From Phaeobacter inhibens DSM 16374 (GTDB lineage: Bacteria; Pseudomonadota; Alphaproteobacteria; Rhodobacterales; Rhodobacteraceae): a stretch of 64,000 nucleotides of DNA. The stretch spans positions 1,116,001 through 1,180,000 of the forward strand of contig NZ_KI421498.1 of the NCBI RefSeq assembly GCF_000473105.1. Reading direction: 5' to 3'. Shown piece by piece: positions 1 to 64,000 of this stretch. Position 1 is the first letter of the stretch; each line of letters begins with the position of its first letter. The notes below the pieces were generated by a model. That model saw only the letters and a list, made by a program, of their open reading frames with translations. It had not been told where the DNA came from and did not search any database. Made by a program: the position numbers and the translations under genes.

Positions 1-537
1 CAGCACCATGGCAGCGGCACTGTTGACCGGCTCCAGCGCATCAACAACGGGCGAGCGATAAAGCAGATGTTTCTGATCCATCGACAACACCAGCGCCTTG
101 CGCCGTCCCGATCTGAGGTAGCGGGCTGCACAATGCATGGCAAAAAGCGGTGCCGTGCGCCCGCGATCAGAGATCGCAAAGCCGAACCCATCCTTCACCC
201 CGAGGTGATGCAGGGCGAAATTGGTCACCGAGGTGCCCAGGTGGATATCCGGCAACCAATGTGCCATCAGCACCAGATCAATATCGGACAGGTCCATGCG
301 GGACGACAGATCATCCAGCAGTTCCCGCGTCATGGCCGCGTAGGGTGCGCGGTCATCCGCCGTCAGCCACGTCTGCACATTGCTGTCAGCAGATTGGTAG
401 GTCTTGCCATTGGCACGGAAAAACCGGCTGTTGTAGTCCTCCCAATAGTCCACTTCCTTGAGCCAGTTGGGATCTGCGGCTTCCAATCCGCCGAATTCTC
501 GGCAGATCAGACTACCGGGCGCAATGCGCAACGTCAT
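1..537 (-). CDS. Ketosynthase-III-like (thiolase-fold) protein lacking the catalytic Cys; partial
   Basis: An open frame of 179 codons starts at ATG 537 and runs off the left edge. The start overlaps the stop of the preceding gene as ATGA, so it is the last visible gene of the operon. The pattern follows the N-terminal half of the KAS III/thiolase fold: a DLSDIDLVL strand (83-91), the nucleophile region near 118-134 (ISDRGRTAPLFAM), then the RYLRSGRRKALVLSMD helix and strand. Where FabH has its active-site Cys this protein has Arg/Gly (around 125-127). Cys136 lies further along the helix and is not in register. This suggests a non-condensing partner, comparable to a chain-length factor, or an acyltransferase-like relative. 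The C-terminal half with the His and Asn sites is not in the window. The fold assignment is by motif reading only. Confidence 0.6.
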   Translation of the reverse strand, partial: MTLRIAPGSLICREFGGLEAADPNWLKEVDYWEDYNSRFFRANGKTYQSADSNVQTWLTADDRAPYAAMTRELLDDLSSRMDLSDIDLVLMAHWLPDIHLGTSVTNFALHHLGVKDGFGFAISDRGRTAPLFAMHCAARYLRSGRRKALVLSMDQKHLLYRSPVVDALEPVNSAAAMVL

Positions 538-3020
538 TGATCCACCCCTGCGGTATAAGACCGGTAGGCGTTCAATAGATGGATGTTGCTGGTGCCCTCC
601 ATATACTCAAAGGCCTTCACGTCCCGGCATCGCCGCCGCAGTTCGGCATCCTGCAAAAAGCGCATCGGGTCCTGATCCGTGATCCGGCGCACCACCTGAT
701 CGACAAAGCTCACGGCCTGCATTTTGACCTTGCTGATATCCTGAACCTTGGGGCGGCGGTTTTCCTGCGCACGGATCACCTTAACCAGTTGCACCAACAG
801 CGCAGTGTGGCTGGCCAACAAGTCCTGATATGCCGGGAGCCGTGTCGGATCTTCCAACATCAACTCAATAAGGCCGCGCCCTGATCCCAGCGCCATCGCG
901 GCAACCATGGGGCGGTTGCGTTCAAAGACACCGTTGATGGCCATAAAGCCATCCCGCAGCGATCGTCCTCCGCTGCCAAGGATCATGTCCTGCGTCACCG
1001 GGAAGTCGGTCAAGGTCATCTGGCAGAGATCCGCCCCGCGCAGACCATTGGTGCCAAGCCGTTCGATTTTCACGCAGTCGGGCGCATCAGATGGTGCAAT
1101 CATCACCAGCCCCATGCGACCGGTTTCCTCGATATGCGCGAAGAACAGGCCAATTTCGGCGCGGGCAATGCCGCCAACCAATGTTTTGACACCATTCAGG
1201 ACAAGTTTTCCATCTTTCAGGCCCAGCGTACTGCGCCCGTTAGAGGCATCGGATCCAGCATCCGGTTCTGTCACCGCAAAGAATGTCCCCTGCGGGCCAA
1301 AGCGGTATCCGTCAAAGAACCGCGCAATCTGTGCGTCGGTGCCTGTTGCCAGCACCGCGCCACCGGACAGCGATGGCCCCGGTAGCGACAATATGCAGTT
1401 GGCGTCAAACCGTGCCAGACGTTCGACCATGGCGACATGCAGACCATAGGGGCAATCTGAAATGCCAAGGCCACTGTCACGCAATGGGAAGCCGTTGAAT
1501 TTCTCAGGCACACCGATGGTGGTCAGCGCACGCACTGTTGGGTTCTCCCACAGTGCGGTCCAGCTTTCGGGGTCGCGGTCCAGACGGGCACCGGTTTCGC
1601 GAAATAGCGTCTGCAAGCCGGTCAGTCGCTCCAGGCAGGGGTCTGAAAACGGTGTTCCCTCCAGCCCATTTCCGGGTGCCGAGGAATAAAGATCGGCCAG
1701 CGCCGCGGGAGCGTGGCCAGTGCTGGGATTGGCGTGGGCGGCCAGCCGCAGGTCAGATGGCTGCTGCACTGCCAGGCGCGCCTCTACCGTGTCGCGGGAC
1801 CGAACGAGCCGCAGCTCTGTGCCGTCGATCATGACTTCTGCGGGGGCGCCGAAGCCGAGGAAATTGACCGGTGAAGCCGTTGGTCCATAAGCGCCGGATT
1901 GCCCGATGGAAATCAGATCGCCCACCTGCGGTGTTGCCATCAGGACAGATTTACCGATCACGTCCTGCGGCGTGCACAGCGGGCCGGTCAGGGTCCAGGG
2001 CTGCGCCGCCTCGTCGTCGATCTCTGCCTTGCCGTCACGCAACAAGCGGATTGGGAAATTCTTGCGCAGAAAGCCCTGACCAGCCGCAGCGACATGGACG
2101 TTGGAGCCACCATCGCAGACGGCAAAATGCTCGCCCTTGCTGCTCTTGGTCTGCTGTACACGGGTCACAAACTGCCCGGACGGACCAGAGAAATAGCGCC
2201 CTAGTTCTATCACAACACGGGTCTTTGGATGTGTGGCGCCAAAGCTCTGGACAAGTGGCGTGACCGCCTGACCAAGAGCGTTCAGATCCAGCTCTGTCTC
2301 ACCGTCGTAATAGGGGATACCAAATCCACCACCAACGTCGACAAAATCGAGGGGGGCCTTGAGGCTTGATATGACCTCAGTCGCCAGGTTGAGAATGTTG
2401 CGCACATTGGCGACAACAGTTTCGTGGGTCAGGATACGAGTGCCCATATAGGCATGCAGACCGCACAGCCGCAGATGAGCGCAGCTCTCTGCCTGCTTCA
2501 GCACTTCGGACAGCCCGGATTGGTCGATACCAAATTGGGTTGGGCGACCGCTCATGTTCAACTTCGCACCGCCTGCGTGAAAGTCTGGGTTGACCCTCAG
2601 CGCGATATTCTGGACACGACCCAGCTGGCGCGCCAAGGCATCAATTTGAGTCAGCTCGTAGGCGGACTCGACCACGATCGCCTTGATCCCCAATTCAATG
2701 GCGCGCGTCAGCTCTGTCTCGGATTTGCCGGGGCCCACCATCAAGATGCGTTGAGGGGTGGCACCGGCCTGAAGGCTCGTTTCCAGCTCCAGCAGAGAGG
2801 ACACTTCGCAGCCAGCCCCATGGCCATGCAACACCCGCGTCACCGAAAGGTTCGGGTTGGACTTGAGCGAGTAGAAGAAATCCACCTGCGGGAGGGCTGC
2901 GCGCAGCGCATCCAATCGCCCCCGCAGCACCGAGGCATCATAGAGGTAGAACGGCGTCCCCGCGGTTGTCGCAATCTCGTCGATCAGGCGCAGGTCGGTG
3001 TTTGGGAACAAATCAGTCAT
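534..3020 (-). CDS. Fusion: PLP-dependent amino-acid decarboxylase + acyl-CoA dehydrogenase-like domain
   Basis: 828 residues. Residues 1 to about 415 are a fold-III (alanine-racemase-type barrel) Orn/DAP/Arg decarboxylase: PLP lysine K53 in FFYSLKSNP, phosphate-binding loop VDVGGGFG (227-234), and the CDGG (302-305) and GPLCTPQD (346-353) segments with the conserved Cys349 and Asp353. After a linker, about 470-828 is an acyl-CoA dehydrogenase: FAVTEPDAGSD (581-591) for FAD binding and MEGTSNIHL near the C-terminus with the usual catalytic Glu (about 808). Relatives of the first domain, such as BtrK of butirosin synthesis, decarboxylate an aminoacyl group held on an ACP. Here an ACP gene ends 3 bp upstream, so decarboxylation followed by alpha,beta-oxidation of a tethered amino acid is a reasonable inference. 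The two domains are in one frame without a stop. An AAGGGG Shine-Dalgarno precedes ATG 3020. Confidence 0.85.
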   Translation of the reverse strand: MTDLFPNTDLRLIDEIATTAGTPFYLYDASVLRGRLDALRAALPQVDFFYSLKSNPNLSVTRVLHGHGAGCEVSSLLELETSLQAGATPQRILMVGPGKSETELTRAIELGIKAIVVESAYELTQIDALARQLGRVQNIALRVNPDFHAGGAKLNMSGRPTQFGIDQSGLSEVLKQAESCAHLRLCGLHAYMGTRILTHETVVANVRNILNLATEVISSLKAPLDFVDVGGGFGIPYYDGETELDLNALGQAVTPLVQSFGATHPKTRVVIELGRYFSGPSGQFVTRVQQTKSSKGEHFAVCDGGSNVHVAAAGQGFLRKNFPIRLLRDGKAEIDDEAAQPWTLTGPLCTPQDVIGKSVLMATPQVGDLISIGQSGAYGPTASPVNFLGFGAPAEVMIDGTELRLVRSRDTVEARLAVQQPSDLRLAAHANPSTGHAPAALADLYSSAPGNGLEGTPFSDPCLERLTGLQTLFRETGARLDRDPESWTALWENPTVRALTTIGVPEKFNGFPLRDSGLGISDCPYGLHVAMVERLARFDANCILSLPGPSLSGGAVLATGTDAQIARFFDGYRFGPQGTFFAVTEPDAGSDASNGRSTLGLKDGKLVLNGVKTLVGGIARAEIGLFFAHIEETGRMGLVMIAPSDAPDCVKIERLGTNGLRGADLCQMTLTDFPVTQDMILGSGGRSLRDGFMAINGVFERNRPMVAAMALGSGRGLIELMLEDPTRLPAYQDLLASHTALLVQLVKVIRAQENRRPKVQDISKVKMQAVSFVDQVVRRITDQDPMRFLQDAELRRRCRDVKAFEYMEGTSNIHLLNAYRSYTAGVDQ

Positions 3021-3023
3021 CCC

Positions 3024-3305
3024 TTACACCCCTTCCGGCAGACACATACGTGCCTCAAGAAACCCGCAGAGGCTCGAGATGCCCGAGACCACTGTGTTCA
3101 GTCCGCTTTCGCCAACCGACAAAAACTCGGTCGGATCTATCCGGGTGACTTCCCCCAATGCGGTCACAAACTGCACCAGTTCGAGCGAGTTCAGGAGGCC
3201 CGAAACCCCATAGATAGGGCTGCCATTCAAGGCGGCTTCAACACGTTCCGGCCCAAGGCCAATTCCTTGCAGAGCGTCGCGGACAATCGATTGGTGATCT
3301 GTCAT
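3024..3305 (-). CDS. Acyl carrier protein-like protein (A)
   Basis: 93 residues, in the size range of carrier proteins. LLNSLELVQFV places the candidate phosphopantetheine Ser at residue 40, at the start of the second helix. The usual DSL is NSL here, so the residue before the Ser is Asn instead of Asp. ATG 3305 has a strong GGAG eight bases upstream. The gene lies 33 bp after ketosynthase-like gene A and 3 bp before the decarboxylase/dehydrogenase fusion, so it is the natural carrier for both. No phosphopantetheinyl transferase or adenylating enzyme is visible in the window. Attachment of the cofactor is inferred. Confidence 0.7.
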   Translation of the reverse strand: MTDHQSIVRDALQGIGLGPERVEAALNGSPIYGVSGLLNSLELVQFVTALGEVTRIDPTEFLSVGESGLNTVVSGISSLCGFLEARMCLPEGV

Positions 3306-3338
3306 GTTTCTTCTCCAGTACGCTGAATTAAAAAAGGG

Positions 3339-4265
3339 TCAGTTGACCTGAACCAATGTGCAGGTCGCCGTAGCGCCCAGGCCGATGCTGAACAGAAGCA
3401 GCCGGTCGCCAGCTACCAGCTGGTCGTCCTTGATGAGCTGCATCAGATTGATGAACGGGTCGGCACCAAAGCAGTGCCCAAAGCGCGCAATCGTCGAGAG
3501 GCAGACCTTGTGGCGGTCAAATCCAAGGATCTGAGCAATCATGATCCAGGACGCCATGTTGACGTTATGCGGCAGAATAAAACGCACATCCTCCATCCCA
3601 AGGCCGAACCGCTTCAGCGCGTTGGTCAGGGTGTTGCACGCAAAATCGAGATACATGTCTTCGAACCCCTCAAGATAGGGTTCATCAAGATGTCCGGTGT
3701 TCTGCCAGAACCGCGTTTCGTGCTGGGTGTGACTGTCGACAACCCGCAGGCGGCTGGCCTCGCGCCGCACAAGAACCGCCGCCGCGCATTCGCCCATAAT
3801 CGTGGTGTTCTTGATCAACCGCACATCAGGGTGGAAAGCTTTTTCAGCGATCAGGACAAGCCCGGTATCTGCATCGCCCAGCAATTGATCCATTGCCGAC
3901 AACATCGACAATCCCGTTGCACAATGGTTCATAGTGGCGCTGAACACCTCCAGCCCCTGTTCGGCAAATGGCGCAAGGATCGAAGAGCTTTCGCCATCGC
4001 ACTGGGTGATTGCCGGCAGGGTATGGCAATGGGATACATGGCTAAGTGCGGCGGCACTGCGTGGATTGCGCGCCAGCAGCCTGTCCACCGCACCTGAAGT
4101 CATCTGCGCCAATGGGGCCTGTTCATCGTAGTGAAACGCCTCAAAACCAAAGAAGCGCGAAAACATGCGCCGCTGGTTCCGGCTTAACGAAAGATCCTCG
4201 GAAATCTCTTCCAGGAACTCCGTCCGCTCAGGGTAATCCAGTTCAAAATCAACGATATGCAGCAT
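3339..4265 (-). CDS. 3-oxoacyl-ACP synthase III-like protein (A), Cys-His-His
   Basis: 308 residues, close to FabH length. The nucleophile Cys is C115 in NHCATGLS, and the His is H233 in PHNVNM (FabH PHQAN). The third residue, Asn in the FabH GNTSAAS loop, is His264 in ARFGHCFGAD. The C-terminal strand GDRLLLFSIGLGATAT matches the glycine-rich end of the family. The protein may condense a starter with a malonyl- or aminoacyl-ACP, or act as an acyl or ester-forming transferase like other divergent KAS III proteins. The ATG at 4265 overlaps the stop of the hydrolase gene as TGATG, implying translational coupling. A GTG one codon earlier is possible. Confidence 0.8.
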   Translation of the reverse strand: MLHIVDFELDYPERTEFLEEISEDLSLSRNQRRMFSRFFGFEAFHYDEQAPLAQMTSGAVDRLLARNPRSAAALSHVSHCHTLPAITQCDGESSSILAPFAEQGLEVFSATMNHCATGLSMLSAMDQLLGDADTGLVLIAEKAFHPDVRLIKNTTIMGECAAAVLVRREASRLRVVDSHTQHETRFWQNTGHLDEPYLEGFEDMYLDFACNTLTNALKRFGLGMEDVRFILPHNVNMASWIMIAQILGFDRHKVCLSTIARFGHCFGADPFINLMQLIKDDQLVAGDRLLLFSIGLGATATCTLVQVN

Positions 4266-5215
4266 CACCGGCTCCCCGCGTTCGACGTTTCATGACAGAA
4301 CCGCTCCATCAGGCCGAGCAGCTCTGGATGGTGCAGCACAGATCTGTGATTGCAGTTGCGCAAGTAAATTGGCATGAGCCCGTCGCGTGCGGCACAGATG
4401 CGCTGCGCCTCGGCTGGGGGCACCTGCCAGTCGTGCTGTGCGTGGATCACCAACATCGGCAAGGTTGTTTTCCTGCATTCGACCGGTCCGATCTCTGCCA
4501 GCTCTCTGCCGCAGGTTTTTGCATATCCGCGCATCAGGGCAGCGCCGGTTTTGGCGGGCTGTCCGGTGAAGCGCAGGTAGAGCTCCATGAGGCGGTCCAG
4601 TGAAGATGGTGTCGAAAGGGTGACCAATCGGCGCGCCTTGAGCCCCATCCCCAGTGCGATCATCGCAATCAGACCACCAGCTGAATGTCCAATCAGCACC
4701 TCATACGGCTGATCCTGCGGGCCTATTTTCTTAAGGCGCCGCGCGACAGCCACAAAGCTGCGCACAGCGCCGCGCGATTTTCCGGTGCCGGGCAGATCCG
4801 GCACATCGACGCGAAAACCACGATCGGCCAGATCCTGCGCCAGTGGCAGCATCATGCGTCCGTCTGCGTTCCAGCCGTGAACCAGCAGCACACGTGGCCC
4901 GGTTGTGGGACCAAACTGTCGAACGTAGATGCCTGCACAGTGAAAGGCATCGCTGGCGGTGATCAACTGCTGGTCGTGGTTCGTTGGGATCGGTGTCGGC
5001 GTTTCTGATTGATTTTGATGAAACCGCCGTAATAACAACCGCGCCGCCAATGTTGGTGACAGACGATCCAGCAGGTCTATCTCCAGCCGCCGCAGCCGGG
5101 ACCGCGCGGTTCGCAACCGCAACGCTGGTTCCTGCGGCGCAGACCGCCGCACTGCGCGGAGCCAGCGATAACCGCCTTGTGCAAGCAAACCGGGCAAGGC
5201 GAGTTCATACAGCAT
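4265..5215 (-). CDS. Alpha/beta hydrolase (possible thioesterase/acyl hydrolase)
   Basis: 316 residues from ATG 5215. This start is preferred to a TTG at 5248 because it fits the overlap with the MATE gene and has AGGGG upstream. An N-terminal region of about 95 residues precedes the hydrolase fold. Motifs are LLVHGW (oxyanion strand), GHSAGG with nucleophile S178, acid D262 in HAQHDWQVP, and a C-terminal His near 290 (NCNHRSVL). It could release the product from the carrier protein as a thioesterase or hydrolyse a pathway intermediate. The substrate cannot be read from the sequence. It overlaps the genes on both sides and belongs to the operon. Confidence 0.8.
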   Translation of the reverse strand: MLYELALPGLLAQGGYRWLRAVRRSAPQEPALRLRTARSRLRRLEIDLLDRLSPTLAARLLLRRFHQNQSETPTPIPTNHDQQLITASDAFHCAGIYVRQFGPTTGPRVLLVHGWNADGRMMLPLAQDLADRGFRVDVPDLPGTGKSRGAVRSFVAVARRLKKIGPQDQPYEVLIGHSAGGLIAMIALGMGLKARRLVTLSTPSSLDRLMELYLRFTGQPAKTGAALMRGYAKTCGRELAEIGPVECRKTTLPMLVIHAQHDWQVPPAEAQRICAARDGLMPIYLRNCNHRSVLHHPELLGLMERFCHETSNAGSR

Positions 5216-6581
5216 CGCGGCGCCCCTGTTGGCGTAGGAGGAAAGCAAACTGAAGCAGGAACAAAGCGAACGTCAGACCACTGACCACGCACAGCAGCCA
5301 GATCGCCATATTCAGATCATGGCCAACGTATTGAGCGTAGAACACAACGCCACCGGTGATGATTTCAGTGACGATGGCAATGATAAGGACCTGCGTTGCA
5401 CGCCCCAGCTGCTCCATCACCACCTGAAGCATCGCCGCCCCTGACACAAAGAAGAATGTCAGTTGCAGGCCCTGCATCACCAGATCCGTTGCCGCACGCA
5501 ATTCGTTGGTGTTCTGGCTGGGCGAGACAAGAAGCCGGATCATGTCATCGCCCCAGAATGGCAGCAACGCGGTCAGCAACCCGTAAAACCCCAGCATCAC
5601 GGGCACACCAATGCCCAGATACTGCAGCCGTGCCGTCGGGGTGCTGTTTTCTGCCAACTGGTTCACCAGGATCGCGATAACGGAACCAATGGCGATGGCC
5701 GGTATCATAAAGGACACCCGGAACCGCATCACGACAAGAAAGGCCGAGGCATATTCACTGCCGAACTCTGCCAGCACCGGAAAGATCACGGCAGCGCTGA
5801 GAGAGCCCACCAAAATCGTCAGCGCAATCGGGGTGCCCACAAACATCAACAACTGCGTCGTGCGAGCTTTGACCTGTTCCTTGAGATGGGTAATGGCCTG
5901 ACCGGCCTCACGTTTGAGCAGCAAAACGATGACCGGCAACATCACAAGCGGGCCGACCAGATTACCGATCAAAACGGCCTCAAACCCCATATTGTATTCG
6001 GTTAGCAGCACGTATGTGGTTGCCAGATCCAGCACTGCAAGCCCAAGAAACGGCAGCAGGCTGCGCGCCAGTTTGCCCTGCCCACGCATGGCAGCATAGA
6101 AAATGTCAAACACGACAAACGCGCTAAGGGATAGGATATATAGCGGCAGATAGTCGAGCGTTTGGCGAAACAGCGGGTCCTCTATCGAAACATATTGAGA
6201 GACGGCGTAGGCGATGGCCGCAAAAAGGCTCAGACCAATCAAAGCGTAGCCTGACATCCGCCAGGATGCTGGGAGAATTGCAGAGCGCGGCCAGTTGTTT
6301 TTGGACCGGGCGCTAAAAACCTGATTGGAGATCGCCAGACCTTCCATCAGGGCCAGCACCAGCAGGAACGCAGGCTGCAACATGGATTGCAGTTCAAGCG
6401 GCGTTGCCTGTGGCGCACGAGCCAGGATCGCCACCTTCCCCAGATGCAACCCCGACACGATGATCGCCCCGGTCGCAAAGGGAATGGCCATGACGATGAT
6501 TTCGGACAAGACCGACCAGACTGAACGGCGCGGTGGTGGCAGGATGTCATCCGCGCCGGCTGGAAAAATGGCTGGTTGCAT
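5205..6581 (-). CDS. MATE-family multidrug/metabolite efflux protein
   Basis: 458 residues with about 12 hydrophobic segments. The two-bundle layout and an internal QLGRATQVLIIAIVTEI-type stretch resemble MATE/polysaccharide-flippase antiporters. ATG 6581 was chosen because GGAG lies about ten bases upstream and it starts 4 bp after the stop of the preceding gene. A longer frame to 6617 would overlap that gene. Within a biosynthetic operon such a protein most likely exports the product or gives self-protection, driven by Na+ or H+. Substrate and coupling ion are unknown. Confidence 0.8.
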   Translation of the reverse strand: MQPAIFPAGADDILPPPRRSVWSVLSEIIVMAIPFATGAIIVSGLHLGKVAILARAPQATPLELQSMLQPAFLLVLALMEGLAISNQVFSARSKNNWPRSAILPASWRMSGYALIGLSLFAAIAYAVSQYVSIEDPLFRQTLDYLPLYILSLSAFVVFDIFYAAMRGQGKLARSLLPFLGLAVLDLATTYVLLTEYNMGFEAVLIGNLVGPLVMLPVIVLLLKREAGQAITHLKEQVKARTTQLLMFVGTPIALTILVGSLSAAVIFPVLAEFGSEYASAFLVVMRFRVSFMIPAIAIGSVIAILVNQLAENSTPTARLQYLGIGVPVMLGFYGLLTALLPFWGDDMIRLLVSPSQNTNELRAATDLVMQGLQLTFFFVSGAAMLQVVMEQLGRATQVLIIAIVTEIITGGVVFYAQYVGHDLNMAIWLLCVVSGLTFALFLLQFAFLLRQQGRRDAV

Positions 6582-6585
6582 GGTG

Positions 6586-7122
6586 CTAGCTCCGCACTGA
6601 GGGGGAATGGTCGCCAAGGTCGGAAAAACGGACGGACAGCGGCGCAGCGCCTGCGCATTGGTCCGTCATGGGCATATCGGTGCAGCACTCTGCTGAGAGC
6701 ACATAGAACCGGCTGTCCCAAAATTCTGGGCTTTGTGCCACGTCTTCAAGCACAACGATGGTGGGAAACAGTTCCAGCAGCGCCTGCACAAACCCGCGCG
6801 CTGAGCTGGCGGTGGCCACACTGCTGATACGCAGGGCATGCACCGGACCGCTGTGCTGCAGGTCATTCAGGATATCGAGCAATTTAGGCGAGCGCTCGTC
6901 CGTGTGGTAGTCGCGGTGCAGGTAGACCAGCGGCACGCGGCTGTTCGGGCCAAGTCCCGGCGCAGACGCGCGATCCGCGGGATTGGATGCGGCGTGGCCC
7001 CTGCACGTCTGATCGAGCGAGATCTGACATGGCGAGGGACCGGATAGAGGTGTTTGGACACGGCCCTGGGACACCAAATTCATCCCATTAAAATCAAATA
7101 AATAGTGACTAGTACCCGTCAT
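6586..7122 (-). CDS. Orphan protein of the biosynthetic operon
   Basis: 178 residues, no family recognised. It starts at ATG 7122, 2 bp after the stop of the dehydrogenase-like gene, with GGGG upstream, and ends 4 bp before the MATE start, so its place in the operon supports it as real. The N-terminal 70 residues are low in obvious structure. Residues 65-140 alternate hydrophobic strands and helices (VPLVYLHRDY, VHALRISSVATA, FPTIVVLEDVA), faintly like one half of a thiolase-type domain without a nucleophile Cys. A Cys pair (ECC) sits near 145. There is no signal peptide or membrane segment. Function unknown. Confidence 0.6.
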   Translation of the reverse strand: MTGTSHYLFDFNGMNLVSQGRVQTPLSGPSPCQISLDQTCRGHAASNPADRASAPGLGPNSRVPLVYLHRDYHTDERSPKLLDILNDLQHSGPVHALRISSVATASSARGFVQALLELFPTIVVLEDVAQSPEFWDSRFYVLSAECCTDMPMTDQCAGAAPLSVRFSDLGDHSPSVRS

Positions 7123-7124
7123 GA

Positions 7125-7805
7125 TCAGCCCCGTTCCCGATCATCAGAAACCCCGTCAAATGCAGGTCGGATCAGGGCGAAAAAGATCGCGTCAAGGAAC
7201 TCCAGCCCGTGGCATTGCCCCTCCAACAGCCCGCGTCCGCCCATCAGCTTGGCCGCCTTGCCAAACAAAACACCGATGTCGCGGTGCGCGGACAGCATCA
7301 TCGTTGTTGTCGGCGCGCCCGGCAGTTGGATCTCTCCCATGAGACGATCCACCGCAGCGCTGATTTCAGAGAATTGCGCCTTAATCAGCGGCTGATGTAA
7401 CAGCTTGATACCAAAACTCTCGCGCCCCTCCAGATGGCCGAAGGCGAGATCAAGACTGCGCATCAGCCAACCCAACCGAAGGGCTACGAAAGCTGGATTT
7501 TGGACATCAGCAACCTTGGGTGTACCAGCATCGCTTTGTGATAATTGAAGGTCGAAGGCCGCGAGGCCGACCTCCTCCATCCGCGCTGTGAGCGTCGGCC
7601 TATTGCCCAGATCACTCAGGTCGAGGATCATCGCAACATCAGATGTGCCAAAATCTGACGCATGCAGCGCCATCCCATTACACGCCGGATAGGCTGGCTG
7701 TCCCGACAGCATCCGACCCAGCTCTGCCAACGCCTCCTTTGGCGCAGCCCTTCGCGCCAAAGCCATCAGTGTTGGCAAGCTGTCTGATGTGTCCAGATCA
7801 AACAT
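7125..7805 (-). CDS. Truncated acyl-CoA dehydrogenase-like protein
   Basis: 226 residues from ATG 7805, which overlaps the end of the ACP gene by 8 bp and has GCAGG six bases upstream; a TTG at 7826 is the alternative. Residues about 105-215 match the helical C-terminal domain of acyl-CoA dehydrogenases (RLGWLMRSLDLAFGHLEGR, then AHRDIGVLFGKAAKLMGGRG). The N-terminal part is too short for the usual alpha and beta domains, and the YEGT segment carrying the catalytic Glu is absent. It is probably not a normal dehydrogenase. It may be a binding or scaffold subunit, or an eroded copy of the dehydrogenase half of the downstream fusion. The frame itself is intact. Confidence 0.65.
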   Translation of the reverse strand: MFDLDTSDSLPTLMALARRAAPKEALAELGRMLSGQPAYPACNGMALHASDFGTSDVAMILDLSDLGNRPTLTARMEEVGLAAFDLQLSQSDAGTPKVADVQNPAFVALRLGWLMRSLDLAFGHLEGRESFGIKLLHQPLIKAQFSEISAAVDRLMGEIQLPGAPTTTMMLSAHRDIGVLFGKAAKLMGGRGLLEGQCHGLEFLDAIFFALIRPAFDGVSDDRERG

Positions 7806-8067
7806 GTTCGACCTGCCGCGCACCAATACGGTCTTCGATGTGGCTGACCAGGGATGCTGCGTGGTTGAACTCTTGCTGCCCTATGGCATCAGGGTCAAAC
7901 TGCAAACCGTCGATCTGGTCTTCAAGCGCCAGCAAAAACTGAACAAACATGTAGGAATCCAGATCGAACGCCTTGTCCAGTTCAGTCTCCGGTGTGAGAC
8001 CGCTAACCTGGCGTTCCGTGACCTCGGAGAGCGCAGTTTCGATTGCCTTGAAAATCATCGCTGTCAA
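7798..8067 (-). CDS. Acyl carrier protein-like protein (B)
   Basis: 89 residues. FDLDSYMFVQFLLALED gives the phosphopantetheine site: Ser38, with the classical Asp before it but Tyr after it (DSY instead of DSL). A third-helix region follows. The start is uncertain: TTG 8067 has AGAGG at good distance, while an ATG three codons later (8058) has a weaker site. It lies 15 bp after ketosynthase-like gene B and overlaps the dehydrogenase-like gene, repeating the arrangement of ACP A downstream. It is distinct in sequence from ACP A, so the two probably serve different enzymes. Confidence 0.75.
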   Translation of the reverse strand: MTAMIFKAIETALSEVTERQVSGLTPETELDKAFDLDSYMFVQFLLALEDQIDGLQFDPDAIGQQEFNHAASLVSHIEDRIGARQVEHV

Positions 8068-8082
8068 TTTTCCATACCTCTT

Positions 8083-9030
8083 TTAAGTGAAGTCCGTTCG
8101 TTCCAGCAGACAGGTCGCAAAGGTCACGCCTGTCCCCGCAGCCAGTACGAACACCTGGGTGCCGGGGGAAATTTGGTTGGGGTGTGAAATCTCGTAGTCG
8201 GTCAGATTGACAAAAATGTCAGAGCAATAACCGTGACCGAGGCGTTGAATATCGCCCTGAAAGCACCTCGGCTCCCATTCGAAATGGCGCAGCAGAGCGC
8301 GCGTGACCGGCAGGTTGAGATTATGCGGCAAAACCCGGAAATCATCGCTGAGGACGTCCCCGAAATTATTCAGGCTGTCCTCGACAAAGCCAATCAATCC
8401 GCTCAGATACTCGTCCTGTAGCGCACGCCGGTCATCTGCCGCCATCGCATCAGGGTTCTGAAAGAAACGCGGCATGTGCCGCACGCTGGTGTTTAGTACA
8501 GTCCATTTTCCGGATCGTTTATCTGGACCCGCGTTGAACAACGCGGCCGTCGGCAGCTCGGCCAATAGACCCACGGGCAAACGCGCCACATTATAATGAA
8601 ACGCCTTTTCACCTGTCAGGATAATGACAGGGTGATCATCCTCAATCGCCTGGATAAACCGCATCGCCGCAAGCGCAGAAGCGCAGCTGGTCATCGTCAG
8701 CGAATTGACCTCCCAACCAGCAAGACCGTGATCATCGGCGAGGCAACGGAGCCAGTCCTGATCTGCAAACCCATGATGGGTCTGGGTGCGGCAATAAAAG
8801 AGAGTACCGCTCTGCGTTACAAGCTGCGCGTTGGTTGCCAGCACGCCATCAAGCGCTGCGCCCAGCATTCCGTTCAGATCATCCTCCTGCAGTCCGACGC
8901 TCTCAAGTTCGAAAAAGCGTTGGTACATCTTCAAGGCGCCAGCACTCAGCCCATGGCTGGGTCCAAGATCGCACAGCGGAACACGCGTGATTTCGTCAGG
9001 TGCAAAATGAATGTGGTCGAGAGACAGCAT
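8083..9030 (-). CDS. 3-oxoacyl-ACP synthase III-like protein (B), Cys-His-His
   Basis: 315 residues; first gene of the operon. Nucleophile C116 in MTSCASAL, H236 in PHNLNL, and again a His (H266, RLGHGYCSD) where FabH has Asn. Overall layout matches protein A (3339-4265), but the two have diverged widely, which argues for separate specificities instead of a recent duplication. ATG 9030 has AGGA about eight bases upstream. The next gene is an ACP 15 bp away. It probably performs a condensation or acyl transfer from ACP B; substrate unknown. Confidence 0.8.
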   Translation of the reverse strand: MLSLDHIHFAPDEITRVPLCDLGPSHGLSAGALKMYQRFFELESVGLQEDDLNGMLGAALDGVLATNAQLVTQSGTLFYCRTQTHHGFADQDWLRCLADDHGLAGWEVNSLTMTSCASALAAMRFIQAIEDDHPVIILTGEKAFHYNVARLPVGLLAELPTAALFNAGPDKRSGKWTVLNTSVRHMPRFFQNPDAMAADDRRALQDEYLSGLIGFVEDSLNNFGDVLSDDFRVLPHNLNLPVTRALLRHFEWEPRCFQGDIQRLGHGYCSDIFVNLTDYEISHPNQISPGTQVFVLAAGTGVTFATCLLERTDFT

Positions 9031-9640
9031 GGCGGGTCCTTTTTGCTGACCAGCCCTGTCGAAAACAGGATTTGCTCAGCGATTTCACGTTGTACTCTGT
9101 GAATTCCGCGCAACCTGGGAACGACCTTTTTCACGATAGTGTACCCTTTGAAACGTATATTCGAACCTTTTCCTTCCCCTACGACAGCCTGAAAGCAGCA
9201 GTCGCTGCTGAAGCGTGCGATCTGAAGTCCCCCATGGCGACGTTGGTGAAGGACCGACTTTTTTCAGAGCAGTTAATACTGGCCTCAATCAATCTGAGGT
9301 TGTGCATTTATGGGATAAATACCGAGACCCGCGTTTCGACCGAGAATCGCCAGATCAGATATTCGGCAATCAGTCTCAAGAGAATCATCTAACAACGCAG
9401 TTGTGCGACTGCAGCCCCCGTGGAACTCGCAAATCCGGCCAGTATTGCATTGGCCGAACTGTTCCAGACCCAACCAATATCCACCAACAACGGCCTATTA
9501 CTCGGACGGTTTCCACGACGGATCGCAGGATATGTGGCACTGCAGCGGCTACACCCCAGCGGTGATTGTGGGGGAAGGAGTGCGACGGTGATCAGCCAGC
9601 CCTCAGAAACGGCAATATCCGGGAACCTCAAAACGAAAAA
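9031..9640. other. Long non-coding stretch upstream of the biosynthetic operon
   Basis: About 610 bp with no convincing gene. Short frames on both strands have no family resemblance and no good start sites. It looks less GC-rich than the flanking genes by eye. It must hold the promoter of the minus-strand operon beginning at 9030. No lux box or other operator could be identified with confidence. Confidence 0.6.
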
Positions 9641-9665
9641 CCGACCCCCGCATAGCAAGGGTCGG
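9628..9665 (-). terminator. Rho-independent terminator of the ABC exporter operon
   Basis: A perfect 7-bp stem (CCGACCC at 9641-9647 with GGGTCGG at 9659-9665) is followed, reading the minus strand, by TTTTTCGTTTT. It lies 34 bp beyond the stop of the last permease gene and separates that operon from the biosynthetic operon. Confidence 0.8.
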
Positions 9666-9698
9666 CATAGTCTCAGTCAGGTTAGGAATGTCGAAAGG

Positions 9699-10901
9699 TT
9701 AGCCTGCGGAACGAAGGGCCGTGGCCAGTTTCACCCGTGTCGCGGCAAGGGCTGGCAAGGCGCCACCAATCATGCCGATGGCGATCCCCAGCAATGCCCC
9801 ATCGCGAAGAACGCTGATGGTGACCTCAAGTTGAAACGCAGTGGTTGTATTATTTGGGCCAACCGTGCTGGCCTGCCAACCGTTGAACAACAGCCATGAT
9901 ACCGCCGCGCCCAATACGGCCCCGAAAGCAGATAGGACCACCGCCTCAACCCAGGTTCCGGTAAACGCGGACAAACGCGAAAAGCCGAGCGTGCGCACCG
10001 TGGCGATCTCCATCGACCGATTGGCGACTGAGGTCATCATCGTGTTGATCGCGCCAACCGTGGCCCCAATCGACATCAGGATTGCCAGCGGCCAGCCGAA
10101 CATGCGGATCAGCGTCGAGGTTCGCGCCGATTGTGCGGACAGCAATTGCACCTCGGTCACGGCCGCCAACGGCGTTTGCGACAGAGCAGGCAACGCAGAC
10201 TGCAAAGTTTCCAAACCATTGGGACCTGCAAGGGCAGTTCGCAGGATCTGCACCTGCCCCATCTGATCAAACGCAGATTGCACGGCCTCTAGCCCACCCC
10301 AGATTTCAGATTCCATTGCACCGCCACCGGTTTCAAAATGGCCGACAACCTGCCAATCGACGGCCCCCAACCGAACGCTCTGACCGATCCCAAAGACGCC
10401 CGCGCGCGCAGCAAGGTCCCGGCCGACAACAATTTCCCGTGTGCCAGGAACAAAGTTGCGGCCAATAGCGACAGCCGCATTCTCTCGCAGCGTGATCCCC
10501 GCAAGGTCCATACCGCGCAGCGCCAACGTCTGAAGGGATCCATCGGCGGCCGACTGGATTTCAACCGGAACGACGATCTCGCGCGAGAAAATCACGGCGC
10601 CGGTTTCATCGCGTTGAAGACCAAGATCGGCTGAGGTTGCTTGCAGGCTGCGGATCACCCCGGATGGAATGTCAGAGCTGGTTTCCTGATTGGTGCCACC
10701 GCCAAGGATCACCGCAATCCCAGCCGAACCATTTCCGGCGAGCGCGGTTTCAAAACCCTTTGCCATGGCGAGGAACCCAGTCAACACCGCCACCACCAAT
10801 GCCACGGAAAGCACCATGGACATCGAAATCCACAGTCGTTTGGGCAGACTGCGAAGATTGGCAGAGACCATCACGATGATTTGTTTCATATGCAAATACA
10901 T
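9699..10901 (-). CDS. ABC transporter permease, FtsX/MacB-like (1)
   Basis: 400 residues with the MacB-type layout: a membrane segment at about 15-35, a periplasmic domain, then three membrane helices in the C-terminal third (about 265-390), ending in LPALAATRVKLATALRS, typical of FtsX permeases. It starts 3 bp after the second permease gene. It works with the ATPase (12044-12751) and the adaptor (12779-13915), a set that resembles MacAB or lipoprotein-type exporters. These use ATP to move periplasmic substrates by a mechanical stroke instead of transporting across the inner membrane. Substrate unknown. Confidence 0.85.
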   Translation of the reverse strand: MYLHMKQIIVMVSANLRSLPKRLWISMSMVLSVALVVAVLTGFLAMAKGFETALAGNGSAGIAVILGGGTNQETSSDIPSGVIRSLQATSADLGLQRDETGAVIFSREIVVPVEIQSAADGSLQTLALRGMDLAGITLRENAAVAIGRNFVPGTREIVVGRDLAARAGVFGIGQSVRLGAVDWQVVGHFETGGGAMESEIWGGLEAVQSAFDQMGQVQILRTALAGPNGLETLQSALPALSQTPLAAVTEVQLLSAQSARTSTLIRMFGWPLAILMSIGATVGAINTMMTSVANRSMEIATVRTLGFSRLSAFTGTWVEAVVLSAFGAVLGAAVSWLLFNGWQASTVGPNNTTTAFQLEVTISVLRDGALLGIAIGMIGGALPALAATRVKLATALRSAG

Positions 10902-10904
10902 AGC

Positions 10905-12047
10905 TTATCTCGTTCTGAAAGCGTTGGAGACGGTTGTGCGCATCGCGAGCGCTGCGGGCAGACATCCGGTCAGAACGCCCAGCAACACTGTGATTACCAA
11001 AGATTTGATCACGACTGGGCCTGTCAAAACCAGACCAAGTGCAGGGCCTGTGAGCTGTGTTGCGGCTTTGGTCAGAGCAATCCCGACCGCCCCGCCAACC
11101 AGAAAAATAAGCAGGGTTTCACAAAGAATAAGAACCACGATAAAGCGGTTATTGAAGCCCAAAGTCTTGAGCACGCCGATCTCGAATGTCCGTTCACGGA
11201 CCGCGAACAGCATTGTGTTGATGACGATCATCAGGATGGTCACGAATGCCGCCCCTACAACCAGCGAGACGATCAATTCCACATCGGCGAACTGGCGCAG
11301 GAAGGCTTCGAGGAATTGTTTTTCCGATTGGGTGCGTGTCGGTGTACCCGTATTGGCGAACAATGCATCGATCTGAGACGCCAGCGCGCTGGCCGCCACT
11401 TCGGGCACCGGTTGGACGACAAATCCGTCTACTGTATCCACATCGCGGCTGCGCAGTGCATTCACGTAGTCATAGTTCGCCAGCATGAAATATGTATCGG
11501 TGCTTGGCGTTTTTCCTTCAAAAATACCGCCGACTTCGAACCGCCAGTTCCGGTTTCCGCCCTGCTGCATAATGTTGAACGAGGTGATCTCAATCCGCTG
11601 TCCCGCGCGCCATCCTTGGGCATCTGCGAGGGCTCGGCCAACCAGCACGCGATCCCTGCCCTGTTTGAGCGCGGCCAAAAGATCCGAGGTCAGCGCGAGG
11701 CTGTCACCGTTTATCCGAGCAAAATCATCTACGGCCACCGCATTGGCAACCACGACATTGCGCTCGACCTCACTAAACCCCCGCAGGCGGGACATATAAG
11801 CGACCTCAGCGACGCCGTCCAACGCTGCGATCCGGCGCAGATGCGCAATTGGCAGGGTCTGGCCCCGACCTGATTTATTCATCACGCCCAGCACATCGTC
11901 ATTGGCCGCTGCCGATCCTTGCGTGCCAGACAGGAAGCTGGCCGTCAGACCGTAGATAAGAAAGGCAACCGCGATGCAGAACATCAGTAGCAGCGTCCGC
12001 ATCGGTTTGCGCCAAGCATTGCGCCTCGCCAGTGTCAGAAAAGTCAT
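10905..12047 (-). CDS. ABC transporter permease, FtsX/MacB-like (2)
   Basis: 380 residues with the same topology as its neighbour: one N-terminal helix, a periplasmic domain, and three C-terminal helices starting near 235. The segment FEIGVLKTLGFNNRFIV is the typical cytoplasmic coupling loop of FtsX proteins. ATG 12047 overlaps the ATPase stop as ATGA. With the other permease it should form a heterodimeric exporter, unlike MacB, which is a homodimer with a fused ATPase. Confidence 0.85.
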   Translation of the reverse strand: MTFLTLARRNAWRKPMRTLLLMFCIAVAFLIYGLTASFLSGTQGSAAANDDVLGVMNKSGRGQTLPIAHLRRIAALDGVAEVAYMSRLRGFSEVERNVVVANAVAVDDFARINGDSLALTSDLLAALKQGRDRVLVGRALADAQGWRAGQRIEITSFNIMQQGGNRNWRFEVGGIFEGKTPSTDTYFMLANYDYVNALRSRDVDTVDGFVVQPVPEVAASALASQIDALFANTGTPTRTQSEKQFLEAFLRQFADVELIVSLVVGAAFVTILMIVINTMLFAVRERTFEIGVLKTLGFNNRFIVVLILCETLLIFLVGGAVGIALTKAATQLTGPALGLVLTGPVVIKSLVITVLLGVLTGCLPAALAMRTTVSNAFRTR

Positions 12048-12751
12048 GCGGCAGCCTCTTGTCTTTCGACGAACTGCCCCTTGTTCAGATGCAGGGTGCG
12101 GCTTGCATGGGTCGCCGCTTCGGGATCATGAGTGACCATGACGATGGTTTTCTTCAATTCGCGATTGAGAAACCCCAGAACTTCCAGCACCTCATCCGCC
12201 GAGGCCCGGTCAAGATCGCCGGTTGGTTCGTCGCAGAGTAGAAGCGGCGGATCGCTGACGATAGCGCGGGCAATGCCGACACGCTGTTGCTGACCACCTG
12301 ACATGCTGGACGGCAATTGTTTGCCACGTCCGGACAGACCAACGAGGTCAATTATTTTCTCAACCCGCGCCCGACGTTCGGCCCGGCCAATCGGCTTGAG
12401 CAACAGCGGCAGTTCAATGTTCTCAGCCACATTCAACGTCGGAAGCAAATTGTAGAACTGAAAGACAATGCCAACATTATGGGCGCGCCAGTTGGATTTC
12501 TTAGCCTCGCCCAATTGCTCCAGTTTTGAATTCCCAATCCGTACGCTTCCCGTGTCAGGGGCATCAATCCCGCTGAGAAGATTGAGCATTGTCGACTTAC
12601 CGGATCCTGATGGCCCCATCACCGCCACGAATTCACCTGCGTCGATGCCCAGGGTAAGATCAGAAAAGATCTGTATCTTCTCTTTGCTGAAGGTAAATCC
12701 CTTTGAGACAGCATCCAGCTGAATAAAGGGTGTTTTCTGGGACGCGGACAT
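12044..12751 (-). CDS. ABC transporter ATPase, LolD/MacB-type
   Basis: 235 residues. Walker A GPSGSGKST (about 46-54), signature MSGGQQQRVGIARAI, Walker B LLLCDEPTGDLD, and the H-loop in VMVTHDPEAA. The GDLD after Walker B and the short length are typical of the LolD/FtsE/MacB group that drives FtsX-type permeases. ATG 12751 has AAGGAG nine bases upstream. It lies 27 bp after the adaptor gene and overlaps permease 2 by 4 bp. Confidence 0.9.
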   Translation of the reverse strand: MSASQKTPFIQLDAVSKGFTFSKEKIQIFSDLTLGIDAGEFVAVMGPSGSGKSTMLNLLSGIDAPDTGSVRIGNSKLEQLGEAKKSNWRAHNVGIVFQFYNLLPTLNVAENIELPLLLKPIGRAERRARVEKIIDLVGLSGRGKQLPSSMSGGQQQRVGIARAIVSDPPLLLCDEPTGDLDRASADEVLEVLGFLNRELKKTIVMVTHDPEAATHASRTLHLNKGQFVERQEAAA

Positions 12752-12778
12752 AAAGGTACTCCTTATAAGAGAGGATAA

Positions 12779-13915
12779 TCAGGTATCACTCAGGGTGATA
12801 CGAATGCGGGCGGCCATGTTTGGGCGGATGCCGTCAGGTGGCTCGTCCAGTTCCAGGCGCAGCGAAATCGTGCCTCTCTCAGCAGAGACAACGGGCGAAA
12901 TGCCAACAACGCGAACCTCAAATGGCTGGTCAGGAAAACCATCAAGCACGGCCTCTCCCGTCAGACCGACCCGCAGCCGCGAGACATTGGTCTCGGCGAC
13001 TTCGGCATCGAGATACATGGAGGCGGTGTCGGTGATCACCATGAGGTAGTCGGTGTCGCGAATGGTATCGACACGGGCCAGAACGCTATTGCCGATACGG
13101 GCGTTAAGCTGGGTAATGGTCCCAGAAACCGGCGCGCGTATCGTCAGTTCATCCACGTGTTCCTGCGCAATCTCGACCTTGAGATCAGCCAGATGAATGT
13201 CTTGTTCTGCCTGTCTCAACGCGGTTTTTGCGAGGCTTAACGCTGTGGCGGCGTCCTGCGTCACGCGTTCTGATACAGCGTCTTTGGCAAGGAGGGATGT
13301 CAGCCGGTCAAAATCGCGCTCGGACTGATCCACCTCGATGCGTTTGGTTTCCAGCCGCAGCTGCGCCAGTGACTGATCAATCAATGCCGACTTCAGGGCA
13401 TATTGCGCGCCCGGATCGCTGACTGCGGCCAGCGGTTGTCCGCGTGTAACCGGGTCACCCAAAGCGACGAGAAGATCTGTTATTGTACCCTCGTATTTTG
13501 CAAAGACCGATGCGTAGTCCTGTACAAGTACGTATCCGGATCCGGTTATTTCCGCCGTCGGCATCGCCACAGGTGCGGGCTGGATGCGGGTCGTTGCATC
13601 TGAAACAGGCGTTGGTGCGATCGGCACATCTGTTGCAACTGATTGGGAGGCCGGGTCCAACAGCCCCTCCCCCCAATTGCGCAACACGGCCAAGGTTGGC
13701 AGGTCGCTGCGCCACAAGACCGCGCCGCCGGCTGCCAACAGACCGAGCAATAGGAAAATCCGAAGTGTCCAAGAGGGGCCGCGCTCTTGCCGTTCCTCTA
13801 AACTCGGTTGAGCCTCTGAGACCGTGACGGCCGAAAGTGGGGTCAAAGCCTCAGCAAGATTGCGGTGGGTGTCGGTTTGAATGTTCATGGCCAATGGATC
13901 GCCCATCGCAGCCAT
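12779..13915 (-). CDS. Periplasmic adaptor (membrane fusion protein, HlyD/MacA-like)
   Basis: 378 residues. One membrane helix near 50-68 (LRIFLLLGLLAAGGAVL) is followed by a split lipoyl domain (TGSGYVLVQDYASVF and later APVSGTITQLNARIGNSV), a coiled-coil hairpin at about 180-255, and a beta-barrel region. This is the order of domains in adaptors of tripartite efflux systems. It is the first gene of the ABC operon and should link the permeases to an outer-membrane channel, which is not in the window. The start is uncertain: ATGs at 13915, 13906 and 13888 all lack a strong ribosome site. Confidence 0.8.
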   Translation of the reverse strand: MAAMGDPLAMNIQTDTHRNLAEALTPLSAVTVSEAQPSLEERQERGPSWTLRIFLLLGLLAAGGAVLWRSDLPTLAVLRNWGEGLLDPASQSVATDVPIAPTPVSDATTRIQPAPVAMPTAEITGSGYVLVQDYASVFAKYEGTITDLLVALGDPVTRGQPLAAVSDPGAQYALKSALIDQSLAQLRLETKRIEVDQSERDFDRLTSLLAKDAVSERVTQDAATALSLAKTALRQAEQDIHLADLKVEIAQEHVDELTIRAPVSGTITQLNARIGNSVLARVDTIRDTDYLMVITDTASMYLDAEVAETNVSRLRVGLTGEAVLDGFPDQPFEVRVVGISPVVSAERGTISLRLELDEPPDGIRPNMAARIRITLSDT

Positions 13916-14354
13916 ATACCGCGACCTAGAAGCCGCGCGGGACGTACCAAATCGTCATTTTGCACCGTCTGGACCGAATATCGAACGCCTCAGCCTGATG
14001 GTGTCAACGCCCGCCGGGTCCCGGAACGGTGCTTACCCGGTATTGGGACATAGACGACTGACGCGCCCGCCAAGAAGAGATATCTATCTGCAGACGTATG
14101 GCCGGGGTATTTGCTTATTTTGGTGTCAGCTCAATGTCATGTCGGATCGTATGTCGACACTCGCCCCCCAAGAGCCATGTTAGGATTTTCATTGAATTGT
14201 TGTTCATATTTGTGGTTCAGTCTGAGCCTCAAGCCACTTGCGCATCTGCAGTCCTACACTTGGAATCAGGCGCAGCATGAAAGAGAGAGCCCTAAAGACC
14301 TGACACTGATATCAGGAGCCTGTTGGCCCATATTGAGGATATGTCGAACTCATC
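13916..14354. other. Intergenic region between divergent genes
   Basis: About 440 bp between the adaptor gene (minus) and the SnoaL-like gene (plus). Short frames here have no start sites or family features. It should contain the ABC operon promoter and that of the NTF2-like gene. No specific site is claimed. Confidence 0.6.
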
Positions 14355-14816
14355 ATGAAGAATAGCGATCGGGTCTTTCAATGGTTCCATGATGTCTGGG
14401 TTGACCGAAACCTCGACAGGATTGAACCCATGTTACACCCTGAGCTGGAGGTAAACGGCCCACTGCACGGAGCGGTCGCGATTGCAGCAGACTACCGCGA
14501 AATCGTGAATACTCTGGGCAATATTATTCACGACCTTGATGTGACCCTGACCCATGCATTGAACGACGGTGATTTTGCCGCTCTGCGGATGCGGGTGCGC
14601 GGGTCTGGTAACACGCCGGATCATGTGTTGGACTACTCTGGTCAGCTAATCGTACGAATGCAGGATGGTAAGATCCGTGAATTCCAGTCGAACTTTGACT
14701 ACATGACCATGTTCGAACAGTTGGGGCAGCTACCACCCGATTGCTTGCCCATTTGCATGACCGGAGAGCGCCTGATCTGGATGGACAACGGCCATAAGCC
14801 CCCCATCGCCAGATGA
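14355..14816 (+). CDS. SnoaL-like / NTF2-fold protein
   Basis: 153 residues. An N-terminal helix (VFQWFHDVWVDRNLDRI) followed by LHPELEVNGPLHG and strands ending in GQLIVRMQDGKIREFQSNFDY is the SnoaL-like polyketide-cyclase/limonene-epoxide-hydrolase type cone. Proteins of this fold bind small hydrophobic ligands, and some are enzymes. No catalytic set can be fixed here. It stands alone between the ABC operon and the chromate transporter gene. A link to the biosynthetic locus is possible only by position. Confidence 0.7.
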   Translation: MKNSDRVFQWFHDVWVDRNLDRIEPMLHPELEVNGPLHGAVAIAADYREIVNTLGNIIHDLDVTLTHALNDGDFAALRMRVRGSGNTPDHVLDYSGQLIVRMQDGKIREFQSNFDYMTMFEQLGQLPPDCLPICMTGERLIWMDNGHKPPIAR

Positions 14817-14918
14817 CATTTTTGTAAAACCATTTGCACTGCTCTGATTGGCTGCTGTCGGCACTGGCGCACTGCGCGGTTAGTGATACAAGGTCTGCGT
14901 CCAGCCAGTGGTGCGCCG

Positions 14919-16217
14919 ATGACCGATATCTCTCCTGACCCCAAAGTACAGCCCCAAGCCCATGCAATCACCATGGCCGATCTGATCCGGGTCTTCGGGC
15001 GGATCGGGCTGATGTCCTTCGGCGGGCCGGCGGCCCAGATTGCGCTGATGCATAAGGAACTGGTCGAGGACCGCCCCTGGCTCAGCGAGGCCGGATTTCT
15101 GCGCGCACTGTCGTTTTGCATGATGCTGCCGGGGCCGGAAGCGATGCAATTGGCCACCTATGCAGGTTGGCGATTGCGCGGAGCGGCGGGTGGCGTTCTG
15201 GCCGGGCTGTTGTTTGTGCTGCCGGGGGCGCTGGTGATTGCCGCACTGGTTTTTCTATACGTGAACTTTGGCACGCAACCTCTTGTGCAAGCTGGATTCC
15301 TGGGAATCAAGGCCGCGGTCGTTGCCATCGTTTTGCAGGCCCTCCAGCGACTGGGCAAGAAGGCGTTGCATGGGGTGACAGATCTGGCATTGGCCGCGTT
15401 TGGCTTTCTGGCGTTGTTTCTCTTTGCTCTGCCGTTCCCGCTGGTGCTGCTGACCGCTGCGCTTCTCGGCAGTCTGCGTGTGAGGTCAACTGAGAATGAG
15501 CCTGCAGCACTGCCACCCGCCGCCGCAGGGCCTGTCTGGGTGACACTGTTGCTCTGGGGCGGCTTGTGGCTCCTGCCCCTCGGCGCGCTGAGCCTGTTTG
15601 GTCCGCAGCTGCTGGCGGATATCGGCTGGTTTTTTGCAAAGCTGGCCGTAGTGACCTTTGGCGGGGCCTATGCGGTGCTGGCCTATATGTCGCAGACCGT
15701 GGTCGCGCAGTACCAGTGGATCGAAACCGGTCAGATGATTGATGCTTTGGGATTGGCGGAGACGACACCGGGCCCGCTGATCCTGGTGACACAATTTGTG
15801 GCAATGCTGGCTGGCGCGCTGGCCTCTGGTACATGGATGGCGCTGGCGGCTGGGCTGGTGGCGCTTTGGGCAACGTTTATGCCCTGCTTTCTCTGGATAT
15901 TTCTCGCGGCACCACATGTAGAGCGGATTGCCAGCCATCCCCGGCTGGGGGCTGCACTGCGGGCGATTACCGCCGTTGTGGTGGGGGTGATCCTTAATCT
16001 TTCGGTCTGGTTTCTGCTGCATGTGCTGTTTCGCGAGACTGTCACGCTGGAGCTGCCTGCGATATCGCTGATGCTGCCGGTCATGGCCAGCCTTGATATC
16101 TCTGCCGCGCTGCTGGTGCTGGCAGCGCCGGTTGTGGCGCTGGCATGCGGCGGCCGACTGGCCTTGATTTTGCCCGTCATGGCCGGGCTAGGGATCGCGA
16201 TGGCGCAGATCATCTGA
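14919..16217 (+). CDS. chrA: Chromate transporter (ChrA, two-domain form)
   Basis: 432 residues from ATG 14919; a GTG 12 codons earlier is possible. It has the duplicated CHR architecture: the first half carries FGRIGLMSFGGPAAQ and MMLPGPEAMQLATYAGWRLRGAAGG, and the second half carries FAKLAVVTFGGAYAVLAY and ETTPGPLILVTQFV. About ten to twelve membrane segments. ChrA proteins export chromate from the cytoplasm and give resistance. The gene stands alone with no chrB regulator beside it. Confidence 0.9.
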   Translation: MTDISPDPKVQPQAHAITMADLIRVFGRIGLMSFGGPAAQIALMHKELVEDRPWLSEAGFLRALSFCMMLPGPEAMQLATYAGWRLRGAAGGVLAGLLFVLPGALVIAALVFLYVNFGTQPLVQAGFLGIKAAVVAIVLQALQRLGKKALHGVTDLALAAFGFLALFLFALPFPLVLLTAALLGSLRVRSTENEPAALPPAAAGPVWVTLLLWGGLWLLPLGALSLFGPQLLADIGWFFAKLAVVTFGGAYAVLAYMSQTVVAQYQWIETGQMIDALGLAETTPGPLILVTQFVAMLAGALASGTWMALAAGLVALWATFMPCFLWIFLAAPHVERIASHPRLGAALRAITAVVVGVILNLSVWFLLHVLFRETVTLELPAISLMLPVMASLDISAALLVLAAPVVALACGGRLALILPVMAGLGIAMAQII

Positions 16218-16352
16218 GCCGCGCAATCGCAGCGTAAATGCCACGCGTGATCCCGCTAGTGTCAGAAATTATTTACGAATCCCTAACGAGCGGCCCTTTA
16301 GTTTCCGGCAGAAATCCGTATTCTGAACTCAAAGAGACTTAAGGGTATCGGA

Positions 16353-16829
16353 ATGTCCCGCGAAATTGACTATGGAAATCTGATGCATTCGGCCATGCGT
16401 GGCCTGATCCGTTCTGTTCTGGATGGGGTGGCGGAGCACGGGCTGCCCGGCAACCACCATTTCTTCATCACCTTTGACACCTCGCACCCGGATGCGGAAC
16501 TGGCGGATTGGCTGTCGGACCGTTACCCCGGCGAGATGACCGTGGTCATGCAGCATTGGTTCGACAATCTGGATGTTGGCGAAGACGGGTTTGCCATCAC
16601 ACTGAATTTCGGAGACGCGCCGGAGCCGCTTTATATTCCTTACGATGCGATCAAGACCTTTGTGGATCCGTCTGTGGAATTTGGTCTGCGTTTTGAATCC
16701 CCCGAGGATGACGAAGAGGTTGAAGAGATGGTCGCCGAACTCGACGATGATATCGAGATTGAGGTGGACGAAGATCCGGCGGACAAAAAACCGGCTGATG
16801 TCGTTTCACTCGACAGCTTCCGCAAATAA
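16353..16829 (+). CDS. sspB: SspB-type ClpXP adaptor (alphaproteobacterial)
   Basis: 158 residues. The N-terminal SspB fold (about 1-110) includes HHFFITFDT, DWLSDRYPGEMTVVMQHWF and PLYIPYDAIKTFVDPS. A very acidic linker (DDEEVEEMVAELDDD) leads to a C-terminal VVSLDSFRK tail, the ClpX-binding motif. It tethers ssrA-tagged and some other substrates to ClpXP. ATG 16353 follows a short AT-containing promoter region, and a clear terminator lies about 50 bp downstream, so it is probably monocistronic. Confidence 0.9.
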   Translation: MSREIDYGNLMHSAMRGLIRSVLDGVAEHGLPGNHHFFITFDTSHPDAELADWLSDRYPGEMTVVMQHWFDNLDVGEDGFAITLNFGDAPEPLYIPYDAIKTFVDPSVEFGLRFESPEDDEEVEEMVAELDDDIEIEVDEDPADKKPADVVSLDSFRK

Positions 16830-16878
16830 CGGACTGTCCGGCTTAGCTGGGCGGCATCCGCCAGCCCCCCTCAGATAG

Positions 16879-16910
16879 ATGCGCTGCATATCTCATGCGG
16901 CGCATTTTTT
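16879..16910 (+). terminator. Rho-independent terminator after sspB
   Basis: An 11-bp stem with one wobble (ATGCGCTGCAT at 16879-16889 with ATGCGGCGCAT at 16895-16905), a 5-base loop, and six T residues directly after. Confidence 0.85.
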
Positions 16911-17090
16911 ACATCCAGAGTTACGGGTCAGAAGTATCGGCTGCCGTAAGTGAATTCTCTGTCACTGCACGCTTACGCCTAACACGATATGCCCAGCCCG
17001 GTGAGTTACTGGTGCGAGAGCGCCTCCAACGTGAGGATCGACTCTTAAGGTTCTGTTAATAAATATGTTTACATGCTTTCAATCAAAGCT

Positions 17091-17732
17091 TTACTGGCGC
17101 TCAAGAAAGGTCTTCAGCTCCTTGCGCGGGAAGCCATTGCGGTGCGAGGAATAGACGAGGTCCAGTCCACCCTCCGCCAATGTGCGATCATACTGCTGCA
17201 TTTCATAGTCGCCGTTGGGGCCGATAAACATCGAAAACACCGTCAGCGTGTCCCCGATAATCCGCCCCCAGACATAAGGCTCTCCCTTCATCGGATCGAG
17301 CTGCACAGTATGCCCGAAGACATTCCGCTTCATCGCGGCGGCGAAAATATCAGCCCGTTCGGTTGGCTGAAATTCCACGTTGTAGGATTTGGTCTTGCGA
17401 CGCCCGTCCTTCTTTAAGGAGGTGGTGGTCCATTGAACATAAAAACCGTCATCACTGCTGGCGAGGGGACCGATCCGAACAGTCGCATCGCGCTGTTCCG
17501 TGCTGCCATCGGGATTGGGCACCACCAGCGACCCTTGATAGCGCCCGAAGAACGGGCGCACATCCGCCGCCATCGCCTGCCCCGCCAGCACGATGATCAT
17601 CAACAGCGCCAGAAACCCCGCCTGAACCTGCCACTGCAGCCGCGTCAGAGACAGCGTCCTGTCTCGCGCAGTGCGCTTATGCCTGCCCCTTGTCGCGGCC
17701 TGCTGTAGCAGTTTGGCTTGATATGTCAGCAC
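17091..17732 (-). CDS. Conserved hypothetical exported or membrane-anchored protein
   Basis: 213 residues. A basic N-terminal stretch is followed by a single hydrophobic segment (about 38-53, AGFLALLMIIVLAGQAMA) ending in AMAAD, which looks like a signal-peptidase site. The mature part is rich in beta strands (GRYQGSLVVP, ATVRIGPLAS, GFYVQWTTTSLKKDGR). No enzyme motif. The start is a GTG at 17732 with a poor ribosome site, and the true start may lie nearer the hydrophobic segment. It is divergent from fumC. Function unknown. Confidence 0.65.
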   Translation of the reverse strand: MLTYQAKLLQQAATRGRHKRTARDRTLSLTRLQWQVQAGFLALLMIIVLAGQAMAADVRPFFGRYQGSLVVPNPDGSTEQRDATVRIGPLASSDDGFYVQWTTTSLKKDGRRKTKSYNVEFQPTERADIFAAAMKRNVFGHTVQLDPMKGEPYVWGRIIGDTLTVFSMFIGPNGDYEMQQYDRTLAEGGLDLVYSSHRNGFPRKELKTFLERQ

Positions 17733-17947
17733 GGGCAGATCCTTTGGATTGTTGTCTGTCGCGGGTGTATCTGCGCTTAATCTAGCGGTCTTCTGACGTG
17801 GTGCAATAACTCATCCTGCAATGGCCCCTATACCTTGGGTTCGGAATGGCTATGCTGCGCGAAACTGCGCAATTGCCTCGTGACCCGGCCCGGGGTAGAC
17901 GGCATACCGACGCATACATTTAGTCATCATCAGACGGAGAGAGACTT

Positions 17948-19342
17948 ATGTCCGATACCCGCACCGAAACCGACAGCTTCGGTCCGCTTGAAGTCCCCGC
18001 CAACAAATACTGGGGCGCCCAGACCCAGCGGTCGATCATGAACTTCCCCATCGGTTGGGAAAAACAGCCCGTCGCCATCGTGCGCGCGCTGGGGGTGATC
18101 AAACAGGCCTGCGCCATGGCCAACAAGGCCTCGGGCAAGCTGGACGCCCGGATCGGCGATGCGGTTATTCAGGCCGCCGGCGAGGTGATCGAGGGCAAGT
18201 TTGACGACAACTTCCCGCTGGTGGTCTGGCAGACCGGGTCCGGCACCCAGTCCAACATGAACTCCAACGAGGTGATCGCCAACCGCGCGATTGAGATCCT
18301 CGGCGGCGTGATCGGCTCCAAGGACCCGGTACACCCGAACGATCACTGCAATATGGGTCAGTCCTCCAACGACACCTTCCCCACCGCCATGCATATTGCC
18401 ACAGCGATGATGGTGCGGGATGTGCTTGTGCCGGGCCTGACCAAGCTGGCCGAAGGGCTGGAAGCCAAAGCCGAGGCGTTCAAGGACATCATCAAAATCG
18501 GCCGCACCCATACGCAGGACGCGACCCCGCTGACGCTGGGCCAGGAGTTCGGCGGCTACGCGCATCAGATCCGTCAGGGTCTGGCGAGGGTCGAGGCTGC
18601 GATGCCCGGCATCTATGAGCTGGCACAGGGCGGCACTGCGGTTGGCACCGGTCTGAACACGCAAAAAGGCTGGGGCGAAACCGTCGCCGCCAATATGGCC
18701 GAAATCACCGGCCTGCCCTTTGTCACCGCGCCGAACAAGTTCGAGGCACTGGCCGCCCATGACGCGATGGTATTCCTGTCCGGCGCTTTAGCCACCATTG
18801 CGGGCAGCTGCTACAAGATCGCCAATGACATCCGCTTCCTCGGTTCCGGTCCTCGCTCGGGCCTGGGCGAGTTGATCCTGCCGGAGAACGAGCCTGGATC
18901 GTCGATCATGCCGGGCAAGGTGAACCCCACCCAGGCCGAGGCCCTTACCCAGGTTGCCGCCCATGTCATGGGCAATGATGCCGCGATCAAATTCGCAGGC
19001 TCGCAGGGTCATTTCGAACTGAACGTCTACAACCCGATGATGTCCTACAACCTGCTGCAGTCGATCCAGCTGTTGGGCGATGCGGCGGACAGCTTTACCG
19101 AGCGGATGCTGAACGGCATCCAGGCCAATGAGCCGCGCATCGACAAGCTGATGAAAGAGTCACTGATGCTCGTCACCGCGCTGGCGCCGACGATTGGCTA
19201 TGACAATGCCACCAAGGTCGCCAAGACTGCACATAAGAACGGCACCACCCTGAAGGAAGAGGCCATTGCGCTGGGGTTTGTGGATGAGGCGACATTTGAC
19301 GCCGTTGTCCGCCCCGAACAGATGATCGGCCCGAAAGACTGA
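17948..19342 (+). CDS. fumC: Class II fumarate hydratase
   Basis: 464 residues, standard length. The family signature [11 protein letters not shown] is present near residue 320, with [12 protein letters not shown] and [14 protein letters not shown] upstream, the latter two forming the substrate site. It converts fumarate to L-malate in the citric acid cycle as an iron-free, heat-stable tetramer. GGAGAGAG precedes ATG 17948. The stop overlaps the next ATG (TGATG), so at least the small downstream gene is co-translated. Confidence 0.97.
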
Positions 19343-19548
19343 TGGCTGGTTCCGGTTCAGGCCCGGTCAATCTGAACCGGTATCGCAAGGAAAAGGCGCG
19401 GGCTGAGAAGAAGGCCCGCGCCGACCAGAACGCCGTGACCTATGGCCGGACCAAGGCCGAGAAAGATCTGGACAAGGCCCGCAACGCGCAAGATGTGCGG
19501 CGACTGGATGGCACAAAACGCGACGATCCCAAGACCGACGATGACTAA
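19342..19548 (+). CDS. DUF4169-like small basic protein
   Basis: 68 residues, strongly charged. VNLNRYRKEKARAEKKARA followed by YGRTKAEKDLDKA and a short acidic tail is the pattern of the DUF4169 family found beside fumC in many Rhodobacteraceae. Probably helical, possibly nucleic-acid binding, but no function is established. Starts at the last base of the fumC stop. Confidence 0.75.
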   Translation: MAGSGSGPVNLNRYRKEKARAEKKARADQNAVTYGRTKAEKDLDKARNAQDVRRLDGTKRDDPKTDDD

Positions 19549-19759
19549 TCGCCCACGGAAACACTCGCTTACGCTGCGCGGTCACCGCACCTCGGTGTCG
19601 CTGGAGGATGAGTTCTGGCAGGCCTTCCGCGAGATCGCAGCAGAAGACAATCGCGCCATTAATGATCTGGCTGCTGAAATCGATGAAAATAGAGGCGTGG
19701 ACTGTGGTCTGGCCTCAGCCATTCGTCTGCATGTGCTGCGACGTTTAAGGTCGCGTTAG
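19541..19759 (+). CDS. Ribbon-helix-helix domain protein
   Basis: 72 residues from ATG 19541, overlapping the previous gene by 8 bp. A short strand region (KHSLTLRGHRTSVSLEDEFW) is followed by two helices (FREIAAEDNRAINDLAAEI and LASAIRLHVLRRL), the RHH_4 type of small DNA-binding dimer. Third gene of the fumC cluster. A regulatory role is likely but its target is unknown. Confidence 0.8.
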   Translation: MTNRPRKHSLTLRGHRTSVSLEDEFWQAFREIAAEDNRAINDLAAEIDENRGVDCGLASAIRLHVLRRLRSR

Positions 19760-19769
19760 CCACGGTTTG

Positions 19770-20009
19770 GCATCGTGGAAAGAGGCCTGCCCCTCCCTGC
19801 CTCACCGCGGATGCGTGGTTGCTGCAACTGTTCCAGTCGCAAGCGGCTGCAAAAGCGGTGTGGTGCGTCGCCAGAAGCGGGACATTGAACGACTGCTTGG
19901 CTGGGAGCGCTTTCGCCAAGAGTTGAACCATCGCGGTTTTCACGCAGTGGAAAATGCCGGACAGGTTGTGATCTTCTGCAATCAGGACGCGGTGCGCATC
20001 ATTCGGTGA
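19770..20009 (+). pseudogene. Frameshifted short conserved gene
   Basis: The end of this stretch reads VVRRQKRDIERLLGWERF and ENAGQVVIFCNQ in one frame. The sequence just before it makes better sense one frame over (DAWLLQLFQSQAAAK). The two halves join at the gcaaaagc run near 19850, where one added base would restore a single frame. Similar short proteins occur after fumC in relatives, where they are often labelled phosphoribosylanthranilate isomerase-like. No ATG start is seen in either frame. Either a true decay or a sequencing error at the A run; the homology is from memory. Confidence 0.4.
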
Positions 20010-20012
20010 TGC

Positions 20013-20057
20013 AAATTTCTGCGCAGAAATTTGCCCAGAAAATCTGAATTTTCTGGG
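20013..20057. terminator. Double hairpin between convergent genes
   Basis: A perfect 20-bp palindrome (AAATTTCTGC/GCAGAAATTT, 20013-20032) is followed by a 10-bp stem with a 4-base loop (20034-20043 with 20048-20057). It lies exactly between the end of a plus-strand gene and the stop of the minus-strand P450 gene, so it probably terminates transcription from both sides. There is no separate U run; the AT-rich stem arms supply it. Confidence 0.6.
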
Positions 20058-21488
20058 CTAGCGCGGGATGAGCCGCAACCAGATCCCGTTTTGTGACCGA
20101 ACTGTCAGATGCGCGACCGGAATCGGCTCCTGGCCCGCAACAGGTTCCACCCGAAACCGCTGCAGGATCATCGACAGGATCAACGGTCCTTCAATCATTG
20201 CGAAGCCAGCACCGGTACAGACACGCGGCCCCGCCGAAAACGGAATATAGGCCTCGCGCTGGCAGGTCTTGCCGTTTTCCGTCTGCCACCGCCCCGGATC
20301 AAACCCGTCCGGGTTTTCCCAGAGCCGTTCGTGACGGTGCAGGTGCCACGGGCTCAGCACTACCTGCGCGCCCTGTGGAAGGGTTCGACCGCGAAACTGC
20401 TGCGGGCAGCTGGCCTCGCGCACCATCATCGGCACCGGCGGGTAAAGGCGCAGCGCTTCGCGGAAGACATCACGACTGATGCGCAACCTGCCCGCTTCGG
20501 CAAACTGGTCCAGCGACAGCCCGGCGGCCTCCTTTGCGATTTTCTCCTGCCATTCGGGGGCCAGAGCCACCAGATAGAGCGCCCAGGCCAGAGCCGACGC
20601 GCTGGTCTCATGCCCGGCCAGAAAAAAGATCGCCACCTGATCAACCATCTCATCTGTCGTGAACAGCTCGCCAGTTTCGGGATCTTGCGTGGTCATGATC
20701 TTGGTGGCCAGATCATCCGGTGCATGGCCTGATGCGATGGCCTCCATGCGCTGTTGCGTAAGGTCCCTGATCAAGCCCCGGATCCGGGCCGCATTGCGCC
20801 GCGTGGCGGGCCGGTGAAAGCGGGGCACCCAACGTGGCAGCGGCACAAAGGCCGCGAGATTGAGGATAGGCTGCGCCTGCTGGTAGGCCCGAAAGCGATG
20901 AAAGACTTCCTGCGCCATATGATGCTCTATCGGGATCGAGAAGAGCGTGCGGAAGATCACATCCGCCGCCGCATGGGATGTCTCAGCCTCGATCTCGATC
21001 GGCGCGTCCGGTATCTCGTGCACCTGATCGCTGAGACGGGTAACAGCCGCCTCAGCGGCGGCGTGGATGGCCGGGTAGATCTGACGCAGCCGCCCCCCTT
21101 CAAAGGCGGGGTCGATGATCCGGCGCTGCCGCTTCCAGACCTCACCATTGGTGAGAAAGACCGAATTCCCAAGCAGAGGGCGCAGTCCCTCGCCAATGCG
21201 GTTCGATTTCGGGAACACCTCCGGGCGGTCTTTCAGAACCGTGCGAACCAGATCCGGTTGATTGACCAGAAAAGAGCGAAAGAAAGGCGTGCGAAACTCT
21301 GCCATCCAGGCACGATAAAGCTTGGCCGGCTGCGCCGACAGAAGATCCGCGCGAAACAGCCCCAGATAGCGCCAGAGCGAAACCCTGGCAGCGCGGGCCG
21401 CAGGCTTTGGCGGTATGATCGCGAGGCCTGCGACTGGCGCAACAGGCGCGCTGTTGGGATGGTCATCCGATTGCGGCAGATCAACCAT
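20058..21488 (-). CDS. Cytochrome P450
   Basis: 476 residues. The I-helix motif is AGHETS, the K-helix ExxR is in FREALRLYPP, and the haem loop FSAGPRVCTG places the axial Cys at 424. No N-terminal membrane anchor, so it is a soluble bacterial form. The long, CYP4/102-like character (WKRQRRIIDPAF, PPVPMMVREA) suggests a fatty-acid or similar lipophilic substrate. No ferredoxin or reductase is adjacent. ATG 21488 overlaps the stop of the upstream gene as TGATG, so the two are coupled. Confidence 0.92.
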   Translation of the reverse strand: MVDLPQSDDHPNSAPVAPVAGLAIIPPKPAARAARVSLWRYLGLFRADLLSAQPAKLYRAWMAEFRTPFFRSFLVNQPDLVRTVLKDRPEVFPKSNRIGEGLRPLLGNSVFLTNGEVWKRQRRIIDPAFEGGRLRQIYPAIHAAAEAAVTRLSDQVHEIPDAPIEIEAETSHAAADVIFRTLFSIPIEHHMAQEVFHRFRAYQQAQPILNLAAFVPLPRWVPRFHRPATRRNAARIRGLIRDLTQQRMEAIASGHAPDDLATKIMTTQDPETGELFTTDEMVDQVAIFFLAGHETSASALAWALYLVALAPEWQEKIAKEAAGLSLDQFAEAGRLRISRDVFREALRLYPPVPMMVREASCPQQFRGRTLPQGAQVVLSPWHLHRHERLWENPDGFDPGRWQTENGKTCQREAYIPFSAGPRVCTGAGFAMIEGPLILSMILQRFRVEPVAGQEPIPVAHLTVRSQNGIWLRLIPR

Positions 21489-22816
21489 CACCCACCAACC
21501 GAAGTATATTTGGACGCGGTCACATCAATGCGTGAGCGCGATGGGTTGCGGTTGCGATAGCGGCTTTCCAATGTGCGCGGCCCCGCCGTGATCTGGAAAT
21601 AGTCGTAGTCTCCGGGCTGATCAAAAGCGCAGAGATATTGAAAATGCAGCCGGAAGAAGCGCCAGCGCAGCGCCGCCCATCGTGCCGGGCTGAGGGTTTG
21701 GGTAAAGGCCGCCGAGACGACCAGCGGCCAGCGCTTTTGCGGTGGGGAAACTCCCGTGACCGCGACCGGATCACACAGCGCAAAGGCGCAGCCATCCCCC
21801 GGTGCGGTGACATCGACCCAGCAGATATCCCCCCGCCCGGAGAGGTCGCGCAGATCACGGCGCAGGCGATGCGCGTCAGGCAGGAAGGAGACCATCGGCA
21901 CCACCTGCCCCAGGCTCAGAAATCCCAGCACCGCATGGCGCGCCGCCAACCCGCTGCGCTGCACATCTGCCAGAACGCTGACACCGACATGCGCCCCGGA
22001 AGAATGCCCCACCACCAGCACCTCATCATAGTTGGGATCGCTGAGCGCCACGGCGATCTCACCTGCGAATTGGGCGATGCGCTGCTCCAGCTCGGGTGCA
22101 TAGGCACCGCGCAGGGCTGCGGAATGGGCATAATCATGCATCAGATAATAGGCAAAGAGACGACCATCCTGCCGCCGGAACCAGCGCAACAGCGCTGCTG
22201 CCGCGACCAGACCAGCCGCCCAAAACACCAACGCCGCCAGCCCAGTTCCCAAGGGAGAGCTCAGCCCAAGCCGGGTAACACCACCCTGCCCCAGACGCGC
22301 AATGACCAGCGCCAGGAGGAAGGCCAGAACCGCCTGTAGCAACAGCATTCCCACCGGGTATAGCGCAGCAATGACCGGCCCCTTGCGCAGCCACATCAGC
22401 CGTCGTAGCGTTCCGGTGGAAATATAGATCCAGGCGGTACGCACCATCTGCCAATAGGTCTCGGCAATGGATGGATCCATGCTGTCCTGCACGATGTCGG
22501 ACCAGACCAGCACATCAACATCGGTGTCGACCTCATGCCCCTCAATCTGCGCGTGGACCTGCCAGCCAAAGCCGCCTGCGCTATCCGTCTCCGTGGCGGT
22601 CTTGGGACGCGGCAGGAGAGACAACTGATAGCCGGAAATCTCGGCCTGCGCTGCGCCCTCGCTGCGGTACAGCTCCCGGTAGCGACGCGGCGGCATGGGA
22701 TCGTAGCCCGGAATATAGAACAGTTTGCGGCGCCGCACCGGCGGATCCTGCGGCGCGGCGCTTGGATCCGGGTGCGGCCTTCTGGCTGCGGATGTCTGGG
22801 TGGTCTGCTCTTGCAC
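21488..22816 (-). CDS. Membrane protein with alpha/beta-hydrolase-like domain
   Basis: 442 residues. The N-terminal region begins a hydrolase-like fold (KLFYIPGYDPMPPRRYRELY), is interrupted by two hydrophobic helices (about 150-205), and resumes with a lipase-type elbow VVGHSSGAHVG and a C-terminal domain. The acid and His are not certain. It is probably a membrane-bound esterase or lipase-like enzyme acting with the P450 encoded next to it. The start is a GTG at 22816 without a strong ribosome site. Confidence 0.7.
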   Translation of the reverse strand: MQEQTTQTSAARRPHPDPSAAPQDPPVRRRKLFYIPGYDPMPPRRYRELYRSEGAAQAEISGYQLSLLPRPKTATETDSAGGFGWQVHAQIEGHEVDTDVDVLVWSDIVQDSMDPSIAETYWQMVRTAWIYISTGTLRRLMWLRKGPVIAALYPVGMLLLQAVLAFLLALVIARLGQGGVTRLGLSSPLGTGLAALVFWAAGLVAAAALLRWFRRQDGRLFAYYLMHDYAHSAALRGAYAPELEQRIAQFAGEIAVALSDPNYDEVLVVGHSSGAHVGVSVLADVQRSGLAARHAVLGFLSLGQVVPMVSFLPDAHRLRRDLRDLSGRGDICWVDVTAPGDGCAFALCDPVAVTGVSPPQKRWPLVVSAAFTQTLSPARWAALRWRFFRLHFQYLCAFDQPGDYDYFQITAGPRTLESRYRNRNPSRSRIDVTASKYTSVGG

Positions 22817-22875
22817 GGATTGCGCGGCCCGATTTGCCTGTTGTTGTCTGCCCAGCTTAGCCGCGCTGCATCAAA

Positions 22876-22910
22876 AGCGTAAGCCCCGCCGGTTATCTGC
22901 CGAGCGGGGC
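22876..22910 (-). terminator. Hairpin terminator after ccdA
   Basis: Stem GCCCCGC (22883-22889) with GCGGGGC (22904-22910). Reading the minus strand, the stem is followed by TTACGCTTTTG, a weak T tract. It lies 38 bp past the ccdA stop. Confidence 0.6.
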
Positions 22911-22947
22911 GTAGGTTTGGTTCACAAGCCGTCCCGATACGCGCAGG

Positions 22948-23700
22948 TCAGCCGAGGGTCGCCAGTGCCGGGAAGGTCTCCAACAGCCAGAAAGAGAACT
23001 CAGAGAACAAGCCGGTGACCAGCATGAACCCGACAACAATCAGCAACCCGCCCATGAATTTTTCGATCACCCCCATGTAAGGCTTGATCCGGTTCATCAG
23101 CACCATTGAGCGGGTGAGGAAAATCGCTGCCAAGAGGAAGGGCACGCCCAACCCCAGCGCATAGATCCCAAGCAGCAATGTCCCGCGTGTCACAGACGCC
23201 TCTGTTGCGGCCAGCGACAGGATCGCGCCGAGCTGAGGGCCGATGCAAGGGGTCCAGCCAAAGGCAAACGCCAGGCCAAGAATATAGGCCCCAACCGCCG
23301 AGCCGCCGGACTGATCGGTTTCCATCCGCGCCTCACGGTCAAGCAGCGGAATACGGAACACGGAAAGGAAATGCAGCCCGAAGACAATCACAACAACGCC
23401 GGACACCTGCGCAAAAAGCTCCTGATTCTGCAGCACAAACGCCCCAAAGGCCGAGGCGGTGAAGCCCAGCAGCAGAAACACCGTGGACAAGCCCATGATG
23501 AAGAACAGCGCGGCCACAATGGCCTTGCGTCTGGCCCGTGCCGTTCCCTGTATCTCTCCAATGGAAACGCCGCTCATATAGGCCAGATAGGGTGGCACAA
23601 TAGGCAGGACACAGGGTGACAGAAAGCTGACCAATCCAGCCGTCAGCGCCACCAGCATGGCAGGGATCAGCCCTGCGTCGATGATTTCAATTCCAAACAT
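22948..23700 (-). CDS. ccdA: Cytochrome c biogenesis protein CcdA
   Basis: 250 residues with six membrane helices. The conserved Cys residues lie in LSPCVLPIVPPYLAYMSG (helix 1) and GWTPCIGPQLGAIL (helix 4), both followed by Pro as in the DsbD core. CcdA passes electrons from cytoplasmic thioredoxin across the membrane to thiol-disulphide proteins used in haem attachment. ATG 23700 has AGGG upstream and is preferred to a TTG two codons earlier. Probably transcribed alone. Confidence 0.92.
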   Translation of the reverse strand: MFGIEIIDAGLIPAMLVALTAGLVSFLSPCVLPIVPPYLAYMSGVSIGEIQGTARARRKAIVAALFFIMGLSTVFLLLGFTASAFGAFVLQNQELFAQVSGVVVIVFGLHFLSVFRIPLLDREARMETDQSGGSAVGAYILGLAFAFGWTPCIGPQLGAILSLAATEASVTRGTLLLGIYALGLGVPFLLAAIFLTRSMVLMNRIKPYMGVIEKFMGGLLIVVGFMLVTGLFSEFSFWLLETFPALATLG

Positions 23701-23766
23701 GCCCAACCCTTAGACCAGCCTCTGTCAAAGGTCACGGGGGGAGCTGGTCACAACCTTGTGGACAGG

Positions 23767-24027
23767 ATGAAACAACCGGATTATCTGCAAGGCATGACCG
23801 ACGAAAACGAGATCCTCGACGCCCTTGGGCTGCTCTGTCCTCTGCCTGTGCTGAAAGCACGTAAACGTCTGAAACCATTGGCCTCTGGCAGGGTTTTGGA
23901 GGTGCATGCCGATGACCCGGCTGCGGTGGTGGACATCCCGCATTTCTGCCATGAGGCTGGCCATGAGCTGTTGGAAATCCGCGACAATCCGCAGCATCAG
24001 ATCTATGTGATCCGCAAGGGTGGCTGA
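23767..24027 (+). CDS. tusA: TusA-family sulfurtransferase
   Basis: 86 residues. LGLLCPLPVLKARKRL holds the CPxP motif with the active Cys at about 24, and the C-terminal strand IYVIRKGG completes the two-layer fold. TusA-type proteins carry persulfide sulfur to tRNA thiolation, molybdopterin or other sulfur routes. The gene is divergent from ccdA and ends two bases before the convergent NTF2-like gene. ATGs at 23767 and 23794 are both possible starts. Confidence 0.85.
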   Translation: MKQPDYLQGMTDENEILDALGLLCPLPVLKARKRLKPLASGRVLEVHADDPAAVVDIPHFCHEAGHELLEIRDNPQHQIYVIRKGG

Positions 24028-24029
24028 GA

Positions 24030-24464
24030 TCAGGGGAGCGGGTTTGTCGCCCCTTCCGGCAGGGCTTCGGTGTCCTGACTGAAGATATTGATCCAGCCGC
24101 CATCCTGACGCTGCCAGATCGAGCTGACATACATTGCGGCGCCTTTGACCTCCCCCTCTGTCTGCCCCGGACGGGTGTAGGTGGCGCGATACGCCAGCAG
24201 TGCTGTCTCGGGGCCAAGCGGCAGGACACGCGCATCCGCGATGCTGAATTCTGCCACCGTCGGTCCCTGTTCAAGCTGCTCGGTATGATCGTCCCGCCCG
24301 GCAAAGCCGCTTGGATAGACGCCCAGAAACTGCGGATGCAATGCGGCCCGGTCAGCCGCGATATCGCCCTGTTGCAATGCGGTCCAGACGGCGGTTTCTG
24401 CGGCTAGAAGCTCCCGCAGCAGTGTCTTTGTCCTGGTGGTTTCTGCCTGCATGTCGGTGTTCAT
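24030..24464 (-). CDS. DUF4440/SnoaL-like NTF2-fold protein
   Basis: 144 residues from ATG 24464, chosen for a GAGG six bases upstream; longer frames to 24497 lack a site. An N-terminal helix (LLAAETAVWTALQQGD) and the strands HPQFLGVYPSGFAG, LLAYRATYT and MYVSSIWQRQDGGWINIFSQDT match calcium/calmodulin-kinase-II association-domain-like DUF4440 proteins. Ligand and function unknown. Confidence 0.7.
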   Translation of the reverse strand: MNTDMQAETTRTKTLLRELLAAETAVWTALQQGDIAADRAALHPQFLGVYPSGFAGRDDHTEQLEQGPTVAEFSIADARVLPLGPETALLAYRATYTRPGQTEGEVKGAAMYVSSIWQRQDGGWINIFSQDTEALPEGATNPLP

Positions 24465-24498
24465 GGCGGTCCTCATAGCGATCCGGGATCCTGACATG

Positions 24499-24526
24499 AA
24501 AAAGGCGGGCCAGATGCCCGCCTTTT
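24499..24526. terminator. Bidirectional terminator downstream of rne
   Basis: AAAA then GGCGGGC (24504-24510), a 5-base loop, GCCCGCC (24516-24522) and TTTT. It works for rne on the minus strand (T run on that strand from the AAAA). Confidence 0.85.
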
Positions 24527-24539
24527 CACTCTTTTACGA

Positions 24540-27476
24540 TCAGCTGCCAACCGACCACCAGCCGCGCCGTTTCGGCTTGGGCGGGCTCGCCGGTTCGGCT
24601 TCGGCTGTGGCCAGTGCCGGTTCCGGGGCTGCCTCCGGCTCTTCCGTCGGAGCGTCTGCAGCTTGCGGCTCTGCAGCCGCTGGTGCTGATGCCTCAGCGG
24701 CTGGTGTGTCCTGATCCGCGACAACGTCTTCAGCGGTGGCCTCATCGGCCACTATCTGGGCCGGTGCGGCCTCCTCTGTCGCGGCGGCTGTCTCAGCTTC
24801 GGCAGCGGCGGGAACCTCTGCGGCGGCATCACCGTTGAGCACTGCCGGTTCCTCAGCGCCCTCGACCGGCGCCTCTGCGCTCGCAACCGGGGCTTCGGAT
24901 TCAGCAGCATTGCTGTCCTCGGCCTTGGCCTCTGTCACGATTGCTTGGCCCTCAGGCTCTGCTTTGGCGTCTGTCTCAGCCGGGGCCTCAGCCTCTGCCG
25001 CGACTGTCTCGTCGGTCCTCTTCTTGCGGCTGCGCGAGCGGGTCCGGGTGCGGGTGCGTTTCTTCACCTCGCCGTCGCCCTCGGCCTCCTTGGCGTCGGA
25101 GCCCTCTGCAGGCTCAGCTTGGGCGTCGGCGTCGTCCGCAGCGGCGTCATCCGAAGCCTTCTGGTCGTCCGCGTTCGCATCACCCTGAGCGGTGTTATTG
25201 CTGTCATCCCCGTCAGCACCGGAGGACTTCCGCCGCCGCCGACGACGACGCTTGCGCTTGGGTTTGTTGTCCCCCTCGCCCTCATCACCTGCGGCCTGCA
25301 CTTCTGCGACGTCGGTGTCATTGGCCTCGACCTCGGCCTCATCGGCCTCATCACTCGCCTCATCCGCATCAACCTGATCCATGATCGAGGTATCGACGGA
25401 GACCACCGGCGCTGTGGCAACAGGCACCACACGGGACGCGGTCTTGAACTTCTCAAGCGAGAAATCCGGGCTGACCAGATGCGGGTCCCCTTCGATCCGC
25501 ACGGAAAGACCGTAGCGGGTTTCGATCTGGGCGATATGCTCGCGTTTCTGATTCATCAGATAGTTGGCAATGCTGACCGGGCAGCGCACCAGCACCTCGC
25601 GGGAGCGGCGGCGGGTGCCTTCCTCCTCGATCTGGCGCAGGATCGACAGTGCCAGCGAGTCATCCGACCGGATCAGACCGGTGCCATGGCAATGCGGACA
25701 CGGGGCGGTGGTCGCCTCAATCATGCCGGGACGCAGACGCTGACGCGACATTTCCATCAGACCAAAGCCGGAGATCCGGCCTACCTGAATGCGGGCGCGG
25801 TCGGTCTTCAGCTTGTCCTTCATCCGCTTCTCGACGGCGGCGTTGTTCTTACGCTCGTCCATGTCGATGAAGTCGATGACAATCAGACCGGCAAGGTCAC
25901 GCAGACGCAGCTGGCGGGCCACCTCTTCAGCGGCCTCCAGGTTGGTCTTGAGCGCGGTTTCTTCGATCGAACCTTCTTTGGTGGCACGACCAGAGTTCAC
26001 GTCGATTGCCACCAACGCCTCGGTCACGCCGATCACGATGTAACCGCCGGATTTCAGCTGCACTGTCGGGTTGAACATCGCGCCGAGATAGCTTTCGACC
26101 TGGAAGCGCGCAAACAGCGGCAGCTGATCCTGATAGTTTTTCACGTTCTTGGCGTGGGACGGCATGATCATCTTCATGAAGTCCTTGGCGATGCGGTAAC
26201 CCCGCTCACCCTCGACCAGAACCTCGTCAATCTCGCGGCTGTAAAGGTCGCGGATCGAGCGTTTGATCAGATCGCCCTCTTCATAGATCTTCGCAGGGGC
26301 GATGGATTTCAGCGTTAGCTCGCGGATCTGTTCCCACAGGCGCTGCAGGTATTCATAATCGCGCTTGATCTCCGATTTGGTGCGCTTTGCACCAGCGGTC
26401 CGCACAATGAGCCCGGCGCCAGTCGGCACGTCCAGTTCAACCGCGATATCTTTCAGCTTTTTGCGGTCGGCGGCATTGGTGATCTTGCGGGAGATGCCAC
26501 CACCGCGCGCGGTGTTGGGCATCAGCACGCAGTAGCGGCCCGCCAGCGACAGATAGGTTGTGAGCGCAGCGCCTTTGTTGCCGCGTTCCTCTTTCACGAC
26601 CTGAACCAGCAGGACCTGACGAACCTTGATCACTTCCTGAATTTTATAGCGACGTGGACGGGGTTTGCGTACCGGGCGAATGTCTTCGCTGTCATCCTCA
26701 TCGGCGACGGATTCGATATTCTCATCCTTCGCCGTGGCATCTGCGGCAGCGTCCTTGTCAGCGCTGTCATCTGCGTCTGCGTCATCTGCGGCATCGTCTG
26801 CCTCAGTTGTCGCCGTATCAGCAGCGCCTTCAGCCTCACCGCTTTCAGAAGATGCGTCCTGCGCCTCGGGTGTGTCGGAGGCATCTTTGACGGCCTCTTC
26901 CACAACCGGCTCAGCAGCGGTCGCGTCATCAGCAGCGGCCTCAGTTTGAGCAGCCTCGGGGACGTCCGCCAGCTTGATCTCAGCAACCGCGACCTCATCG
27001 GTCAGGTCGATGGTTTCCATACCCGCGATATCAGCGCCGTTTTCAGCGGTCTCGGGGCTGACGTCCTTGGTCTCGACCACATCAGCGGATTTTACATCCG
27101 CAGCTTTGGTCCGGCCACGACGCGACCGCGACTGCCGTCTGGCAGGCTTGGCATCTTCTTCGTCATCACGAGCGCGCTGTGCCTCGGCATAGGCGCGTTC
27201 TTCTTCCATCAGCGCCTCGCGGTCGGCGACCGGGATCTGATAGTAGTCAGGATGGATTTCCGAAAAGGCGAGGAACCCATGGCGGTTGCCGCCATAGTCC
27301 ACAAAAGCCGCCTGCAGCGACGGTTCGACGCGGGTTACTTTTGCGAGGTAGATATTGCCAGCAAGCTGGCGTTTGTTTTCGGATTCAAAGTCAAATTCCT
27401 CAACCTTGTTTCCATCGACCACCACAACGCGGGTCTCTTCCGCGTGGGTGGCATCAATAAGCATCTTCTTTGCCAT
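24540..27476 (-). CDS. rne: Ribonuclease E
   Basis: 978 residues from ATG 27476, with AAGGA upstream; an open frame to 27590 has no such site. The S1 domain begins near 37 (AGNIYLAKVTRVEPSLQAAFVDYG), is broken by an acidic, Ala/Glu/Asp-rich insertion of about 190 residues, and resumes at VIKVRQVLLVQVVKEERG. The catalytic half has VAIDVNSGRATKEGSIEETALKTN-type sequence and IDFIDM, and the Zn-link Cys pair is in CPHCHGTG. A long disordered Ala/Glu-rich tail with a basic KRKRRRRRRRK patch should bind RNA or degradosome partners. Essential endonuclease for mRNA decay and rRNA/tRNA processing. Confidence 0.95.
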   Translation of the reverse strand: MAKKMLIDATHAEETRVVVVDGNKVEEFDFESENKRQLAGNIYLAKVTRVEPSLQAAFVDYGGNRHGFLAFSEIHPDYYQIPVADREALMEEERAYAEAQRARDDEEDAKPARRQSRSRRGRTKAADVKSADVVETKDVSPETAENGADIAGMETIDLTDEVAVAEIKLADVPEAAQTEAAADDATAAEPVVEEAVKDASDTPEAQDASSESGEAEGAADTATTEADDAADDADADDSADKDAAADATAKDENIESVADEDDSEDIRPVRKPRPRRYKIQEVIKVRQVLLVQVVKEERGNKGAALTTYLSLAGRYCVLMPNTARGGGISRKITNAADRKKLKDIAVELDVPTGAGLIVRTAGAKRTKSEIKRDYEYLQRLWEQIRELTLKSIAPAKIYEEGDLIKRSIRDLYSREIDEVLVEGERGYRIAKDFMKMIMPSHAKNVKNYQDQLPLFARFQVESYLGAMFNPTVQLKSGGYIVIGVTEALVAIDVNSGRATKEGSIEETALKTNLEAAEEVARQLRLRDLAGLIVIDFIDMDERKNNAAVEKRMKDKLKTDRARIQVGRISGFGLMEMSRQRLRPGMIEATTAPCPHCHGTGLIRSDDSLALSILRQIEEEGTRRRSREVLVRCPVSIANYLMNQKREHIAQIETRYGLSVRIEGDPHLVSPDFSLEKFKTASRVVPVATAPVVSVDTSIMDQVDADEASDEADEAEVEANDTDVAEVQAAGDEGEGDNKPKRKRRRRRRRKSSGADGDDSNNTAQGDANADDQKASDDAAADDADAQAEPAEGSDAKEAEGDGEVKKRTRTRTRSRSRKKRTDETVAAEAEAPAETDAKAEPEGQAIVTEAKAEDSNAAESEAPVASAEAPVEGAEEPAVLNGDAAAEVPAAAEAETAAATEEAAPAQIVADEATAEDVVADQDTPAAEASAPAAAEPQAADAPTEEPEAAPEPALATAEAEPASPPKPKRRGWWSVGS

Positions 27477-28040
27477 GTGTCCTTGGTGCACCTGCCGCGC
27501 ACGCGCGCATCTGGCCCGTTGCCGGGCGGACGTGAACGATCGGGGTGGTGTCTTGTCTGGGCGATGTCTTGTGGCGCGCGATTGGCCCATGCAGTACAGC
27601 GGTTAGCCCCGGAACATCTGTCCGGCCCTCCTGCCTGTCTGCTGTTCTCTCTCGCGCGCGTCATCGCGTTTCTTCTCCGACAGGTGGGAATATCCGCGCC
27701 CTGCCCTGATTATATCCCTGCTGAGAAACCTCAGTCAGGTGCTAAACTGCCCCGAAATACTGCGGGGCCAATCGGTCTGTCTCTGCTTTCTCGGATCTTG
27801 CCGGACAAAAACAAAGGCAGCGAATCTCATCAAGAGGGGCAGGATCACAAGGGTCCCGTCCCCATTTGGACAGCATAAGACCTGTGGATAGGTAATGACA
27901 ATGGTCATTCGTCACCGCCGCAATCTAAATACTATCTGCTTGGTTCTTAGGTGAAAAATGGTGAATAATTCGTTAGTGAAACAACGAGGGCCGCACTCCG
28001 GAGAATGCGGCCCTGCCTGTGAATGTCTGCAGATCTGCAC
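27477..28040. other. Intergenic region: rne leader and dctD 3' region
   Basis: About 560 bp. It should contain the rne promoter and a long 5' leader, as expected for a self-regulated RNase E message. The only clear element is the hairpin at 27988-28013. Short frames have no supporting features. Confidence 0.6.
27988..28013 (-). terminator. Hairpin after dctD
   Basis: Perfect 8-bp stem GGGCCGCA/TGCGGCCC with a 10-base loop, 27 bp beyond the dctD stop. The T tract on the minus strand is weak (TCGTTGTTTC). Confidence 0.65.
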
Positions 28041-29378
28041 TCAGGACAGATAGTCGGAGCGTTGCAGGCCGTATTTGGCCATTTTTTCATTCAGCGTCCG
28101 GCGCGGCAGGCACAGTTCGTCCATGACACTGGCGATAGAGCCCTTGTGCCGCCGCATGGTGTTGTCGATCAGCATCCGCTCGAAGGCTTCGACATATTCT
28201 TTCAGCGGCTTGCCCTCGGTGGTCATCACCGGCTGCATATCCTCATGATCGGACATCAGCAGAGAGGCAATGGTGCCAGAGCCACGACGCGACTGCAGCA
28301 CGGCCCGCTCGGCAATGTTGATCAGCTGGCGCACATTGCCCGGCCAAGGCGCCTGCAACAGCTGGGCCGCCTCCTGGGCGCTGACCTGCGGCGCATCACA
28401 GCCGTATTCCTCGGAGAACTGCTCACTGAGGCGGGTGAACAGGGTCAGAATATCCTCGCCGCGCTGGCGCAGCGGGGGCACCGTGATGCGCAACGCCGCC
28501 AACCGGTAAAAGAGATCCGGGCGCAACGCGTCCTCACAGGTCTTGCCTGCCTCCTGAAGGTTCGAAATCGCTACGATGCGGGTCTCGCCGGGAATGCCCT
28601 GCTCATTGATCACGCTAAGCAGCTTGGCCTGCAGCGTCTCGCTCAGCGCGTCGATATCTTCCAGAACCAATGTTCCGCCGCGGGCTTCCTCAATGGCGGG
28701 CAGCATACTGTCTTCGGGCAGCATCGGACCAAACAGGCGCTTGGACAGCGCCTCCTCCTCCAGTGCCGCACAGGAAACCAGCACGAATTTCTTGCCCGCC
28801 CGGCTACCCACCGCATGCAGCGCGTGGGCCACCAGCGTTTTGCCGGTGCCGGTCTCGCCGTCGATCAGGACATGACCGTCGGCCTGCCCCAGATCGAGGA
28901 TATCCTCACGCAGGCGCTCCATCACCGGGCTGGAGCCGATGAGTTTCTTCATGATGGTGCTGCCATCAGACAGCTCGCGCCGCAGCACCCGGTTGTCCAG
29001 TGTCAGGCGGCGCGCGCCCGTGGCCCGTTTGGCCAGCTCTGACATGCGATCCGGGTTGAAGGGTTTTTCGAGAAAGTCGAAGGCCCCGACCCGCATCGCC
29101 TCAACCGCCATCGGCACATCGCCGTGACCAGTAATCATGATCACCGGCAAGGCAGAGTCGCTGCCCATCAGTTTCTTGAGGAACTGCATCCCGTCCATGC
29201 CGGGCATTTTGATATCCGAGATGACGATGCCGGGATAATCCGGCCCCAGCACTTTCAGCGCATCTTCGGCGCTGGCAAAGGTCTCGGTGTCATAGCCTGA
29301 CAGTGCCAGCCATTGGCTGATCGACTGTCGCATATCCTGTTCATCATCGACGATCGCGATTTTCATGGCCTGTGCCAT
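28041..29378 (-). CDS. dctD: DctD-type response regulator with AAA+ domain, GAFTGA loop missing
   Basis: 445 residues from ATG 29378, which has GGAGG eight bases upstream. The receiver domain has DDE near 12 and phospho-acceptor D55 (VISDIKMPG). The AAA+ domain has Walker A GETGTGKT and a Walker B-like GGTLVLEDID. A C-terminal Fis-type helix-turn-helix carries LPRRTLNEKMAKYGL. In the usual place of ELFGHxxGAFTGA the sequence goes from RLFGPMLPEDS straight to LPAIEEARGG, so the sigma-54-contacting loop is absent. Partner of the kinase encoded 29 bp upstream. DctBD pairs sense C4-dicarboxylates, but with this deletion it may not act through sigma 54. Confidence 0.85.
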   Translation of the reverse strand: MAQAMKIAIVDDEQDMRQSISQWLALSGYDTETFASAEDALKVLGPDYPGIVISDIKMPGMDGMQFLKKLMGSDSALPVIMITGHGDVPMAVEAMRVGAFDFLEKPFNPDRMSELAKRATGARRLTLDNRVLRRELSDGSTIMKKLIGSSPVMERLREDILDLGQADGHVLIDGETGTGKTLVAHALHAVGSRAGKKFVLVSCAALEEEALSKRLFGPMLPEDSMLPAIEEARGGTLVLEDIDALSETLQAKLLSVINEQGIPGETRIVAISNLQEAGKTCEDALRPDLFYRLAALRITVPPLRQRGEDILTLFTRLSEQFSEEYGCDAPQVSAQEAAQLLQAPWPGNVRQLINIAERAVLQSRRGSGTIASLLMSDHEDMQPVMTTEGKPLKEYVEAFERMLIDNTMRRHKGSIASVMDELCLPRRTLNEKMAKYGLQRSDYLS

Positions 29379-29407
29379 TCGCGTGCCCTCCATCCAGTGA
29401 TACCGCG

Positions 29408-31177
29408 CTATTCTGCGGCCTCGATGCCGTCCACAAGGATCGGCAATTGCATTTCAAATACGGCGCCACCGTTCTGTCCGTTGCGGGCAGTCAGCCGACC
29501 GCCTAGGTCGTTCACGATACCGGAGGAGATGGCAAGCCCCAACCCAACCCCGTCCCCCGGCTGCTTGGTGGTGTAGAAGGGTTCAAACAGGCTGCCGAAA
29601 TCCTTGATCCCCATCCCATTGTCGCGCACCGACAGGGTGGCGGTCTCCCCTGCGGCAAGCAGGATTTCGACCTCTGGATCTGCAACTGACTTTGTAGCAT
29701 CTAGCGCGTTCCGCAGCAGGTTCACCATAACCTGTTCAATTCGCATCCGATCCCCCATCACATAGACCGGTTGTTCGGGCAGGATACGGGCGATTTTGAC
29801 ATGCCGCTGGCGCAGTTGCGGCTCCATCATCGACAGCGATGAGGCGAGCGCATCGCCCATATTTACCGGGCTAAACGCATCGCCGCCCTTGCGCGCGTAG
29901 GATTTCAGCTGGCGGGTGATGGCGCCCATGCGCTCAATCAGATCATCAATCCGACCAAAGGAGGCCAGCGCCTCTTCGGGACGGTTGCGATTGAGCAGCA
30001 GACGCGCGCCGGCAAGATAGGTTTTCATCGCCGCCAGCGGCTGGTTCAACTCGTGGCTGACGGCGGCTGACATCTCGCCGAGGGCGGCCAGTTTTGAGCT
30101 CTGTGCGAGGCTCTGTTCGGCGACCGCAAGCGTCTCTTGCATGCGTTCGCGTTCGGCAATTTCCCGCTGGAGCCGTGCGTTCAATACGCGAAGCTCTGCC
30201 GACTCCCGCTGGAACAACGCCATGCGCAGCGCGGTGCGGCGGCTCAGCGCATAGAAGGCCAGCGCCAGCAGGATGGCGAATCCCATGATTTCCAACGCCA
30301 ATACCGTATTCACGCGCTCCCGGATCGACGCATAGGTGGTGAAGGACGTGAGCCGCCAGCCCTGAAACGGGATCCGCGACTCCAGACGCATCACCGCCTC
30401 GCCCTGCAGGTAAGCATCCGCAGGCAGGGCGGTCCAATCGGTGGTGGCACGGATCGCGCGCTGAATGGCCCCCTCCGGGGTCTGCAATTGCAGCGCATCC
30501 GCCTCCGACAGGCCGCGCCAGCGCGACTCTGTCGCCAGAATGATTGTACCGGTGCTATCGCTGACCATCACCGCATCGGAAATGCCCGCCCAGGCGCGCT
30601 CGAATTTCTGCAGATCGACCTCCACCACGATCACGCCGAGGATACCGGAGGTGTCGACAATGCGGCGCGAATAGGTGAAACGATAGCTGCCGACCTCGCT
30701 ACGGATGGCCGAGAACACCGTGGTTTTGGAGCGCAGGGCGTCGACAAAATAGGCCGCATTGCGGTGGGTTTCACCCAGTCGGTTGCGGTCCGTCGCTGCC
30801 ACGGTGCGCCCATCCTGCGCCATCAGCATGATGGAGGCGGCGCCGATTTCTTCAACAAACGAGATCAATCGCTGGGTGGAGAGCGAGAAGTCGTTGGACT
30901 GCAGCGCAGAGATCAGCGCCTGATCCCGCGCCAGGAGCTGTGGCACGATGGCATGTCGGCCCAGCTCACTCACCAGGTTGCCGGAGTAGAGCGCCAGACG
31001 CAGCTCAGCCCGGTTCCGGGTGCTTTCGGTGAACCGATCAGTCAGCGCCCGATTGGTGACCCAGACGGTCACCGCAGCGACCGCCATCAGTACCAGCAAC
31101 GCAAGACGCACCCGCCACGATGTCGTGCGGGAGCGCGGTTTTTCAGAAGATATTGTTGCGTCACGCGCGGCAGTCAT
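29408..31177 (-). CDS. dctB: DctB-type sensor histidine kinase
   Basis: 589 residues. Membrane helices at about 26-43 and 292-312 flank a periplasmic double-PAS (dCache-like) sensor. A coiled-coil linker follows, then the H box SHELNQPLAAMKTYL with His375, an N box MVNLLRNALDA, and the glycine boxes DNGMGI and GVGLGLAIS. The layout matches DctB, which detects succinate, malate or fumarate in the periplasm. ATG 31177 preferred over a TTG two codons earlier. Operon with dctD. No C4-dicarboxylate transporter lies next to it; the TRAP genes at 57.7-60.9 kb have their own neighbourhood. Confidence 0.85.
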   Translation of the reverse strand: MTAARDATISSEKPRSRTTSWRVRLALLVLMAVAAVTVWVTNRALTDRFTESTRNRAELRLALYSGNLVSELGRHAIVPQLLARDQALISALQSNDFSLSTQRLISFVEEIGAASIMLMAQDGRTVAATDRNRLGETHRNAAYFVDALRSKTTVFSAIRSEVGSYRFTYSRRIVDTSGILGVIVVEVDLQKFERAWAGISDAVMVSDSTGTIILATESRWRGLSEADALQLQTPEGAIQRAIRATTDWTALPADAYLQGEAVMRLESRIPFQGWRLTSFTTYASIRERVNTVLALEIMGFAILLALAFYALSRRTALRMALFQRESAELRVLNARLQREIAERERMQETLAVAEQSLAQSSKLAALGEMSAAVSHELNQPLAAMKTYLAGARLLLNRNRPEEALASFGRIDDLIERMGAITRQLKSYARKGGDAFSPVNMGDALASSLSMMEPQLRQRHVKIARILPEQPVYVMGDRMRIEQVMVNLLRNALDATKSVADPEVEILLAAGETATLSVRDNGMGIKDFGSLFEPFYTTKQPGDGVGLGLAISSGIVNDLGGRLTARNGQNGGAVFEMQLPILVDGIEAAE

Positions 31178-31214
31178 AGGCAAAACCTAACGCAAGCCGG
31201 CGCGGCTTAACAAG

Positions 31215-31883
31215 TCACGCCGCAGTGACAAGCCCAGCCAATGCGCGGAACACTGCCGCCCCATCGGTGCCGCCATGACCAGCATCCGCCGCCCGTTCGG
31301 GGTGTGGCATCATCCCCAGAACCCGACGATTTTCGGACAGGATGCCTGCGATATCGGCGACTGACCCGTTGGGATTGTCGACATAGCGGAACGCAACGCG
31401 ATCCTGATCCTGCAGCGCAGCCACAGTCTCGGCATCAGCGTAGTAATTTCCGTCGTGATGCGCGATCGGAACGCCGATCACATCACCCGCACTATAGGCT
31501 TCGGTAAAGACACTGTCGGCGGTGGCGATTTCCAGATCCACGGTGCGACAGATGTATTTCAAACCGGCGTTACGTAGCAGCGCCCCCGGCAGGACACCGG
31601 TTTCGGTCAGAATCTGAAAGCCGTTGCACACGCCAATGGCATAGCCGCCACGGTTGGCATGATCGACAACCGCCTGACAGATCGGCGACTGGGCCGCGAT
31701 GGCCCCGCAGCGCAGATAATCGCCATAGGAAAACCCACCCGGCACGCCAACGATATCGATGCCCTCAGGCAGCGCGCTATCCTTGTGCCAGACCATGGAA
31801 ACCTCACAGCCCGCTTGCTCAAACGCCACCGCCAGATCGCGGTCACAGTTGGAGCCGGGGAAGACTACAACAGCCGCCTTCAT
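31215..31883 (-). CDS. purQ: Phosphoribosylformylglycinamidine synthase, glutaminase subunit PurQ
   Basis: 222 residues from ATG 31883, which overlaps the purS stop as ATGA; longer frames run into purS. Class I glutaminase: FPGSNCDRD, nucleophile Cys in [10 protein letters not shown], and the catalytic His and Glu in the C-terminal MMPHPERA. It supplies ammonia to PurL with PurS in the fourth step of purine synthesis. purL is not in the window. Confidence 0.95.
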
Positions 31884-32113
31884 CCCTGCATCTCGATGCT
31901 GTAGGATTCGATGACAGTGTTGGCCAGCAGTTTTTCGCACATCGCGGTGACATCGGCCTCGGTGGCATCATCGGCCAGATCGAGGTCGATCACCTTGCCC
32001 TGACGCACGCCGTCCACCTTGTCAAAGCCCATGGCGCCAAGCGCGTGGCGCACAGCCTCGCCTTGCGGATCCAGAACCCCGTTTTTCAGCATTACATGCA
32101 CGCGTGCCTTCAT
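31880..32113 (-). CDS. purS: Phosphoribosylformylglycinamidine synthase subunit PurS
   Basis: 77 residues, standard length. [20 protein letters not shown] starts the family and [17 protein letters not shown] closes it. It bridges PurQ and PurL in the FGAM synthase complex. Translationally coupled to purQ. Confidence 0.95.
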
Positions 32114-32174
32114 CGCATTTTCCCTCAGGTTTCGATGGCAAAGCCCGGATTAGGGGCCTCTTCTTTAGATAGTC

Positions 32175-32204
32175 AAAATCCCGCCCCTCTTGTCAGGACG
32201 GGAT
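32175..32204 (-). terminator. Terminator after purC
   Basis: Stem ATCCCG (32178-32183) with CGGGAT (32199-32204), followed on the minus strand by TTTTGAC. It sits 13 bp past the purC stop and before purS, so purC and purSQ may be partly separate units. Confidence 0.55.
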
Positions 32205-32216
32205 CTATGGATCAGA

Positions 32217-32978
32217 TCAGTTCACCAGCGTCGGCTTGCCGCCCGCGGGTGGGTTGTTCGGCATCACGCCCAGACGCCGCGCCACTTCGGTGTAGGCGTC
32301 GGTCAGGTTGCCAAGGTCGCGCCGGAAGACATCCTTGTCGAGCTTCTGACCGGTTTTGAGATCCCACAGGCGGCAGCTGTCTGGGCTGATCTCATCAGCG
32401 ACCACAAGACGTTGGAAATCGCCATCATAGATGCGACCTATTTCGATCTTGAAGTCCACCAGCTTGATTCCGACGGCCAGCATCACACCGGACAGGAAGT
32501 CGTTCACCCGAAGTGCGAGGCTGAGGATATCATCCATATCCTGCTGACTGGCCCAGCCAAAGGCCGCGATATGCTCCTCAGTGACCAACGGATCGCCAAG
32601 CGCATCATCCTTGTAGCAATATTCCACAATCGGGCGCGGCAGTTGCGTGCCTTCTTCGATGCCAAGGCGTTTGGAGATCGACCCGGCGGCATAGTTGCGT
32701 ACGATCACCTCCAGCGGAATGATCTCACAGCTGCGGACCAGCTGTTCGCGCATATTGAGCCGCTTCAGGAAATGGGTCGGCACGCCGATCTGCCCCAAGC
32801 CCTGCATAAAGAACTCACTCAGCAGGTTGTTGAGGACGCCCTTGCCTTCGATCACATCACGCTTTTCAGCATTGAAAGCGGTGGCGTCGTCCTTGAAGTA
32901 CTGAACGATGGTGCCCGGTTCGGGACCTTCATAAAGTGTCTTCGCCTTGCCTTCGTAGATCTTTTTGCGACGTGCCAT
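32217..32978 (-). CDS. purC: SAICAR synthase
   Basis: 253 residues. [23 protein letters not shown]-type opening, [17 protein letters not shown] and the [11 protein letters not shown] segment are hallmark PurC sequences. It joins CAIR and aspartate with ATP in purine synthesis. ATG 32978 has a GGCTC-type site only. Same strand as purS/purQ. Confidence 0.96.
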
Positions 32979-33316
32979 GCGGAGCCTTTCGGGAAAAAAG
33001 CGGGAATCTCATGCCCGGGAACTGCCGCCCTCATAAGGCAAGGGGGGCGCTGCCGCAAGCTTGGTCCCTGCCCGCCGCTCCTTGGCTGGGTCCGCGTCTG
33101 TGCTAAGCTGGAAATACCGAGGTAGAACCACGGTCAGTGCAAGGTCGGGCTAAGGTCTGGGCAATGGGCGGTAAACTATTGTGCCGACAGGATCCCACCT
33201 GCAGGCAAAGCGATCACAGCGACGGGCCGACAAACCCGCGTACAGCACTTGCGAGGTTGGCCCTGCGTTCACATATCATATTGAGATATAACCATTGTCA
33301 CACCAGAGGGGGCCCC
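32979..33316. other. Intergenic region between purC and the ATPase zeta gene
   Basis: About 340 bp between divergent genes. It must hold both promoters. A GGGGGGC-rich stretch near 33040 is the only feature that stands out, and no site is claimed. Confidence 0.5.
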
Positions 33317-33634
33317 ATGACCACATTCGACGACCGCGAGCACGCGTTTGAGGCAAAATATGCTCATGATGAGGAAATGCAGTTCAAGGCGCAGGCGCGC
33401 TGTAACAAGCTGCTGGGGCTTTGGGCGGCAGGTCTGATGGGCAAAACCGGCGCTGATGCCGAAGCCTATGCGCTGGAAGTCATCAAATCCGATTTTGAGG
33501 AAGCCGGGTTCGAAGATGTGCTGCGTAAGGTCAGCGGCGATCTGCAAGGGCGCGCCAGCGCGGATGAGGTGCGTGAAAAGCGAGCCGCCCTGCTGCCGGA
33601 CGCCAAGGCGCAGGTCCTGAGCGACAACGGCTGA
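33317..33634 (+). CDS. F1 ATPase inhibitor zeta subunit (DUF1476)
   Basis: 105 residues from ATG 33317; the longer open frame to 33137 has no start support. TTFDDREHAFEAKYAHDEE at the N-terminus and LWAAGLMG in the second helix are the DUF1476 signature. In Paracoccus denitrificans this protein is the zeta subunit that blocks ATP hydrolysis by F1 through its N-terminal segment. A hairpin follows the stop. Monocistronic. Confidence 0.85.
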   Translation: MTTFDDREHAFEAKYAHDEEMQFKAQARCNKLLGLWAAGLMGKTGADAEAYALEVIKSDFEEAGFEDVLRKVSGDLQGRASADEVREKRAALLPDAKAQVLSDNG

Positions 33635-33637
33635 TTT

Positions 33638-33674
33638 TGCGGCATCTTCACGGGTCGGCTGCCGAGATGCCGCA
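33638..33674 (+). terminator. Hairpin after the zeta-subunit gene
   Basis: A 10-bp perfect stem (TGCGGCATCT at 33638-33647 with AGATGCCGCA at 33665-33674) starts 4 bp after the stop. There is no T run downstream, so it may be an mRNA-stabilising structure or a weak terminator. Confidence 0.55.
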
Positions 33675-33748
33675 GCCATTAACCCTGTGACAATGCCTCG
33701 AGCGTAGGATCCGCAGACCGCGACAAGCTGTTTGCAACAAGGATCCGA

Positions 33749-35890
33749 ATGCCCAGACGCCCGTCTTTTGCCGCCCGTGCCCTGACGCGGGCCGCCACGC
33801 GCGCCGCGCGTCTGCTGCTGCCCGTGGCGGTTATGCTCGGCTGTCTGGCGCTGTTGCAGACACATGTTACGCTGCCTGATCTGGCACAGCTGCGCAGTAT
33901 TCTGGGCAGCCTTGCTGGCTGGCAATGGGCAGGTGCCCTCGTTGCCACGGGGGTCAGTTTCTGGGCGCTGGGGCGCTATGACAGCGTTGCGCATCGCCAT
34001 CTTGGGACCGGACTGGACGGGCCTCAGGCCCGTCGCGCCGGCATTGTCGCCATCGCGGTTTCCCAGACCCTGGGATTTGGACTGATTACTGGTGCCTTCG
34101 CGCGCTGGCGCATGATGAAGGGGCTGCGGCCCTTGCGAGCCGCCCAGCTCACCGGCATGGTCGCCATCACGTTTCTGATAGCCCTGGCCGGGATCTGTGG
34201 CGCAGCCCTGCTGCTCAGCCCGCCGCCTGTCTCCAGCCCCTGGCTGGGCTCTGCCATCCTTCTGGGCACATGTGCGATGATCACAGTCATGGTGGGTGTG
34301 CCAGTGGTGCGGCTCGGTCGGATGACCCTGCGCTGGCCCTCGCTGACGGCCATTGCTGCGCTGGGGTTTTGGGCGATGATTGACGTGGTCGCCGCCGGCA
34401 GCGCCCTGTGGCTATTGCTGCCCGCGGGCGTCGACCTGTCGCTCGCGGTACTGCTGCCTGCCTATTTCCTGGCACTTGGCGTGGCTATCCTGTCCTCCGC
34501 CCCCGGCGGGGCCGGTGCGTTTGAGCTGGCGCTCTGTGCAATGCTGCCCACACATGCCACGGCGGAGATCATTGCTGCAATCCTTGCCTTCCGGCTGGTT
34601 TACTACCTTCTTCCGGCGGTGCTGGCCGGCCTGTGCCTGTGTTGGCCCGCGCTGACACGTCTGGCGCTGAACGCCACCAATACAGCCTCCCGCGCTGATG
34701 ATCCGCAGGCGCTGAGTGGCAGTGCCATGCGACCGGCCTCACATCTGCCGCATAACCGACCCATCGCGGAAGCCGCCGTGATCCGGCAGAACGGCGGGCA
34801 TATCCATGCCTTCGGCCTTAATCAGGTGGCGCTGGTGGACAGTCCCCAGGCCTCAATTGCGCTCTTTGGCGTGGTGAGCGGTCATTTGGCGGAGGTGCTG
34901 CCGGGGCTGCGCCAGCATGCCAGACTTCGCAACGCTGTGGCTTGCCTTTATAAATGCACCGCCCGCGATGCAGCCGTCTGCCGTCGTGCGCGCTGGCGGG
35001 TGCTGCGGATCGCACAAGAGGCAGTGCTGCACCCCGTAAAATTCAGCGAGAGCGGCTCCAGCCGCCGACAGCTCCGCCGCAAACTGCGGCAGGCCGAGAA
35101 AGCTGAGATCTGTGTCCTGCCCGCAGCGCCGGAATTGCCGATTGAACAGATGGCTCAGATCGACTCGGCTTGGCAGGCGGCGCATGGTGGGGCCAAGGGC
35201 ACGACAATGGGGCGATTTCAGGCGGAATATCTGGCTCAACAGCAGGTTTTCATCGCCTGGCATCGGGAGCGCATGGTCGGATTTGTCAGCTTCCATGCCA
35301 TCGCACATGAATGGTGCCTTGATCTGGTGCGCTTGCTGCCGGAGGCCCCGGATGGTACCGGCCATGCCCTGATCCGCGCCGCGATCGCCGAAGCCGCCGC
35401 GCTTCAGGTCCCGCGCCTGTCGCTGGCGGCCGTGCCCGACCACCGCTTCGCCAAACGTCTTGACCCTGGTTTGCGCCGTTTCAAAACCTGTTTCGCCCCA
35501 ATGTGGGAAGACCGGTATGTCGCCGCACCCTCCATTCTGCATTTGACCATTGCCCTGGGAGAGCTGCTGCGGCTGGTGCATCACCCGGCGCCGCTGCCGC
35601 ATTGGTCGACATCAGCAGAAAGCAGCCTTGCGGACGACAATCCAGCCACCGACGGGGCAAATTCCGCGTCACCGGGAAGCGTCACGCAGAGCGGTGCCAA
35701 TTCAGTAAGCGTTACCGAGGAGAGCCTGTGGCGGACGTTTGAGCGGCGCGCCGCAGCGGCACGTAAACGACGCAGGGCCGCTACTGATCAGCGACAAGAC
35801 GGAAGCGATGACGACAGGCCTCTGCATCACGGTGATCCGCCTCATAATGAAGATGAAGAAAATGAAATTGCCCTCACCCGCCGCGCATGA
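33749..35890 (+). CDS. MprF-like protein (lipid flippase + aminoacyl-lipid synthase domain)
   Basis: 713 residues. The N-terminal 310 residues hold about eight membrane helices (LPG synthase TM type). About 345-600 is a cytoplasmic DUF2156/GNAT-like domain (FSESGSSRRQLRRKLRQAEKAEI, GRFQAEYLAQQQVFIAWH, VGFVSFHA). The last 95 residues are polar and probably disordered. MprF proteins transfer an amino acid from tRNA to phosphatidylglycerol and flip the product, lowering negative surface charge and sensitivity to cationic peptides. The amino acid used here cannot be told. It stands alone on the plus strand. Confidence 0.8.
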   Translation: MPRRPSFAARALTRAATRAARLLLPVAVMLGCLALLQTHVTLPDLAQLRSILGSLAGWQWAGALVATGVSFWALGRYDSVAHRHLGTGLDGPQARRAGIVAIAVSQTLGFGLITGAFARWRMMKGLRPLRAAQLTGMVAITFLIALAGICGAALLLSPPPVSSPWLGSAILLGTCAMITVMVGVPVVRLGRMTLRWPSLTAIAALGFWAMIDVVAAGSALWLLLPAGVDLSLAVLLPAYFLALGVAILSSAPGGAGAFELALCAMLPTHATAEIIAAILAFRLVYYLLPAVLAGLCLCWPALTRLALNATNTASRADDPQALSGSAMRPASHLPHNRPIAEAAVIRQNGGHIHAFGLNQVALVDSPQASIALFGVVSGHLAEVLPGLRQHARLRNAVACLYKCTARDAAVCRRARWRVLRIAQEAVLHPVKFSESGSSRRQLRRKLRQAEKAEICVLPAAPELPIEQMAQIDSAWQAAHGGAKGTTMGRFQAEYLAQQQVFIAWHRERMVGFVSFHAIAHEWCLDLVRLLPEAPDGTGHALIRAAIAEAAALQVPRLSLAAVPDHRFAKRLDPGLRRFKTCFAPMWEDRYVAAPSILHLTIALGELLRLVHHPAPLPHWSTSAESSLADDNPATDGANSASPGSVTQSGANSVSVTEESLWRTFERRAAAARKRRRAATDQRQDGSDDDRPLHHGDPPHNEDEENEIALTRRA

Positions 35891-35981
35891 CAGACCGGGC
35901 CATTACTGATCGCTGATCCGCCCCGCCGCAACAGGCAGGTCTTAGCGCAAACACAGAATATCACCCCCACAGGAACATCCC

Positions 35982-36998
35982 ATGACAAACACTTTCACCA
36001 CCCTGCTGGAGACCAAAGACGCCCTGCTTGCGGATGGGGCCACCGGCACCAACCTGTTCAACATGGGCCTCCAGTCCGGTGATGCGCCGGAGCTGTGGAA
36101 TGTGGATGAACCCAAGAAAATCACCGCGCTCTATCAGGGGGCGGTCGATGCGGGCAGCGATCTGTTCCTGACCAATACCTTTGGCGGGACCGCCGCGCGG
36201 CTGAAGCTGCACGACGCCCACCGCCGGGTCCGGGAGCTGAACGTCGCGGGGGCCGAGTTGGGCCGCAACGTCGCGGATCGCTCTGAGCGCAAGATCGCCG
36301 TGGCCGGATCAGTCGGACCGACTGGCGAAATCATGCAGCCGGTGGGTGAACTGAGCCACGCGCTCGCCGTGGAAATGTTCCATGAGCAGGCCGAGGCGCT
36401 GAAAGAGGGCGGCGTCGACGTGTTGTGGCTGGAGACGATCTCCGCCCCGGAAGAGTACCGCGCCGCCGCTGAAGCGTTCAAACTGGCGGATATGCCCTGG
36501 TGCGGCACCATGAGTTTTGACACCGCCGGGCGCACCATGATGGGGGTCACCTCCGCCGATATGGCGCAGCTGGTCGAGGAGTTCGACCCAGCGCCTCTGG
36601 CCTTTGGTGCCAATTGCGGCACCGGGGCGTCCGACATTCTGCGCACGGTACTTGGGTTCGCCGCCCAGGGCACGACCCGCCCGATCATTTCCAAGGGCAA
36701 TGCCGGGATCCCGAAATATGTCGATGGTCATATCCACTATGACGGCACGCCAACCCTGATGGGGGAATATGCAGCCATGGCAAGAGATTGCGGCGCCAAA
36801 ATCATTGGTGGCTGCTGTGGCACCATGCCGGATCACCTGCGCGCCATGCGCGAGGCGCTGGATACCCGCCCCCGGGGCGAGCAGCCAACACTGGAGCGGA
36901 TCGTTGAGGTGCTTGGTCCCTTCACCTCCGACAGTGACGGCACCGGTGAGGACACAGCCCCTGAGCGGCGCAGCCGTCGCGGTCGCCGTCGCGGCTGA
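35982..36998 (+). CDS. bmt: Homocysteine S-methyltransferase domain protein (split methionine synthase)
   Basis: 338 residues. DGATGTNLFNMGL opening, zinc-binding Cys in FGANCGTGASD and GGCCGTMPDHL, and a barrel fold of the MetH homocysteine domain. A basic RRSRRGRRRG tail is unusual. Often labelled betaine-homocysteine methyltransferase. The nearby corrinoid protein and DUF1638 genes point instead to one part of a split cobalamin methionine synthase, moving a methyl group from cobalamin to homocysteine. AGGAA precedes ATG 35982. Confidence 0.88.
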   Translation: MTNTFTTLLETKDALLADGATGTNLFNMGLQSGDAPELWNVDEPKKITALYQGAVDAGSDLFLTNTFGGTAARLKLHDAHRRVRELNVAGAELGRNVADRSERKIAVAGSVGPTGEIMQPVGELSHALAVEMFHEQAEALKEGGVDVLWLETISAPEEYRAAAEAFKLADMPWCGTMSFDTAGRTMMGVTSADMAQLVEEFDPAPLAFGANCGTGASDILRTVLGFAAQGTTRPIISKGNAGIPKYVDGHIHYDGTPTLMGEYAAMARDCGAKIIGGCCGTMPDHLRAMREALDTRPRGEQPTLERIVEVLGPFTSDSDGTGEDTAPERRSRRGRRRG

Positions 36999-37071
36999 TC
37001 ATGGACATAGCCCCAAGCCGAAGCGATGAGATCGTCGCTTCGGCCATAGAGCGGACTGCCAGCACCGCGTA

Positions 37072-38178
37072 TCAGAACAGCGCGAGCTGATCCCCGGCCT
37101 GTGCCGGTTTTGCAAAGAGATCACAGCGCAAATCCGCTGACTTCTGCAGCAAACCCAGCCGCTTGCACGCTGTCTTGAACCGGTTGGCGATGACCTCCGC
37201 ATATGGTCCTTCGCCGCGCATGCGGTGCCCCCAACGCGGGTCATAATCCCGCCCGCCGTGCATTTCGCGCAGCCGCGCCATCACCTTTTCGGCGCGCAGC
37301 GGCACATGTTCAGCCAGCCACTCCTGCCAGAGCGCCGACACCTCACGCGGCAGTCGCAACATGATCCAGCTGGCAGCATCCGCGCCCGCCTCAACGCCAG
37401 CCGCCAGCAACGCCTCCAGCTCATGATCGGTCAATCCGGGTACAATAGGCGAAGTCATGATCCGCACTGGCACATCAGCATCCGATAGGCGTCGAATGGT
37501 GGCGAGCCGCCGCGCGGGCGACGGCGCGCGTGGTTCCATCCGGCGTGACAGGTCGGGATCCAGCGTGGTGACTGAGATCCCGACCCGCACCAGCCCCCGC
37601 GCCGCCATGGCCGACAGAATATCCAGATCCCGCTCAATCAGCGTGCCTTTGGTGACGATGGCGACCGGATGGGAGAACTGATCCAGCACCTCCAGACAGG
37701 CGCGGGTCAGCCCGAGATCACGCTCGCAGGGCTGGTATGGATCGGTATTGGTCCCGATGGCGATGGGCGCCACCTTGTATCGCGGCTGCGACAGTTCGCG
37801 GCGCAACACCTCGGCCGCATTGGGGCGCGCGATCAGCCGGGTCTCAAAATCCAGCCCCGGTGACAGACCCAGATAGGCATGGCTGGGCCGGGCGAAACAA
37901 TAAATGCAGCCATGTTCACAGCCACGATAGGTATTGATGGAACGGTCAAACGGCAGGTCAGGCGATTTATTGTAGGAAATCAACGACCGGGCCACCTCGT
38001 GGCGAATGTCGGTTTTTATCCGGGGCAGGTCAACGCCATCATGATCCGACACCGAATCCCGCAGGTCGCCCCAGCCGTCGTCGATGGCATCGCGTGTCAT
38101 ATCAAAACGCCCTGCCGCATTGCTGAGGCTGGCGCGCGCTTTGCGACGTTGTGGCGGGGACGGCAAAATCTCGGTCAT
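37072..38178 (-). CDS. PA0069-family radical SAM protein
   Basis: 368 residues. YRGCEHGCIYCFAR gives the iron-sulfur motif CX3CX2C (about 90-97), followed by NTDPYQPCERDLGLTR and IVTKGTLIERD. The C-terminal region has the YDPRWGHRMRGEGPYAE segment shared with PA0069/Rv2578c proteins. The family resembles spore photoproduct lyase, but the substrate is not known. It lies on the opposite strand between two methionine-synthase genes. Confidence 0.88.
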   Translation of the reverse strand: MTEILPSPPQRRKARASLSNAAGRFDMTRDAIDDGWGDLRDSVSDHDGVDLPRIKTDIRHEVARSLISYNKSPDLPFDRSINTYRGCEHGCIYCFARPSHAYLGLSPGLDFETRLIARPNAAEVLRRELSQPRYKVAPIAIGTNTDPYQPCERDLGLTRACLEVLDQFSHPVAIVTKGTLIERDLDILSAMAARGLVRVGISVTTLDPDLSRRMEPRAPSPARRLATIRRLSDADVPVRIMTSPIVPGLTDHELEALLAAGVEAGADAASWIMLRLPREVSALWQEWLAEHVPLRAEKVMARLREMHGGRDYDPRWGHRMRGEGPYAEVIANRFKTACKRLGLLQKSADLRCDLFAKPAQAGDQLALF

Positions 38179-38399
38179 GGCTCATTCTGCCGCAACCACA
38201 GGAACAAATAAAGAACAAACGCAAGAAACCGAAGATTTCCATGCGAAATCTTCATTATTATTCCGCTACTTTTGGACCTATACGTCGGTTCGGGCCAAGG
38301 CAATGTCGCAAACAATGCAGTCTCCTAGGGGCAATCTGGACCAATACAATTGAAACAAGGCCAAACCGGGGTCACCCCGCCCAGTCAAGGAATACACCC
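38179..38399. promoter_or_regulatory. Divergent promoter region with hairpin upstream of the corrinoid protein gene
   Basis: AT-richer than its surroundings. It has an 8-bp stem (GAAGATTT 38231-38238 with AAATCTTC 38246-38253) followed by ATTATTATTCC, and a small CGGGGtcaCCCCG hairpin close to the start of the plus-strand gene. It could be a leader attenuator. It does not match a cobalamin, SAM-II or SAH riboswitch that I can recognise. Confidence 0.4.
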
Positions 38400-39101
38400 A
38401 TGTCGGAAGACGCAGATGACATCATCCTGGCAGATCTCAATGACGAAGACCTCGTGCAGCAGATGTTCGATGACCTTTATGATGGCCTCAAGGAAGAAAT
38501 CGAAGAAAGCGTAAACATCCTGCTGGAACGCGGCTGGGCACCGTATAAGGTCCTGACCGAAGCACTGGTCGGCGGCATGACAATCGTAGGCGCCGATTTC
38601 CGTGACGGCATTCTGTTTGTTCCGGAAGTTCTGTTGGCGGCCAACGCAATGAAGGGCGGCATGGCCATCCTGAAACCGCTGCTAGCAGAAACCGGCGCAC
38701 CGCGCATGGGCTCCATGGTCATCGGCACCGTGAAAGGTGACATCCACGACATCGGCAAGAACCTTGTCTCCATGATGATGGAAGGCGCCGGTTTTGAGGT
38801 CGTCGACATCGGCATCAACAACCCCGTGGAAAATTATCTGGAAGCTCTGGAAGAGCATCAGCCGGATATCCTCGGCATGTCGGCCCTGCTGACAACCACG
38901 ATGCCCTATATGAAGGTCGTGATCGACACGATGATCGAGCAGGGCAAACGAGATGATTACATCGTTCTGGTCGGCGGCGCGCCGCTGAACGAAGAGTTTG
39001 GCAAAGCAATCGGCGCCGACGGCTATTGCCGCGACGCCGCTGTGGCGGTGGAAATGGCCAAGGACTTCGTTGCGCGCAAGCACAACCAGATGAGCGCCTG
39101 A
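38400..39101 (+). CDS. Cobalamin-binding corrinoid protein (split methionine synthase)
   Basis: 233 residues from ATG 38400, with AAGGA upstream. A helical cap domain (about 20-95) leads into a Rossmann B12 domain with GDIHDIGKN, where H116 should be the lower cobalt ligand, then MSALLTTTMPYMK and LVGGAPLNEEFG. This corresponds to the B12 module of MetH. It should receive the methyl group from a folate domain encoded elsewhere and pass it to Bmt. Followed two bases later by DUF1638. Confidence 0.9.
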   Translation: MSEDADDIILADLNDEDLVQQMFDDLYDGLKEEIEESVNILLERGWAPYKVLTEALVGGMTIVGADFRDGILFVPEVLLAANAMKGGMAILKPLLAETGAPRMGSMVIGTVKGDIHDIGKNLVSMMMEGAGFEVVDIGINNPVENYLEALEEHQPDILGMSALLTTTMPYMKVVIDTMIEQGKRDDYIVLVGGAPLNEEFGKAIGADGYCRDAAVAVEMAKDFVARKHNQMSA

Positions 39102-39102
39102 T

Positions 39103-39825
39103 TTGGCACGCAAAGGACGCGCCGCCCGCCTGACTGAGCGGGCGGCGTTCCAACCGCCCACGGGGCGCTCGCTTGAGGAAACATCCCTCACCGAACGGGG
39201 TCTGGCTGCCCCGGAAAAAAAGACCGGCCGTATCCTGCTGATTGCCTGTGGCGCGCTGGCCCGTGAGATTCTGGCGATCAAGGACGTCAATGGGCTGGAT
39301 CACATTGATCTGACCTGCCTGCCAGCCAAGCTGCATCTCTATCCTGAGCAGATCACCGAGGCCGTTGAGTGCGCGGTGGCCAAACATTCCGCAACCTATG
39401 ACACCATCCATGTGGTTTATGCGGACTGCGGGACAGGTGGCATTCTGGAGCGCAAATGTGCCGAGCTCGGCGTTGAGATGGTCGCGGGCCCCCATTGCTA
39501 TTCGTTTTTCGAAGGCAACGAGACCTTCGCCCGCCATGCTGATGAGGGCGAAATCACCGCCTTTTATCTTACCGATTTTCTGGTGAAGCAGTTCGATGCC
39601 TTTGTCTGGCGCCCGATGGGACTGGATAAGCACCCGGAGCTGCGCGACATGGTGTTCGGGAATTACACCAAACTGGTTTACCAGTCACAGATCAATGATC
39701 CTGCCCTGCTGACCAAGGCGCGAGACTGCGCCGACCGCATGGGGCTGGCGTTTGAGCATCGCCATACCGGCTATGGCGATCTGCAGAGCGCCATGTTGCG
39801 CTGGGGCGGCGGCGCACGGGACTGA
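39103..39825 (+). CDS. DUF1638 protein
   Basis: 240 residues starting at a TTG one base after the corrinoid gene stop. ILLIACGALAREILAI, CLPAKLHLYPEQI, VYADCGTGG and GPHCYSFFEG are the conserved Cys- and His-containing segments of DUF1638. Genetic work in Phaeobacter, as I recall it, found DUF1638 needed for methionine synthesis together with the split MetH parts. A role in reactivating or handling the corrinoid cofactor is inferred. Confidence 0.82.
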   Translation: MARKGRAARLTERAAFQPPTGRSLEETSLTERGLAAPEKKTGRILLIACGALAREILAIKDVNGLDHIDLTCLPAKLHLYPEQITEAVECAVAKHSATYDTIHVVYADCGTGGILERKCAELGVEMVAGPHCYSFFEGNETFARHADEGEITAFYLTDFLVKQFDAFVWRPMGLDKHPELRDMVFGNYTKLVYQSQINDPALLTKARDCADRMGLAFEHRHTGYGDLQSAMLRWGGGARD

Positions 39826-39855
39826 TCCCCGCGCGCGACCTGTCATTCATAGGGC

Positions 39856-40485
39856 TCAGGCGTCTTCCAACGTCTTCAGCGTGCTGAGCGCCTGTGCTTC
39901 AAACGCGCCGATCGCCTCACCGTCCAGACGACGGCCCACACGTTCCACCCAGGATTTGATGATTGCACTGTCGGGCATCAGATGCGGCGCCCACTGGAAA
40001 GGCGACGCCAACAGGATATCCGCGACACTGAGTGATGCACCAAGAAGGAAATCCCCTTCGCTCAGCGCAATTTCCAGCGCTGTACAGACCTCGCTCATGC
40101 CACGATAAGCTCCGGCAAGGGCCGGATGCTCCAATCCTGAAAACGCAGCCACCAGAACCGGATCCAGCACGCCGCCAGAATAGGCCATCCAGCTGAGGTA
40201 GGCGCCGCGGTCCGGGGCACCAATCGCCGGGCTCAGGGGCTGGCCAAACAGCTCATCCAGATACATCATGATCGCAGCACTTTCGCGGATGCCCTGCCCC
40301 TGATCTGTGACCAGATATGGCACCTTCCCCTCCGGGTGAGGGTTGCGTGGATCGGCACCGCCGCTGCCATCATGGCGCTGCACGTCGACGATTACGACAT
40401 CTACTTCGTCCAGTTTTCCCATCAGCATCAGCTGGGCAATAACGCGAGAGGAGCGGCTATTGGGAGAGTGATAAAGGGTTGGCAT
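39856..40485 (-). CDS. Glutathione S-transferase family protein
   Basis: 209 residues from ATG 40485 with AAAGG upstream; an open frame to 40662 reads over the divergent gene. The thioredoxin-like N-terminal domain has LYHSPNSRSSRVIAQL, GKVPYLV (cis-Pro) and the ESAAIMMYLDE glutathione-binding turn. The helical C-terminal domain follows. The usual catalytic Ser/Cys is one of the Ser residues near 7-11. Divergent from a WYL regulator, which may control it. Confidence 0.85.
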   Translation of the reverse strand: MPTLYHSPNSRSSRVIAQLMLMGKLDEVDVVIVDVQRHDGSGGADPRNPHPEGKVPYLVTDQGQGIRESAAIMMYLDELFGQPLSPAIGAPDRGAYLSWMAYSGGVLDPVLVAAFSGLEHPALAGAYRGMSEVCTALEIALSEGDFLLGASLSVADILLASPFQWAPHLMPDSAIIKSWVERVGRRLDGEAIGAFEAQALSTLKTLEDA

Positions 40486-40579
40486 ATCAATGACCTTTCT
40501 ACTTTTGAATTGCTGGTGGAGAGGATATGCCGCTACCCTCCTGCCAATTCCTGTCAGGATGTTGCGGGTATGAATCCTC

Positions 40580-41290
40580 ATGTCAAAAACAGATCGCCTC
40601 TTCCGATTGCTCCACCTCATTCGAGGATTGCGCCCGCCTGTCACCGCCGCGCGGCTTGCCACGGCGATGGAGGTTTCGGAGCGGACTATCTACCGCGACA
40701 TCGACAGCCTGCGCGCAGCCGGTGCGCGGATCGAGGGCGAGGCGGGTCTGGGGTATACAATGATCGAAGACCCTGCCCTGCCGCCGCAGACATTCACCCA
40801 GATTGAGCTGGAGGCCCTGACACTGGGGCTGGCGGATGTAAACCAGAGCGGCGATGCCGATCTGGCGCAGGCCGCCAATGATGCGCTGGTGAAGATCCTC
40901 GCCACGCTACCGGAACGCCAGCAACGACAGGCGATGCATGCAGTCAATCTGGTCCATCGCTTCTACAGGCCTGCGACGCCGACCATCGACATGACTCTGC
41001 TGCGCGAGGCGATGTGGGCGGAAGAGGCTCTGGACATCGGTTACCGTGACCTGAAGGATACCCGAACGGAGCGCCGCATCTACCCCCTGGCCCTGTCATA
41101 CCACGACCGCAGCGTGATGCTGCTGGCCTGGTGCTGTAAACGGAAGGATTTCCGCAGCTTTCACGTCACACGGATCGACGGATACCGGAACACCGGCGAG
41201 AGTTTTCGCCCCCGCCGGGTGCCCCTGCTGCGCGAGTTCATAGGGCATATGCGGACAAGAGCCCGGGCCGCCGAGGTGGGGCCGGCCTGA
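40580..41290 (+). CDS. YafY-type HTH/WYL-domain transcriptional regulator
   Basis: 236 residues. The N-terminal winged helix-turn-helix has RLATAMEVSERTIYRDIDSL (about 27-46). A middle linker is followed by a WYL-type domain (ERRIYPLALSYHDRSVMLLAWC, RSFHVTRIDGY). Divergently placed 94 bp from the GST gene, so mutual or local control is likely. The ligand is unknown. Confidence 0.85.
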   Translation: MSKTDRLFRLLHLIRGLRPPVTAARLATAMEVSERTIYRDIDSLRAAGARIEGEAGLGYTMIEDPALPPQTFTQIELEALTLGLADVNQSGDADLAQAANDALVKILATLPERQQRQAMHAVNLVHRFYRPATPTIDMTLLREAMWAEEALDIGYRDLKDTRTERRIYPLALSYHDRSVMLLAWCCKRKDFRSFHVTRIDGYRNTGESFRPRRVPLLREFIGHMRTRARAAEVGPA

Positions 41291-41302
41291 CATCAGGTTA
41301 GA

Positions 41303-41716
41303 TCACGCAGCAGCCGCTGCCGCGGTTTCGCGAATGCGCTGTACCATGGCGGTCAGCCCGTTGGAGCGCTGCGCAGACAGGTGATCGTTGAGCCCCAACC
41401 GCGTCAGCTCTCCCCGCGCGTCCACCGCCAGCACCTCACCCACCGTCAGACCATTGTAGAGCGCGCGCAGGACCGCGATCAGGCCCCGCACAATCATAGC
41501 GTCACTCTCACCATCGAAGTGAAAGACGCCATTCTCAATGGTGGGATGCAGCCAGACCTGACTGGCACAGCCGTCCACCTTTGTTGCAGGCACCTTCAAG
41601 GCATCATCCAGCGGATCCATCGCCTTGCCCTGCTCGATGACATGGCGGTAGCGATCTTCCCAATCTTCGAGAAACTCGAAATCCTCGACGATCTCTTCAA
41701 AGGCGGCACTGGCCAT
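41303..41716 (-). CDS. sufE: Cysteine desulfuration protein SufE
   Basis: 137 residues. KVDGCASQVWLHP holds the sulfur-accepting C50, and the fold pattern DRYRHVIEQGKAMDPLDD is typical. It takes persulfide sulfur from SufS for iron-sulfur cluster assembly. The other suf genes are not in the window. An Ala-rich tail ends the protein. Confidence 0.93.
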   Translation of the reverse strand: MASAAFEEIVEDFEFLEDWEDRYRHVIEQGKAMDPLDDALKVPATKVDGCASQVWLHPTIENGVFHFDGESDAMIVRGLIAVLRALYNGLTVGEVLAVDARGELTRLGLNDHLSAQRSNGLTAMVQRIRETAAAAAA

Positions 41717-41852
41717 GACGGTTTTTCCTCATTTGGTTTCTGCCCGGCGTCACAGCTGGACCTACGCCGCAAACAATGGCTTTTCAACTGCTTTTCAAGT
41801 GGCTTGCAATCGGGTAACCACATGCGAGGACATATCGAACGGGTGGACCATC

Positions 41853-42377
41853 ATGCAAAGATCTCTCGCACTCCTTCTGGTGGGGGCCGTGGCACTGACT
41901 GGCTGCGGGTTTCGCGACTCGCGGGTAAACCCGTTGAACTGGTTTGGCGGCTCCGATGAGGTTGAAGTGGTTGAGACCACCGGTGAGCCGGTCAACCCGC
42001 TGATCCCGGTCCAGAACCGCGTCAGCGTCTTTGCCCGCCCCGATGCGGTCGACGAAACCGTGCTGGTGCAGAGCGTCACAGATATGCGGGTCGAACGTAC
42101 GCCAACGGGCGCCATTGTCTACGCCACCGGCATTGCCGCACGTCAGGGCGCCTATGGGGTCGAGCTGCGTCTTGATGAGGCTGATCGCGACGCCCGCACC
42201 CGTGATGCGACACTCGATTTCACCTTCCGCGCTATTTACCCGGAAACCCGCACGGCCCTCGGCAGTGAGCGGACACGGACCTTGCGCGCGGCAGTGAGCC
42301 TCAGCCAGCAGCAGCTGGCCAGCGTGCGCAGCATTCGCATTGTTGCCGCCCAAAACGCCCGCGAAAGCCGTCGCTGA
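41853..42377 (+). CDS. Small lipoprotein
   Basis: 174 residues from ATG 41853. A short signal peptide ends in a lipobox VALTGCGF, so Cys18 should be lipidated. The rest is mostly beta strands (AIVYATGIAARQGAYGVELRL, LDFTFRAIYP). No Asp at +2, so outer-membrane sorting is expected. A GGGTGG site precedes the start. A strong terminator follows. Conserved in relatives but without a known role. Confidence 0.8.
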   Translation: MQRSLALLLVGAVALTGCGFRDSRVNPLNWFGGSDEVEVVETTGEPVNPLIPVQNRVSVFARPDAVDETVLVQSVTDMRVERTPTGAIVYATGIAARQGAYGVELRLDEADRDARTRDATLDFTFRAIYPETRTALGSERTRTLRAAVSLSQQQLASVRSIRIVAAQNARESRR

Positions 42378-42430
42378 TTGCGCTCATCCGCGCGGTTTTG
42401 ACCGCAAAACCAAGTCCACTAACTGAATAG

Positions 42431-42457
42431 AAAAAGGCGCCGGATCCGGCGCCTTTT
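42431..42457. terminator. Bidirectional terminator between convergent genes
   Basis: AAAAA, an 18-bp palindrome (42436-42453, GGCGCCGGATCCGGCGCC), then TTTT. Serves the lipoprotein gene and rnd. Confidence 0.9.
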
Positions 42458-42509
42458 GTCATTTGTGCAATCTGGCGTTTTTGCAGCGCGGACACGGACC
42501 CGCCGTCAA

Positions 42510-43667
42510 TCAGAGCGTGACAACCTTCACGTCCTGTCCCTTTGCCGCCAGAGCGATCTCACCATTGCACAGACGCAGCGCATCGGCGCCGAAGACCTCA
42601 AGACGCCAGCCTTTGAGCGCGGGAACATTCCGCTGACCCGCGGCAATCGCGTCCAGATCCGAACTGGGCGCAATCAGCTTCGCAGCGACGCCGGAGGCTT
42701 CCGTCTTGGCCTTCAACAGCACCCGCAGCAAATCGGCCAGCGCCGGGTTCACCTGCAGCTTTTCACGGCTACGATCCGGCTGCGGCTGCGATCCTGCCGG
42801 GCAATCCACGCCCCTGGCCACAGCCTGAAGGATCCCTTCGGCGATGGCGCCCTTGCGGGCTTCGCGTAGCAGCAGCCGCGAATTCCCGAGATCCGAAGCG
42901 TTCTTGGGCTTGGTCGAGGCCAGTTCAACCAGCGCATCATCCTTGAAGACCCGGTTGCGTGGCACATTGTTGGTCTTGGCGTAGGTTTCGCGGAACGCCG
43001 CCAATTCGCGCACAACGGCCAGAAACTTACCAGAGTTGGTGCGGGTTTTCACCCGCCGCCAGGCCTCCTGAGGGTCGACATCATAGGTCGCCGGATCCGT
43101 CAGCACCTGCAGCTCTTCCTCGACCCAACGGGCGCGACCGGTGCGCTTCAGCTCAGCGGCAAGATATTCATAGATCTGGCGCAGATGGGTCACGTCCGCC
43201 AGCGCATAGGTTTTCTGTGCGTCGCTCAGCGGGCGACGTGACCAGTCGGTGAAGCGTGACGTCTTGTCCAACCCCTGTTTGACGATCTTGCGCACCAAAG
43301 TCTCGTAGCCGACCTGTTCACCAAAGCCGCAGACCATGGCCGCAACCTGCGTGTCAAACAGCGGTTTCGGGAAGACCTGTGCATCAACCCAAAAAATCTC
43401 CAGATCCTGACGGGCGGCATGAAAGACCTTAACCACGGTCTCATTGCGAAACAGATCATATAGCGGTTCCAGCGACAGCCCGTCGACAAGAGGGTCCACC
43501 AGAACCGCGTTCTCATCCCCGGCCCCGGGATAGGCAAGCTGCACCAGGCATAGCTTGGAATAATATGTCCGTTCTCGCAGAAACTCGGTATCCACCGTGA
43601 CATAATCATGCTGCGCCGCAGCTTCGCAAAAGGCCTGCAGGTCTTCGGTAGAGGTCAGAGTTTTCAT
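42510..43667 (-). CDS. rnd: Ribonuclease D
   Basis: 385 residues from ATG 43667; a TTG one codon before is less likely. The DEDD exonuclease domain has VDTEFLRERTY (Exo I), VFHAARQDLEIF (Exo II) and YALADVTHLRQIYE (Exo III, with the Tyr of DEDDy enzymes). HRDC-type domains fill the C-terminal half. It trims 3' ends of tRNA and other small RNAs. Confidence 0.94.
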   Translation of the reverse strand: MKTLTSTEDLQAFCEAAAQHDYVTVDTEFLRERTYYSKLCLVQLAYPGAGDENAVLVDPLVDGLSLEPLYDLFRNETVVKVFHAARQDLEIFWVDAQVFPKPLFDTQVAAMVCGFGEQVGYETLVRKIVKQGLDKTSRFTDWSRRPLSDAQKTYALADVTHLRQIYEYLAAELKRTGRARWVEEELQVLTDPATYDVDPQEAWRRVKTRTNSGKFLAVVRELAAFRETYAKTNNVPRNRVFKDDALVELASTKPKNASDLGNSRLLLREARKGAIAEGILQAVARGVDCPAGSQPQPDRSREKLQVNPALADLLRVLLKAKTEASGVAAKLIAPSSDLDAIAAGQRNVPALKGWRLEVFGADALRLCNGEIALAAKGQDVKVVTL

Positions 43668-43896
43668 CAATTACGGCTTTTTGGTTATCTGAATTGTTGC
43701 GCTGTGATACGCGCTTGTCCCGCTCATTGCAAACATGTGCGGGCGGTGTCAGAGGAAATCGGCTGCGCCGTGGTCCTCAGGGCGCAATGCTGTCGTATAA
43801 TATCAATTTCCGTGAATATATTCAGGTCAAACATTCATTTTAAGAATGTCAAAGACAGCCCTAAGTTGGTGTCATAGCTTCACAGGAGACACTGAC

Positions 43897-44082
43897 ATGA
43901 CCACGCTTGATCTCAGCCCAACGCTCTGCTCGCCCTCCGCAGGACGCGGAGTGGCGACACCCATTCTGGTCGCTGCTGTCCTGACTGTTCTGCTCGGCCT
44001 GCCCGCCCTAACGGCCCCCGGATCAAAGGCCCCGCTGACGGAGTGGCATGGCAATAGCGCAAGCTCACGCAGCACCCACTAA
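43897..44082 (+). CDS. Small single-pass membrane protein
   Basis: 61 residues. ATG 43897 has a strong AGGAGA eight bases upstream, which supports it. One hydrophobic segment (PILVAAVLTVLLGLPALTAP, about 21-40) is followed by a short polar tail. It has no known family. It lies alone between the divergent rnd and purN ends, on the other strand. Either an inner-membrane small protein or an exported peptide. Confidence 0.5.
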   Translation: MTTLDLSPTLCSPSAGRGVATPILVAAVLTVLLGLPALTAPGSKAPLTEWHGNSASSRSTH

Positions 44083-44149
44083 AGATCGCGACCTAGGGTA
44101 TTTCTTGGAGGGATGGGCAGAAACGCGAAAGGGTTTCCCTCGCCGCACC

Positions 44150-44746
44150 TCAGGGCAGATAGACCGGTGTTTTATCGCCTGCCGCATATCGGCGCAGCAC
44201 TGCGGGATAGAGTTTATGCTCTTCCACCAACACCTTAGCTGCTAGCGTTTCGGGGGTATCTCCGGCATCGACGTCGACCCGCGCCTGCCCCAGAATTGGT
44301 CCATCGTCGAGCACGGCCGTCACCTCGTGCACCGTGCAGCCATGCTGGCTGTCGCCCGCCTCCAGTGCCCGCGCGTGGGTGTGGAGACCCGTGTATTTCG
44401 GCAGCAGTGAGGGGTGGATGTTCAGCATCCGCCCCTGAAACTGCGACACAAACCCATCTGTCAGAACCCGCATAAACCCGGCGAGGCAAACGATATCCGC
44501 GCCAGCCTCAAGGATCGGCTTAACCAGTTCGGTCTCAAAGGCCGCGCGATCCTTGCCATAGGGTTTGTGGTCCACCACGGCGGTTGGAATGCCTGCGGCG
44601 GCAGCCTTTGTCAGGCCACCTGCGCTGGCGATGTTTGATAACACCAGACAGGGCCGCGCCGGGTGGTCACCCGTCATGCTTTCGACCAGCGACACCATAT
44701 TGGAGCCGCCGCCCGAAATCAGGATCGCGACGCGCTTTTGGCTCAC
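44150..44746 (-). CDS. purN: Phosphoribosylglycinamide formyltransferase
   Basis: 198 residues. [15 protein letters not shown] (phosphate loop), catalytic Asn and His in [18 protein letters not shown], and the Asp in [13 protein letters not shown]. It uses 10-formyl-THF to form FGAR in purine synthesis. It starts with GTG at 44746 overlapping the purM stop (GTGA), so the pair is coupled. Confidence 0.95.
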
Positions 44747-45789
44747 AGCAGCTTGCCCGAGTAGCGCATACCCGCACCAGCAGTCACGGTGCCCAGACGC
44801 GAGACTGTTTCGCCCTCGGCTTCCAGCACCTGAACCAGCTCATCTGCGCGCTCTGCAGAAACGGACAGGATCATGCCGATGCCGCAGTTGAAGGTCTTCA
44901 GCATTTCCGCCTCGGCGATACCGCCGGTTTCAGCCATCCATTTGAAGACGGGCGGCAGCTCCCAGGCGTTCAGATCGATGTCCGCGCCCAATTCCTCGGG
45001 CAGAACCCGCGGCAGGTTCTCGGTCAGACCGCCGCCAGTGATATGGGCCAGCGCATGCACGCCCCCAGCCCGCACGGCTGCAAGGCATTGTTTGACATAA
45101 AGACGGGTTGGCGTCAGCAGCGCCTCACCCAGGGTGCCCTCGCCGAACGGGCAATCTGCATCCCAGCCTAGGCCGGAGACCTCCACCAATTTGCGCACCA
45201 GCGAATAGCCGTTGGAGTGCACGCCATCAGAGGCGAGGCCCAGCAGCACGTCCCCTTCCTGCACATCTGCAGGCAGCGCGGTGCCACGCTCCATCGCGCC
45301 CACAGCAAAGCCCGCGAGGTCGAAATCCCCCTTGGGGTACATTCCCGGCATCTCAGCCGTCTCGCCGCCGATGAGGGCGCAGCCAGAGCGCACACAGCCC
45401 TCGGCAATGCCCTCGATGATGCGGGCGGCGGTTTCGGTTTCCAGTTTGCCAGTGGCGAAATAATCGAGGAAGAACAGCGGCTCAGCGCCCTGGCAGACCA
45501 GATCGTTAACACACATCGCAACCAGATCGATGCCCACGCCGTCCACGACGCCGGTGTCGATGGCAATGCGCAGCTTGGTACCGACGCCATCGGTAGCCCC
45601 CACCAGAATAGGGTCGCTGTAGCCTGCGTCCTTCAGATCGAACAGCGCGCCAAAGCCTCCAAGGCCACTCATCACACCAGAGCGGTTGGTCCGTTTCGCG
45701 GCGGGTTTGATGCGGTCCACCAAAGCGTTGCCTGCATCAATATCCACCCCCGCATCCGCGTAGGTCAAACCGTTCTTGCCGCTGGTCAT
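44743..45789 (-). CDS. purM: AIR synthase (phosphoribosylformylglycinamidine cyclo-ligase)
   Basis: 348 residues, standard length. [16 protein letters not shown] opening, [36 protein letters not shown] and [16 protein letters not shown] are the PurM nucleotide-binding and substrate segments. It closes the imidazole ring of AIR with ATP. AAGGAG precedes ATG 45789. Operon with purN. Confidence 0.96.
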
Positions 45790-45926
45790 CTCAGTGCTCC
45801 TTCAAAGACGTTGCGCAGCCTTTAGCGCAAGGCACGACAGAAAGAAACAAAGGAATCTGCCGCACCCCGGAGACCGGGATGCGACCGCTGGATCCGGGCG
45901 TGTTCAGAGCCCGGAATTCGACGCAA

Positions 45927-46913
45927 TCACAGTGAGAACTGCCAGGGTGCCTGATCGAAGCCATAGGCATCGCCATCCCGCTCCACCCGGCCGAGACCGG
46001 GAAAATCAAGATGCATGCCGGTGACCAGCAGACCTTCACTGGCGGCACGGTCCAGCATCATGGTACGGCTCTTCACGGTCTGCTCCGGATCCATATCAAA
46101 GGCCAGCGTCCAATCGGGACGCGCAAATTGCAGCGCTGTGCTGTGGATCAGATCCCCCCAGATCAGCAGCGGAGCCGCGCCGGTCTCAAGCAGGAACCCA
46201 CAGTGCCCCGGCGTATGGCCCGGCAGCGGCACGGAGCGCAGCCCGCTCATCACATCTGCTTCGCCCTCGAACATTTTCAGGCGATCCTGATAGAGCGCAA
46301 CCGCCCCTCGTGCGATATCAAAGAAGCCGCGCGAGTCCTGCGGGACCCCCGCATAGACCGCGTCATTATGCCAGAAATCATACTCGCCCTGCCCTACGAC
46401 AATCTCCGCATTGGGGAAACGCGCGGTACCATCGCTCTTGAGCAGGCCGCCGATATGATCCGGGTGCAGGTGAGTGACGACCACGCTGGTGATCTCTTCC
46501 GGTGTGCGGCCAGCCGCACGCAAGGCCGCCTCCAAACCGCCCAGGATCGGCCCGAAGAGATCGGCGGTGCCTGCATCGATCAGGGTCACAGCCTCGCCCT
46601 GCTCCACCAGATAGCCGTTCACCGGCAGTGACATCTGATCGTCCTTGATACGATAGAATGTTCCGTCCAGAACCGTGTCTGCCTCAGCCTGATCAAACCC
46701 GTTGATCTGGCTGGTGTTCAGCAGAAAATGCCCGTCCAGCAGCGCTGTCACCCGGGCCGAGCCGATCTGAAAACTGTGATAGGCCACCGGCAGGTCAGGC
46801 GTCGCACTTTCAGCCGCACTATGGCTGGCGGCCCGTAGCAGGGAAGGACTGGCGAGGGTTGCAACCGGGGCGGCGGCAAGGGCCCCAAGAAGATGTCTGC
46901 GAGAAAGCGTCAT
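45927..46913 (-). CDS. Exported metallo-beta-lactamase-fold hydrolase
   Basis: 328 residues from ATG 46913, with GGAG seven bases upstream. A twin-arginine signal (SRRHLLGALAAAPVATLA) directs folded export. Zinc ligands are in VVTHLHPDHIGGL, PLPGHTPGHCGF and LIWGDLIHS. The length and layout recall quorum-quenching lactonases and other class B-like esterases, but the substrate is not known. Divergent from a LysR regulator 123 bp away, which probably controls it. An imperfect hairpin (45893-45915) follows the stop. Confidence 0.88.
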   Translation of the reverse strand: MTLSRRHLLGALAAAPVATLASPSLLRAASHSAAESATPDLPVAYHSFQIGSARVTALLDGHFLLNTSQINGFDQAEADTVLDGTFYRIKDDQMSLPVNGYLVEQGEAVTLIDAGTADLFGPILGGLEAALRAAGRTPEEITSVVVTHLHPDHIGGLLKSDGTARFPNAEIVVGQGEYDFWHNDAVYAGVPQDSRGFFDIARGAVALYQDRLKMFEGEADVMSGLRSVPLPGHTPGHCGFLLETGAAPLLIWGDLIHSTALQFARPDWTLAFDMDPEQTVKSRTMMLDRAASEGLLVTGMHLDFPGLGRVERDGDAYGFDQAPWQFSL

Positions 46914-47036
46914 AAGAAACTCCGGTATCCAGTTCAGCAAATATAGCGTGATACAGAACCTAGCGCGTGAATGTCTCTGGCAACAGGCATGCACGCGCGA
47001 TATGAGATATTAGCCGTGCTTATAAGGATCCTGACC

Positions 47037-47996
47037 ATGGACCGTCTGACGCTTCTGGAAACCTTTGCCATTGCGCTGGACGAAGGCAGCATCAACCGCG
47101 CAGCGCAGCGCCGGGGGTTGACCCAATCAGCCGCCAGCCAGCAGATCAAATCGCTTGAAACGTTGCTGGGGCACGCGCTGATGCTGCGCACACCGCGTGG
47201 CGTGCGGGCCACCCGCGCCGGGGAGTTGGTCTATGCCCATGCGCAAAACCTTCTCGGTGGTTATGACCAGCTCACGGCTGAGCTGGACGCCCAGAGCGAT
47301 CAGATCTCGGGACGGTTCAAGGTGAGCACAAGCCGATTCATGGCACAGGCCGTGCTGGGTCCGATGCTGATGGATCTCGACACGCCTTATCCGGATCTCA
47401 ATATCGTGATGCGGATTGAGGACCGTCTGGTGGATGTGGTGCGCGAGAACTACGATCTCGCCATCCGTACGGGATCACTTGGCGATACGGATGGTGTCGG
47501 GCGCAAGATCGCGGAACTGGAGACGGTGCTGTTTGCAACGCCCGCCTATCTGGATCGGGTTGGCCGTCCCAGCTGCCCGCAGGATATGCAGCGGCTGAAG
47601 TATATTCAGCACCACGAAGACCACACGATGGGGTATTTTCCCCTGACCCGTGATGGCGCCGTGCATCAGGCCCCGATCCGGGTTGGTTTCACCGCCGATG
47701 ATACGGATCTGATCATGCGCGCGGTCAGCAAGGGATCAGGCTATACCCGCGCCCCGCGACTGCTGGTCGAAGAGGCGCTGAGCGCAGGCGAGTTTGAGCA
47801 AATCCTGCCGGGCTACACCGCGCCGAACAAGGATATCTTTGCGGTCTACCCCTCGCGCCACGCGCTGGACCGGCGCCACGAAGTTGTGATTGATGGGTTT
47901 CTCGACCATCTGCGCTGCCGCACCGCCGCACAGACAAATGTCGACGCACCTGATCCGACACGATCACCGCTTGACCTCCTGCCCGCGATTTCCTAA
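47037..47996 (+). CDS. LysR-family transcriptional regulator
   Basis: 319 residues from ATG 47037, with AAGGA eight bases upstream. The winged helix-turn-helix (about 1-60) has GSINRAAQRRGLTQSAASQQIKSLE with a standard LysR pattern. The effector domain follows (FKVSTSRFMAQAVLG to the end). Subgroup unknown. Likely activator of the divergent exported metallo-hydrolase gene. Confidence 0.9.
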   Translation: MDRLTLLETFAIALDEGSINRAAQRRGLTQSAASQQIKSLETLLGHALMLRTPRGVRATRAGELVYAHAQNLLGGYDQLTAELDAQSDQISGRFKVSTSRFMAQAVLGPMLMDLDTPYPDLNIVMRIEDRLVDVVRENYDLAIRTGSLGDTDGVGRKIAELETVLFATPAYLDRVGRPSCPQDMQRLKYIQHHEDHTMGYFPLTRDGAVHQAPIRVGFTADDTDLIMRAVSKGSGYTRAPRLLVEEALSAGEFEQILPGYTAPNKDIFAVYPSRHALDRRHEVVIDGFLDHLRCRTAAQTNVDAPDPTRSPLDLLPAIS

Positions 47997-48008
47997 CCAA
48001 CCTGTGGC

Positions 48009-48084
48009 GGGCCTGTAGCTCAACGGTTAGAGCAGAGCGCTCATAACGCTTTGGTTGCAGGTTCGAATCCTGCCGGGCCTACCA
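48009..48084 (+). tRNA. tRNA with CAU anticodon, probably tRNA-Ile2 (lysidine), possibly tRNA-Met
   Basis: 76 nt with encoded CCA. The cloverleaf reads: acceptor GGGCCTG with CGGGCCT, D arm GCTC/GAGC, anticodon stem GAGCG/CGCTT with loop CTCATAA (anticodon CAT in DNA), T arm GCAGG-TTCGAAT-CCTGC, discriminator A. The first pair G1-T72 and the sixth are wobbles. The TTAGAGC D loop and CTCATAA loop resemble the CAU isoleucine tRNA that TilS modifies, but elongator Met cannot be excluded by eye. Confidence 0.9.
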
Positions 48085-48136
48085 TTTTCCGCCACCGACC
48101 TCAGACTGCCCGCATCACGCGTTGCGACTGTCAAAT

Positions 48137-48150
48137 TTGACGCGCGTCAA
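48137..48150. promoter_or_regulatory. Perfect 14-bp palindrome, candidate LacI-family operator
   Basis: TTGACGCGCGTCAA lies 81 bp before the LacI-type gene. It is a perfect inverted repeat with the central CG of LacI-family operators. Near-copies occur at 49294 and 49315 upstream of smoE, which points to autoregulation and control of the operon by the same protein. Confidence 0.6.
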
Positions 48151-48231
48151 CTAACGTGACACAGTCCGCCTCCCATCTCCCCGCTCAAGGGACCGGTTTT
48201 CAGGCCGCCCGGACGACAAGGACAGCCCGCG

Positions 48232-49263
48232 ATGAGTGATCCCAAAATCAGGAACATGGATGAATTTGCCTCGGTGAGCGGAATTTCCAGACCGACGCTA
48301 TCCAAGTTCTTCAATGATCCGGACAGCGTGCGCAAATCGACCCGGGAGCGGATTGAAGAGGCGCTGGAAAAATTCGACTATCGCCCGAATCTTTATGCGA
48401 TGAACCAGAACCGGCGGCTGACCAAGACCATCGGCATTGTGGTCCCGAACCTCACCGACCCGTTTTTTGCCAAGATCGCCCGACACATTGAGGATCACGT
48501 TATCGCGGCCGGCTACCGGCCTGTTTTACTGGGATCCAATGGCACCCCGGCGCAGGAGTTGGAGAACCTCAACAACCTGCGCCTGCTGAAACCAGCCGGC
48601 ACGTTGCTGGCCCCGTTGGGTCGGGTCTCAGAAACGCCGCAGATCCGGGAATTCTGCAACGAGGTGCCAACAGTCCTGTTTGATGCCAATCTGGAAAACA
48701 CCGGCGAGGCCTTCATCGGTTCCGACAATCAGCAAAGCGTCACTACCATCGTAGAGTATCTTTGTCGCACCGGTGACGCGCCGGTCTTCTTTGAGATGAA
48801 GACACCAACCAACCCCAATGCAGTCAAACGGCGCAACGCCTATATCTCATCTATGGAACGGCTCGGGCACCGGCCCGAACTGATCCAGGTCGATGGCGAT
48901 GGCTGGGACTTCGAGGAGATTGGGTTTCGTGAAGGCACCCGATTGCTGTCGGGGCAACGGTCGGCAACAAATACGATCCTGTGCAGCAACGACCGCCTTG
49001 CGATCGGGCTGCTGTCAGCGGCCTATCAGCTTGGGCTGCGCGTCGGCCTTGGGGATGGGTGCGCGTTGCGGGTGGCCGGACACGATGATCATCCGTTTTC
49101 CCGTTATACCTGCCCGACCCTGACCACGGTCTCCCAGGATTACACCGCGATTGCCCGCACCAGCGCAGAGACCCTTGTCGCCCGAATCGAAGGCAATGCA
49201 CTGGCTGATTCTCGCCAGGACATACTGTTCGACGGGCAATTGGTGATGCGCGGCTCAGCTTAA
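48232..49263 (+). CDS. LacI-family transcriptional regulator of the polyol operon
   Basis: 343 residues. The N-terminal helix-turn-helix reads NMDEFASVSGISRPTLSKFFNDPDSV, a variant of the family pattern, with hinge region YRPNLYAMNQNRRLTK. The periplasmic-binding-protein-like domain follows (IGIVVPNLTDPFFAKIARHIED). It precedes the smo genes on the same strand and probably represses them until a polyol binds. Palindromes upstream of this gene and of smoE are the likely operators. Confidence 0.88.
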   Translation: MSDPKIRNMDEFASVSGISRPTLSKFFNDPDSVRKSTRERIEEALEKFDYRPNLYAMNQNRRLTKTIGIVVPNLTDPFFAKIARHIEDHVIAAGYRPVLLGSNGTPAQELENLNNLRLLKPAGTLLAPLGRVSETPQIREFCNEVPTVLFDANLENTGEAFIGSDNQQSVTTIVEYLCRTGDAPVFFEMKTPTNPNAVKRRNAYISSMERLGHRPELIQVDGDGWDFEEIGFREGTRLLSGQRSATNTILCSNDRLAIGLLSAAYQLGLRVGLGDGCALRVAGHDDHPFSRYTCPTLTTVSQDYTAIARTSAETLVARIEGNALADSRQDILFDGQLVMRGSA

Positions 49264-49293
49264 ATCATTCTGGTCATGCGATTTTCTTGAAAC

Positions 49294-49328
49294 TTTACGC
49301 GCGTTAATTTTAATTTGACGCGCGACGC
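49294..49328. promoter_or_regulatory. Two near-copies of the LacI-type operator before smoE
   Basis: TTTACGCGCGTTAA (49294-49307) matches the palindrome at 48137 with one mismatched pair. TTGACGCGCG at 49315-49324 repeats its left half and is followed by ACGCC. Both lie 50-84 bp before the smoE start, a good place for a repressor to cover the promoter. Confidence 0.55.
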
Positions 49329-49377
49329 CATACTCCGCTATCCTCTCATGGCAACATCCAATCATGGGAGGATAAGG

Positions 49378-50679
49378 ATGTACCTTAAGAGCGCATTGCG
49401 TGCAGCAACGGCATTGACCGTATTTGCCAGCACCGCCGCCTTTGCCGACACGATCACCATCGCAACCGTGAACAACGGCGACATGATCCGAATGCAAGGG
49501 CTGACAGAGGATTTCACAGCCAAAACCGGCCATGAGGTGGAATGGGTCACCCTTGAAGAAAACGTGCTGCGCCAGCGCGTCACCACCGATATCTCGGCCA
49601 AGGGTGGTCAGTTCGACATCATGACCATCGGCATGTACGAAACCCCAATCTGGGGCAAGAATGGCTGGCTTGTGCCGCTAAACGATCTGCCTGCCGATTA
49701 TGATGTAGACGATATTCTGCCCGCGATGCGCGGTGGCCTGTCGCATGATGGCACGCTCTTTGCGGCGCCATTCTATGGCGAAAGCTCCATGATCATGTAT
49801 CGCACCGACCTGATGGAAAAGGCCGGTTTGGAGATGCCCGCAGCGCCGACGTGGGACTTTGTGGCCGATGCAGCCCGCCAGATGACCGACAAGGACAATG
49901 AAACCTACGGCATCTGCCTGCGCGGCAAGGCCGGTTGGGGCGAAAACGCAGCCTTCATCACCGCCATGTCCAATTCGTTTGGCGCGCGCTGGTTCGATGA
50001 AAACTGGGCGCCCCAGTTCGATAGTGAAGCCTGGTCGAACACGCTCAACTTCTACATCAACCTGTTGAATGATGCAGGTCCTCCGGGCGCGTCCAACAAC
50101 GGGTTCAATGAAAACCTGTCGCTGTTCCAGCAGGGCAAATGCGGCATGTGGATCGACGCAACCGTTGCGGCATCGTTCGTGACCAACCCCAATGACTCCA
50201 CCGTCGCGGACAAGGTCGGTTTTGCACTGGCACCTGACACCGGATTGGGCAAGCGCAGCAACTGGCTCTGGGCCTGGGCTCTCGCGATCCCTGCAGGCAC
50301 CCAGAAAGAGGCCGCCGCAAAGGAGTTCATCCAGTGGGCCACCTCGAAAGACTACATTGAGCTTGTAGCCGAGAACGAAGGTTGGGCAAATGTTCCTCCG
50401 GGTGCGCGGATCTCGCTTTATGAGAACGCGAACTACAAGGATATCCCCTTCGCCAAAATGACACTGGAGAGCATTCTGTCGGCAGATCCGAACAACCCGA
50501 CGGTTGATCCGGTGCCTTATGTCGGCATCCAGTTTGCGGCCATCCCGGAATTTGCGGGCATTGCAACACAGGTTGGCCAGGAGTTCTCTGCGGCACTCGC
50601 CGGACAGCAAACCGCTGAAGAGGCCCTCGCCAAAGCGCAGGCGCTGACTGCAGACGAAATGGAAGCGGCAGGTTACTGA
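49378..50679 (+). CDS. smoE: Polyol ABC transporter substrate-binding protein
   Basis: 433 residues from ATG 49378, with GGGAGGA upstream. A Sec signal peptide (about 1-23, ending AAFAD) precedes a family 1 binding protein fold (GKNGWLVPLNDL, GESSMIMYRTDLMEKAGL, QQGKCGMWIDATVAA). It is closest in character to sorbitol/mannitol-binding SmoE of Rhodobacter. Brings the polyol to the SmoFG permease in the periplasm. Followed by an intercistronic hairpin. Confidence 0.9.
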   Translation: MYLKSALRAATALTVFASTAAFADTITIATVNNGDMIRMQGLTEDFTAKTGHEVEWVTLEENVLRQRVTTDISAKGGQFDIMTIGMYETPIWGKNGWLVPLNDLPADYDVDDILPAMRGGLSHDGTLFAAPFYGESSMIMYRTDLMEKAGLEMPAAPTWDFVADAARQMTDKDNETYGICLRGKAGWGENAAFITAMSNSFGARWFDENWAPQFDSEAWSNTLNFYINLLNDAGPPGASNNGFNENLSLFQQGKCGMWIDATVAASFVTNPNDSTVADKVGFALAPDTGLGKRSNWLWAWALAIPAGTQKEAAAKEFIQWATSKDYIELVAENEGWANVPPGARISLYENANYKDIPFAKMTLESILSADPNNPTVDPVPYVGIQFAAIPEFAGIATQVGQEFSAALAGQQTAEEALAKAQALTADEMEAAGY

Positions 50680-50692
50680 CGCCTCCTCCCTC

Positions 50693-50727
50693 CCAGAGGG
50701 TGGCCCGTTAATTCGGCTGCCCTCTGG
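50693..50727 (+). other. Intercistronic hairpin between smoE and smoF
   Basis: Perfect 8-bp stem CCAGAGGG (50693-50700) with CCCTCTGG (50720-50727), 13 bp after the smoE stop. It has no T run. Such structures in binding-protein operons often protect the upstream message and lower expression of the permease genes. Confidence 0.55.
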
Positions 50728-50795
50728 CTCCTTCTCCCCGAACAAGCCAATATTTGTCACGACGGCTCAAGAACCGGCGACAATGGAGATTTGCC

Positions 50796-51662
50796 ATGGC
50801 GACCCAACATTCCCGGTCGGCAGCACGCATCATGATGGCCCCCGCAGTGATCCTGCTTCTGGGTTGGATGCTGGTCCCGCTGACGATGACACTCTACTTT
50901 TCGTTCAAGAAATATCTGCCCCTACGTGGTGGCGACCTGGGCTGGGTGGGCTTTGACAATTATGCCCGCTTCCTGTCCTCCAGCGCCTTCTGGCCAAGTG
51001 TACAGGCAACGCTGGTCATCGTGGGTGGCGTCCTTGCCATTACCGTGATCCTCGGCGTGTTCCTTGCTTTGCTGCTTAATCAGCCGATGTGGGGACAGGG
51101 CATTGTCCGCATTCTGGTGATCGCGCCCTTTTTCGTCATGCCGACGGTGTCAGCGCTGGTCTGGAAGAATATGTTCATGGACCCTGTGAACGGTCTCTTT
51201 GCTCACCTGTGGAAGGCCTTCGGAGCGGAACCCGTTTCATGGCTCTCTGAGGCCTCGCTGCAGTCGATTATTCTCATCGTCAGCTGGCAGTGGCTGCCGT
51301 TTGCAACGTTGATCCTGCTGACTGCAATTCAGTCGCTGGACAGTGAACAGCTGGAGGCCGCTGAAATGGATGGCGCTCCGCCGGTGGCACGGTTCGGCTA
51401 TATCACCCTGCCGCACCTGAGCCGGGCCATCACGGTTGTTGTGCTGATCCAGACGATTTTTCTGCTGTCCATCTTTGCCGAGATCTTTGTCACCACCCAA
51501 GGCTCGTTCGGGACCAAGACCCTCACCTACCTGATCTATCAACGTGTTTTGGAAAGTCAGAACGTCGGATTGGGATCCGCCGGTGGTGTCTACGCCATCA
51601 TCCTCGCCAATATCGTTGCCATCTTCCTGATGCGCATCGTTGGCAAGAACCTCGACGCATAG
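50796..51662 (+). CDS. smoF: Polyol ABC transporter permease 1
   Basis: 288 residues from ATG 50796 with GGAG eight bases upstream. Six membrane helices. The MalF-type coupling loop is EAAEMDGAPPVARFGYITLPHL (EAA motif with G and the LP ending). It forms the heterodimeric channel with SmoG. The stop is followed by AGGAGG and the next gene after 9 bp. Confidence 0.92.
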   Translation: MATQHSRSAARIMMAPAVILLLGWMLVPLTMTLYFSFKKYLPLRGGDLGWVGFDNYARFLSSSAFWPSVQATLVIVGGVLAITVILGVFLALLLNQPMWGQGIVRILVIAPFFVMPTVSALVWKNMFMDPVNGLFAHLWKAFGAEPVSWLSEASLQSIILIVSWQWLPFATLILLTAIQSLDSEQLEAAEMDGAPPVARFGYITLPHLSRAITVVVLIQTIFLLSIFAEIFVTTQGSFGTKTLTYLIYQRVLESQNVGLGSAGGVYAIILANIVAIFLMRIVGKNLDA

Positions 51663-51671
51663 GAGGCCACC

Positions 51672-52502
51672 ATGGCACGAGCCGTTACACCAAGACGCAA
51701 AGCCATCAATACTGCGCTGGCCTGGGCTGTTGGGTTGCTGATCTTCTTTCCAATCCTCTGGACCATTCTCACCAGCTTCAAGACCGAGGCACAGGCCATC
51801 AGCGATCCGCCCGTCTTCCTGTTCTTTGACTGGACGCTGGAAAACTACAGCGTTGTGCAGGAACGCTCCGACTATATGCGGTTCCTGTGGAATTCGGTGA
51901 TCATTGCCGGTGGCTCGACCATTCTTGGCATTATCATCGCAGTGCCGGCTGCTTGGTCGATGGCCTTTGTTCCGTCGAAACGCACCAAGGATATCCTGCT
52001 GTGGATGCTGTCAACCAAGATGCTGCCTGCGGTCGGCGTACTCTACCCGATCTATATCCTGTTCATCAAAATGGGACTGCTGGACAACCGCTTTGGTCTG
52101 GTTGTGGTGCTGATGCTGATCAACCTGCCGATCATTGTCTGGATGCTTTACACCTACTTCAAGGAAATCCCTGGAGAGATCCTTGAGGCGGCGCGAATGG
52201 ATGGTGCCACCCTGAAAGAGGAGATCCTCTATGTGCTGACACCAATGGCCATTCCCGGCATCGCCTCGACCCTGCTGCTGAACATCATCCTGGCCTGGAA
52301 CGAAGCCTTCTGGACGCTAAACCTGACCGCCGCCAAGGCCGCACCACTGACCGCGTTCATCGCCAGCTATTCCAGCCCCGAAGGCCTGTTCTACGCCAAG
52401 CTGTCAGCGGCTTCGACAATGGCCATCGCGCCGATCCTCATCCTTGGCTGGTTCAGCCAGAAACAACTTGTCAGCGGCCTGACCTTCGGCGCCGTGAAAT
52501 AA
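51672..52502 (+). CDS. smoG: Polyol ABC transporter permease 2
   Basis: 276 residues, six helices. The coupling motif reads [22 protein letters not shown], MalG-type. An ideal AGGAGG site lies in front of ATG 51672. With SmoF it forms the transmembrane path, powered by SmoK. Confidence 0.92.
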
Positions 52503-52513
52503 GGAAGACACCC

Positions 52514-53518
52514 ATGGGACAGATCAAACTTGAAAGCGTGACCAAGAATTTTGGCCCCGTTGAGGTCATCCCGCCGCTGGACTTGACCATTGAAGATGGC
52601 GAATTCACCGTCTTTGTCGGCCCGTCCGGTTGTGGCAAATCCACGCTGCTGCGCCTGATTGCGGGACTGGAGGATATCACCTCGGGCACCATCCGCATCG
52701 ATGGCGAGGATGCAACCGACATCCCCCCGGCGAAACGCGGACTGGCGATGGTCTTTCAATCCTATGCGCTCTATCCGCATATGTCGGTGCGCAAGAACAT
52801 CGCCTTTCCGATGAAGATGGCGGGCATCCCGGCGGATGAGCAGAAGCGCCGGATTGACAATGCTGCTGCGGCGCTGAACCTCACCGATTATCTGGATCGC
52901 CGCCCAGGCCAGCTGTCGGGCGGTCAACGTCAGCGCGTCGCTATTGGCCGTGCCATCGTGCGTGAACCGGCGGCGTTTCTGTTTGACGAACCGCTGTCCA
53001 ATCTGGATGCCGCCCTGCGCGTTGGCATGCGGTTGGAAATCTCGGAGCTGCACAAACGACTTGCAACCACCATGATCTACGTGACCCATGATCAGGTTGA
53101 GGCGATGACCATGGCTGACAAGATCGTCGTCTTGCAGGCTGGCGTGATCGAACAGGTCGGCAGTCCGATGGAGCTGTATCGCGCGCCACGCAATGTATTT
53201 GTCGCGGGCTTTATCGGATCGCCGAAGATGAACCTTCTGACCGGCCCGCAGGCTGCGCAGCACAATGCAGCCACCATCGGCATCCGGCCCGAACATCTTA
53301 GCATCTCTGAAACGGAGGGGATGTGGGCGGGAACCATTGGTGTCTCTGAGCATCTGGGATCCGACACTTTTTTCCACGTGCAATGTGACGCCTTTGACGA
53401 CCCACTTACAGTGCGGGCCAGCGGGGAGCTGGATCTGGGCTACGGCGCACGGGTGTTTCTAACACCTGACATGACGCATCTGCATCGTTTTGGTTCCGAC
53501 GGGCTGCGGATCGAATGA
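52514..53518 (+). CDS. smoK: Polyol ABC transporter ATPase
   Basis: 334 residues. Walker [10 protein letters not shown] (about 36-44), signature [14 protein letters not shown], Walker [13 protein letters not shown] and switch [11 protein letters not shown]-terminal OB-type TOBE domain (about 240-334) carries IGIRPEHL, as in MalK/UgpC-type ATPases. It hydrolyses ATP for import. The stop overlaps the dehydrogenase start as ATGA. Confidence 0.93.
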
Positions 53519-54288
53519 AACGCCTAAACGGAAAACGCGCTCTGATCACGGGTGCCGCCCGTGGCATCGGGGCGGCCTTTGCCGAAGCCTATGCGAATGA
53601 GGGCGCGCGCGTGGTCATCGCCGATATTGATACTGCCCGTGCAGAGGCAACTGCCGCGCAAATCGGAGCGGCCGCGATTGCCGTCGAACTGGATGTCACG
53701 GATCAAGCCAGCATTGACCGCGCCCTCACCCGCGCCGTTGAAAGCTATGGTGGCCTCGACATTCTGATCAACAACGCCGCTGTATTCACGGCCGCGCCGC
53801 TGACCGAGGTGACCCGAGAGTCCTACCAACGCACCTTTGACATCAATGTTTCCGGTACGTTGTTCATGATGCAGGCTGCGGCACAACAGATGATCACCCA
53901 GGGCACCGGCGGCAAGATTATCAACATGGCCAGCCAGGCCGGCCGTCGGGGAGAGCCGCTGGTGTCCGTCTACTGCGCGACGAAGGCGGCGGTGATCAGC
54001 CTCACGCAATCTGCCGGGCTGAACCTGATCTCACATGGCATCAATGTGAACGCCATCGCCCCCGGTGTCGTCGACGGTGAACATTGGGACGGCGTCGATG
54101 CTTTTTTTGCCAAATATGAGGGCAAGGCCCCCGGCCAAAAAAAAGCCGAGGTGGCGCAATCTGTTCCCTACGGGCGAATGGGCACTGCAGCAGATCTGAC
54201 CGGGATGGCCGTCTTTCTGGCCAGCGAGGACGCCGACTATGTTGTGGCTCAGACCTATAACGTCGATGGCGGCCAATGGATGAGCTGA
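53515..54288 (+). CDS. smoS: Sorbitol (L-iditol) 2-dehydrogenase, SDR family
   Basis: 257 residues. The cofactor loop [12 protein letters not shown] after strand four, catalytic Ser in MASQAG and YCATK as the Tyr-Lys pair, with ADID after the second strand pointing to NAD. In Rhodobacter the corresponding enzyme oxidises sorbitol to fructose and galactitol to tagatose. Translationally coupled to smoK. Confidence 0.88.
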
Positions 54289-54317
54289 TGCGGGAACACA
54301 GGTGGGAGGCAGCAGCC

Positions 54318-55784
54318 ATGAAACTCTCGAATGATACATTGAGCCAACTGCCACAGACGATTGGCCGGCCCAGTTATGACCGCGCCGAAATCAGCCCCGG
54401 CATCGTCCATATCGGGCTTGGCAATTTCCACCGCGCGCATCAGGCGTGGTATCTGCATGCCCTGATGCAGCGGGGCTTGGCGATGGATTGGGGTATTATC
54501 GGGGCCGGTGTGCGCGCTGCCGACGCAGGAATGCGGGATCGGCTGCTGGCACAGGACTGTCTGACAACACTGATCGAATTGGATCCGACCGGGCGTTCAG
54601 CCGAAGTGATCGGGCCGTTGATCGATTTCCTACCGGTCGAGGCTGACAATGCCAGCCTGATCCGTTGCATGGCAGGCAGCCCAATCCGTATCGTTTCGCT
54701 GACTGTGACCGAAGGTGGCTATTATCAGGACGCACAGCACAAGGGGCTGGATCTCAACCATGAGGATATCCGGCATGACATTGCCCGGCCCGATCGCCCA
54801 CGCACCGTGTTTGGCGCCATTGTTGAAGCGCTGCGGCTGCGCCGGGGTCGTGGTCTGCCCGCCTTTACCGTGCAAAGCTGCGACAACCTCCAGGGCAACG
54901 GTCAGATCACCCGCACTGCAGTGGTGACGCTGGCGCAGCAGACCGATCCGGAGCTTGCCGCATGGATCGATCAAACCGGGGCCTTTCCAAATTCCATGGT
55001 GGATTGCATCGTGCCCGCCACCGGTCCGGCTGAGATTGCTCTGGCCCGGGGTTACGGGATTGAGGACACCGCCCCCGTGACACATGAGAATTACCGGCAT
55101 TGGGTCATTGAGGATGAATTCTGCGCCGGGCGCCCTCCTTGGGATCTGGCCGGGGCCATCTTCACCGACGATGTTCACGGCTACGAAAGCATGAAGATCC
55201 GCGTGCTGAACGCAGGCCATCAGGTGCTGGCCAACGCGGGTGAACTGCTGTCGATCGCGACCATCGCCGACTGCATGAAAGATCCCTTGCTGGCGGCCTT
55301 CTTTCGCACGGTTCAGACGGCAGAAATTCTGCCCCATGTCATCGCAGTACCCGAGATGGCCCCGAAGGATTACCTCACCCTGATTGAGGCGCGCTTCTCC
55401 AACCCCGAAATCCGCGACACCACGCGGCGTGTGGCTTATGACGGCTCATCGCGCCATCCGGGGTTTGTAATGCCGATCCTGCGCGATGCCGTGCGGAGCA
55501 AGGGCGCAATTGACGGGCTTTGCCTTGTGGAGGCGCTCTGGGCGCAGATGTGTACCGGGCTGCGTGAGGATGCCAGCGAGATCGCGCCAAACGACCCCGA
55601 TTGGGAAACCCGCAAATCCGCAGCGGAACGCGCGCAGAAAAACCCTGAGGTCTGGTTGCAGCAAAGCCAGATCTATGGGGATCTATCAGAGCAGCCGGGC
55701 GTGGTTGAGCGGTTTTCTTACTGGCTCTCCATGATCCGGTCACAGGGCTGCCGCGCTGCGCTTAGCGAGTATATTGGGCACTGA
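54318..55784 (+). CDS. mtlK: Mannitol 2-dehydrogenase
   Basis: 488 residues from ATG 54318, with GGGAGG nine bases upstream. The long-chain polyol dehydrogenase fold begins with IVHIGLGNFHRAHQAWY, and the catalytic Lys region is MKIRVLNAGHQVLA. It converts D-mannitol to D-fructose with NAD. Last gene of the operon. Fructose kinase, which would follow, is not in the window. Confidence 0.93.
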   Translation: MKLSNDTLSQLPQTIGRPSYDRAEISPGIVHIGLGNFHRAHQAWYLHALMQRGLAMDWGIIGAGVRAADAGMRDRLLAQDCLTTLIELDPTGRSAEVIGPLIDFLPVEADNASLIRCMAGSPIRIVSLTVTEGGYYQDAQHKGLDLNHEDIRHDIARPDRPRTVFGAIVEALRLRRGRGLPAFTVQSCDNLQGNGQITRTAVVTLAQQTDPELAAWIDQTGAFPNSMVDCIVPATGPAEIALARGYGIEDTAPVTHENYRHWVIEDEFCAGRPPWDLAGAIFTDDVHGYESMKIRVLNAGHQVLANAGELLSIATIADCMKDPLLAAFFRTVQTAEILPHVIAVPEMAPKDYLTLIEARFSNPEIRDTTRRVAYDGSSRHPGFVMPILRDAVRSKGAIDGLCLVEALWAQMCTGLREDASEIAPNDPDWETRKSAAERAQKNPEVWLQQSQIYGDLSEQPGVVERFSYWLSMIRSQGCRAALSEYIGH

Positions 55785-55837
55785 CAGTCCGTTTGCGCCG
55801 ACGAGCAACGCACGCGGAGTTACGGCTCATCCAATGT

Positions 55838-57175
55838 TCAGCGCTTTGCCCCATCAACGGGCAGGCCGCTGGGAACGGCGGAGGGGACAGACGATTGCTG
55901 TGCGCGTGCTTTTTCGCCGGTCAGCGCCGTGAGAAAGGCGACCAGCGCTGCGATATCCTGATCGCTGAGATCCTGGCGCAGATATATGTCGCGGGCTCGC
56001 GACTGTCGCGCCATCTCGAACCGGTCCTGCTGCACCACAAAATCTGTGGCGGCCAGCCAGGGCACATCTGGCAATTGCAGATCGTCAGGCGTCCACGCCG
56101 AACGGCTTGCGACTGGATCGAGATGGTGCCGGATCATCCGCTCCAGTGTCGGGAAAGCTCCGTTGTGGCCATAAGGGCCGGTCAGTTCCACATTGCGCAA
56201 CATAGGCGTGCGGAACCGGTAGGCGTCTGCCAGATCATCGCTTTCGCCCATACGACCGACGTCCCGGGCATAAGGGTCAAAGCGGCGCGCGCGACCGGGG
56301 CCGAAGGCCGGCAGACCGAGGGCGTAGAAGTTCTGATCCGAAAACAGCGGCCCAGCATGGCACCCGCTGCATCCGGCAGAGCCAAAGAACAGGTCCGCCC
56401 CGGCTTTCTGTCGCGCGGTCAGGGCGGTGTCATTCCCCGCCAGATAGGCATCAAACGGGCTATCAACCGAGGTGAAATCCTGCACCATGAACTGGGCAAG
56501 CGCCTCGGCAATATCTGTGACTTCCACATCCTCCGGTACTGAGATGTGATCAAAGGCAGCAACGAACCCCACTCCATAGTCCGGAAGACTGCGGACGCGT
56601 TTGGCGATGATCGGCCAGGCCAGATCAATCCGGTCGCGGGTGGCCCCTATCACCTCGTTCTCGCCGACATTGCCTGCCATCTCGACGCTGGAAGTCATCG
56701 GGAATAAGGCCTGCGCAGCCAGCAGCGATTGCAGCCCCCCAAGCAACCATTCCTCGGCTGGGGTGTTGAAGCTATTGCCGTAAATGGGATCTGCACTGAT
56801 CCGCCCATCATGCATCAGCACGCGAATGGACTTCGCCCCGAGGTTCCAAAGTGCTGGCGCATTGCGCGGCACACGTTTCTGCACCCGGCTTGCGCCGCGG
56901 CCGGACAGGCGCGCAGGTCCCAGCCCCTCAGCCCCCTCACCCAGCCCCAGCGACAGCCCGTCAGATGTACCATGACGCGGATGATGGCAGGTGCCGCAGC
57001 TGATATTTCTGTTCCCCGACAGGATCTTGTCATAAAATAGCAGTCGCCCCAGTTCCGCTTTTGCCGGGTCTATGGGAATAAAATCGCCGGGCCCCAGCGA
57101 TGACGGCAACTGCGGTTCCTCTGCGACGACCGTCCCCGCACAAAGGCCAAGCGCCAACACGACACAGGAGAGCAC
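55838..57175 (-). CDS. Di-haem cytochrome c peroxidase (MauG/CCP family)
   Basis: About 445 residues from a GTG at 57175. Two haem sites: SCGTCHH near the N-terminus and GCSGCHAG in the second domain. An N-terminal hydrophobic stretch (VVLALGLCAGTVVAEE) looks like a signal peptide. A longer frame to 57733 only mirrors the opposite gene. It should reduce hydrogen peroxide in the periplasm with electrons from a c-type donor. The start has no clear ribosome site and touches the start of the divergent gene. Confidence 0.82.
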   Translation of the reverse strand: MLSCVVLALGLCAGTVVAEEPQLPSSLGPGDFIPIDPAKAELGRLLFYDKILSGNRNISCGTCHHPRHGTSDGLSLGLGEGAEGLGPARLSGRGASRVQKRVPRNAPALWNLGAKSIRVLMHDGRISADPIYGNSFNTPAEEWLLGGLQSLLAAQALFPMTSSVEMAGNVGENEVIGATRDRIDLAWPIIAKRVRSLPDYGVGFVAAFDHISVPEDVEVTDIAEALAQFMVQDFTSVDSPFDAYLAGNDTALTARQKAGADLFFGSAGCSGCHAGPLFSDQNFYALGLPAFGPGRARRFDPYARDVGRMGESDDLADAYRFRTPMLRNVELTGPYGHNGAFPTLERMIRHHLDPVASRSAWTPDDLQLPDVPWLAATDFVVQQDRFEMARQSRARDIYLRQDLSDQDIAALVAFLTALTGEKARAQQSSVPSAVPSGLPVDGAKR

Positions 57176-57682
57176 ATGCGCAAGAGATGGAAACCGATTC
57201 TGGTCGCGGTGGCGCTGTCCATGACCGGCCTGACGATAACTGCGCCTCTGCCAGCCTGGGCCGAAATCGAACAGGCCCGGGATCTGATGGAGGCCGGAGA
57301 GTTTGCGGCAGCGCGCGATGCGCTCTGGCCTGCGGCGCGATCCGGCAATGCCGATGCGGAAGAACTGATCGGGATTATGTACGCCATGGGGCTGGGTGTT
57401 GAGCAGGACGATGTCCGTGCGTTTGAGTGGTACCTGCGCAGCGCCATGAAAGGGCATCCGGGCGCCCAATCCGGAATTGGCTGGTACTATGAAATCGGTC
57501 GCGGAATGCCAGCCCCCGATCTGGTGCGCGCCTATATGTGGTACACGCTGTCGGCCATCGGCGGCGATCCCGATGCGGCCATCAGCCTGGAAGAAGTGGT
57601 CAAGAAGATGACCCCGGCAGAGATCGATAAGGCGCATGTTCTGGTCGAAGATTACAAGGTCTGGATGTACCCATTCCGGTGA
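57176..57682 (+). CDS. Exported Sel1/TPR-repeat protein
   Basis: 168 residues with AGGAG six bases before ATG 57176. The signal peptide ends at APLPAWAE. Sel1-like repeats follow (ADAEELIGIMYAMGLGVEQD, AFEWYLRSAMKGHPGAQSGIGWYYE, AYMWYTLSAIGGDPDAA). They form helical scaffolds for protein contact. Function is unknown. It begins at the base next to the peroxidase start and ends before a strong terminator. Confidence 0.82.
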   Translation: MRKRWKPILVAVALSMTGLTITAPLPAWAEIEQARDLMEAGEFAAARDALWPAARSGNADAEELIGIMYAMGLGVEQDDVRAFEWYLRSAMKGHPGAQSGIGWYYEIGRGMPAPDLVRAYMWYTLSAIGGDPDAAISLEEVVKKMTPAEIDKAHVLVEDYKVWMYPFR

Positions 57683-57692
57683 GGGACCGGCA

Positions 57693-57729
57693 GGCGGCGC
57701 AAGGTGACCCCGCGCCGCCCGGTATTTTC
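57693..57729. terminator. Terminator between convergent genes
   Basis: 8-bp stem GGCGGCGC (57693-57700) with GCGCCGCC (57712-57719), followed by CGGTATTTTC. It lies between the Sel1-repeat gene and the TRAP operon end. Confidence 0.75.
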
Positions 57730-57740
57730 TCAAGACGGTA

Positions 57741-58799
57741 TCAATTCAGATCCGCCGCGCGAGCCGCGCTGACGTCGGCTTCTGCCTCGGCCACGGCCTC
57801 CGCCAATGCAGTGAAGATCTCATCACCGCGGGTCACGTTAGACTTGAACCAGTCATAAACCGGCTCGGCGGCGGATTTGAAAGCGGCCTTCTGATCCGGC
57901 GTGGGCACATAGAGATCGCCGCCGCCCGCAACAAAATCCTCATAGGCCTGGATCGACTTGCGCTTGGGCGAGGCAAAGGTCGCTTGCTGCAAAGCATAGA
58001 ACCCATCAACCACGACCTGCCGCATGTCTTCCGGCATATCCATGAAGGTCTTGTTCGACATCCACCACAGCGCGCCCATATAGGCGTGACCGTCCAGCGT
58101 CACATATTGCAGGCCAGCATCCGGGAACTTCATGCCCATGATATCGGTGATGCCGTTCTTGGACCCTTCGACCACACCGGTCTGGAACGAGGTAAACAGC
58201 TCAGGCCAGGGGATCGGTGTCGGGGAGGCCCCCAGCGCCTTCACCAGCTCTTGCGGCAGGTCCGCAACGACAGTTCGGATTTTCAGACCTTCCATGTCGG
58301 CAGGTTCCGCGACCCGGCGTTTGGTATTGGCAAAGTTCCGCCAGCCGCCGGTATTGCCAATGGTCATCAGTCGAATGGAGTCGCCGGAATCCTCCAGCGC
58401 CATCTGGCGCATGGCACGGGTAAAGTCACCCGACAAGACATGTTCGGCGATCCGGTCATCCGCCATCAGATAGGGCAGATCCAGCACCTGCACATAAGGG
58501 AACAGCCCCGACGCGCCGCCGGAGGTGGAGATATAGACATCAATCGAGCCATCCGCGACGCCTTGCAGACATTCCGCCCCGTTGGAGCAAAGCTGCGTGC
58601 CGATGAACAGCTCAACCTCGATTGCGCCGTTTGAGGCCGCCTCGACGTAGTTTTTGAACACCACCAGACCGTCGTAATCCTCGTCATTTTCGTTGGAATT
58701 CGCGGTTGCGCGGATCTTATAGTCCGCAGCATAGGCCGACAGGGCTGTGCCTGCCATCAGGGCTGACAGGGCCACTGTCTTTGCCAATTTCCTGAGCAT
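57741..58799 (-). CDS. TRAP transporter substrate-binding protein (DctP family)
   Basis: 352 residues. Signal peptide 1-24 (ALMAGTALSAYAADY). DctP fold with an Arg-containing binding region (GLKIRTVVADLPQELVKALGASPTPIPWPELFTSF). The PTPIPWPE segment is typical of the family. It captures the ligand in the periplasm for the DctQM permease encoded upstream. The ligand cannot be assigned: DctP proteins bind many organic acids. Last gene of the minus-strand operon. Confidence 0.92.
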   Translation of the reverse strand: MLRKLAKTVALSALMAGTALSAYAADYKIRATANSNENDEDYDGLVVFKNYVEAASNGAIEVELFIGTQLCSNGAECLQGVADGSIDVYISTSGGASGLFPYVQVLDLPYLMADDRIAEHVLSGDFTRAMRQMALEDSGDSIRLMTIGNTGGWRNFANTKRRVAEPADMEGLKIRTVVADLPQELVKALGASPTPIPWPELFTSFQTGVVEGSKNGITDIMGMKFPDAGLQYVTLDGHAYMGALWWMSNKTFMDMPEDMRQVVVDGFYALQQATFASPKRKSIQAYEDFVAGGGDLYVPTPDQKAAFKSAAEPVYDWFKSNVTRGDEIFTALAEAVAEAEADVSAARAADLN

Positions 58800-58844
58800 T
58801 CTTATCTCCTCCTGTTGCTCTTTTATTTGGTTTTTCGGTCGTCC

Positions 58845-60320
58845 TTAGTTCAGAAACCCGGTCAATCGCGGAATGGTCAGTGAGATGGCCGGAACAAAGG
58901 TGATCAGAAAAATCACCGCTATTTCAATCGCCAGAAACGGCAGGATCGCCTTTGCAATGGTGGTGACACGCTCCTGTGAGACGGCAGCGGCCACAAATAA
59001 CACCAATCCCATAGGCGGGGTCGCAAGGCCGACTGTCAGGTTCACACACATGATGATGGCGAAATGCACAGATTCAACGCCGAGATCGGTGAACACCGGC
59101 CCAAGGATCGGACCAAGGATGATGATCGCAGGTCCTGCATCCAGAAACATGCCGACGACAAACAGCAGCAGATTGATCAGGAACAGCAGGATCAGCGGAT
59201 TTTCCGAGAGGGTCAGGATGAAATCGGCCAGTTGCTCCGGCGCGTGACTGAGGCTGACCACGGTCTTGAACGACATCGCCGCACCCACCAGCAACAGCAC
59301 CACGGCAGAGGTGATCCCCGCGCGCGAAAACACCTGCGGCAGATCCGCCAGCCGCATCGATCCCAGCACCAGAAAGCTGATCAGCAGCGCATAGGCGACA
59401 GCTACAGCGGCGGCCTCCGTTGGGGTGAAGACGCCAGCGAGAATGCCGCCAAGGATCAGGACTGGCGTTTGTAATGGCACCACGGCCCGTTTGCAGATGG
59501 TGCGAAACGCGGGGCTGACCACCCGACGCAGCCCCAGCATCAGCCCATGGGCAAACAGCACCGCCCCAAAGAAGGCAAGCCATTTCATCTGCGCCCCGGC
59601 CCCCTCGGCCAAGGGGACAAACTGCGCCAACAGCAGACCAAGGTTCAACCGCACCAATCCGAAGGAGAACCAACGCTCCATCACGCCGATCTCAACACTG
59701 TCGAAGACCACCCGCCGCGCGGCCGGCAGCTCATACCGGTCGGCCATGGCGCGGACCATGATCATCAGGCCAACGCCCACCAATACACCCGGCACAATCC
59801 CTGCGAGGAACAGCGCAGCGACGCTTTCGCCCATGACATAGGCATAGATGATCATAATGCCCGAGGGCGGAATGATCGGCCCGATTACCGAACTGGCAGC
59901 GGTCACGGCCGCCGCGAATTTCCGGCTGTACCCTTCGCGCTCCATTGCAGGGATCAGCATGGAACCCAGCGCCGAGGTATCCGCCACGGCAGAGCCAGAG
60001 AGCCCCGCAAACAGGATCGACGACAGAATATTCACCTGTGCCAGCCCACCGCGCAGATGACCCATCAGCGCCTGCGAAAACTCGACCAGCCGCACGGTGA
60101 TGCCCCCCCGGTTCATCAACTCCCCTGCAAGCATGAAAAACGGGATCGCCATCAGCGGAAAGCTGTCCATCCCGTTATAAAGATTGCGATACAGCAGGGT
60201 CAGATCACGCTCCTGCCCATTTAGCCACAGCAGTGCCCCGGGGGCGGCCAGAAGACAGAAAAAGACCGGCAGACCGATCAGCAGAAGAAACAGAAACAGC
60301 GGCAGGAACCAGATCAGCAT
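58845..60320 (-). CDS. TRAP transporter large permease (DctM family)
   Basis: 491 residues, about 12 helices plus hairpins. MAIPFFMLAGELMNRGGI, SALGSMLIPAMEREGYSRKFAAAV, IIPPSGIMIIYAYV and FLDAGPAIIILGPIL are the DctM fingerprints. It uses the sodium gradient for import. Start ATG 60320 overlaps the DctQ stop as TGATG. Confidence 0.93.
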   Translation of the reverse strand: MLIWFLPLFLFLLLIGLPVFFCLLAAPGALLWLNGQERDLTLLYRNLYNGMDSFPLMAIPFFMLAGELMNRGGITVRLVEFSQALMGHLRGGLAQVNILSSILFAGLSGSAVADTSALGSMLIPAMEREGYSRKFAAAVTAASSVIGPIIPPSGIMIIYAYVMGESVAALFLAGIVPGVLVGVGLMIMVRAMADRYELPAARRVVFDSVEIGVMERWFSFGLVRLNLGLLLAQFVPLAEGAGAQMKWLAFFGAVLFAHGLMLGLRRVVSPAFRTICKRAVVPLQTPVLILGGILAGVFTPTEAAAVAVAYALLISFLVLGSMRLADLPQVFSRAGITSAVVLLLVGAAMSFKTVVSLSHAPEQLADFILTLSENPLILLFLINLLLFVVGMFLDAGPAIIILGPILGPVFTDLGVESVHFAIIMCVNLTVGLATPPMGLVLFVAAAVSQERVTTIAKAILPFLAIEIAVIFLITFVPAISLTIPRLTGFLN

Positions 60321-60910
60321 CACTCAGCCCCTCCGATGGTCATGCCCGGGCGTTCTGGCAGGCGATCGCCCTGCCCGAATAATCGCACGATGCGTTCCAG
60401 GATCAGCTCGATATTCACCAGAATTAACAGGCCCAGCCCCACCACAAGCGAGAGCATCATCCAGCTGCGCGGCACCCGGAACCAGTTGTCGAACCCCAGC
60501 GAGGTCGGCAGGTAGAGCGAGGCCGTGGCAAAGCGTCCGCCAAGCCCAGTAACCTCCTTATAGCCAATCTGGATCCCAACGATCAGCACGGTCAGGCCAA
60601 TCATCAGAAGCAGCAGTTGCAAGAGATGAAACAGCCAGCCGCGCAGCAGAGAATCGACAACATCAATAGCGACAAAACCACCACTGCGCAGCGCCGTGGG
60701 CGCCATCAGGCCGGTCATCCACAACATGCAGAACCGCGCAGCCTCATCCGGCCAAGGCAAGGCGCTGCCCAGTACATAGCGAAAGAAGACCTGAATCAGG
60801 ATTGCCAGAACCATGAGACCAATGGCAAAAACGCCCACCCAACGACCGGCTGCAAGCAGGCCGGTGTTGAGCGGGCGCAGTATATTCAGGACAGATAGAA
60901 CTGCCGTCAT
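60320..60910 (-). CDS. TRAP transporter small permease (DctQ family)
   Basis: 196 residues from ATG 60910, with a GGAGGAG site upstream; the longer frame to 60961 is unlikely. Four membrane helices with RYVLGSALPWPDEAARFCMLWMTG, the DctQ signature. It stabilises DctM. Confidence 0.9.
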   Translation of the reverse strand: MTAVLSVLNILRPLNTGLLAAGRWVGVFAIGLMVLAILIQVFFRYVLGSALPWPDEAARFCMLWMTGLMAPTALRSGGFVAIDVVDSLLRGWLFHLLQLLLLMIGLTVLIVGIQIGYKEVTGLGGRFATASLYLPTSLGFDNWFRVPRSWMMLSLVVGLGLLILVNIELILERIVRLFGQGDRLPERPGMTIGGAE

Positions 60911-60968
60911 CGCGTCTCTCTCCTCCCCTTGAGCCGCCCCGACCTCCCTCGGTGCGGACAACCGGCCG

Positions 60969-61493
60969 CTAACTTGAGGCGGCGATCTGGCCCATCTGAC
61001 CTTTGTAGAATGTCAGTGCATCCCCTTCTTCGCGCATGGTGGCGCGGTCCACATGTCCCAGCACGATGGCGTGGTCCCCTCCGTCATGGATGGCTGAGCG
61101 AGTGCATTCGAAACGCGCCAGACAGTTCTCCAGTAGCGGCACACCGTGCTCGTTCTGCGCAAGCTGCAAATGGTTCAGCCCAAAAGCATCTTTTGCGACC
61201 TGCCAACACAGATCATCCTGATCCGCCGCCAACACATGGATGGCGTAGTGGCGGGCCTCCTCAAAATAGGGAAAGCGGCGCGAGTGACGGTCTGGCGACC
61301 ACAGCACCAGTGGCGGCGTCAGCGAAACCGAGGTAAAACTATTGGCGGTGATCGCCACCACACCCTGCTCGGACGCCGCTGTCACGATGGTGACGCCAGT
61401 TGCGAACCGACCAAAAGCGTCGCGCAGCAGTCGTGTGTTATCTGGTGCTGGGACAAAGCTATGTTTCCCCTGCCCTGCATGCGCAGACATCAT
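60969..61493 (-). CDS. Flavin reductase-like protein
   Basis: 174 residues. The FMN-binding split barrel has LLRDAFGRFATGVTIVTA, ITANSFTSVSLTPPLVLWS and a C-terminal HDGGDHAIVLGHV. Such proteins use NAD(P)H to make FMNH2 for a partner monooxygenase, here very likely the LLM enzyme at the head of the operon. The start overlaps the reductase stop (ATGATG gives two choices). It lies 58 bp before dctQ. Confidence 0.88.
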   Translation of the reverse strand: MMSAHAGQGKHSFVPAPDNTRLLRDAFGRFATGVTIVTAASEQGVVAITANSFTSVSLTPPLVLWSPDRHSRRFPYFEEARHYAIHVLAADQDDLCWQVAKDAFGLNHLQLAQNEHGVPLLENCLARFECTRSAIHDGGDHAIVLGHVDRATMREEGDALTFYKGQMGQIAASS

Positions 61494-62380
61494 GCGACCT
61501 CCCGGCCCAATGCCGCCTCATACAATTTGAACCAGGTCGGACGGTCCAGCTCGACCTTCAGCGCGTCAGAGGCCTGTTTGATCCGCGCCAGGTTGTTGGT
61601 ACCCAACACCGGCAGGATCCGAGCGGGATGCCGCAACAGGAAGGCTATGGCGACGGCGGCGCGGTCAACGCCCTGCGCTGCGGCAATCTCATCCAGCCGT
61701 TCAGCCAATTGGCCACGGCCGGTCATTAAGCCGCCACCGCCAAGCGGCGACCAAGCCATCAACGGATGGCCCTGCCGTTGATGAAAAGCCAAATCGCCAT
61801 TGGTGAAGGGCGTGATCTCAGAGAGCGAAATCTCAATCTGATTGGTGGCCAGTGGCGTCTTCATCCCCGATTGCAGCAGTTCCCAATCCCAGGGCCGGAA
61901 GTTCGAAACCCCCACGGCGCGCAGTTTGCCTGCGGCGACCAGCGCGTCCAGCGCAGCCCCCGTCTCGGCATGATCCATCAGCGGATCCGGGCGGTGGATC
62001 AGCAAGAGGTCGATATGATCGATGCCCATCTCCGACAGCGAGGTTTCCACTGACCGGGTAATATGAGCCGAGGAAGTGTCGTAGTGCTTGACCGCTGCAT
62101 CCGCATAGCGCCCGACCGGGGCCACGATATCGCATTTGGTGACAATCTCCATCCGATCCCGCAGAGCTGGATTTGCCTTCAGCGCCTGACCCAGAATGCC
62201 TTCGGCGGCATACCCGCCATAGATATCGGCCTGATCAAAGGTGGTGATCCCCTGCGCCAGACAGGCTTCAATCTTGGCCTCGACATGGGCGGTTGATGTA
62301 TCGCTGTCATCGCCCAGACGCCACATGCCATAGACCAGACGGCTGAACTCCAGCCCTTCTGCGATCTTGATCCGTTCCAT
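61490..62380 (-). CDS. Aldo/keto reductase (YdhF-like)
   Basis: 296 residues from ATG 62380, overlapping the monooxygenase stop as TGATG. The barrel has DQADIYGGYAAEGILGQAL (catalytic Asp and Tyr), the Lys in VTKCDIVAP, and HIDLLLIHRPD (His). The NAD(P)H-binding end is at RHPARILPVLGTNN. It may reduce the aldehyde or ketone made by the monooxygenase. Substrate unknown. Confidence 0.9.
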   Translation of the reverse strand: MERIKIAEGLEFSRLVYGMWRLGDDSDTSTAHVEAKIEACLAQGITTFDQADIYGGYAAEGILGQALKANPALRDRMEIVTKCDIVAPVGRYADAAVKHYDTSSAHITRSVETSLSEMGIDHIDLLLIHRPDPLMDHAETGAALDALVAAGKLRAVGVSNFRPWDWELLQSGMKTPLATNQIEISLSEITPFTNGDLAFHQRQGHPLMAWSPLGGGGLMTGRGQLAERLDEIAAAQGVDRAAVAIAFLLRHPARILPVLGTNNLARIKQASDALKVELDRPTWFKLYEAALGREVA

Positions 62381-63534
62381 CAACGACGTTCTCCGTTCCC
62401 TAAGGGTGTAGCCGGGGTCGATTGCGGCACCCGACCATATTCATGCGGCAGTGAGCAGGTTTTCAGATGTGGCATCACCCGCGCCCCGAAATGCCGCGCT
62501 TCCTCCAGATGCGGATAGCCCGACAGAACGAAGGCGCGAATGCCCATTTTCTGATAGGCTTCCAGCTTGGACATGATCTGATCGGTGGATCCGACCAGCG
62601 CCGCCCCGCAACCAGAGCGTGCCCGCCCTATCCCTGTCCAGAGGTTCGGTTCAATAAACCCGAATTCATCCGCAATATCGCGGTTCTTGGCCTGATGCGC
62701 CACGCCCAGCGAGGTGGCATCCAGCGCCCGATCCCGAATGGCTTTGCCCTGTGCATCATCCAGTTTCGACACGAGATGATCAGCGTATTCATAGGCTTCC
62801 GCCTCAGTATCGCGGACAATGACGTGCACCCGAAGACCATAATCCAGCGCGCGACCATAGGTTTCCGCAACATTGTGGACCGCCTGCATCCGACCGGCCA
62901 GATCTTCCATCTTTTCCGGCCACATCAGGTAGACATCGCAATGTTCACCGCAGAGCTCCAGCGCCGCCGGGGAATAGCCACCGAAATACAGCAGCGGCCC
63001 GCCGGTCTGATAGGGTTTCGCCGGATCGGTTGTGAGCCCCTCGAACTGATAAACCTCGCCATTGTGGTTGATCTCATCGCGGGTCCAGGCTTGTTTCAGG
63101 ATCTCCACCACCTCGCGCGAGCGTTGATACCGGAACGCGCTGTCGGCTTTCTCGCCTGGAAAATCGGAGGAGATGATGTTCACCGTCAGCCGCCCCTCCA
63201 GCATGTGGTCCAGCGTGGCAAGAGTGCGCGCCAACATGATCGGCTGCATCTCCCCGCAGCGTACCGCTGCCAGCATATTGATCCTGTCGGTAATCGGCGC
63301 GCAGCCTGCCACAAAACTAAGCGTATCCTGACCCACCTGATAGGACGACGGACAGAGGATATTGCGAAATCCCTGCGCCTCGGCCTCTTTCACGATGTCA
63401 GAGCAATGCGCCCAGGAGGACCGCAGATCGCCATCCGGCACGCCAAGGAACTGGTAGTCATCGGAGCAGAGCGCGGCGAACCAAGACACTTCAACCGCAT
63501 CAAGATCCGCAGATGTTACCGGAACAACGCTCAT
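62380..63534 (-). CDS. LLM-class FMNH2-dependent monooxygenase (SsuD-like)
   Basis: 384 residues from ATG 63534, with GGGAGAGG upstream. Luciferase-like barrel with LCPSSYQVGQDTLSFVAG, MLARTLATLDHMLEGRLTVNIISSDFPGE and YFGGYSPAALELCGEHCDVYLMW, the arrangement of alkanesulfonate monooxygenases. It may split a C-S or related bond with reduced FMN. First gene of the operon, divergent from a GntR regulator. Confidence 0.88.
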   Translation of the reverse strand: MSVVPVTSADLDAVEVSWFAALCSDDYQFLGVPDGDLRSSWAHCSDIVKEAEAQGFRNILCPSSYQVGQDTLSFVAGCAPITDRINMLAAVRCGEMQPIMLARTLATLDHMLEGRLTVNIISSDFPGEKADSAFRYQRSREVVEILKQAWTRDEINHNGEVYQFEGLTTDPAKPYQTGGPLLYFGGYSPAALELCGEHCDVYLMWPEKMEDLAGRMQAVHNVAETYGRALDYGLRVHVIVRDTEAEAYEYADHLVSKLDDAQGKAIRDRALDATSLGVAHQAKNRDIADEFGFIEPNLWTGIGRARSGCGAALVGSTDQIMSKLEAYQKMGIRAFVLSGYPHLEEARHFGARVMPHLKTCSLPHEYGRVPQSTPATPLGNGERR

Positions 63535-63635
63535 TGGCCTCTCCCTCATCCTTTGCAACTTAACTCTTGCATAACCCGCGCCTTGATGTAGATCAATGGT
63601 GTATCAATTATTTCCCTATCGTGACGATTGGCCTC
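63535..63635. promoter_or_regulatory. Divergent promoter region of the monooxygenase operon and the GntR gene
   Basis: 101 bp, AT-rich centre (GTATCAATTATTTCCC). It must serve both the minus-strand operon and the plus-strand regulator. The regulator probably binds here. No palindrome is strong enough to claim. Confidence 0.5.
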
Positions 63636-64000
63636 ATGCCCACCCCCCGCACCTCCGGCACCGCGCTGCCACTATATCTGCAGATCAGCGAAGCGCTGAC
63701 CCGCGAGATCGCGGCCGGGAGGTTGGCAGACGGGGAGCGTCTGGCACCTGAACGGCAGCTGGCCCAAACCTATGGGACAACAGTAAGGACCTTGCGTAAG
63801 GCACTGTCAGAACTGGAAAATCAGGGCATGCTGGAGCGCATTCAAGGATCGGGAAACTATATCCGCACAACGCAAACCCTGCCGAGCGTCTACTCAATGT
63901 TTAGGCTGGAACTACCAAATGGCGGCGGCCTGCCAACTGCAGATATCATCTCTGTCACGGAATGCGACAAACCTGAGGACCTGCCGCAGTTTGGCACCAG
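63636..64000 (+). CDS. GntR-family transcriptional regulator, partial
   Basis: Open frame of 121 codons from ATG 63636 to the right edge. The winged helix is complete: LPLYLQISEALTREIAAG, LAPERQLAQTYGTTVRTLRK and the recognition-wing GMLERIQGSGNYIRT. The effector domain is mostly outside the window, so the subgroup (HutC or other) is not settled. Divergent from the monooxygenase/TRAP operon, which it likely controls. Confidence 0.85.
   Translation, partial: MPTPRTSGTALPLYLQISEALTREIAAGRLADGERLAPERQLAQTYGTTVRTLRKALSELENQGMLERIQGSGNYIRTTQTLPSVYSMFRLELPNGGGLPTADIISVTECDKPEDLPQFGT

Follow-up and report, generated by a model that had tools for sequence, protein, structure and literature searches.

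A putative vfm-type signal-biosynthesis gene cluster in Phaeobacter inhibens and its relatives in other Proteobacteria

Gene content of the locus

The window analysed is a stretch of 64,000 nucleotides of the Phaeobacter inhibens DSM 16374 genome (contig NZ_KI421498.1). Its left end, positions 1-9030, is occupied by ten closely spaced minus-strand genes. From left to right the nine junctions measure -4, +3, +33, -4, -44, -32 (these two overlaps, of 44 and 32 bp, are from the longest reading frames and hinge on the choice of start), +2, -29, and +15 bp, and the recomputed lengths bear out a preliminary description of the locus in which seven of the nine were overlaps or gaps of 4 bp or less. 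The genes of the window were annotated by Pfam, NCBIfam, and PDB searches, which agree with the content given there: three KAS III-like proteins, two acyl carrier proteins (ACPs), a PLP decarboxylase, acyl-CoA dehydrogenase (ACAD) domains, a hydrolase, and an exporter.

The first gene, KS2, encodes a KAS III-like partner protein. It is partial in the window (1-537) and has 291 aa in full, reaching position -338 (positions to the left of the window carry a minus sign). It is followed by a fusion of 828 aa between a BtrK-like PLP decarboxylase and an ACAD (534-3020), by ACP2 (3024-3305), which is without a Pfam match and has its serine site in LLNSLELVQF, and by the putative KAS III-like acyltransferase KS3 (3339-4268). 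Further to the right are an alpha/beta hydrolase (4265-5248), a possible release or editing enzyme, and a MATE-family exporter (5205-6617). The function of the small protein encoded at 6586-7122 (178 aa) is unassigned; its conservation is weak and limited to some alphaproteobacterial clusters. The last three genes are those of a stand-alone ACAD C-terminal-like protein of 233 aa (7125-7826), which is kept beside ACP3 and KS4, of ACP3 itself (7798-8067; carrier site DLDSYMFVQF), and of KS4, another putative KAS III-like acyltransferase (8083-9030).

Positions 1-9030 do not bound the unit. The cluster runs on at both sides, and the ten-gene array is its right-hand part, about half of the whole. 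On the left, the array continues on the minus strand for about 12 kb past the window edge, with junctions mostly of -4 bp. This flank holds the genes of the KAS III-like protein KS1 (338 aa; -1351 to -335), a VinN/VfmM-type adenylating enzyme, here called the ligase (-2942 to -1341), ACP1 (-3242 to -2979), the stand-alone A domain A1 (-4843 to -3239), a P450-like protein (-6198 to -4840), a second stand-alone A domain, A2 (-7811 to -6195), an FAD oxidoreductase (-9220 to -7808), a luciferase-like monooxygenase (LLM; -10229 to -9237), ACAD1 (-11402 to -10239), and a phosphopantetheinyl transferase (PPTase; -12184 to -11399). The preliminary description had expected the loading enzyme and the PPTase to be elsewhere or past the left edge, and three adenylating enzymes and a PPTase are indeed found there. 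Beyond the PPTase gene and a single reading frame of 196 aa is the gene of a membrane AraC protein with seven segments (-14548 to -13481), a candidate receptor. The FAD protein was considered as a halogenase, and this was dropped since its sole basis is a weak Pfam match. The P450-like protein has Arg at the position of the heme-binding Cys (PFGVGARIR) and is a predicted conserved pseudo-P450. Among the orthologues read, those of Rhodobacterales, Rhizobium, and Mesorhizobium have lost this Cys as well; those of A. vitis, Rahnella, Pseudomonas, and Serratia 39006 retain it.

On the right, a MacAB-type exporter is encoded on the minus strand at 9699-13915. It consists of two FtsX/MacB-type permeases (9699-10901 and 10905-12047), an ABC ATPase (12044-12751), and a HlyD-type periplasmic adaptor (12779-13915). 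A gap of 668 bp lies between it and KS4, yet this exporter is conserved together with the cluster in other loci and is counted as part of it.

Catalytic residues of the cluster enzymes

In every orthologue read, KS1 and KS3 have the catalytic Cys and His; KS4, which also has the PHN motif, retains the Cys. KS2 has Ser/Thr in place of the catalytic Cys and lacks PHN, and is probably a structural or non-Cys partner of KS1. The mark of acyltransferases of the CerJ/ChlB3/AfcL type is a Cys/His/Asp triad where FabH has Cys/His/Asn. In KS3, Cys116, His234, His265 (at the FabH Asn position), and Asp270, five residues past His265, are invariant in 19 orthologues. For the predicted model of KS3 (pLDDT 86), Foldseek places the ChlB3 acyltransferase first and FabH almost as close.

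Among the stand-alone adenylating enzymes of the PDB, VinN is closest to the ligase, which is of the TIGR03098/VinN-like kind. In an ungapped alignment with VinN, whose residue set is Asp230, Ser299, and Arg331, the ligase has Arg at Arg331 and Thr at Ser299; the chain-numbering offset of 16 used here puts both published residues on the right letters. The Asp is the one in FDYG. Arg, Thr, and the FDYG Asp are kept in the cluster orthologues.

The preliminary description had taken the ACP-linked decarboxylation of butirosin biosynthesis as its precedent, and a carrier-protein pathway with a BtrK-like decarboxylase is indeed supported: BtrK is the top PDB match of the decarboxylase with 262 bits, against 156 bits for the best DAP decarboxylase. 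The enzyme has the fold-III PLP Lys (in YSLKSNPN) and GPLCTP, which it has in common with BtrK. The ACAD domain of the fusion has the catalytic base Glu in YMEGT. Decarboxylase and ACAD are fused in five loci (Rhodobacteraceae and Rhizobium) and are separate genes in A. vitis, Defluviimonas, Rahnella, Dickeya, and Pseudomonas, which suggests that decarboxylation and the ACAD reaction are consecutive steps.

Orthology with the vfm locus of Dickeya

Vfm is a quorum-sensing system of the plant pathogen Dickeya, and its signal controls virulence. It is reported that the signal escaped chemical detection and was still not identified in 2022, and that the vfm locus is without homology to other studied quorum-sensing loci (PMC9306890). 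In D. oryzae ZYY5 and D. undicola 2B12, one stretch each matches KS1-KS4, the ligase, A1, A2, the decarboxylase, and the ACPs, as well as the MATE exporter, hydrolase, PPTase, ABC ATPase, and short ACAD protein. These are best matches, mostly reciprocal. The published signatures are DVYVICTVAK for VfmO of both strains and, for VfmP, DMMFFGACVK in ZYY5 and DLMFAGCCMK in 2B12 (PMC9306890). In our alignment of the Dickeya loci the mapped positions read DVY_ICTVAK, DMM_FGACVK, and DLM_AGCCMK, and the remaining code position, taken from the WVS/WFS motif, is V, F, and F. The two loci thus reproduce the VfmO2, VfmP2, and VfmP3 signatures (PMC9306890), and since these are the signatures published for the same strains, the stretches are the vfm loci.

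The three stand-alone adenylating enzymes of Phaeobacter are reciprocal best matches to the Dickeya, Serratia 39006, and Pseudomonas loci, which identifies them as the orthologues of VfmO (A1), VfmP (A2), and VfmM (the ligase). The conserved vfm biosynthetic set of ACPs, KAS III-like proteins, decarboxylase, ACAD, MATE exporter, hydrolase, and PPTase is likewise present. The ABC ATPase is a reciprocal best match (43%) to the ATPase of the vfm transporter VfmF/VfmG, while the permease organisation differs. The code of A1, DVFVVCTVAK, shows one change from VfmO3 (DVFVMCTVAK). That of A2, DMFAVGGCAK, differs at several positions, and the product could thus be no more than an analogue of the Vfm signal; the A2 code of Tritonibacter (DMLFFGACMK) is one change from VfmP4.

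The preliminary description had not recognised a described pathway in these genes, a claim that this orthology does not support. It had itself named a left flank belonging to a known pathway as evidence against it, and the leftward extension largely supplies that evidence.

Recurrence in other genomes

A tblastn search of plasmids finds the gene set in Tritonibacter mobilis, Gemmobacter fulvus, a Rhizobium sp., Agrobacterium vitis VAR03-1, and Rahnella. A scan of named genomes adds the alphaproteobacteria Pseudooceanicola, Phaeobacter, Epibacterium, Yoonia, Mesorhizobium, and Defluviimonas, many Pseudomonas, the betaproteobacterium Xenophilus sp. AP218F, Prodigiosinella (Serratia 39006), Dickeya oryzae, and Dickeya undicola. 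Single loci with reciprocal best matches exist in Tritonibacter, Gemmobacter, Rhizobium, A. vitis, Rahnella, and Defluviimonas, and also in D. oryzae ZYY5, D. undicola 2B12, Serratia 39006, and Pseudomonas GM50. The grouping is beyond chance, because about 20 of the 24 genes tested are reciprocal best matches in the best single loci of other genera. Co-occurrence spans the alpha-, beta-, and gammaproteobacteria; a lack of it, which the preliminary description would have counted against its own reading, is thereby excluded.

The cluster is rare. In a family sample of 296 genomes, the only strong KS3 matches besides the genome itself are in one congener and Defluviimonas, and in a phylum sample a KS3-profile match at E <= 1e-15 is found in 6 of 398 genomes, the genome itself and the congener included. 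The KS3 tree has two supported groups, one with most of the alphaproteobacterial sequences and one with the gammaproteobacterial sequences; Defluviimonas and Xenophilus are placed beside the latter.

Large plasmids carry the cluster in Rahnella aquatilis HX2 and in A. vitis VAR03-1, an isolate from grapevine. The literature on antibacterial substances of Rahnella HX2 is about PQQ and gluconic acid and is uninformative for the cluster. A literature search, which did not cover the original description of 2013, found no report of vfm outside Dickeya.

Two other loci have related enzymes. A Burkholderia cenocepacia locus (L045, ~17283-28538) encodes a VinN-type ligase, a BtrK-like decarboxylase, two ACAD-like proteins, and two pairs of KAS-like proteins, adjoining a LuxR-type regulator. 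It was rejected as the afc locus, as it has the LuxR-type gene and the stretch read contains no afc lipid genes. On a Streptomyces decoyicus plasmid (L046, ~19965-29214), a large NRPS adjoins genes for a KAS III-like protein, an ACP, an ACAD, and a type III PLP decarboxylase with 48% to that of the window. The locus is possibly a dehydro-beta-alanine lipopeptide cluster, with enamidonin/olenamidonin as a product that was considered for it.

The putative receptor module

Each of the 12 gammaproteobacterial loci read contains VfmH and VfmI genes, and the Xenophilus genome has VfmI at 43%. The pair is absent from the flanks of the Phaeobacter array and from every alphaproteobacterial locus examined, and whole alphaproteobacterial genomes with vfm genes give only generic histidine-kinase matches (23-27%) to VfmI. 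Sensing can therefore not be taken as conserved with biosynthesis. Within the window, an NtrC-like response regulator and a histidine kinase are encoded at 28041-31177, about 14 kb to the right of the exporter genes; at 28% to VfmH/VfmI they look generic rather than like vfm orthologues.

In each of the 11 alphaproteobacterial genomes searched, the best match to the membrane AraC protein is encoded next to vfm genes, as the protein itself is in the genome of the window. The protein has seven hydropathy peaks, and the helices and the AraC domain are visible in its AlphaFold model, which is of low confidence (pTM 0.44). Relatives at 30-47% exist in many genomes without a KS3 match, so the argument for a receptor is one of linkage, not of family. 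This seven-helix protein is the likely receptor and activator in place of VfmH/VfmI. In Dickeya the permease VfmG is a published candidate co-sensor (PMC9306890), and for this reason the exporter permeases of alphaproteobacteria may also take part in sensing.

Proposed pathway and alternatives

Gene content, vfm orthology, key residues, the absence of a VfmI orthologue, and the presence of the membrane AraC gene are direct observations. They are best explained by a vfm-type cluster of type II (stand-alone) nonribosomal enzymes whose product, a short peptide built on carrier proteins, is exported and acts between cells as a diffusible signal (probability about 0.7).

Aspartate chemistry is known from two Burkholderia lipopeptides. 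In bolagladin and AFC-BC11 biosynthesis, Asp is loaded via its beta-carboxyl and decarboxylated on an ACP (PMC7756342, PMC12186527). An ACAD then forms dehydro-beta-alanine, a step given for BolQ (PMC7756342) and expected of AfcE (PMC12186527). AFC-BC11 is made by an Asp A domain (AfcQ, which activates L-Asp), an ACP, a PLP decarboxylase, and the KAS III-like acyltransferase AfcL, which holds and transfers the peptide; C domains are absent (PMC12186527).

By analogy, we infer a role for Asp in the Phaeobacter cluster and the formation of dehydro-beta-alanine by the fused ACAD. The substrates, the order of steps, the product, its signal function, and the receptor role are deduced from the protein families. 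The ligase would transfer L-aspartate via its beta-carboxyl to an ACP, and the BtrK-like domain of the fusion (534-3020) would strip the alpha-carboxyl to give beta-alanyl-ACP, which the fused ACAD domain would convert to the dehydro-beta-alanine unit. A1 and A2 would load two more amino acids onto carriers. The Cys-bearing KAS III-like proteins would be the acyltransferases that join the units, replacing NRPS condensation domains. The hydrolase may free the product, a short peptide with (dehydro-)beta-alanine, and the MATE and MacAB-type exporters would bring it outside the cell. The membrane AraC protein near the PPTase, replacing the gammaproteobacterial VfmH/VfmI, would respond to it. The exported amine- or enamine-containing product of the preliminary description is plausible by analogy with AFC-BC11 and the bolagladins (PMC12186527, PMC7756342).

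It is also conceivable, but unlikely, that the product is a bioactive compound, such as an antifungal or siderophore like AFC-BC11 or the bolagladins, and not a signal, the membrane AraC protein only regulating its production. Enzymes of like kinds do make antifungal or iron-binding lipopeptides (PMC12186527, PMC7756342). Exporter genes are present, and an exporter co-localised with a regulator suits an antibiotic as well; in the B. cenocepacia locus, related ligase, decarboxylase, and KAS genes are beside a LuxR-type gene without most vfm genes. However, the entire gene set, beyond the Asp branch, matches vfm, which makes a quorum signal in Dickeya (PMC9306890), and the AFC lipid genes for citrate synthase and a methyltransferase are not found in the cluster. 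A siderophore or plain butirosin-type pathway, suggested by domain matches, was dropped after the left flank gave three adenylating enzymes.

Less probable still is butirosin-like chemistry, in which the ligase loads glutamate and the decarboxylase yields a GABA thioester, a saturated amine, rather than dehydro-beta-alanine. BtrK, the top PDB match, is indeed an L-glutamyl-ACP decarboxylase. But the ligase matches VinN, which uses the beta-carboxyl of methyl-Asp, at positions including Asp and Arg, an ACAD is fused to the decarboxylase, and BolN, though BtrK-like, is proposed to act on Asp-ACP (PMC7756342); AfcQ, too, activates L-Asp (PMC12186527). An exosortase-A-associated small-molecule pathway is very improbable: TIGR03098 and TIGR03099 give the best NCBIfam scores of ligase and decarboxylase, but these scores (400 versus 592 bits and 343 versus 478 bits) are below both curated cut-offs, no exosortase gene is seen among the annotated genes, and the KAS and A-domain content fits vfm.

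The vfm-type reading can be extended to Vfm-type signalling across alpha-, beta-, and gammaproteobacteria, partly plasmid-borne, with a one-component seven-helix membrane AraC protein as the alphaproteobacterial receptor and a short peptide with a labile, Asp-derived dehydro-beta-alanine as the signal. In this joint form it is tentative, at a little short of even odds. The receptor module would then have been swapped between the alphaproteobacterial clusters and Dickeya vfm. The cluster enzymes predict one building block of the Vfm signal, beta-alanine or dehydro-beta-alanine derived from Asp, and if it is the latter, the signal could have been overlooked because of photolability of the kind observed with AFC-BC11. 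The orthologous clusters in marine and soil bacteria would be further tractable producers of a Vfm-type product.

Comparison with known systems

The cluster resembles Dickeya vfm (vfmA-Z) most fully, with VfmM, VfmO, and VfmP orthologues, ACPs, at least four KAS III-like proteins, a BtrK-like decarboxylase, ACADs, a MATE exporter, hydrolase, PPTase, and the ATPase of an ABC transporter, mostly as reciprocal best matches. It differs in that it has the membrane AraC protein instead of VfmH/VfmI, and a MacAB-type exporter with an adaptor and two FtsX permeases where Dickeya has a single large permease. Decarboxylase and ACAD are fused, the P450-like protein is without the heme Cys, LLM and FAD enzymes are added, and the VfmP code is altered. 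Because the biosynthetic half agrees with the definition of vfm and the VfmH/VfmI half is absent, the Phaeobacter locus is classed as a putative variant vfm-type signal-biosynthesis cluster, not as a full member of the Vfm system.

With AFC-BC11 (afc, Burkholderia) it shares a VinN-type A domain (here predicted to activate Asp), ACP, PLP decarboxylase, KAS III-like proteins, and ACAD, and the lack of condensation domains; unlike afc, it has three ACPs rather than one and two additional A domains for amino acids, and the AFC lipid genes (citrate synthase, O-methyltransferase) are not seen. The bolagladin proteins BolO/BolC/BolN/BolQ of Burkholderia gladioli resemble the proposed pathway in that Asp is loaded onto a free ACP and is there decarboxylated, N-acylated, and desaturated to dehydro-beta-alanine, but they feed a modular NRPS, and there is none here. 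Butirosin BtrI/BtrK are part of an aminoglycoside side-chain pathway. There, too, a fold-III PLP enzyme decarboxylates an ACP-bound amino acid, but the substrate is glutamate and the gene set differs. The NCBIfam models nearest to the ligase and the decarboxylase are the exosortase-A-associated TIGR03098 and TIGR03099, a hint that the pathway linked to exosortase may likewise involve an amino acid that is loaded onto an ACP and decarboxylated there.

Follow-up and report, generated by a model that had tools for sequence, protein, structure and literature searches.

A decarboxylase-dehydrogenase fusion and its putative small partner in a Phaeobacter gene cluster with a probable role in dehydro-beta-alanine formation

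The window analysed here is a 64,000-nucleotide stretch of the Phaeobacter inhibens DSM 16374 genome (contig NZ_KI421498.1, positions 1,116,001 to 1,180,000). The genes and features of interest were located as follows.

1..537, minus: kas3, degenerate KAS III-like protein, the start of a 291-aa ORF running past the window edge
534-3020, minus: decarboxylase-dehydrogenase fusion ORF, 828 aa, free of internal stops
534..1679, minus: acyl-CoA (acyl-ACP) dehydrogenase domain of the fusion, aa 448-828 plus stop (Pfam; 4n5f/4m9a profile match; motif comparison)
597-599, minus: codon of catalytic E808, dehydrogenase domain
1680..1760, minus: variable disordered linker, aa 421-447 (pLDDT; gaps in the orthologue alignment)
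1761..3020, minus: BtrK/VinO-type PLP decarboxylase domain of the fusion, aa 1-420 (Pfam; BtrK 7ru7/2j66; Foldseek)
1974-1976, minus: codon of C349, decarboxylase domain
2862-2864, minus: codon of K53, decarboxylase domain
3024..3305, minus: ACP1, 93 aa, NSLEL Ser site, candidate carrier (3 bp upstream of the fusion; synteny)
3339..4268, minus: kas2, KAS III-like acyltransferase (Pfam ACP_syn_III_C)
4265..5248, minus: alpha/beta hydrolase (Pfam Abhydrolase; syntenic)
5205..6617, minus: MATE-type efflux transporter (weak NCBIfam matE match; syntenic)
6586..7122, minus: orfX, conserved protein of unknown function (syntenic)
7125..7805, minus: orfY, 226-aa truncated acyl-CoA dehydrogenase (Pfam, PDB profile, fold search, co-occurrence)
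7798..8058, minus: ACP3, DLDSYMF Ser site (translation)
8083..9030, minus: kas1, KAS III-like acyltransferase (Pfam ACP_syn_III_C)
9699..13915, minus: ABC exporter with two FtsX-like permeases, an ATPase and an HlyD-type adaptor (similarity)

No Pfam match was obtained for ACP1 or orfX; ACP1 was syntenic in all fusion clusters, and the position of ACP3 is annotated as 'acyl carrier protein' in Tritonibacter and Agrobacterium vitis. The two acyltransferases kept C116 and the His in LPHN, along with the Asp in GADPF (kas2) or CSDIF (kas1). Homologues of the exporter genes in the same cluster elsewhere are annotated as ABC, FtsX or RND adaptor proteins. The region beyond kas3 (L006, downstream) contained kas4, a VinN-type ligase, ACP2, two stand-alone adenylation enzymes, a P450, an FAD oxidoreductase, an LLM monooxygenase, a second dehydrogenase and a PPTase. 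The same gene kit was present in every fusion cluster.

The earlier note had described 534-3020 as a PLP decarboxylase fused to an acyl-CoA dehydrogenase, and both the ORF and the Pfam matches agreed with this description. The domains detected were Orn_Arg_deC_N (34-278), Orn_DAP_Arg_deC, Acyl-CoA_dh_M (581-672) and Acyl-CoA_dh_1 (690-820), all exceeding the gathering scores. K53, C349 and E808 stood at the positions given in the earlier note. The AlphaFold2 model consisted of two well-folded halves separated by a disordered linker (residues 426-447, pLDDT <50) that was gapped in the orthologue alignment; residues 809-823 also had pLDDT <50. With a pTM of 0.59, the mutual placement of the two domains is not readable from the model.

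The two genes could in principle have been joined artificially by an assembly error or a frameshift. In the genome G016 the decarboxylase and dehydrogenase genes are adjacent and overlapping, so that a single indel could join them. However, full-length orthologues of the fusion were found in G005 (98%), G003 (86%) and G001 (about 55%), as well as in Yoonia, Tritonibacter, Epibacterium, another Phaeobacter, Pseudooceanicola, Rhizobium, Mesorhizobium, another Rhizobiales isolate and a Gemmobacter plasmid. Two alphaproteobacterial orders thus contribute about a dozen independent assemblies with the fusion, complete plasmids among them, and the fused copies formed a single clade in the tree (support 95/97). 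The third-position GC was similar on either side of the junction (0.70 and 0.68). An artefact, which the earlier note had named as a possible refutation, was rejected on the recurrence and the single clade, and we give it a negligible probability. A. vitis and G016 encode the two enzymes in separate, neighbouring genes of the same cluster, and these split copies branched beside the fusion clade.

The solved protein nearest to the decarboxylase half was BtrK (7ru7/2j66, E 8e-77), named an L-glutamyl-[BtrI ACP] decarboxylase, and 7ru7 was also the best Foldseek match with a target TM of 0.92. K53 and C349 aligned with the Lys of 'slkann' and with 'gplctp' of BtrK, respectively. The PLP lysine, the GGG motif, the C-terminal Cys and SGAYG were all found in this half together with the BtrK fold, which places it with the BtrK/VinO-type decarboxylases of PLP fold-type III. 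An ordinary diaminopimelate decarboxylase was rejected, as the scores fell below the NCBIfam lysA and PEP1 cut-offs and BtrK was the nearest relative. With ACP1 located 3 bp upstream and a VinN-type ligase in the cluster, this half would act on an ACP-bound amino acid linked through its side chain.

The identity of the amino acid was considered from the ligase. Restricted to the pocket region, the ligase family profile gave VinN 112 bits and the next solved protein 68 bits. The residues D230 and R331 of VinN were kept in all eight alphaproteobacterial clusters aligned, and the position of S299 was Thr in the same eight. The amino acid is most likely L-Asp attached via its beta-carboxyl group. 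A related Cohnella cluster has an ATP-grasp gene, reminiscent of the BtrJ type, next to the decarboxylase gene in place of a VinN-type ligase gene, and the loaded amino acid may therefore vary across the wider family.

The dehydrogenase half had the middle and C-terminal domains, the Glu in the EGT motif and the TEPxxGSD segment, and a profile match placed E808 opposite the EGTS Glu found in short-chain dehydrogenases of solved structure, including 4n5f and 4m9a. E808 with its EG motif and the TEPxxGSD segment were preserved across all fusions. In contrast, motif comparison showed that R-x-x-F-G...Q and GGxG, which bind the ADP part of FAD, were absent from all 14 fused copies, and they were also absent from the split and actinobacterial relatives. 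Three control dehydrogenases of the same genome all kept the ADP-binding segment, and two of the three kept GGxG. The earlier statement that both domains keep their key residues thus holds for catalytic K53, C349 and E808, but not for these two motifs of the dehydrogenase.

The motifs missing from the fused dehydrogenase were found in orfY, which carries R-x-S-F-G and L-M-G-G-x-G and is without the catalytic EGTS Glu motif. Its N-terminal and middle part is shortened. Pfam Acyl-CoA_dh_1 was detected in eight of nine orfY homologues, and the PDB profile match was 1ivh. As the matches shown in the fold search (VIA-align) all had the dehydrogenase fold or were close flavoenzymes, the ChsE beta type was not singled out. 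The gene was present with the fused dehydrogenase in the clusters examined, and among 195 relatives it occurred only in the five genomes possessing the decarboxylase/dehydrogenase pair. A Rahnella cluster was rejected as a counterexample, since orfY, absent within the locus L124, was found just beyond its edge. The co-occurrence could reflect mere inheritance of the whole cluster. Nevertheless, the division of the catalytic Glu and the ADP-binding motifs between two co-occurring chains suggests a two-component dehydrogenase, with orfY as the putative FAD-ADP-binding partner.

A comparable division is known in the alpha2beta2 steroid acyl-CoA dehydrogenases ChsE4-ChsE5 and ChsE1-ChsE2, in which one chain provides the catalytic Glu and the flavin site and the other contacts the ADP-ribose of FAD (PMC11153573, PMC8399759). 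At the sequence level, the fused domain and orfY divide the motifs in the same way. Both chains of the mycobacterial ChsE enzymes are full-size dehydrogenases, whereas orfY has just 226 aa and its partner is fused to a decarboxylase. We see an even chance that this represents a new architecture of acyl-ACP dehydrogenase, in which the catalytic chain and the decarboxylase making its precursor form one protein, while the lost FAD-ADP part is supplied in trans by orfY; the unfused pairing would recur in Actinobacteria, Bacillota and Gammaproteobacteria.

The combination of a VinN-type ligase, an ACP, a BtrK-like decarboxylase, a dehydrogenase and KAS III-like enzymes in one cluster corresponds to the bol/afc type. 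In bolagladin biosynthesis of Burkholderia gladioli (BolO/BolC/BolN/BolQ), the decarboxylase BolN and the dehydrogenase BolQ participate in the formation of dehydro-beta-alanine, and deletion of bolQ led to its replacement by beta-Ala (PMC7756342). The two systems share the BtrK-like PLP decarboxylase, the acyl-CoA dehydrogenase, the VinN-type ligase, a free-standing ACP and KAS III-like enzymes. In the bolagladin system the two enzymes are unfused, the NRPS is tetramodular and the fatty acid is primed with citrate, whereas the Phaeobacter cluster has the fused enzymes, stand-alone adenylation enzymes, a P450, flavin monooxygenases and ABC/MATE export. For AFC-BC11 of the Burkholderia cepacia complex, AfcQ was shown in vitro to load L-Asp, and AfcP to decarboxylate it while bound to AfcK; AfcE was named a BolQ homologue (PMC12186527). 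This pathway resembles the present cluster in KAS III-like release and the lack of C domains, but AfcP and AfcE are separate proteins; none of its citrate synthase and O-methyltransferase genes was recognised in the Phaeobacter cluster. The B. cenocepacia locus L123 was rejected as the afc cluster because its gene order differs and no citrate synthase gene was recognised. The fused dehydrogenase is likened to BolQ and AfcE by family and gene context. BtrK (butirosin) and VinO (vicenistatin) share with the decarboxylase half the fold and the catalytic residues (compared here with BtrK); they act on a side-chain-linked aminoacyl-ACP, as the decarboxylase half would, but have no fused dehydrogenase. 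Actinobacterial and Cohnella gene sets (L049-L051, L053, L055, L056, L062, L078) contain the same enzyme families, with separate decarboxylase, ACP, kas3-like, orfY and dehydrogenase genes and with orfY directly before the dehydrogenase. They differ in being unfused, and the Cohnella locus that was checked has an ATP-grasp gene next to its decarboxylase gene. As a guess, these sets may be of the enamidonin/autucedine type of lipopeptide.

The sequences directly show the domains with their catalytic residues, the pocket of the ligase, the conserved set of genes, the single origin of the fusion, and the loss of the motifs and their presence in orfY. From these and the precedents we infer which reactions take place and in what order, as well as the substrate, the heteromer and the product. 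The fusion is probably a two-domain enzyme of a dehydro-beta-alanine pathway. The VinN-type ligase would activate the side-chain carboxyl of L-Asp and load it onto an ACP, probably ACP1 or ACP2, and the N-terminal PLP domain would remove the alpha-carboxyl to give beta-alanyl-S-ACP. A KAS III-like acyltransferase or a cluster ligase probably N-acylates this intermediate. The C-terminal dehydrogenase, holding FAD jointly with orfY and using E808 as the base, would then strip the alpha and beta hydrogens to form (N-acyl-)dehydro-beta-alanyl-S-ACP. The stand-alone adenylation and KAS III-like enzymes would hand the unit on, and the P450 and flavin enzymes would decorate it. That an amino acid on an ACP is first decarboxylated and then oxidised, as the earlier note proposed, is the best-supported reading, backed by the gene context, the ligase of VinN type and the precedents of bolagladin and AFC-BC11; as N-acylation probably takes place between the two reactions, the fusion need not mean direct channelling.

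The decarboxylase alone does not exclude Glu, as BtrK acts on gamma-glutamyl-ACP. Conversion of gamma-glutamyl-ACP to 4-aminobutyryl-ACP, followed by dehydrogenation to a 4-aminocrotonyl thioester, would also accord with the ATP-grasp gene in the Cohnella cluster. We regard this as rather unlikely, since the ligase belongs to the VinN class and has the pocket residues D230 and R331 for Asp/methyl-Asp, and both precedents in which a decarboxylase of this type is paired with a dehydrogenase lead to dehydro-beta-alanine. The dehydrogenase half might instead use another acyl-ACP, such as a fatty acyl or other aminoacyl thioester, with the fusion merely co-assembling two enzymes. Other thioesters do exist in a cluster with three ACPs, three adenylating enzymes and several KAS III-like enzymes, and the AFC-BC11 desaturase AfcC proved to act elsewhere than predicted (PMC12186527). 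The fact that precisely these two activities are adjacent or fused in alphaproteobacteria, together with the phenotype of the bolQ mutant, affected in the analogous enzyme, makes this alternative improbable. The absence of R-x-x-F-G and GGxG, together with the low pLDDT after E808, would also suit a degenerate domain with a structural, non-redox role, the oxidation being left to acad2, a separate full-length dehydrogenase of the cluster. The conservation of E808/EG and TEPxxGSD in all fusions and the presence of the missing motifs in orfY render this very unlikely, and no acad2 was found in the 19 kb read of the G001 cluster.

The earlier note knew of no characterised protein with this combination. 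The pair itself has precedents in BolN/BolQ and AfcP/AfcE, which are separate proteins and have been characterised at least in part (PMC7756342, PMC12186527), while no description of the fusion, or of its cluster in Phaeobacter or Tritonibacter, was found in the open-access literature searched, a scope that leaves out most subscription journals. The fusion and orfY look undescribed. These results would tie an uncharacterised cluster, widespread in alphaproteobacteria such as marine roseobacters and rhizobia, to the rare building block dehydro-beta-alanine, making its product searchable. They also present a dehydrogenase putatively divided between a catalytic chain and a mini-subunit, an arrangement open to testing, and the fusion may serve as a ready-made fused catalyst for enamide precursors. 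With the motif-level pattern, many 200-aa dehydrogenase-like genes so far overlooked in natural-product clusters could be annotated.

The minus-strand ORF at 534-3020 encodes 828 aa, and Pfam assigned its first half to the fold-type III PLP decarboxylases and its second half to the middle and C-terminal acyl-CoA dehydrogenase domains. K53, C349 and E808, claimed as key residues in the earlier note, were all found in the sequence at these positions. BtrK of butirosin biosynthesis was the nearest solved relative of the first half by sequence and also by fold, while the second half resembled short-chain acyl-CoA dehydrogenases, with E808 aligned to the EGTS catalytic Glu. AlphaFold2 predicted both domains with confidence, joined by a disordered linker (426-447); at a pTM of 0.59, the model does not fix their mutual placement.

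The concern that the junction was an assembly artefact was dispelled, as the fusion is genuine, with full-length copies in many independent genomes. These included two other close relatives, a Phaeobacter MAG, another Phaeobacter, Yoonia, Tritonibacter, Epibacterium, Pseudooceanicola, Rhizobium, Mesorhizobium, another Rhizobiales isolate and a plasmid of Gemmobacter fulvus. It is rare in the family of this strain, as near full-length matches were detected in 5 of 394 genomes. One of the five, G396, carried a fusion-like match (C1:623322-625712, L130; 47% identity) with one in-frame TGA, which may represent either split genes or a broken copy. In the maximum-likelihood tree of the decarboxylase half, all 14 fused sequences fell on one side of a single branch (support 95/97). 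Their neighbours were Agrobacterium vitis and the genome G016, both with separate adjacent enzyme genes, which overlap in G016. One joining event between two neighbouring genes is the simplest history of the fusion.

The fusion lies in a conserved cluster extending beyond the window start.

Cluster order, first part: exporter genes, kas1, ACP3, orfY, orfX, MATE, hydrolase, kas2, ACP1, fusion
Cluster order, second part: kas3, kas4, ligase, ACP2, two adenylation enzymes flanking a P450
Cluster order, third part (genes of this strain): FAD oxidoreductase, LLM monooxygenase, second dehydrogenase, PPTase
7125-7805, minus strand: orfY, annotated in plasmid records as dehydrogenase or hypothetical protein
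1-537, continuing into L006 16649-18537: kas3, overlapping the intact kas4

Across the fusion clusters, gene order was conserved from kas2 as far as the first adenylation enzyme. Assignment of residues by motif indicated that the KAS III-like proteins kas1, kas2 and kas4 carry a Cys and a His, and an Asp in place of the Asn of canonical KAS III, and that kas3 has lost the catalytic residues; this loss and the overlap with the intact kas4 suggest that a KAS III-like heterodimer may form from one inactive chain and one active chain. A Cys/His/Asp triad is present in AfcL of AFC-BC11, which works by peptidyl transfer (PMC12186527).

Ordinary acyl-CoA dehydrogenases bind the ADP part of FAD through the R-x-x-F-G...Q and GGxG motifs of a neighbouring subunit. 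Neither motif was found in the fused dehydrogenase, nor in the separate relatives from A. vitis, G016, Actinobacteria and Cohnella. Among three control dehydrogenases of this genome, both motifs were canonical in one, and the segment was kept with variant motifs in two. The orfY homologues aligned with isovaleryl-CoA dehydrogenase exactly at R-x-x-F-G-Q-K, shared an invariant L-M-G-G-x-G, lacked the EGT catalytic segment, and matched the Pfam C-terminal dehydrogenase domain in eight of nine cases under a permissive E cut-off of 0.1. The predicted orfY structure was a shrunken dehydrogenase (pLDDT 83.5); dehydrogenases topped the Foldseek list, and the best VIA match gave Z 12.8 and rmsd 6.6 over 195 residues.

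orfY was present in every intact cluster examined with a fused or separate dehydrogenase: the fused set, A. vitis, G016, Cohnella, seven actinobacteria (the match being weak in two), a Legionellales MAG fragment and Rahnella. Among 195 related genomes, it occurred solely in the five having the decarboxylase/dehydrogenase pair, an exact coincidence with a chance probability of about 4e-10, although cluster inheritance makes these occurrences non-independent. The split of motifs between fusion and orfY parallels the division of labour between chains described for alpha2beta2 steroid dehydrogenases of mycobacteria (PMC11153573, PMC8399759). Given the motifs missing from the fusion and present in orfY, their co-occurrence and this ChsE-type precedent, we propose that the two proteins may form a two-component dehydrogenase. 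The reactions and enzyme types are already known; the open-access literature searched contained no description of the fusion or the mini-subunit arrangement, and an earlier description elsewhere is possible.

Related loci were observed elsewhere. In G016 (L039 4022-5793), orfY lies directly 5' of an extra dehydrogenase, likewise without ADP-binding motifs, and Rahnella has a similar second dehydrogenase copy (L124 12496-13644). A small cluster of Burkholderia cenocepacia (NZ_CP091013.1, L123 12686-22860) contains ACP, VinN-like ligase, BtrK-like decarboxylase and KAS III-like genes with two dehydrogenases. One, of full size, has R-x-x-F and an imperfect G-A-H-G without EGT, and its neighbour the reverse; the pair seems to allot the ADP-binding motifs to one chain and the catalytic Glu to the other. 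The Actinobacteria and Cohnella loci (L049-L051, L053, L055, L056, L062, L078) have a common KAS III/decarboxylase/ACP/kas3-like/orfY/dehydrogenase set; KAS III and decarboxylase are separated by a further gene, which Pfam assigned to ATP-grasp in Cohnella L051, the one locus searched. Rahnella megaplasmids, namely Rahnella aquatilis pKM05 (L124 3560-24000) and L132, carry the gene set of the fusion clusters, but here about 12 kb separates decarboxylase from dehydrogenase; the R. aquatilis HX2 plasmid CP003404.1 also gave matches (H17/H56). HX2 is a reported producer of antibacterial substances against A. vitis (PMC9015054). A. vitis VAR03-1 carries a complete split-gene cluster on pRvVAR031a (L121 7945-27114), adjoined by IS elements and a TraM gene. 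The Rahnella and A. vitis plasmid loci point, as a lead only, to a possible antimicrobial function.

The bolagladin and AFC-BC11 pathways share enzyme types with this cluster and use them to make dehydro-beta-alanine. Deletion of bolQ places beta-alanine where dehydro-beta-alanine stood, and deletion of bolN abolishes bolagladin production without rescue by beta-alanine (PMC7756342). In vitro work on AFC-BC11 showed that AfcQ loads L-Asp on AfcK and that AfcP decarboxylates it on this carrier; AfcE has been assigned as a homologue of BolQ (PMC12186527). The cluster ligase served as the diagnostic enzyme. Among solved proteins, VinN was by far the closest to it in the pocket region (112 bits vs 68 for the next), and its D230 and R331 were conserved in the ligases of all eight alphaproteobacterial clusters aligned, with Thr at the S299 position; L-Asp bound via its beta-carboxyl is therefore the likely substrate. 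The first domain would yield beta-alanyl-ACP, and the second a 2,3-dehydro thioester. The authors of the AFC-BC11 study argued that the free enamine is unstable and that AfcE requires an N-acylated substrate (PMC12186527). If this need holds here, an acyl transfer would come between decarboxylation and desaturation, and the fusion would serve more to co-localise the two enzymes than to channel directly between them.
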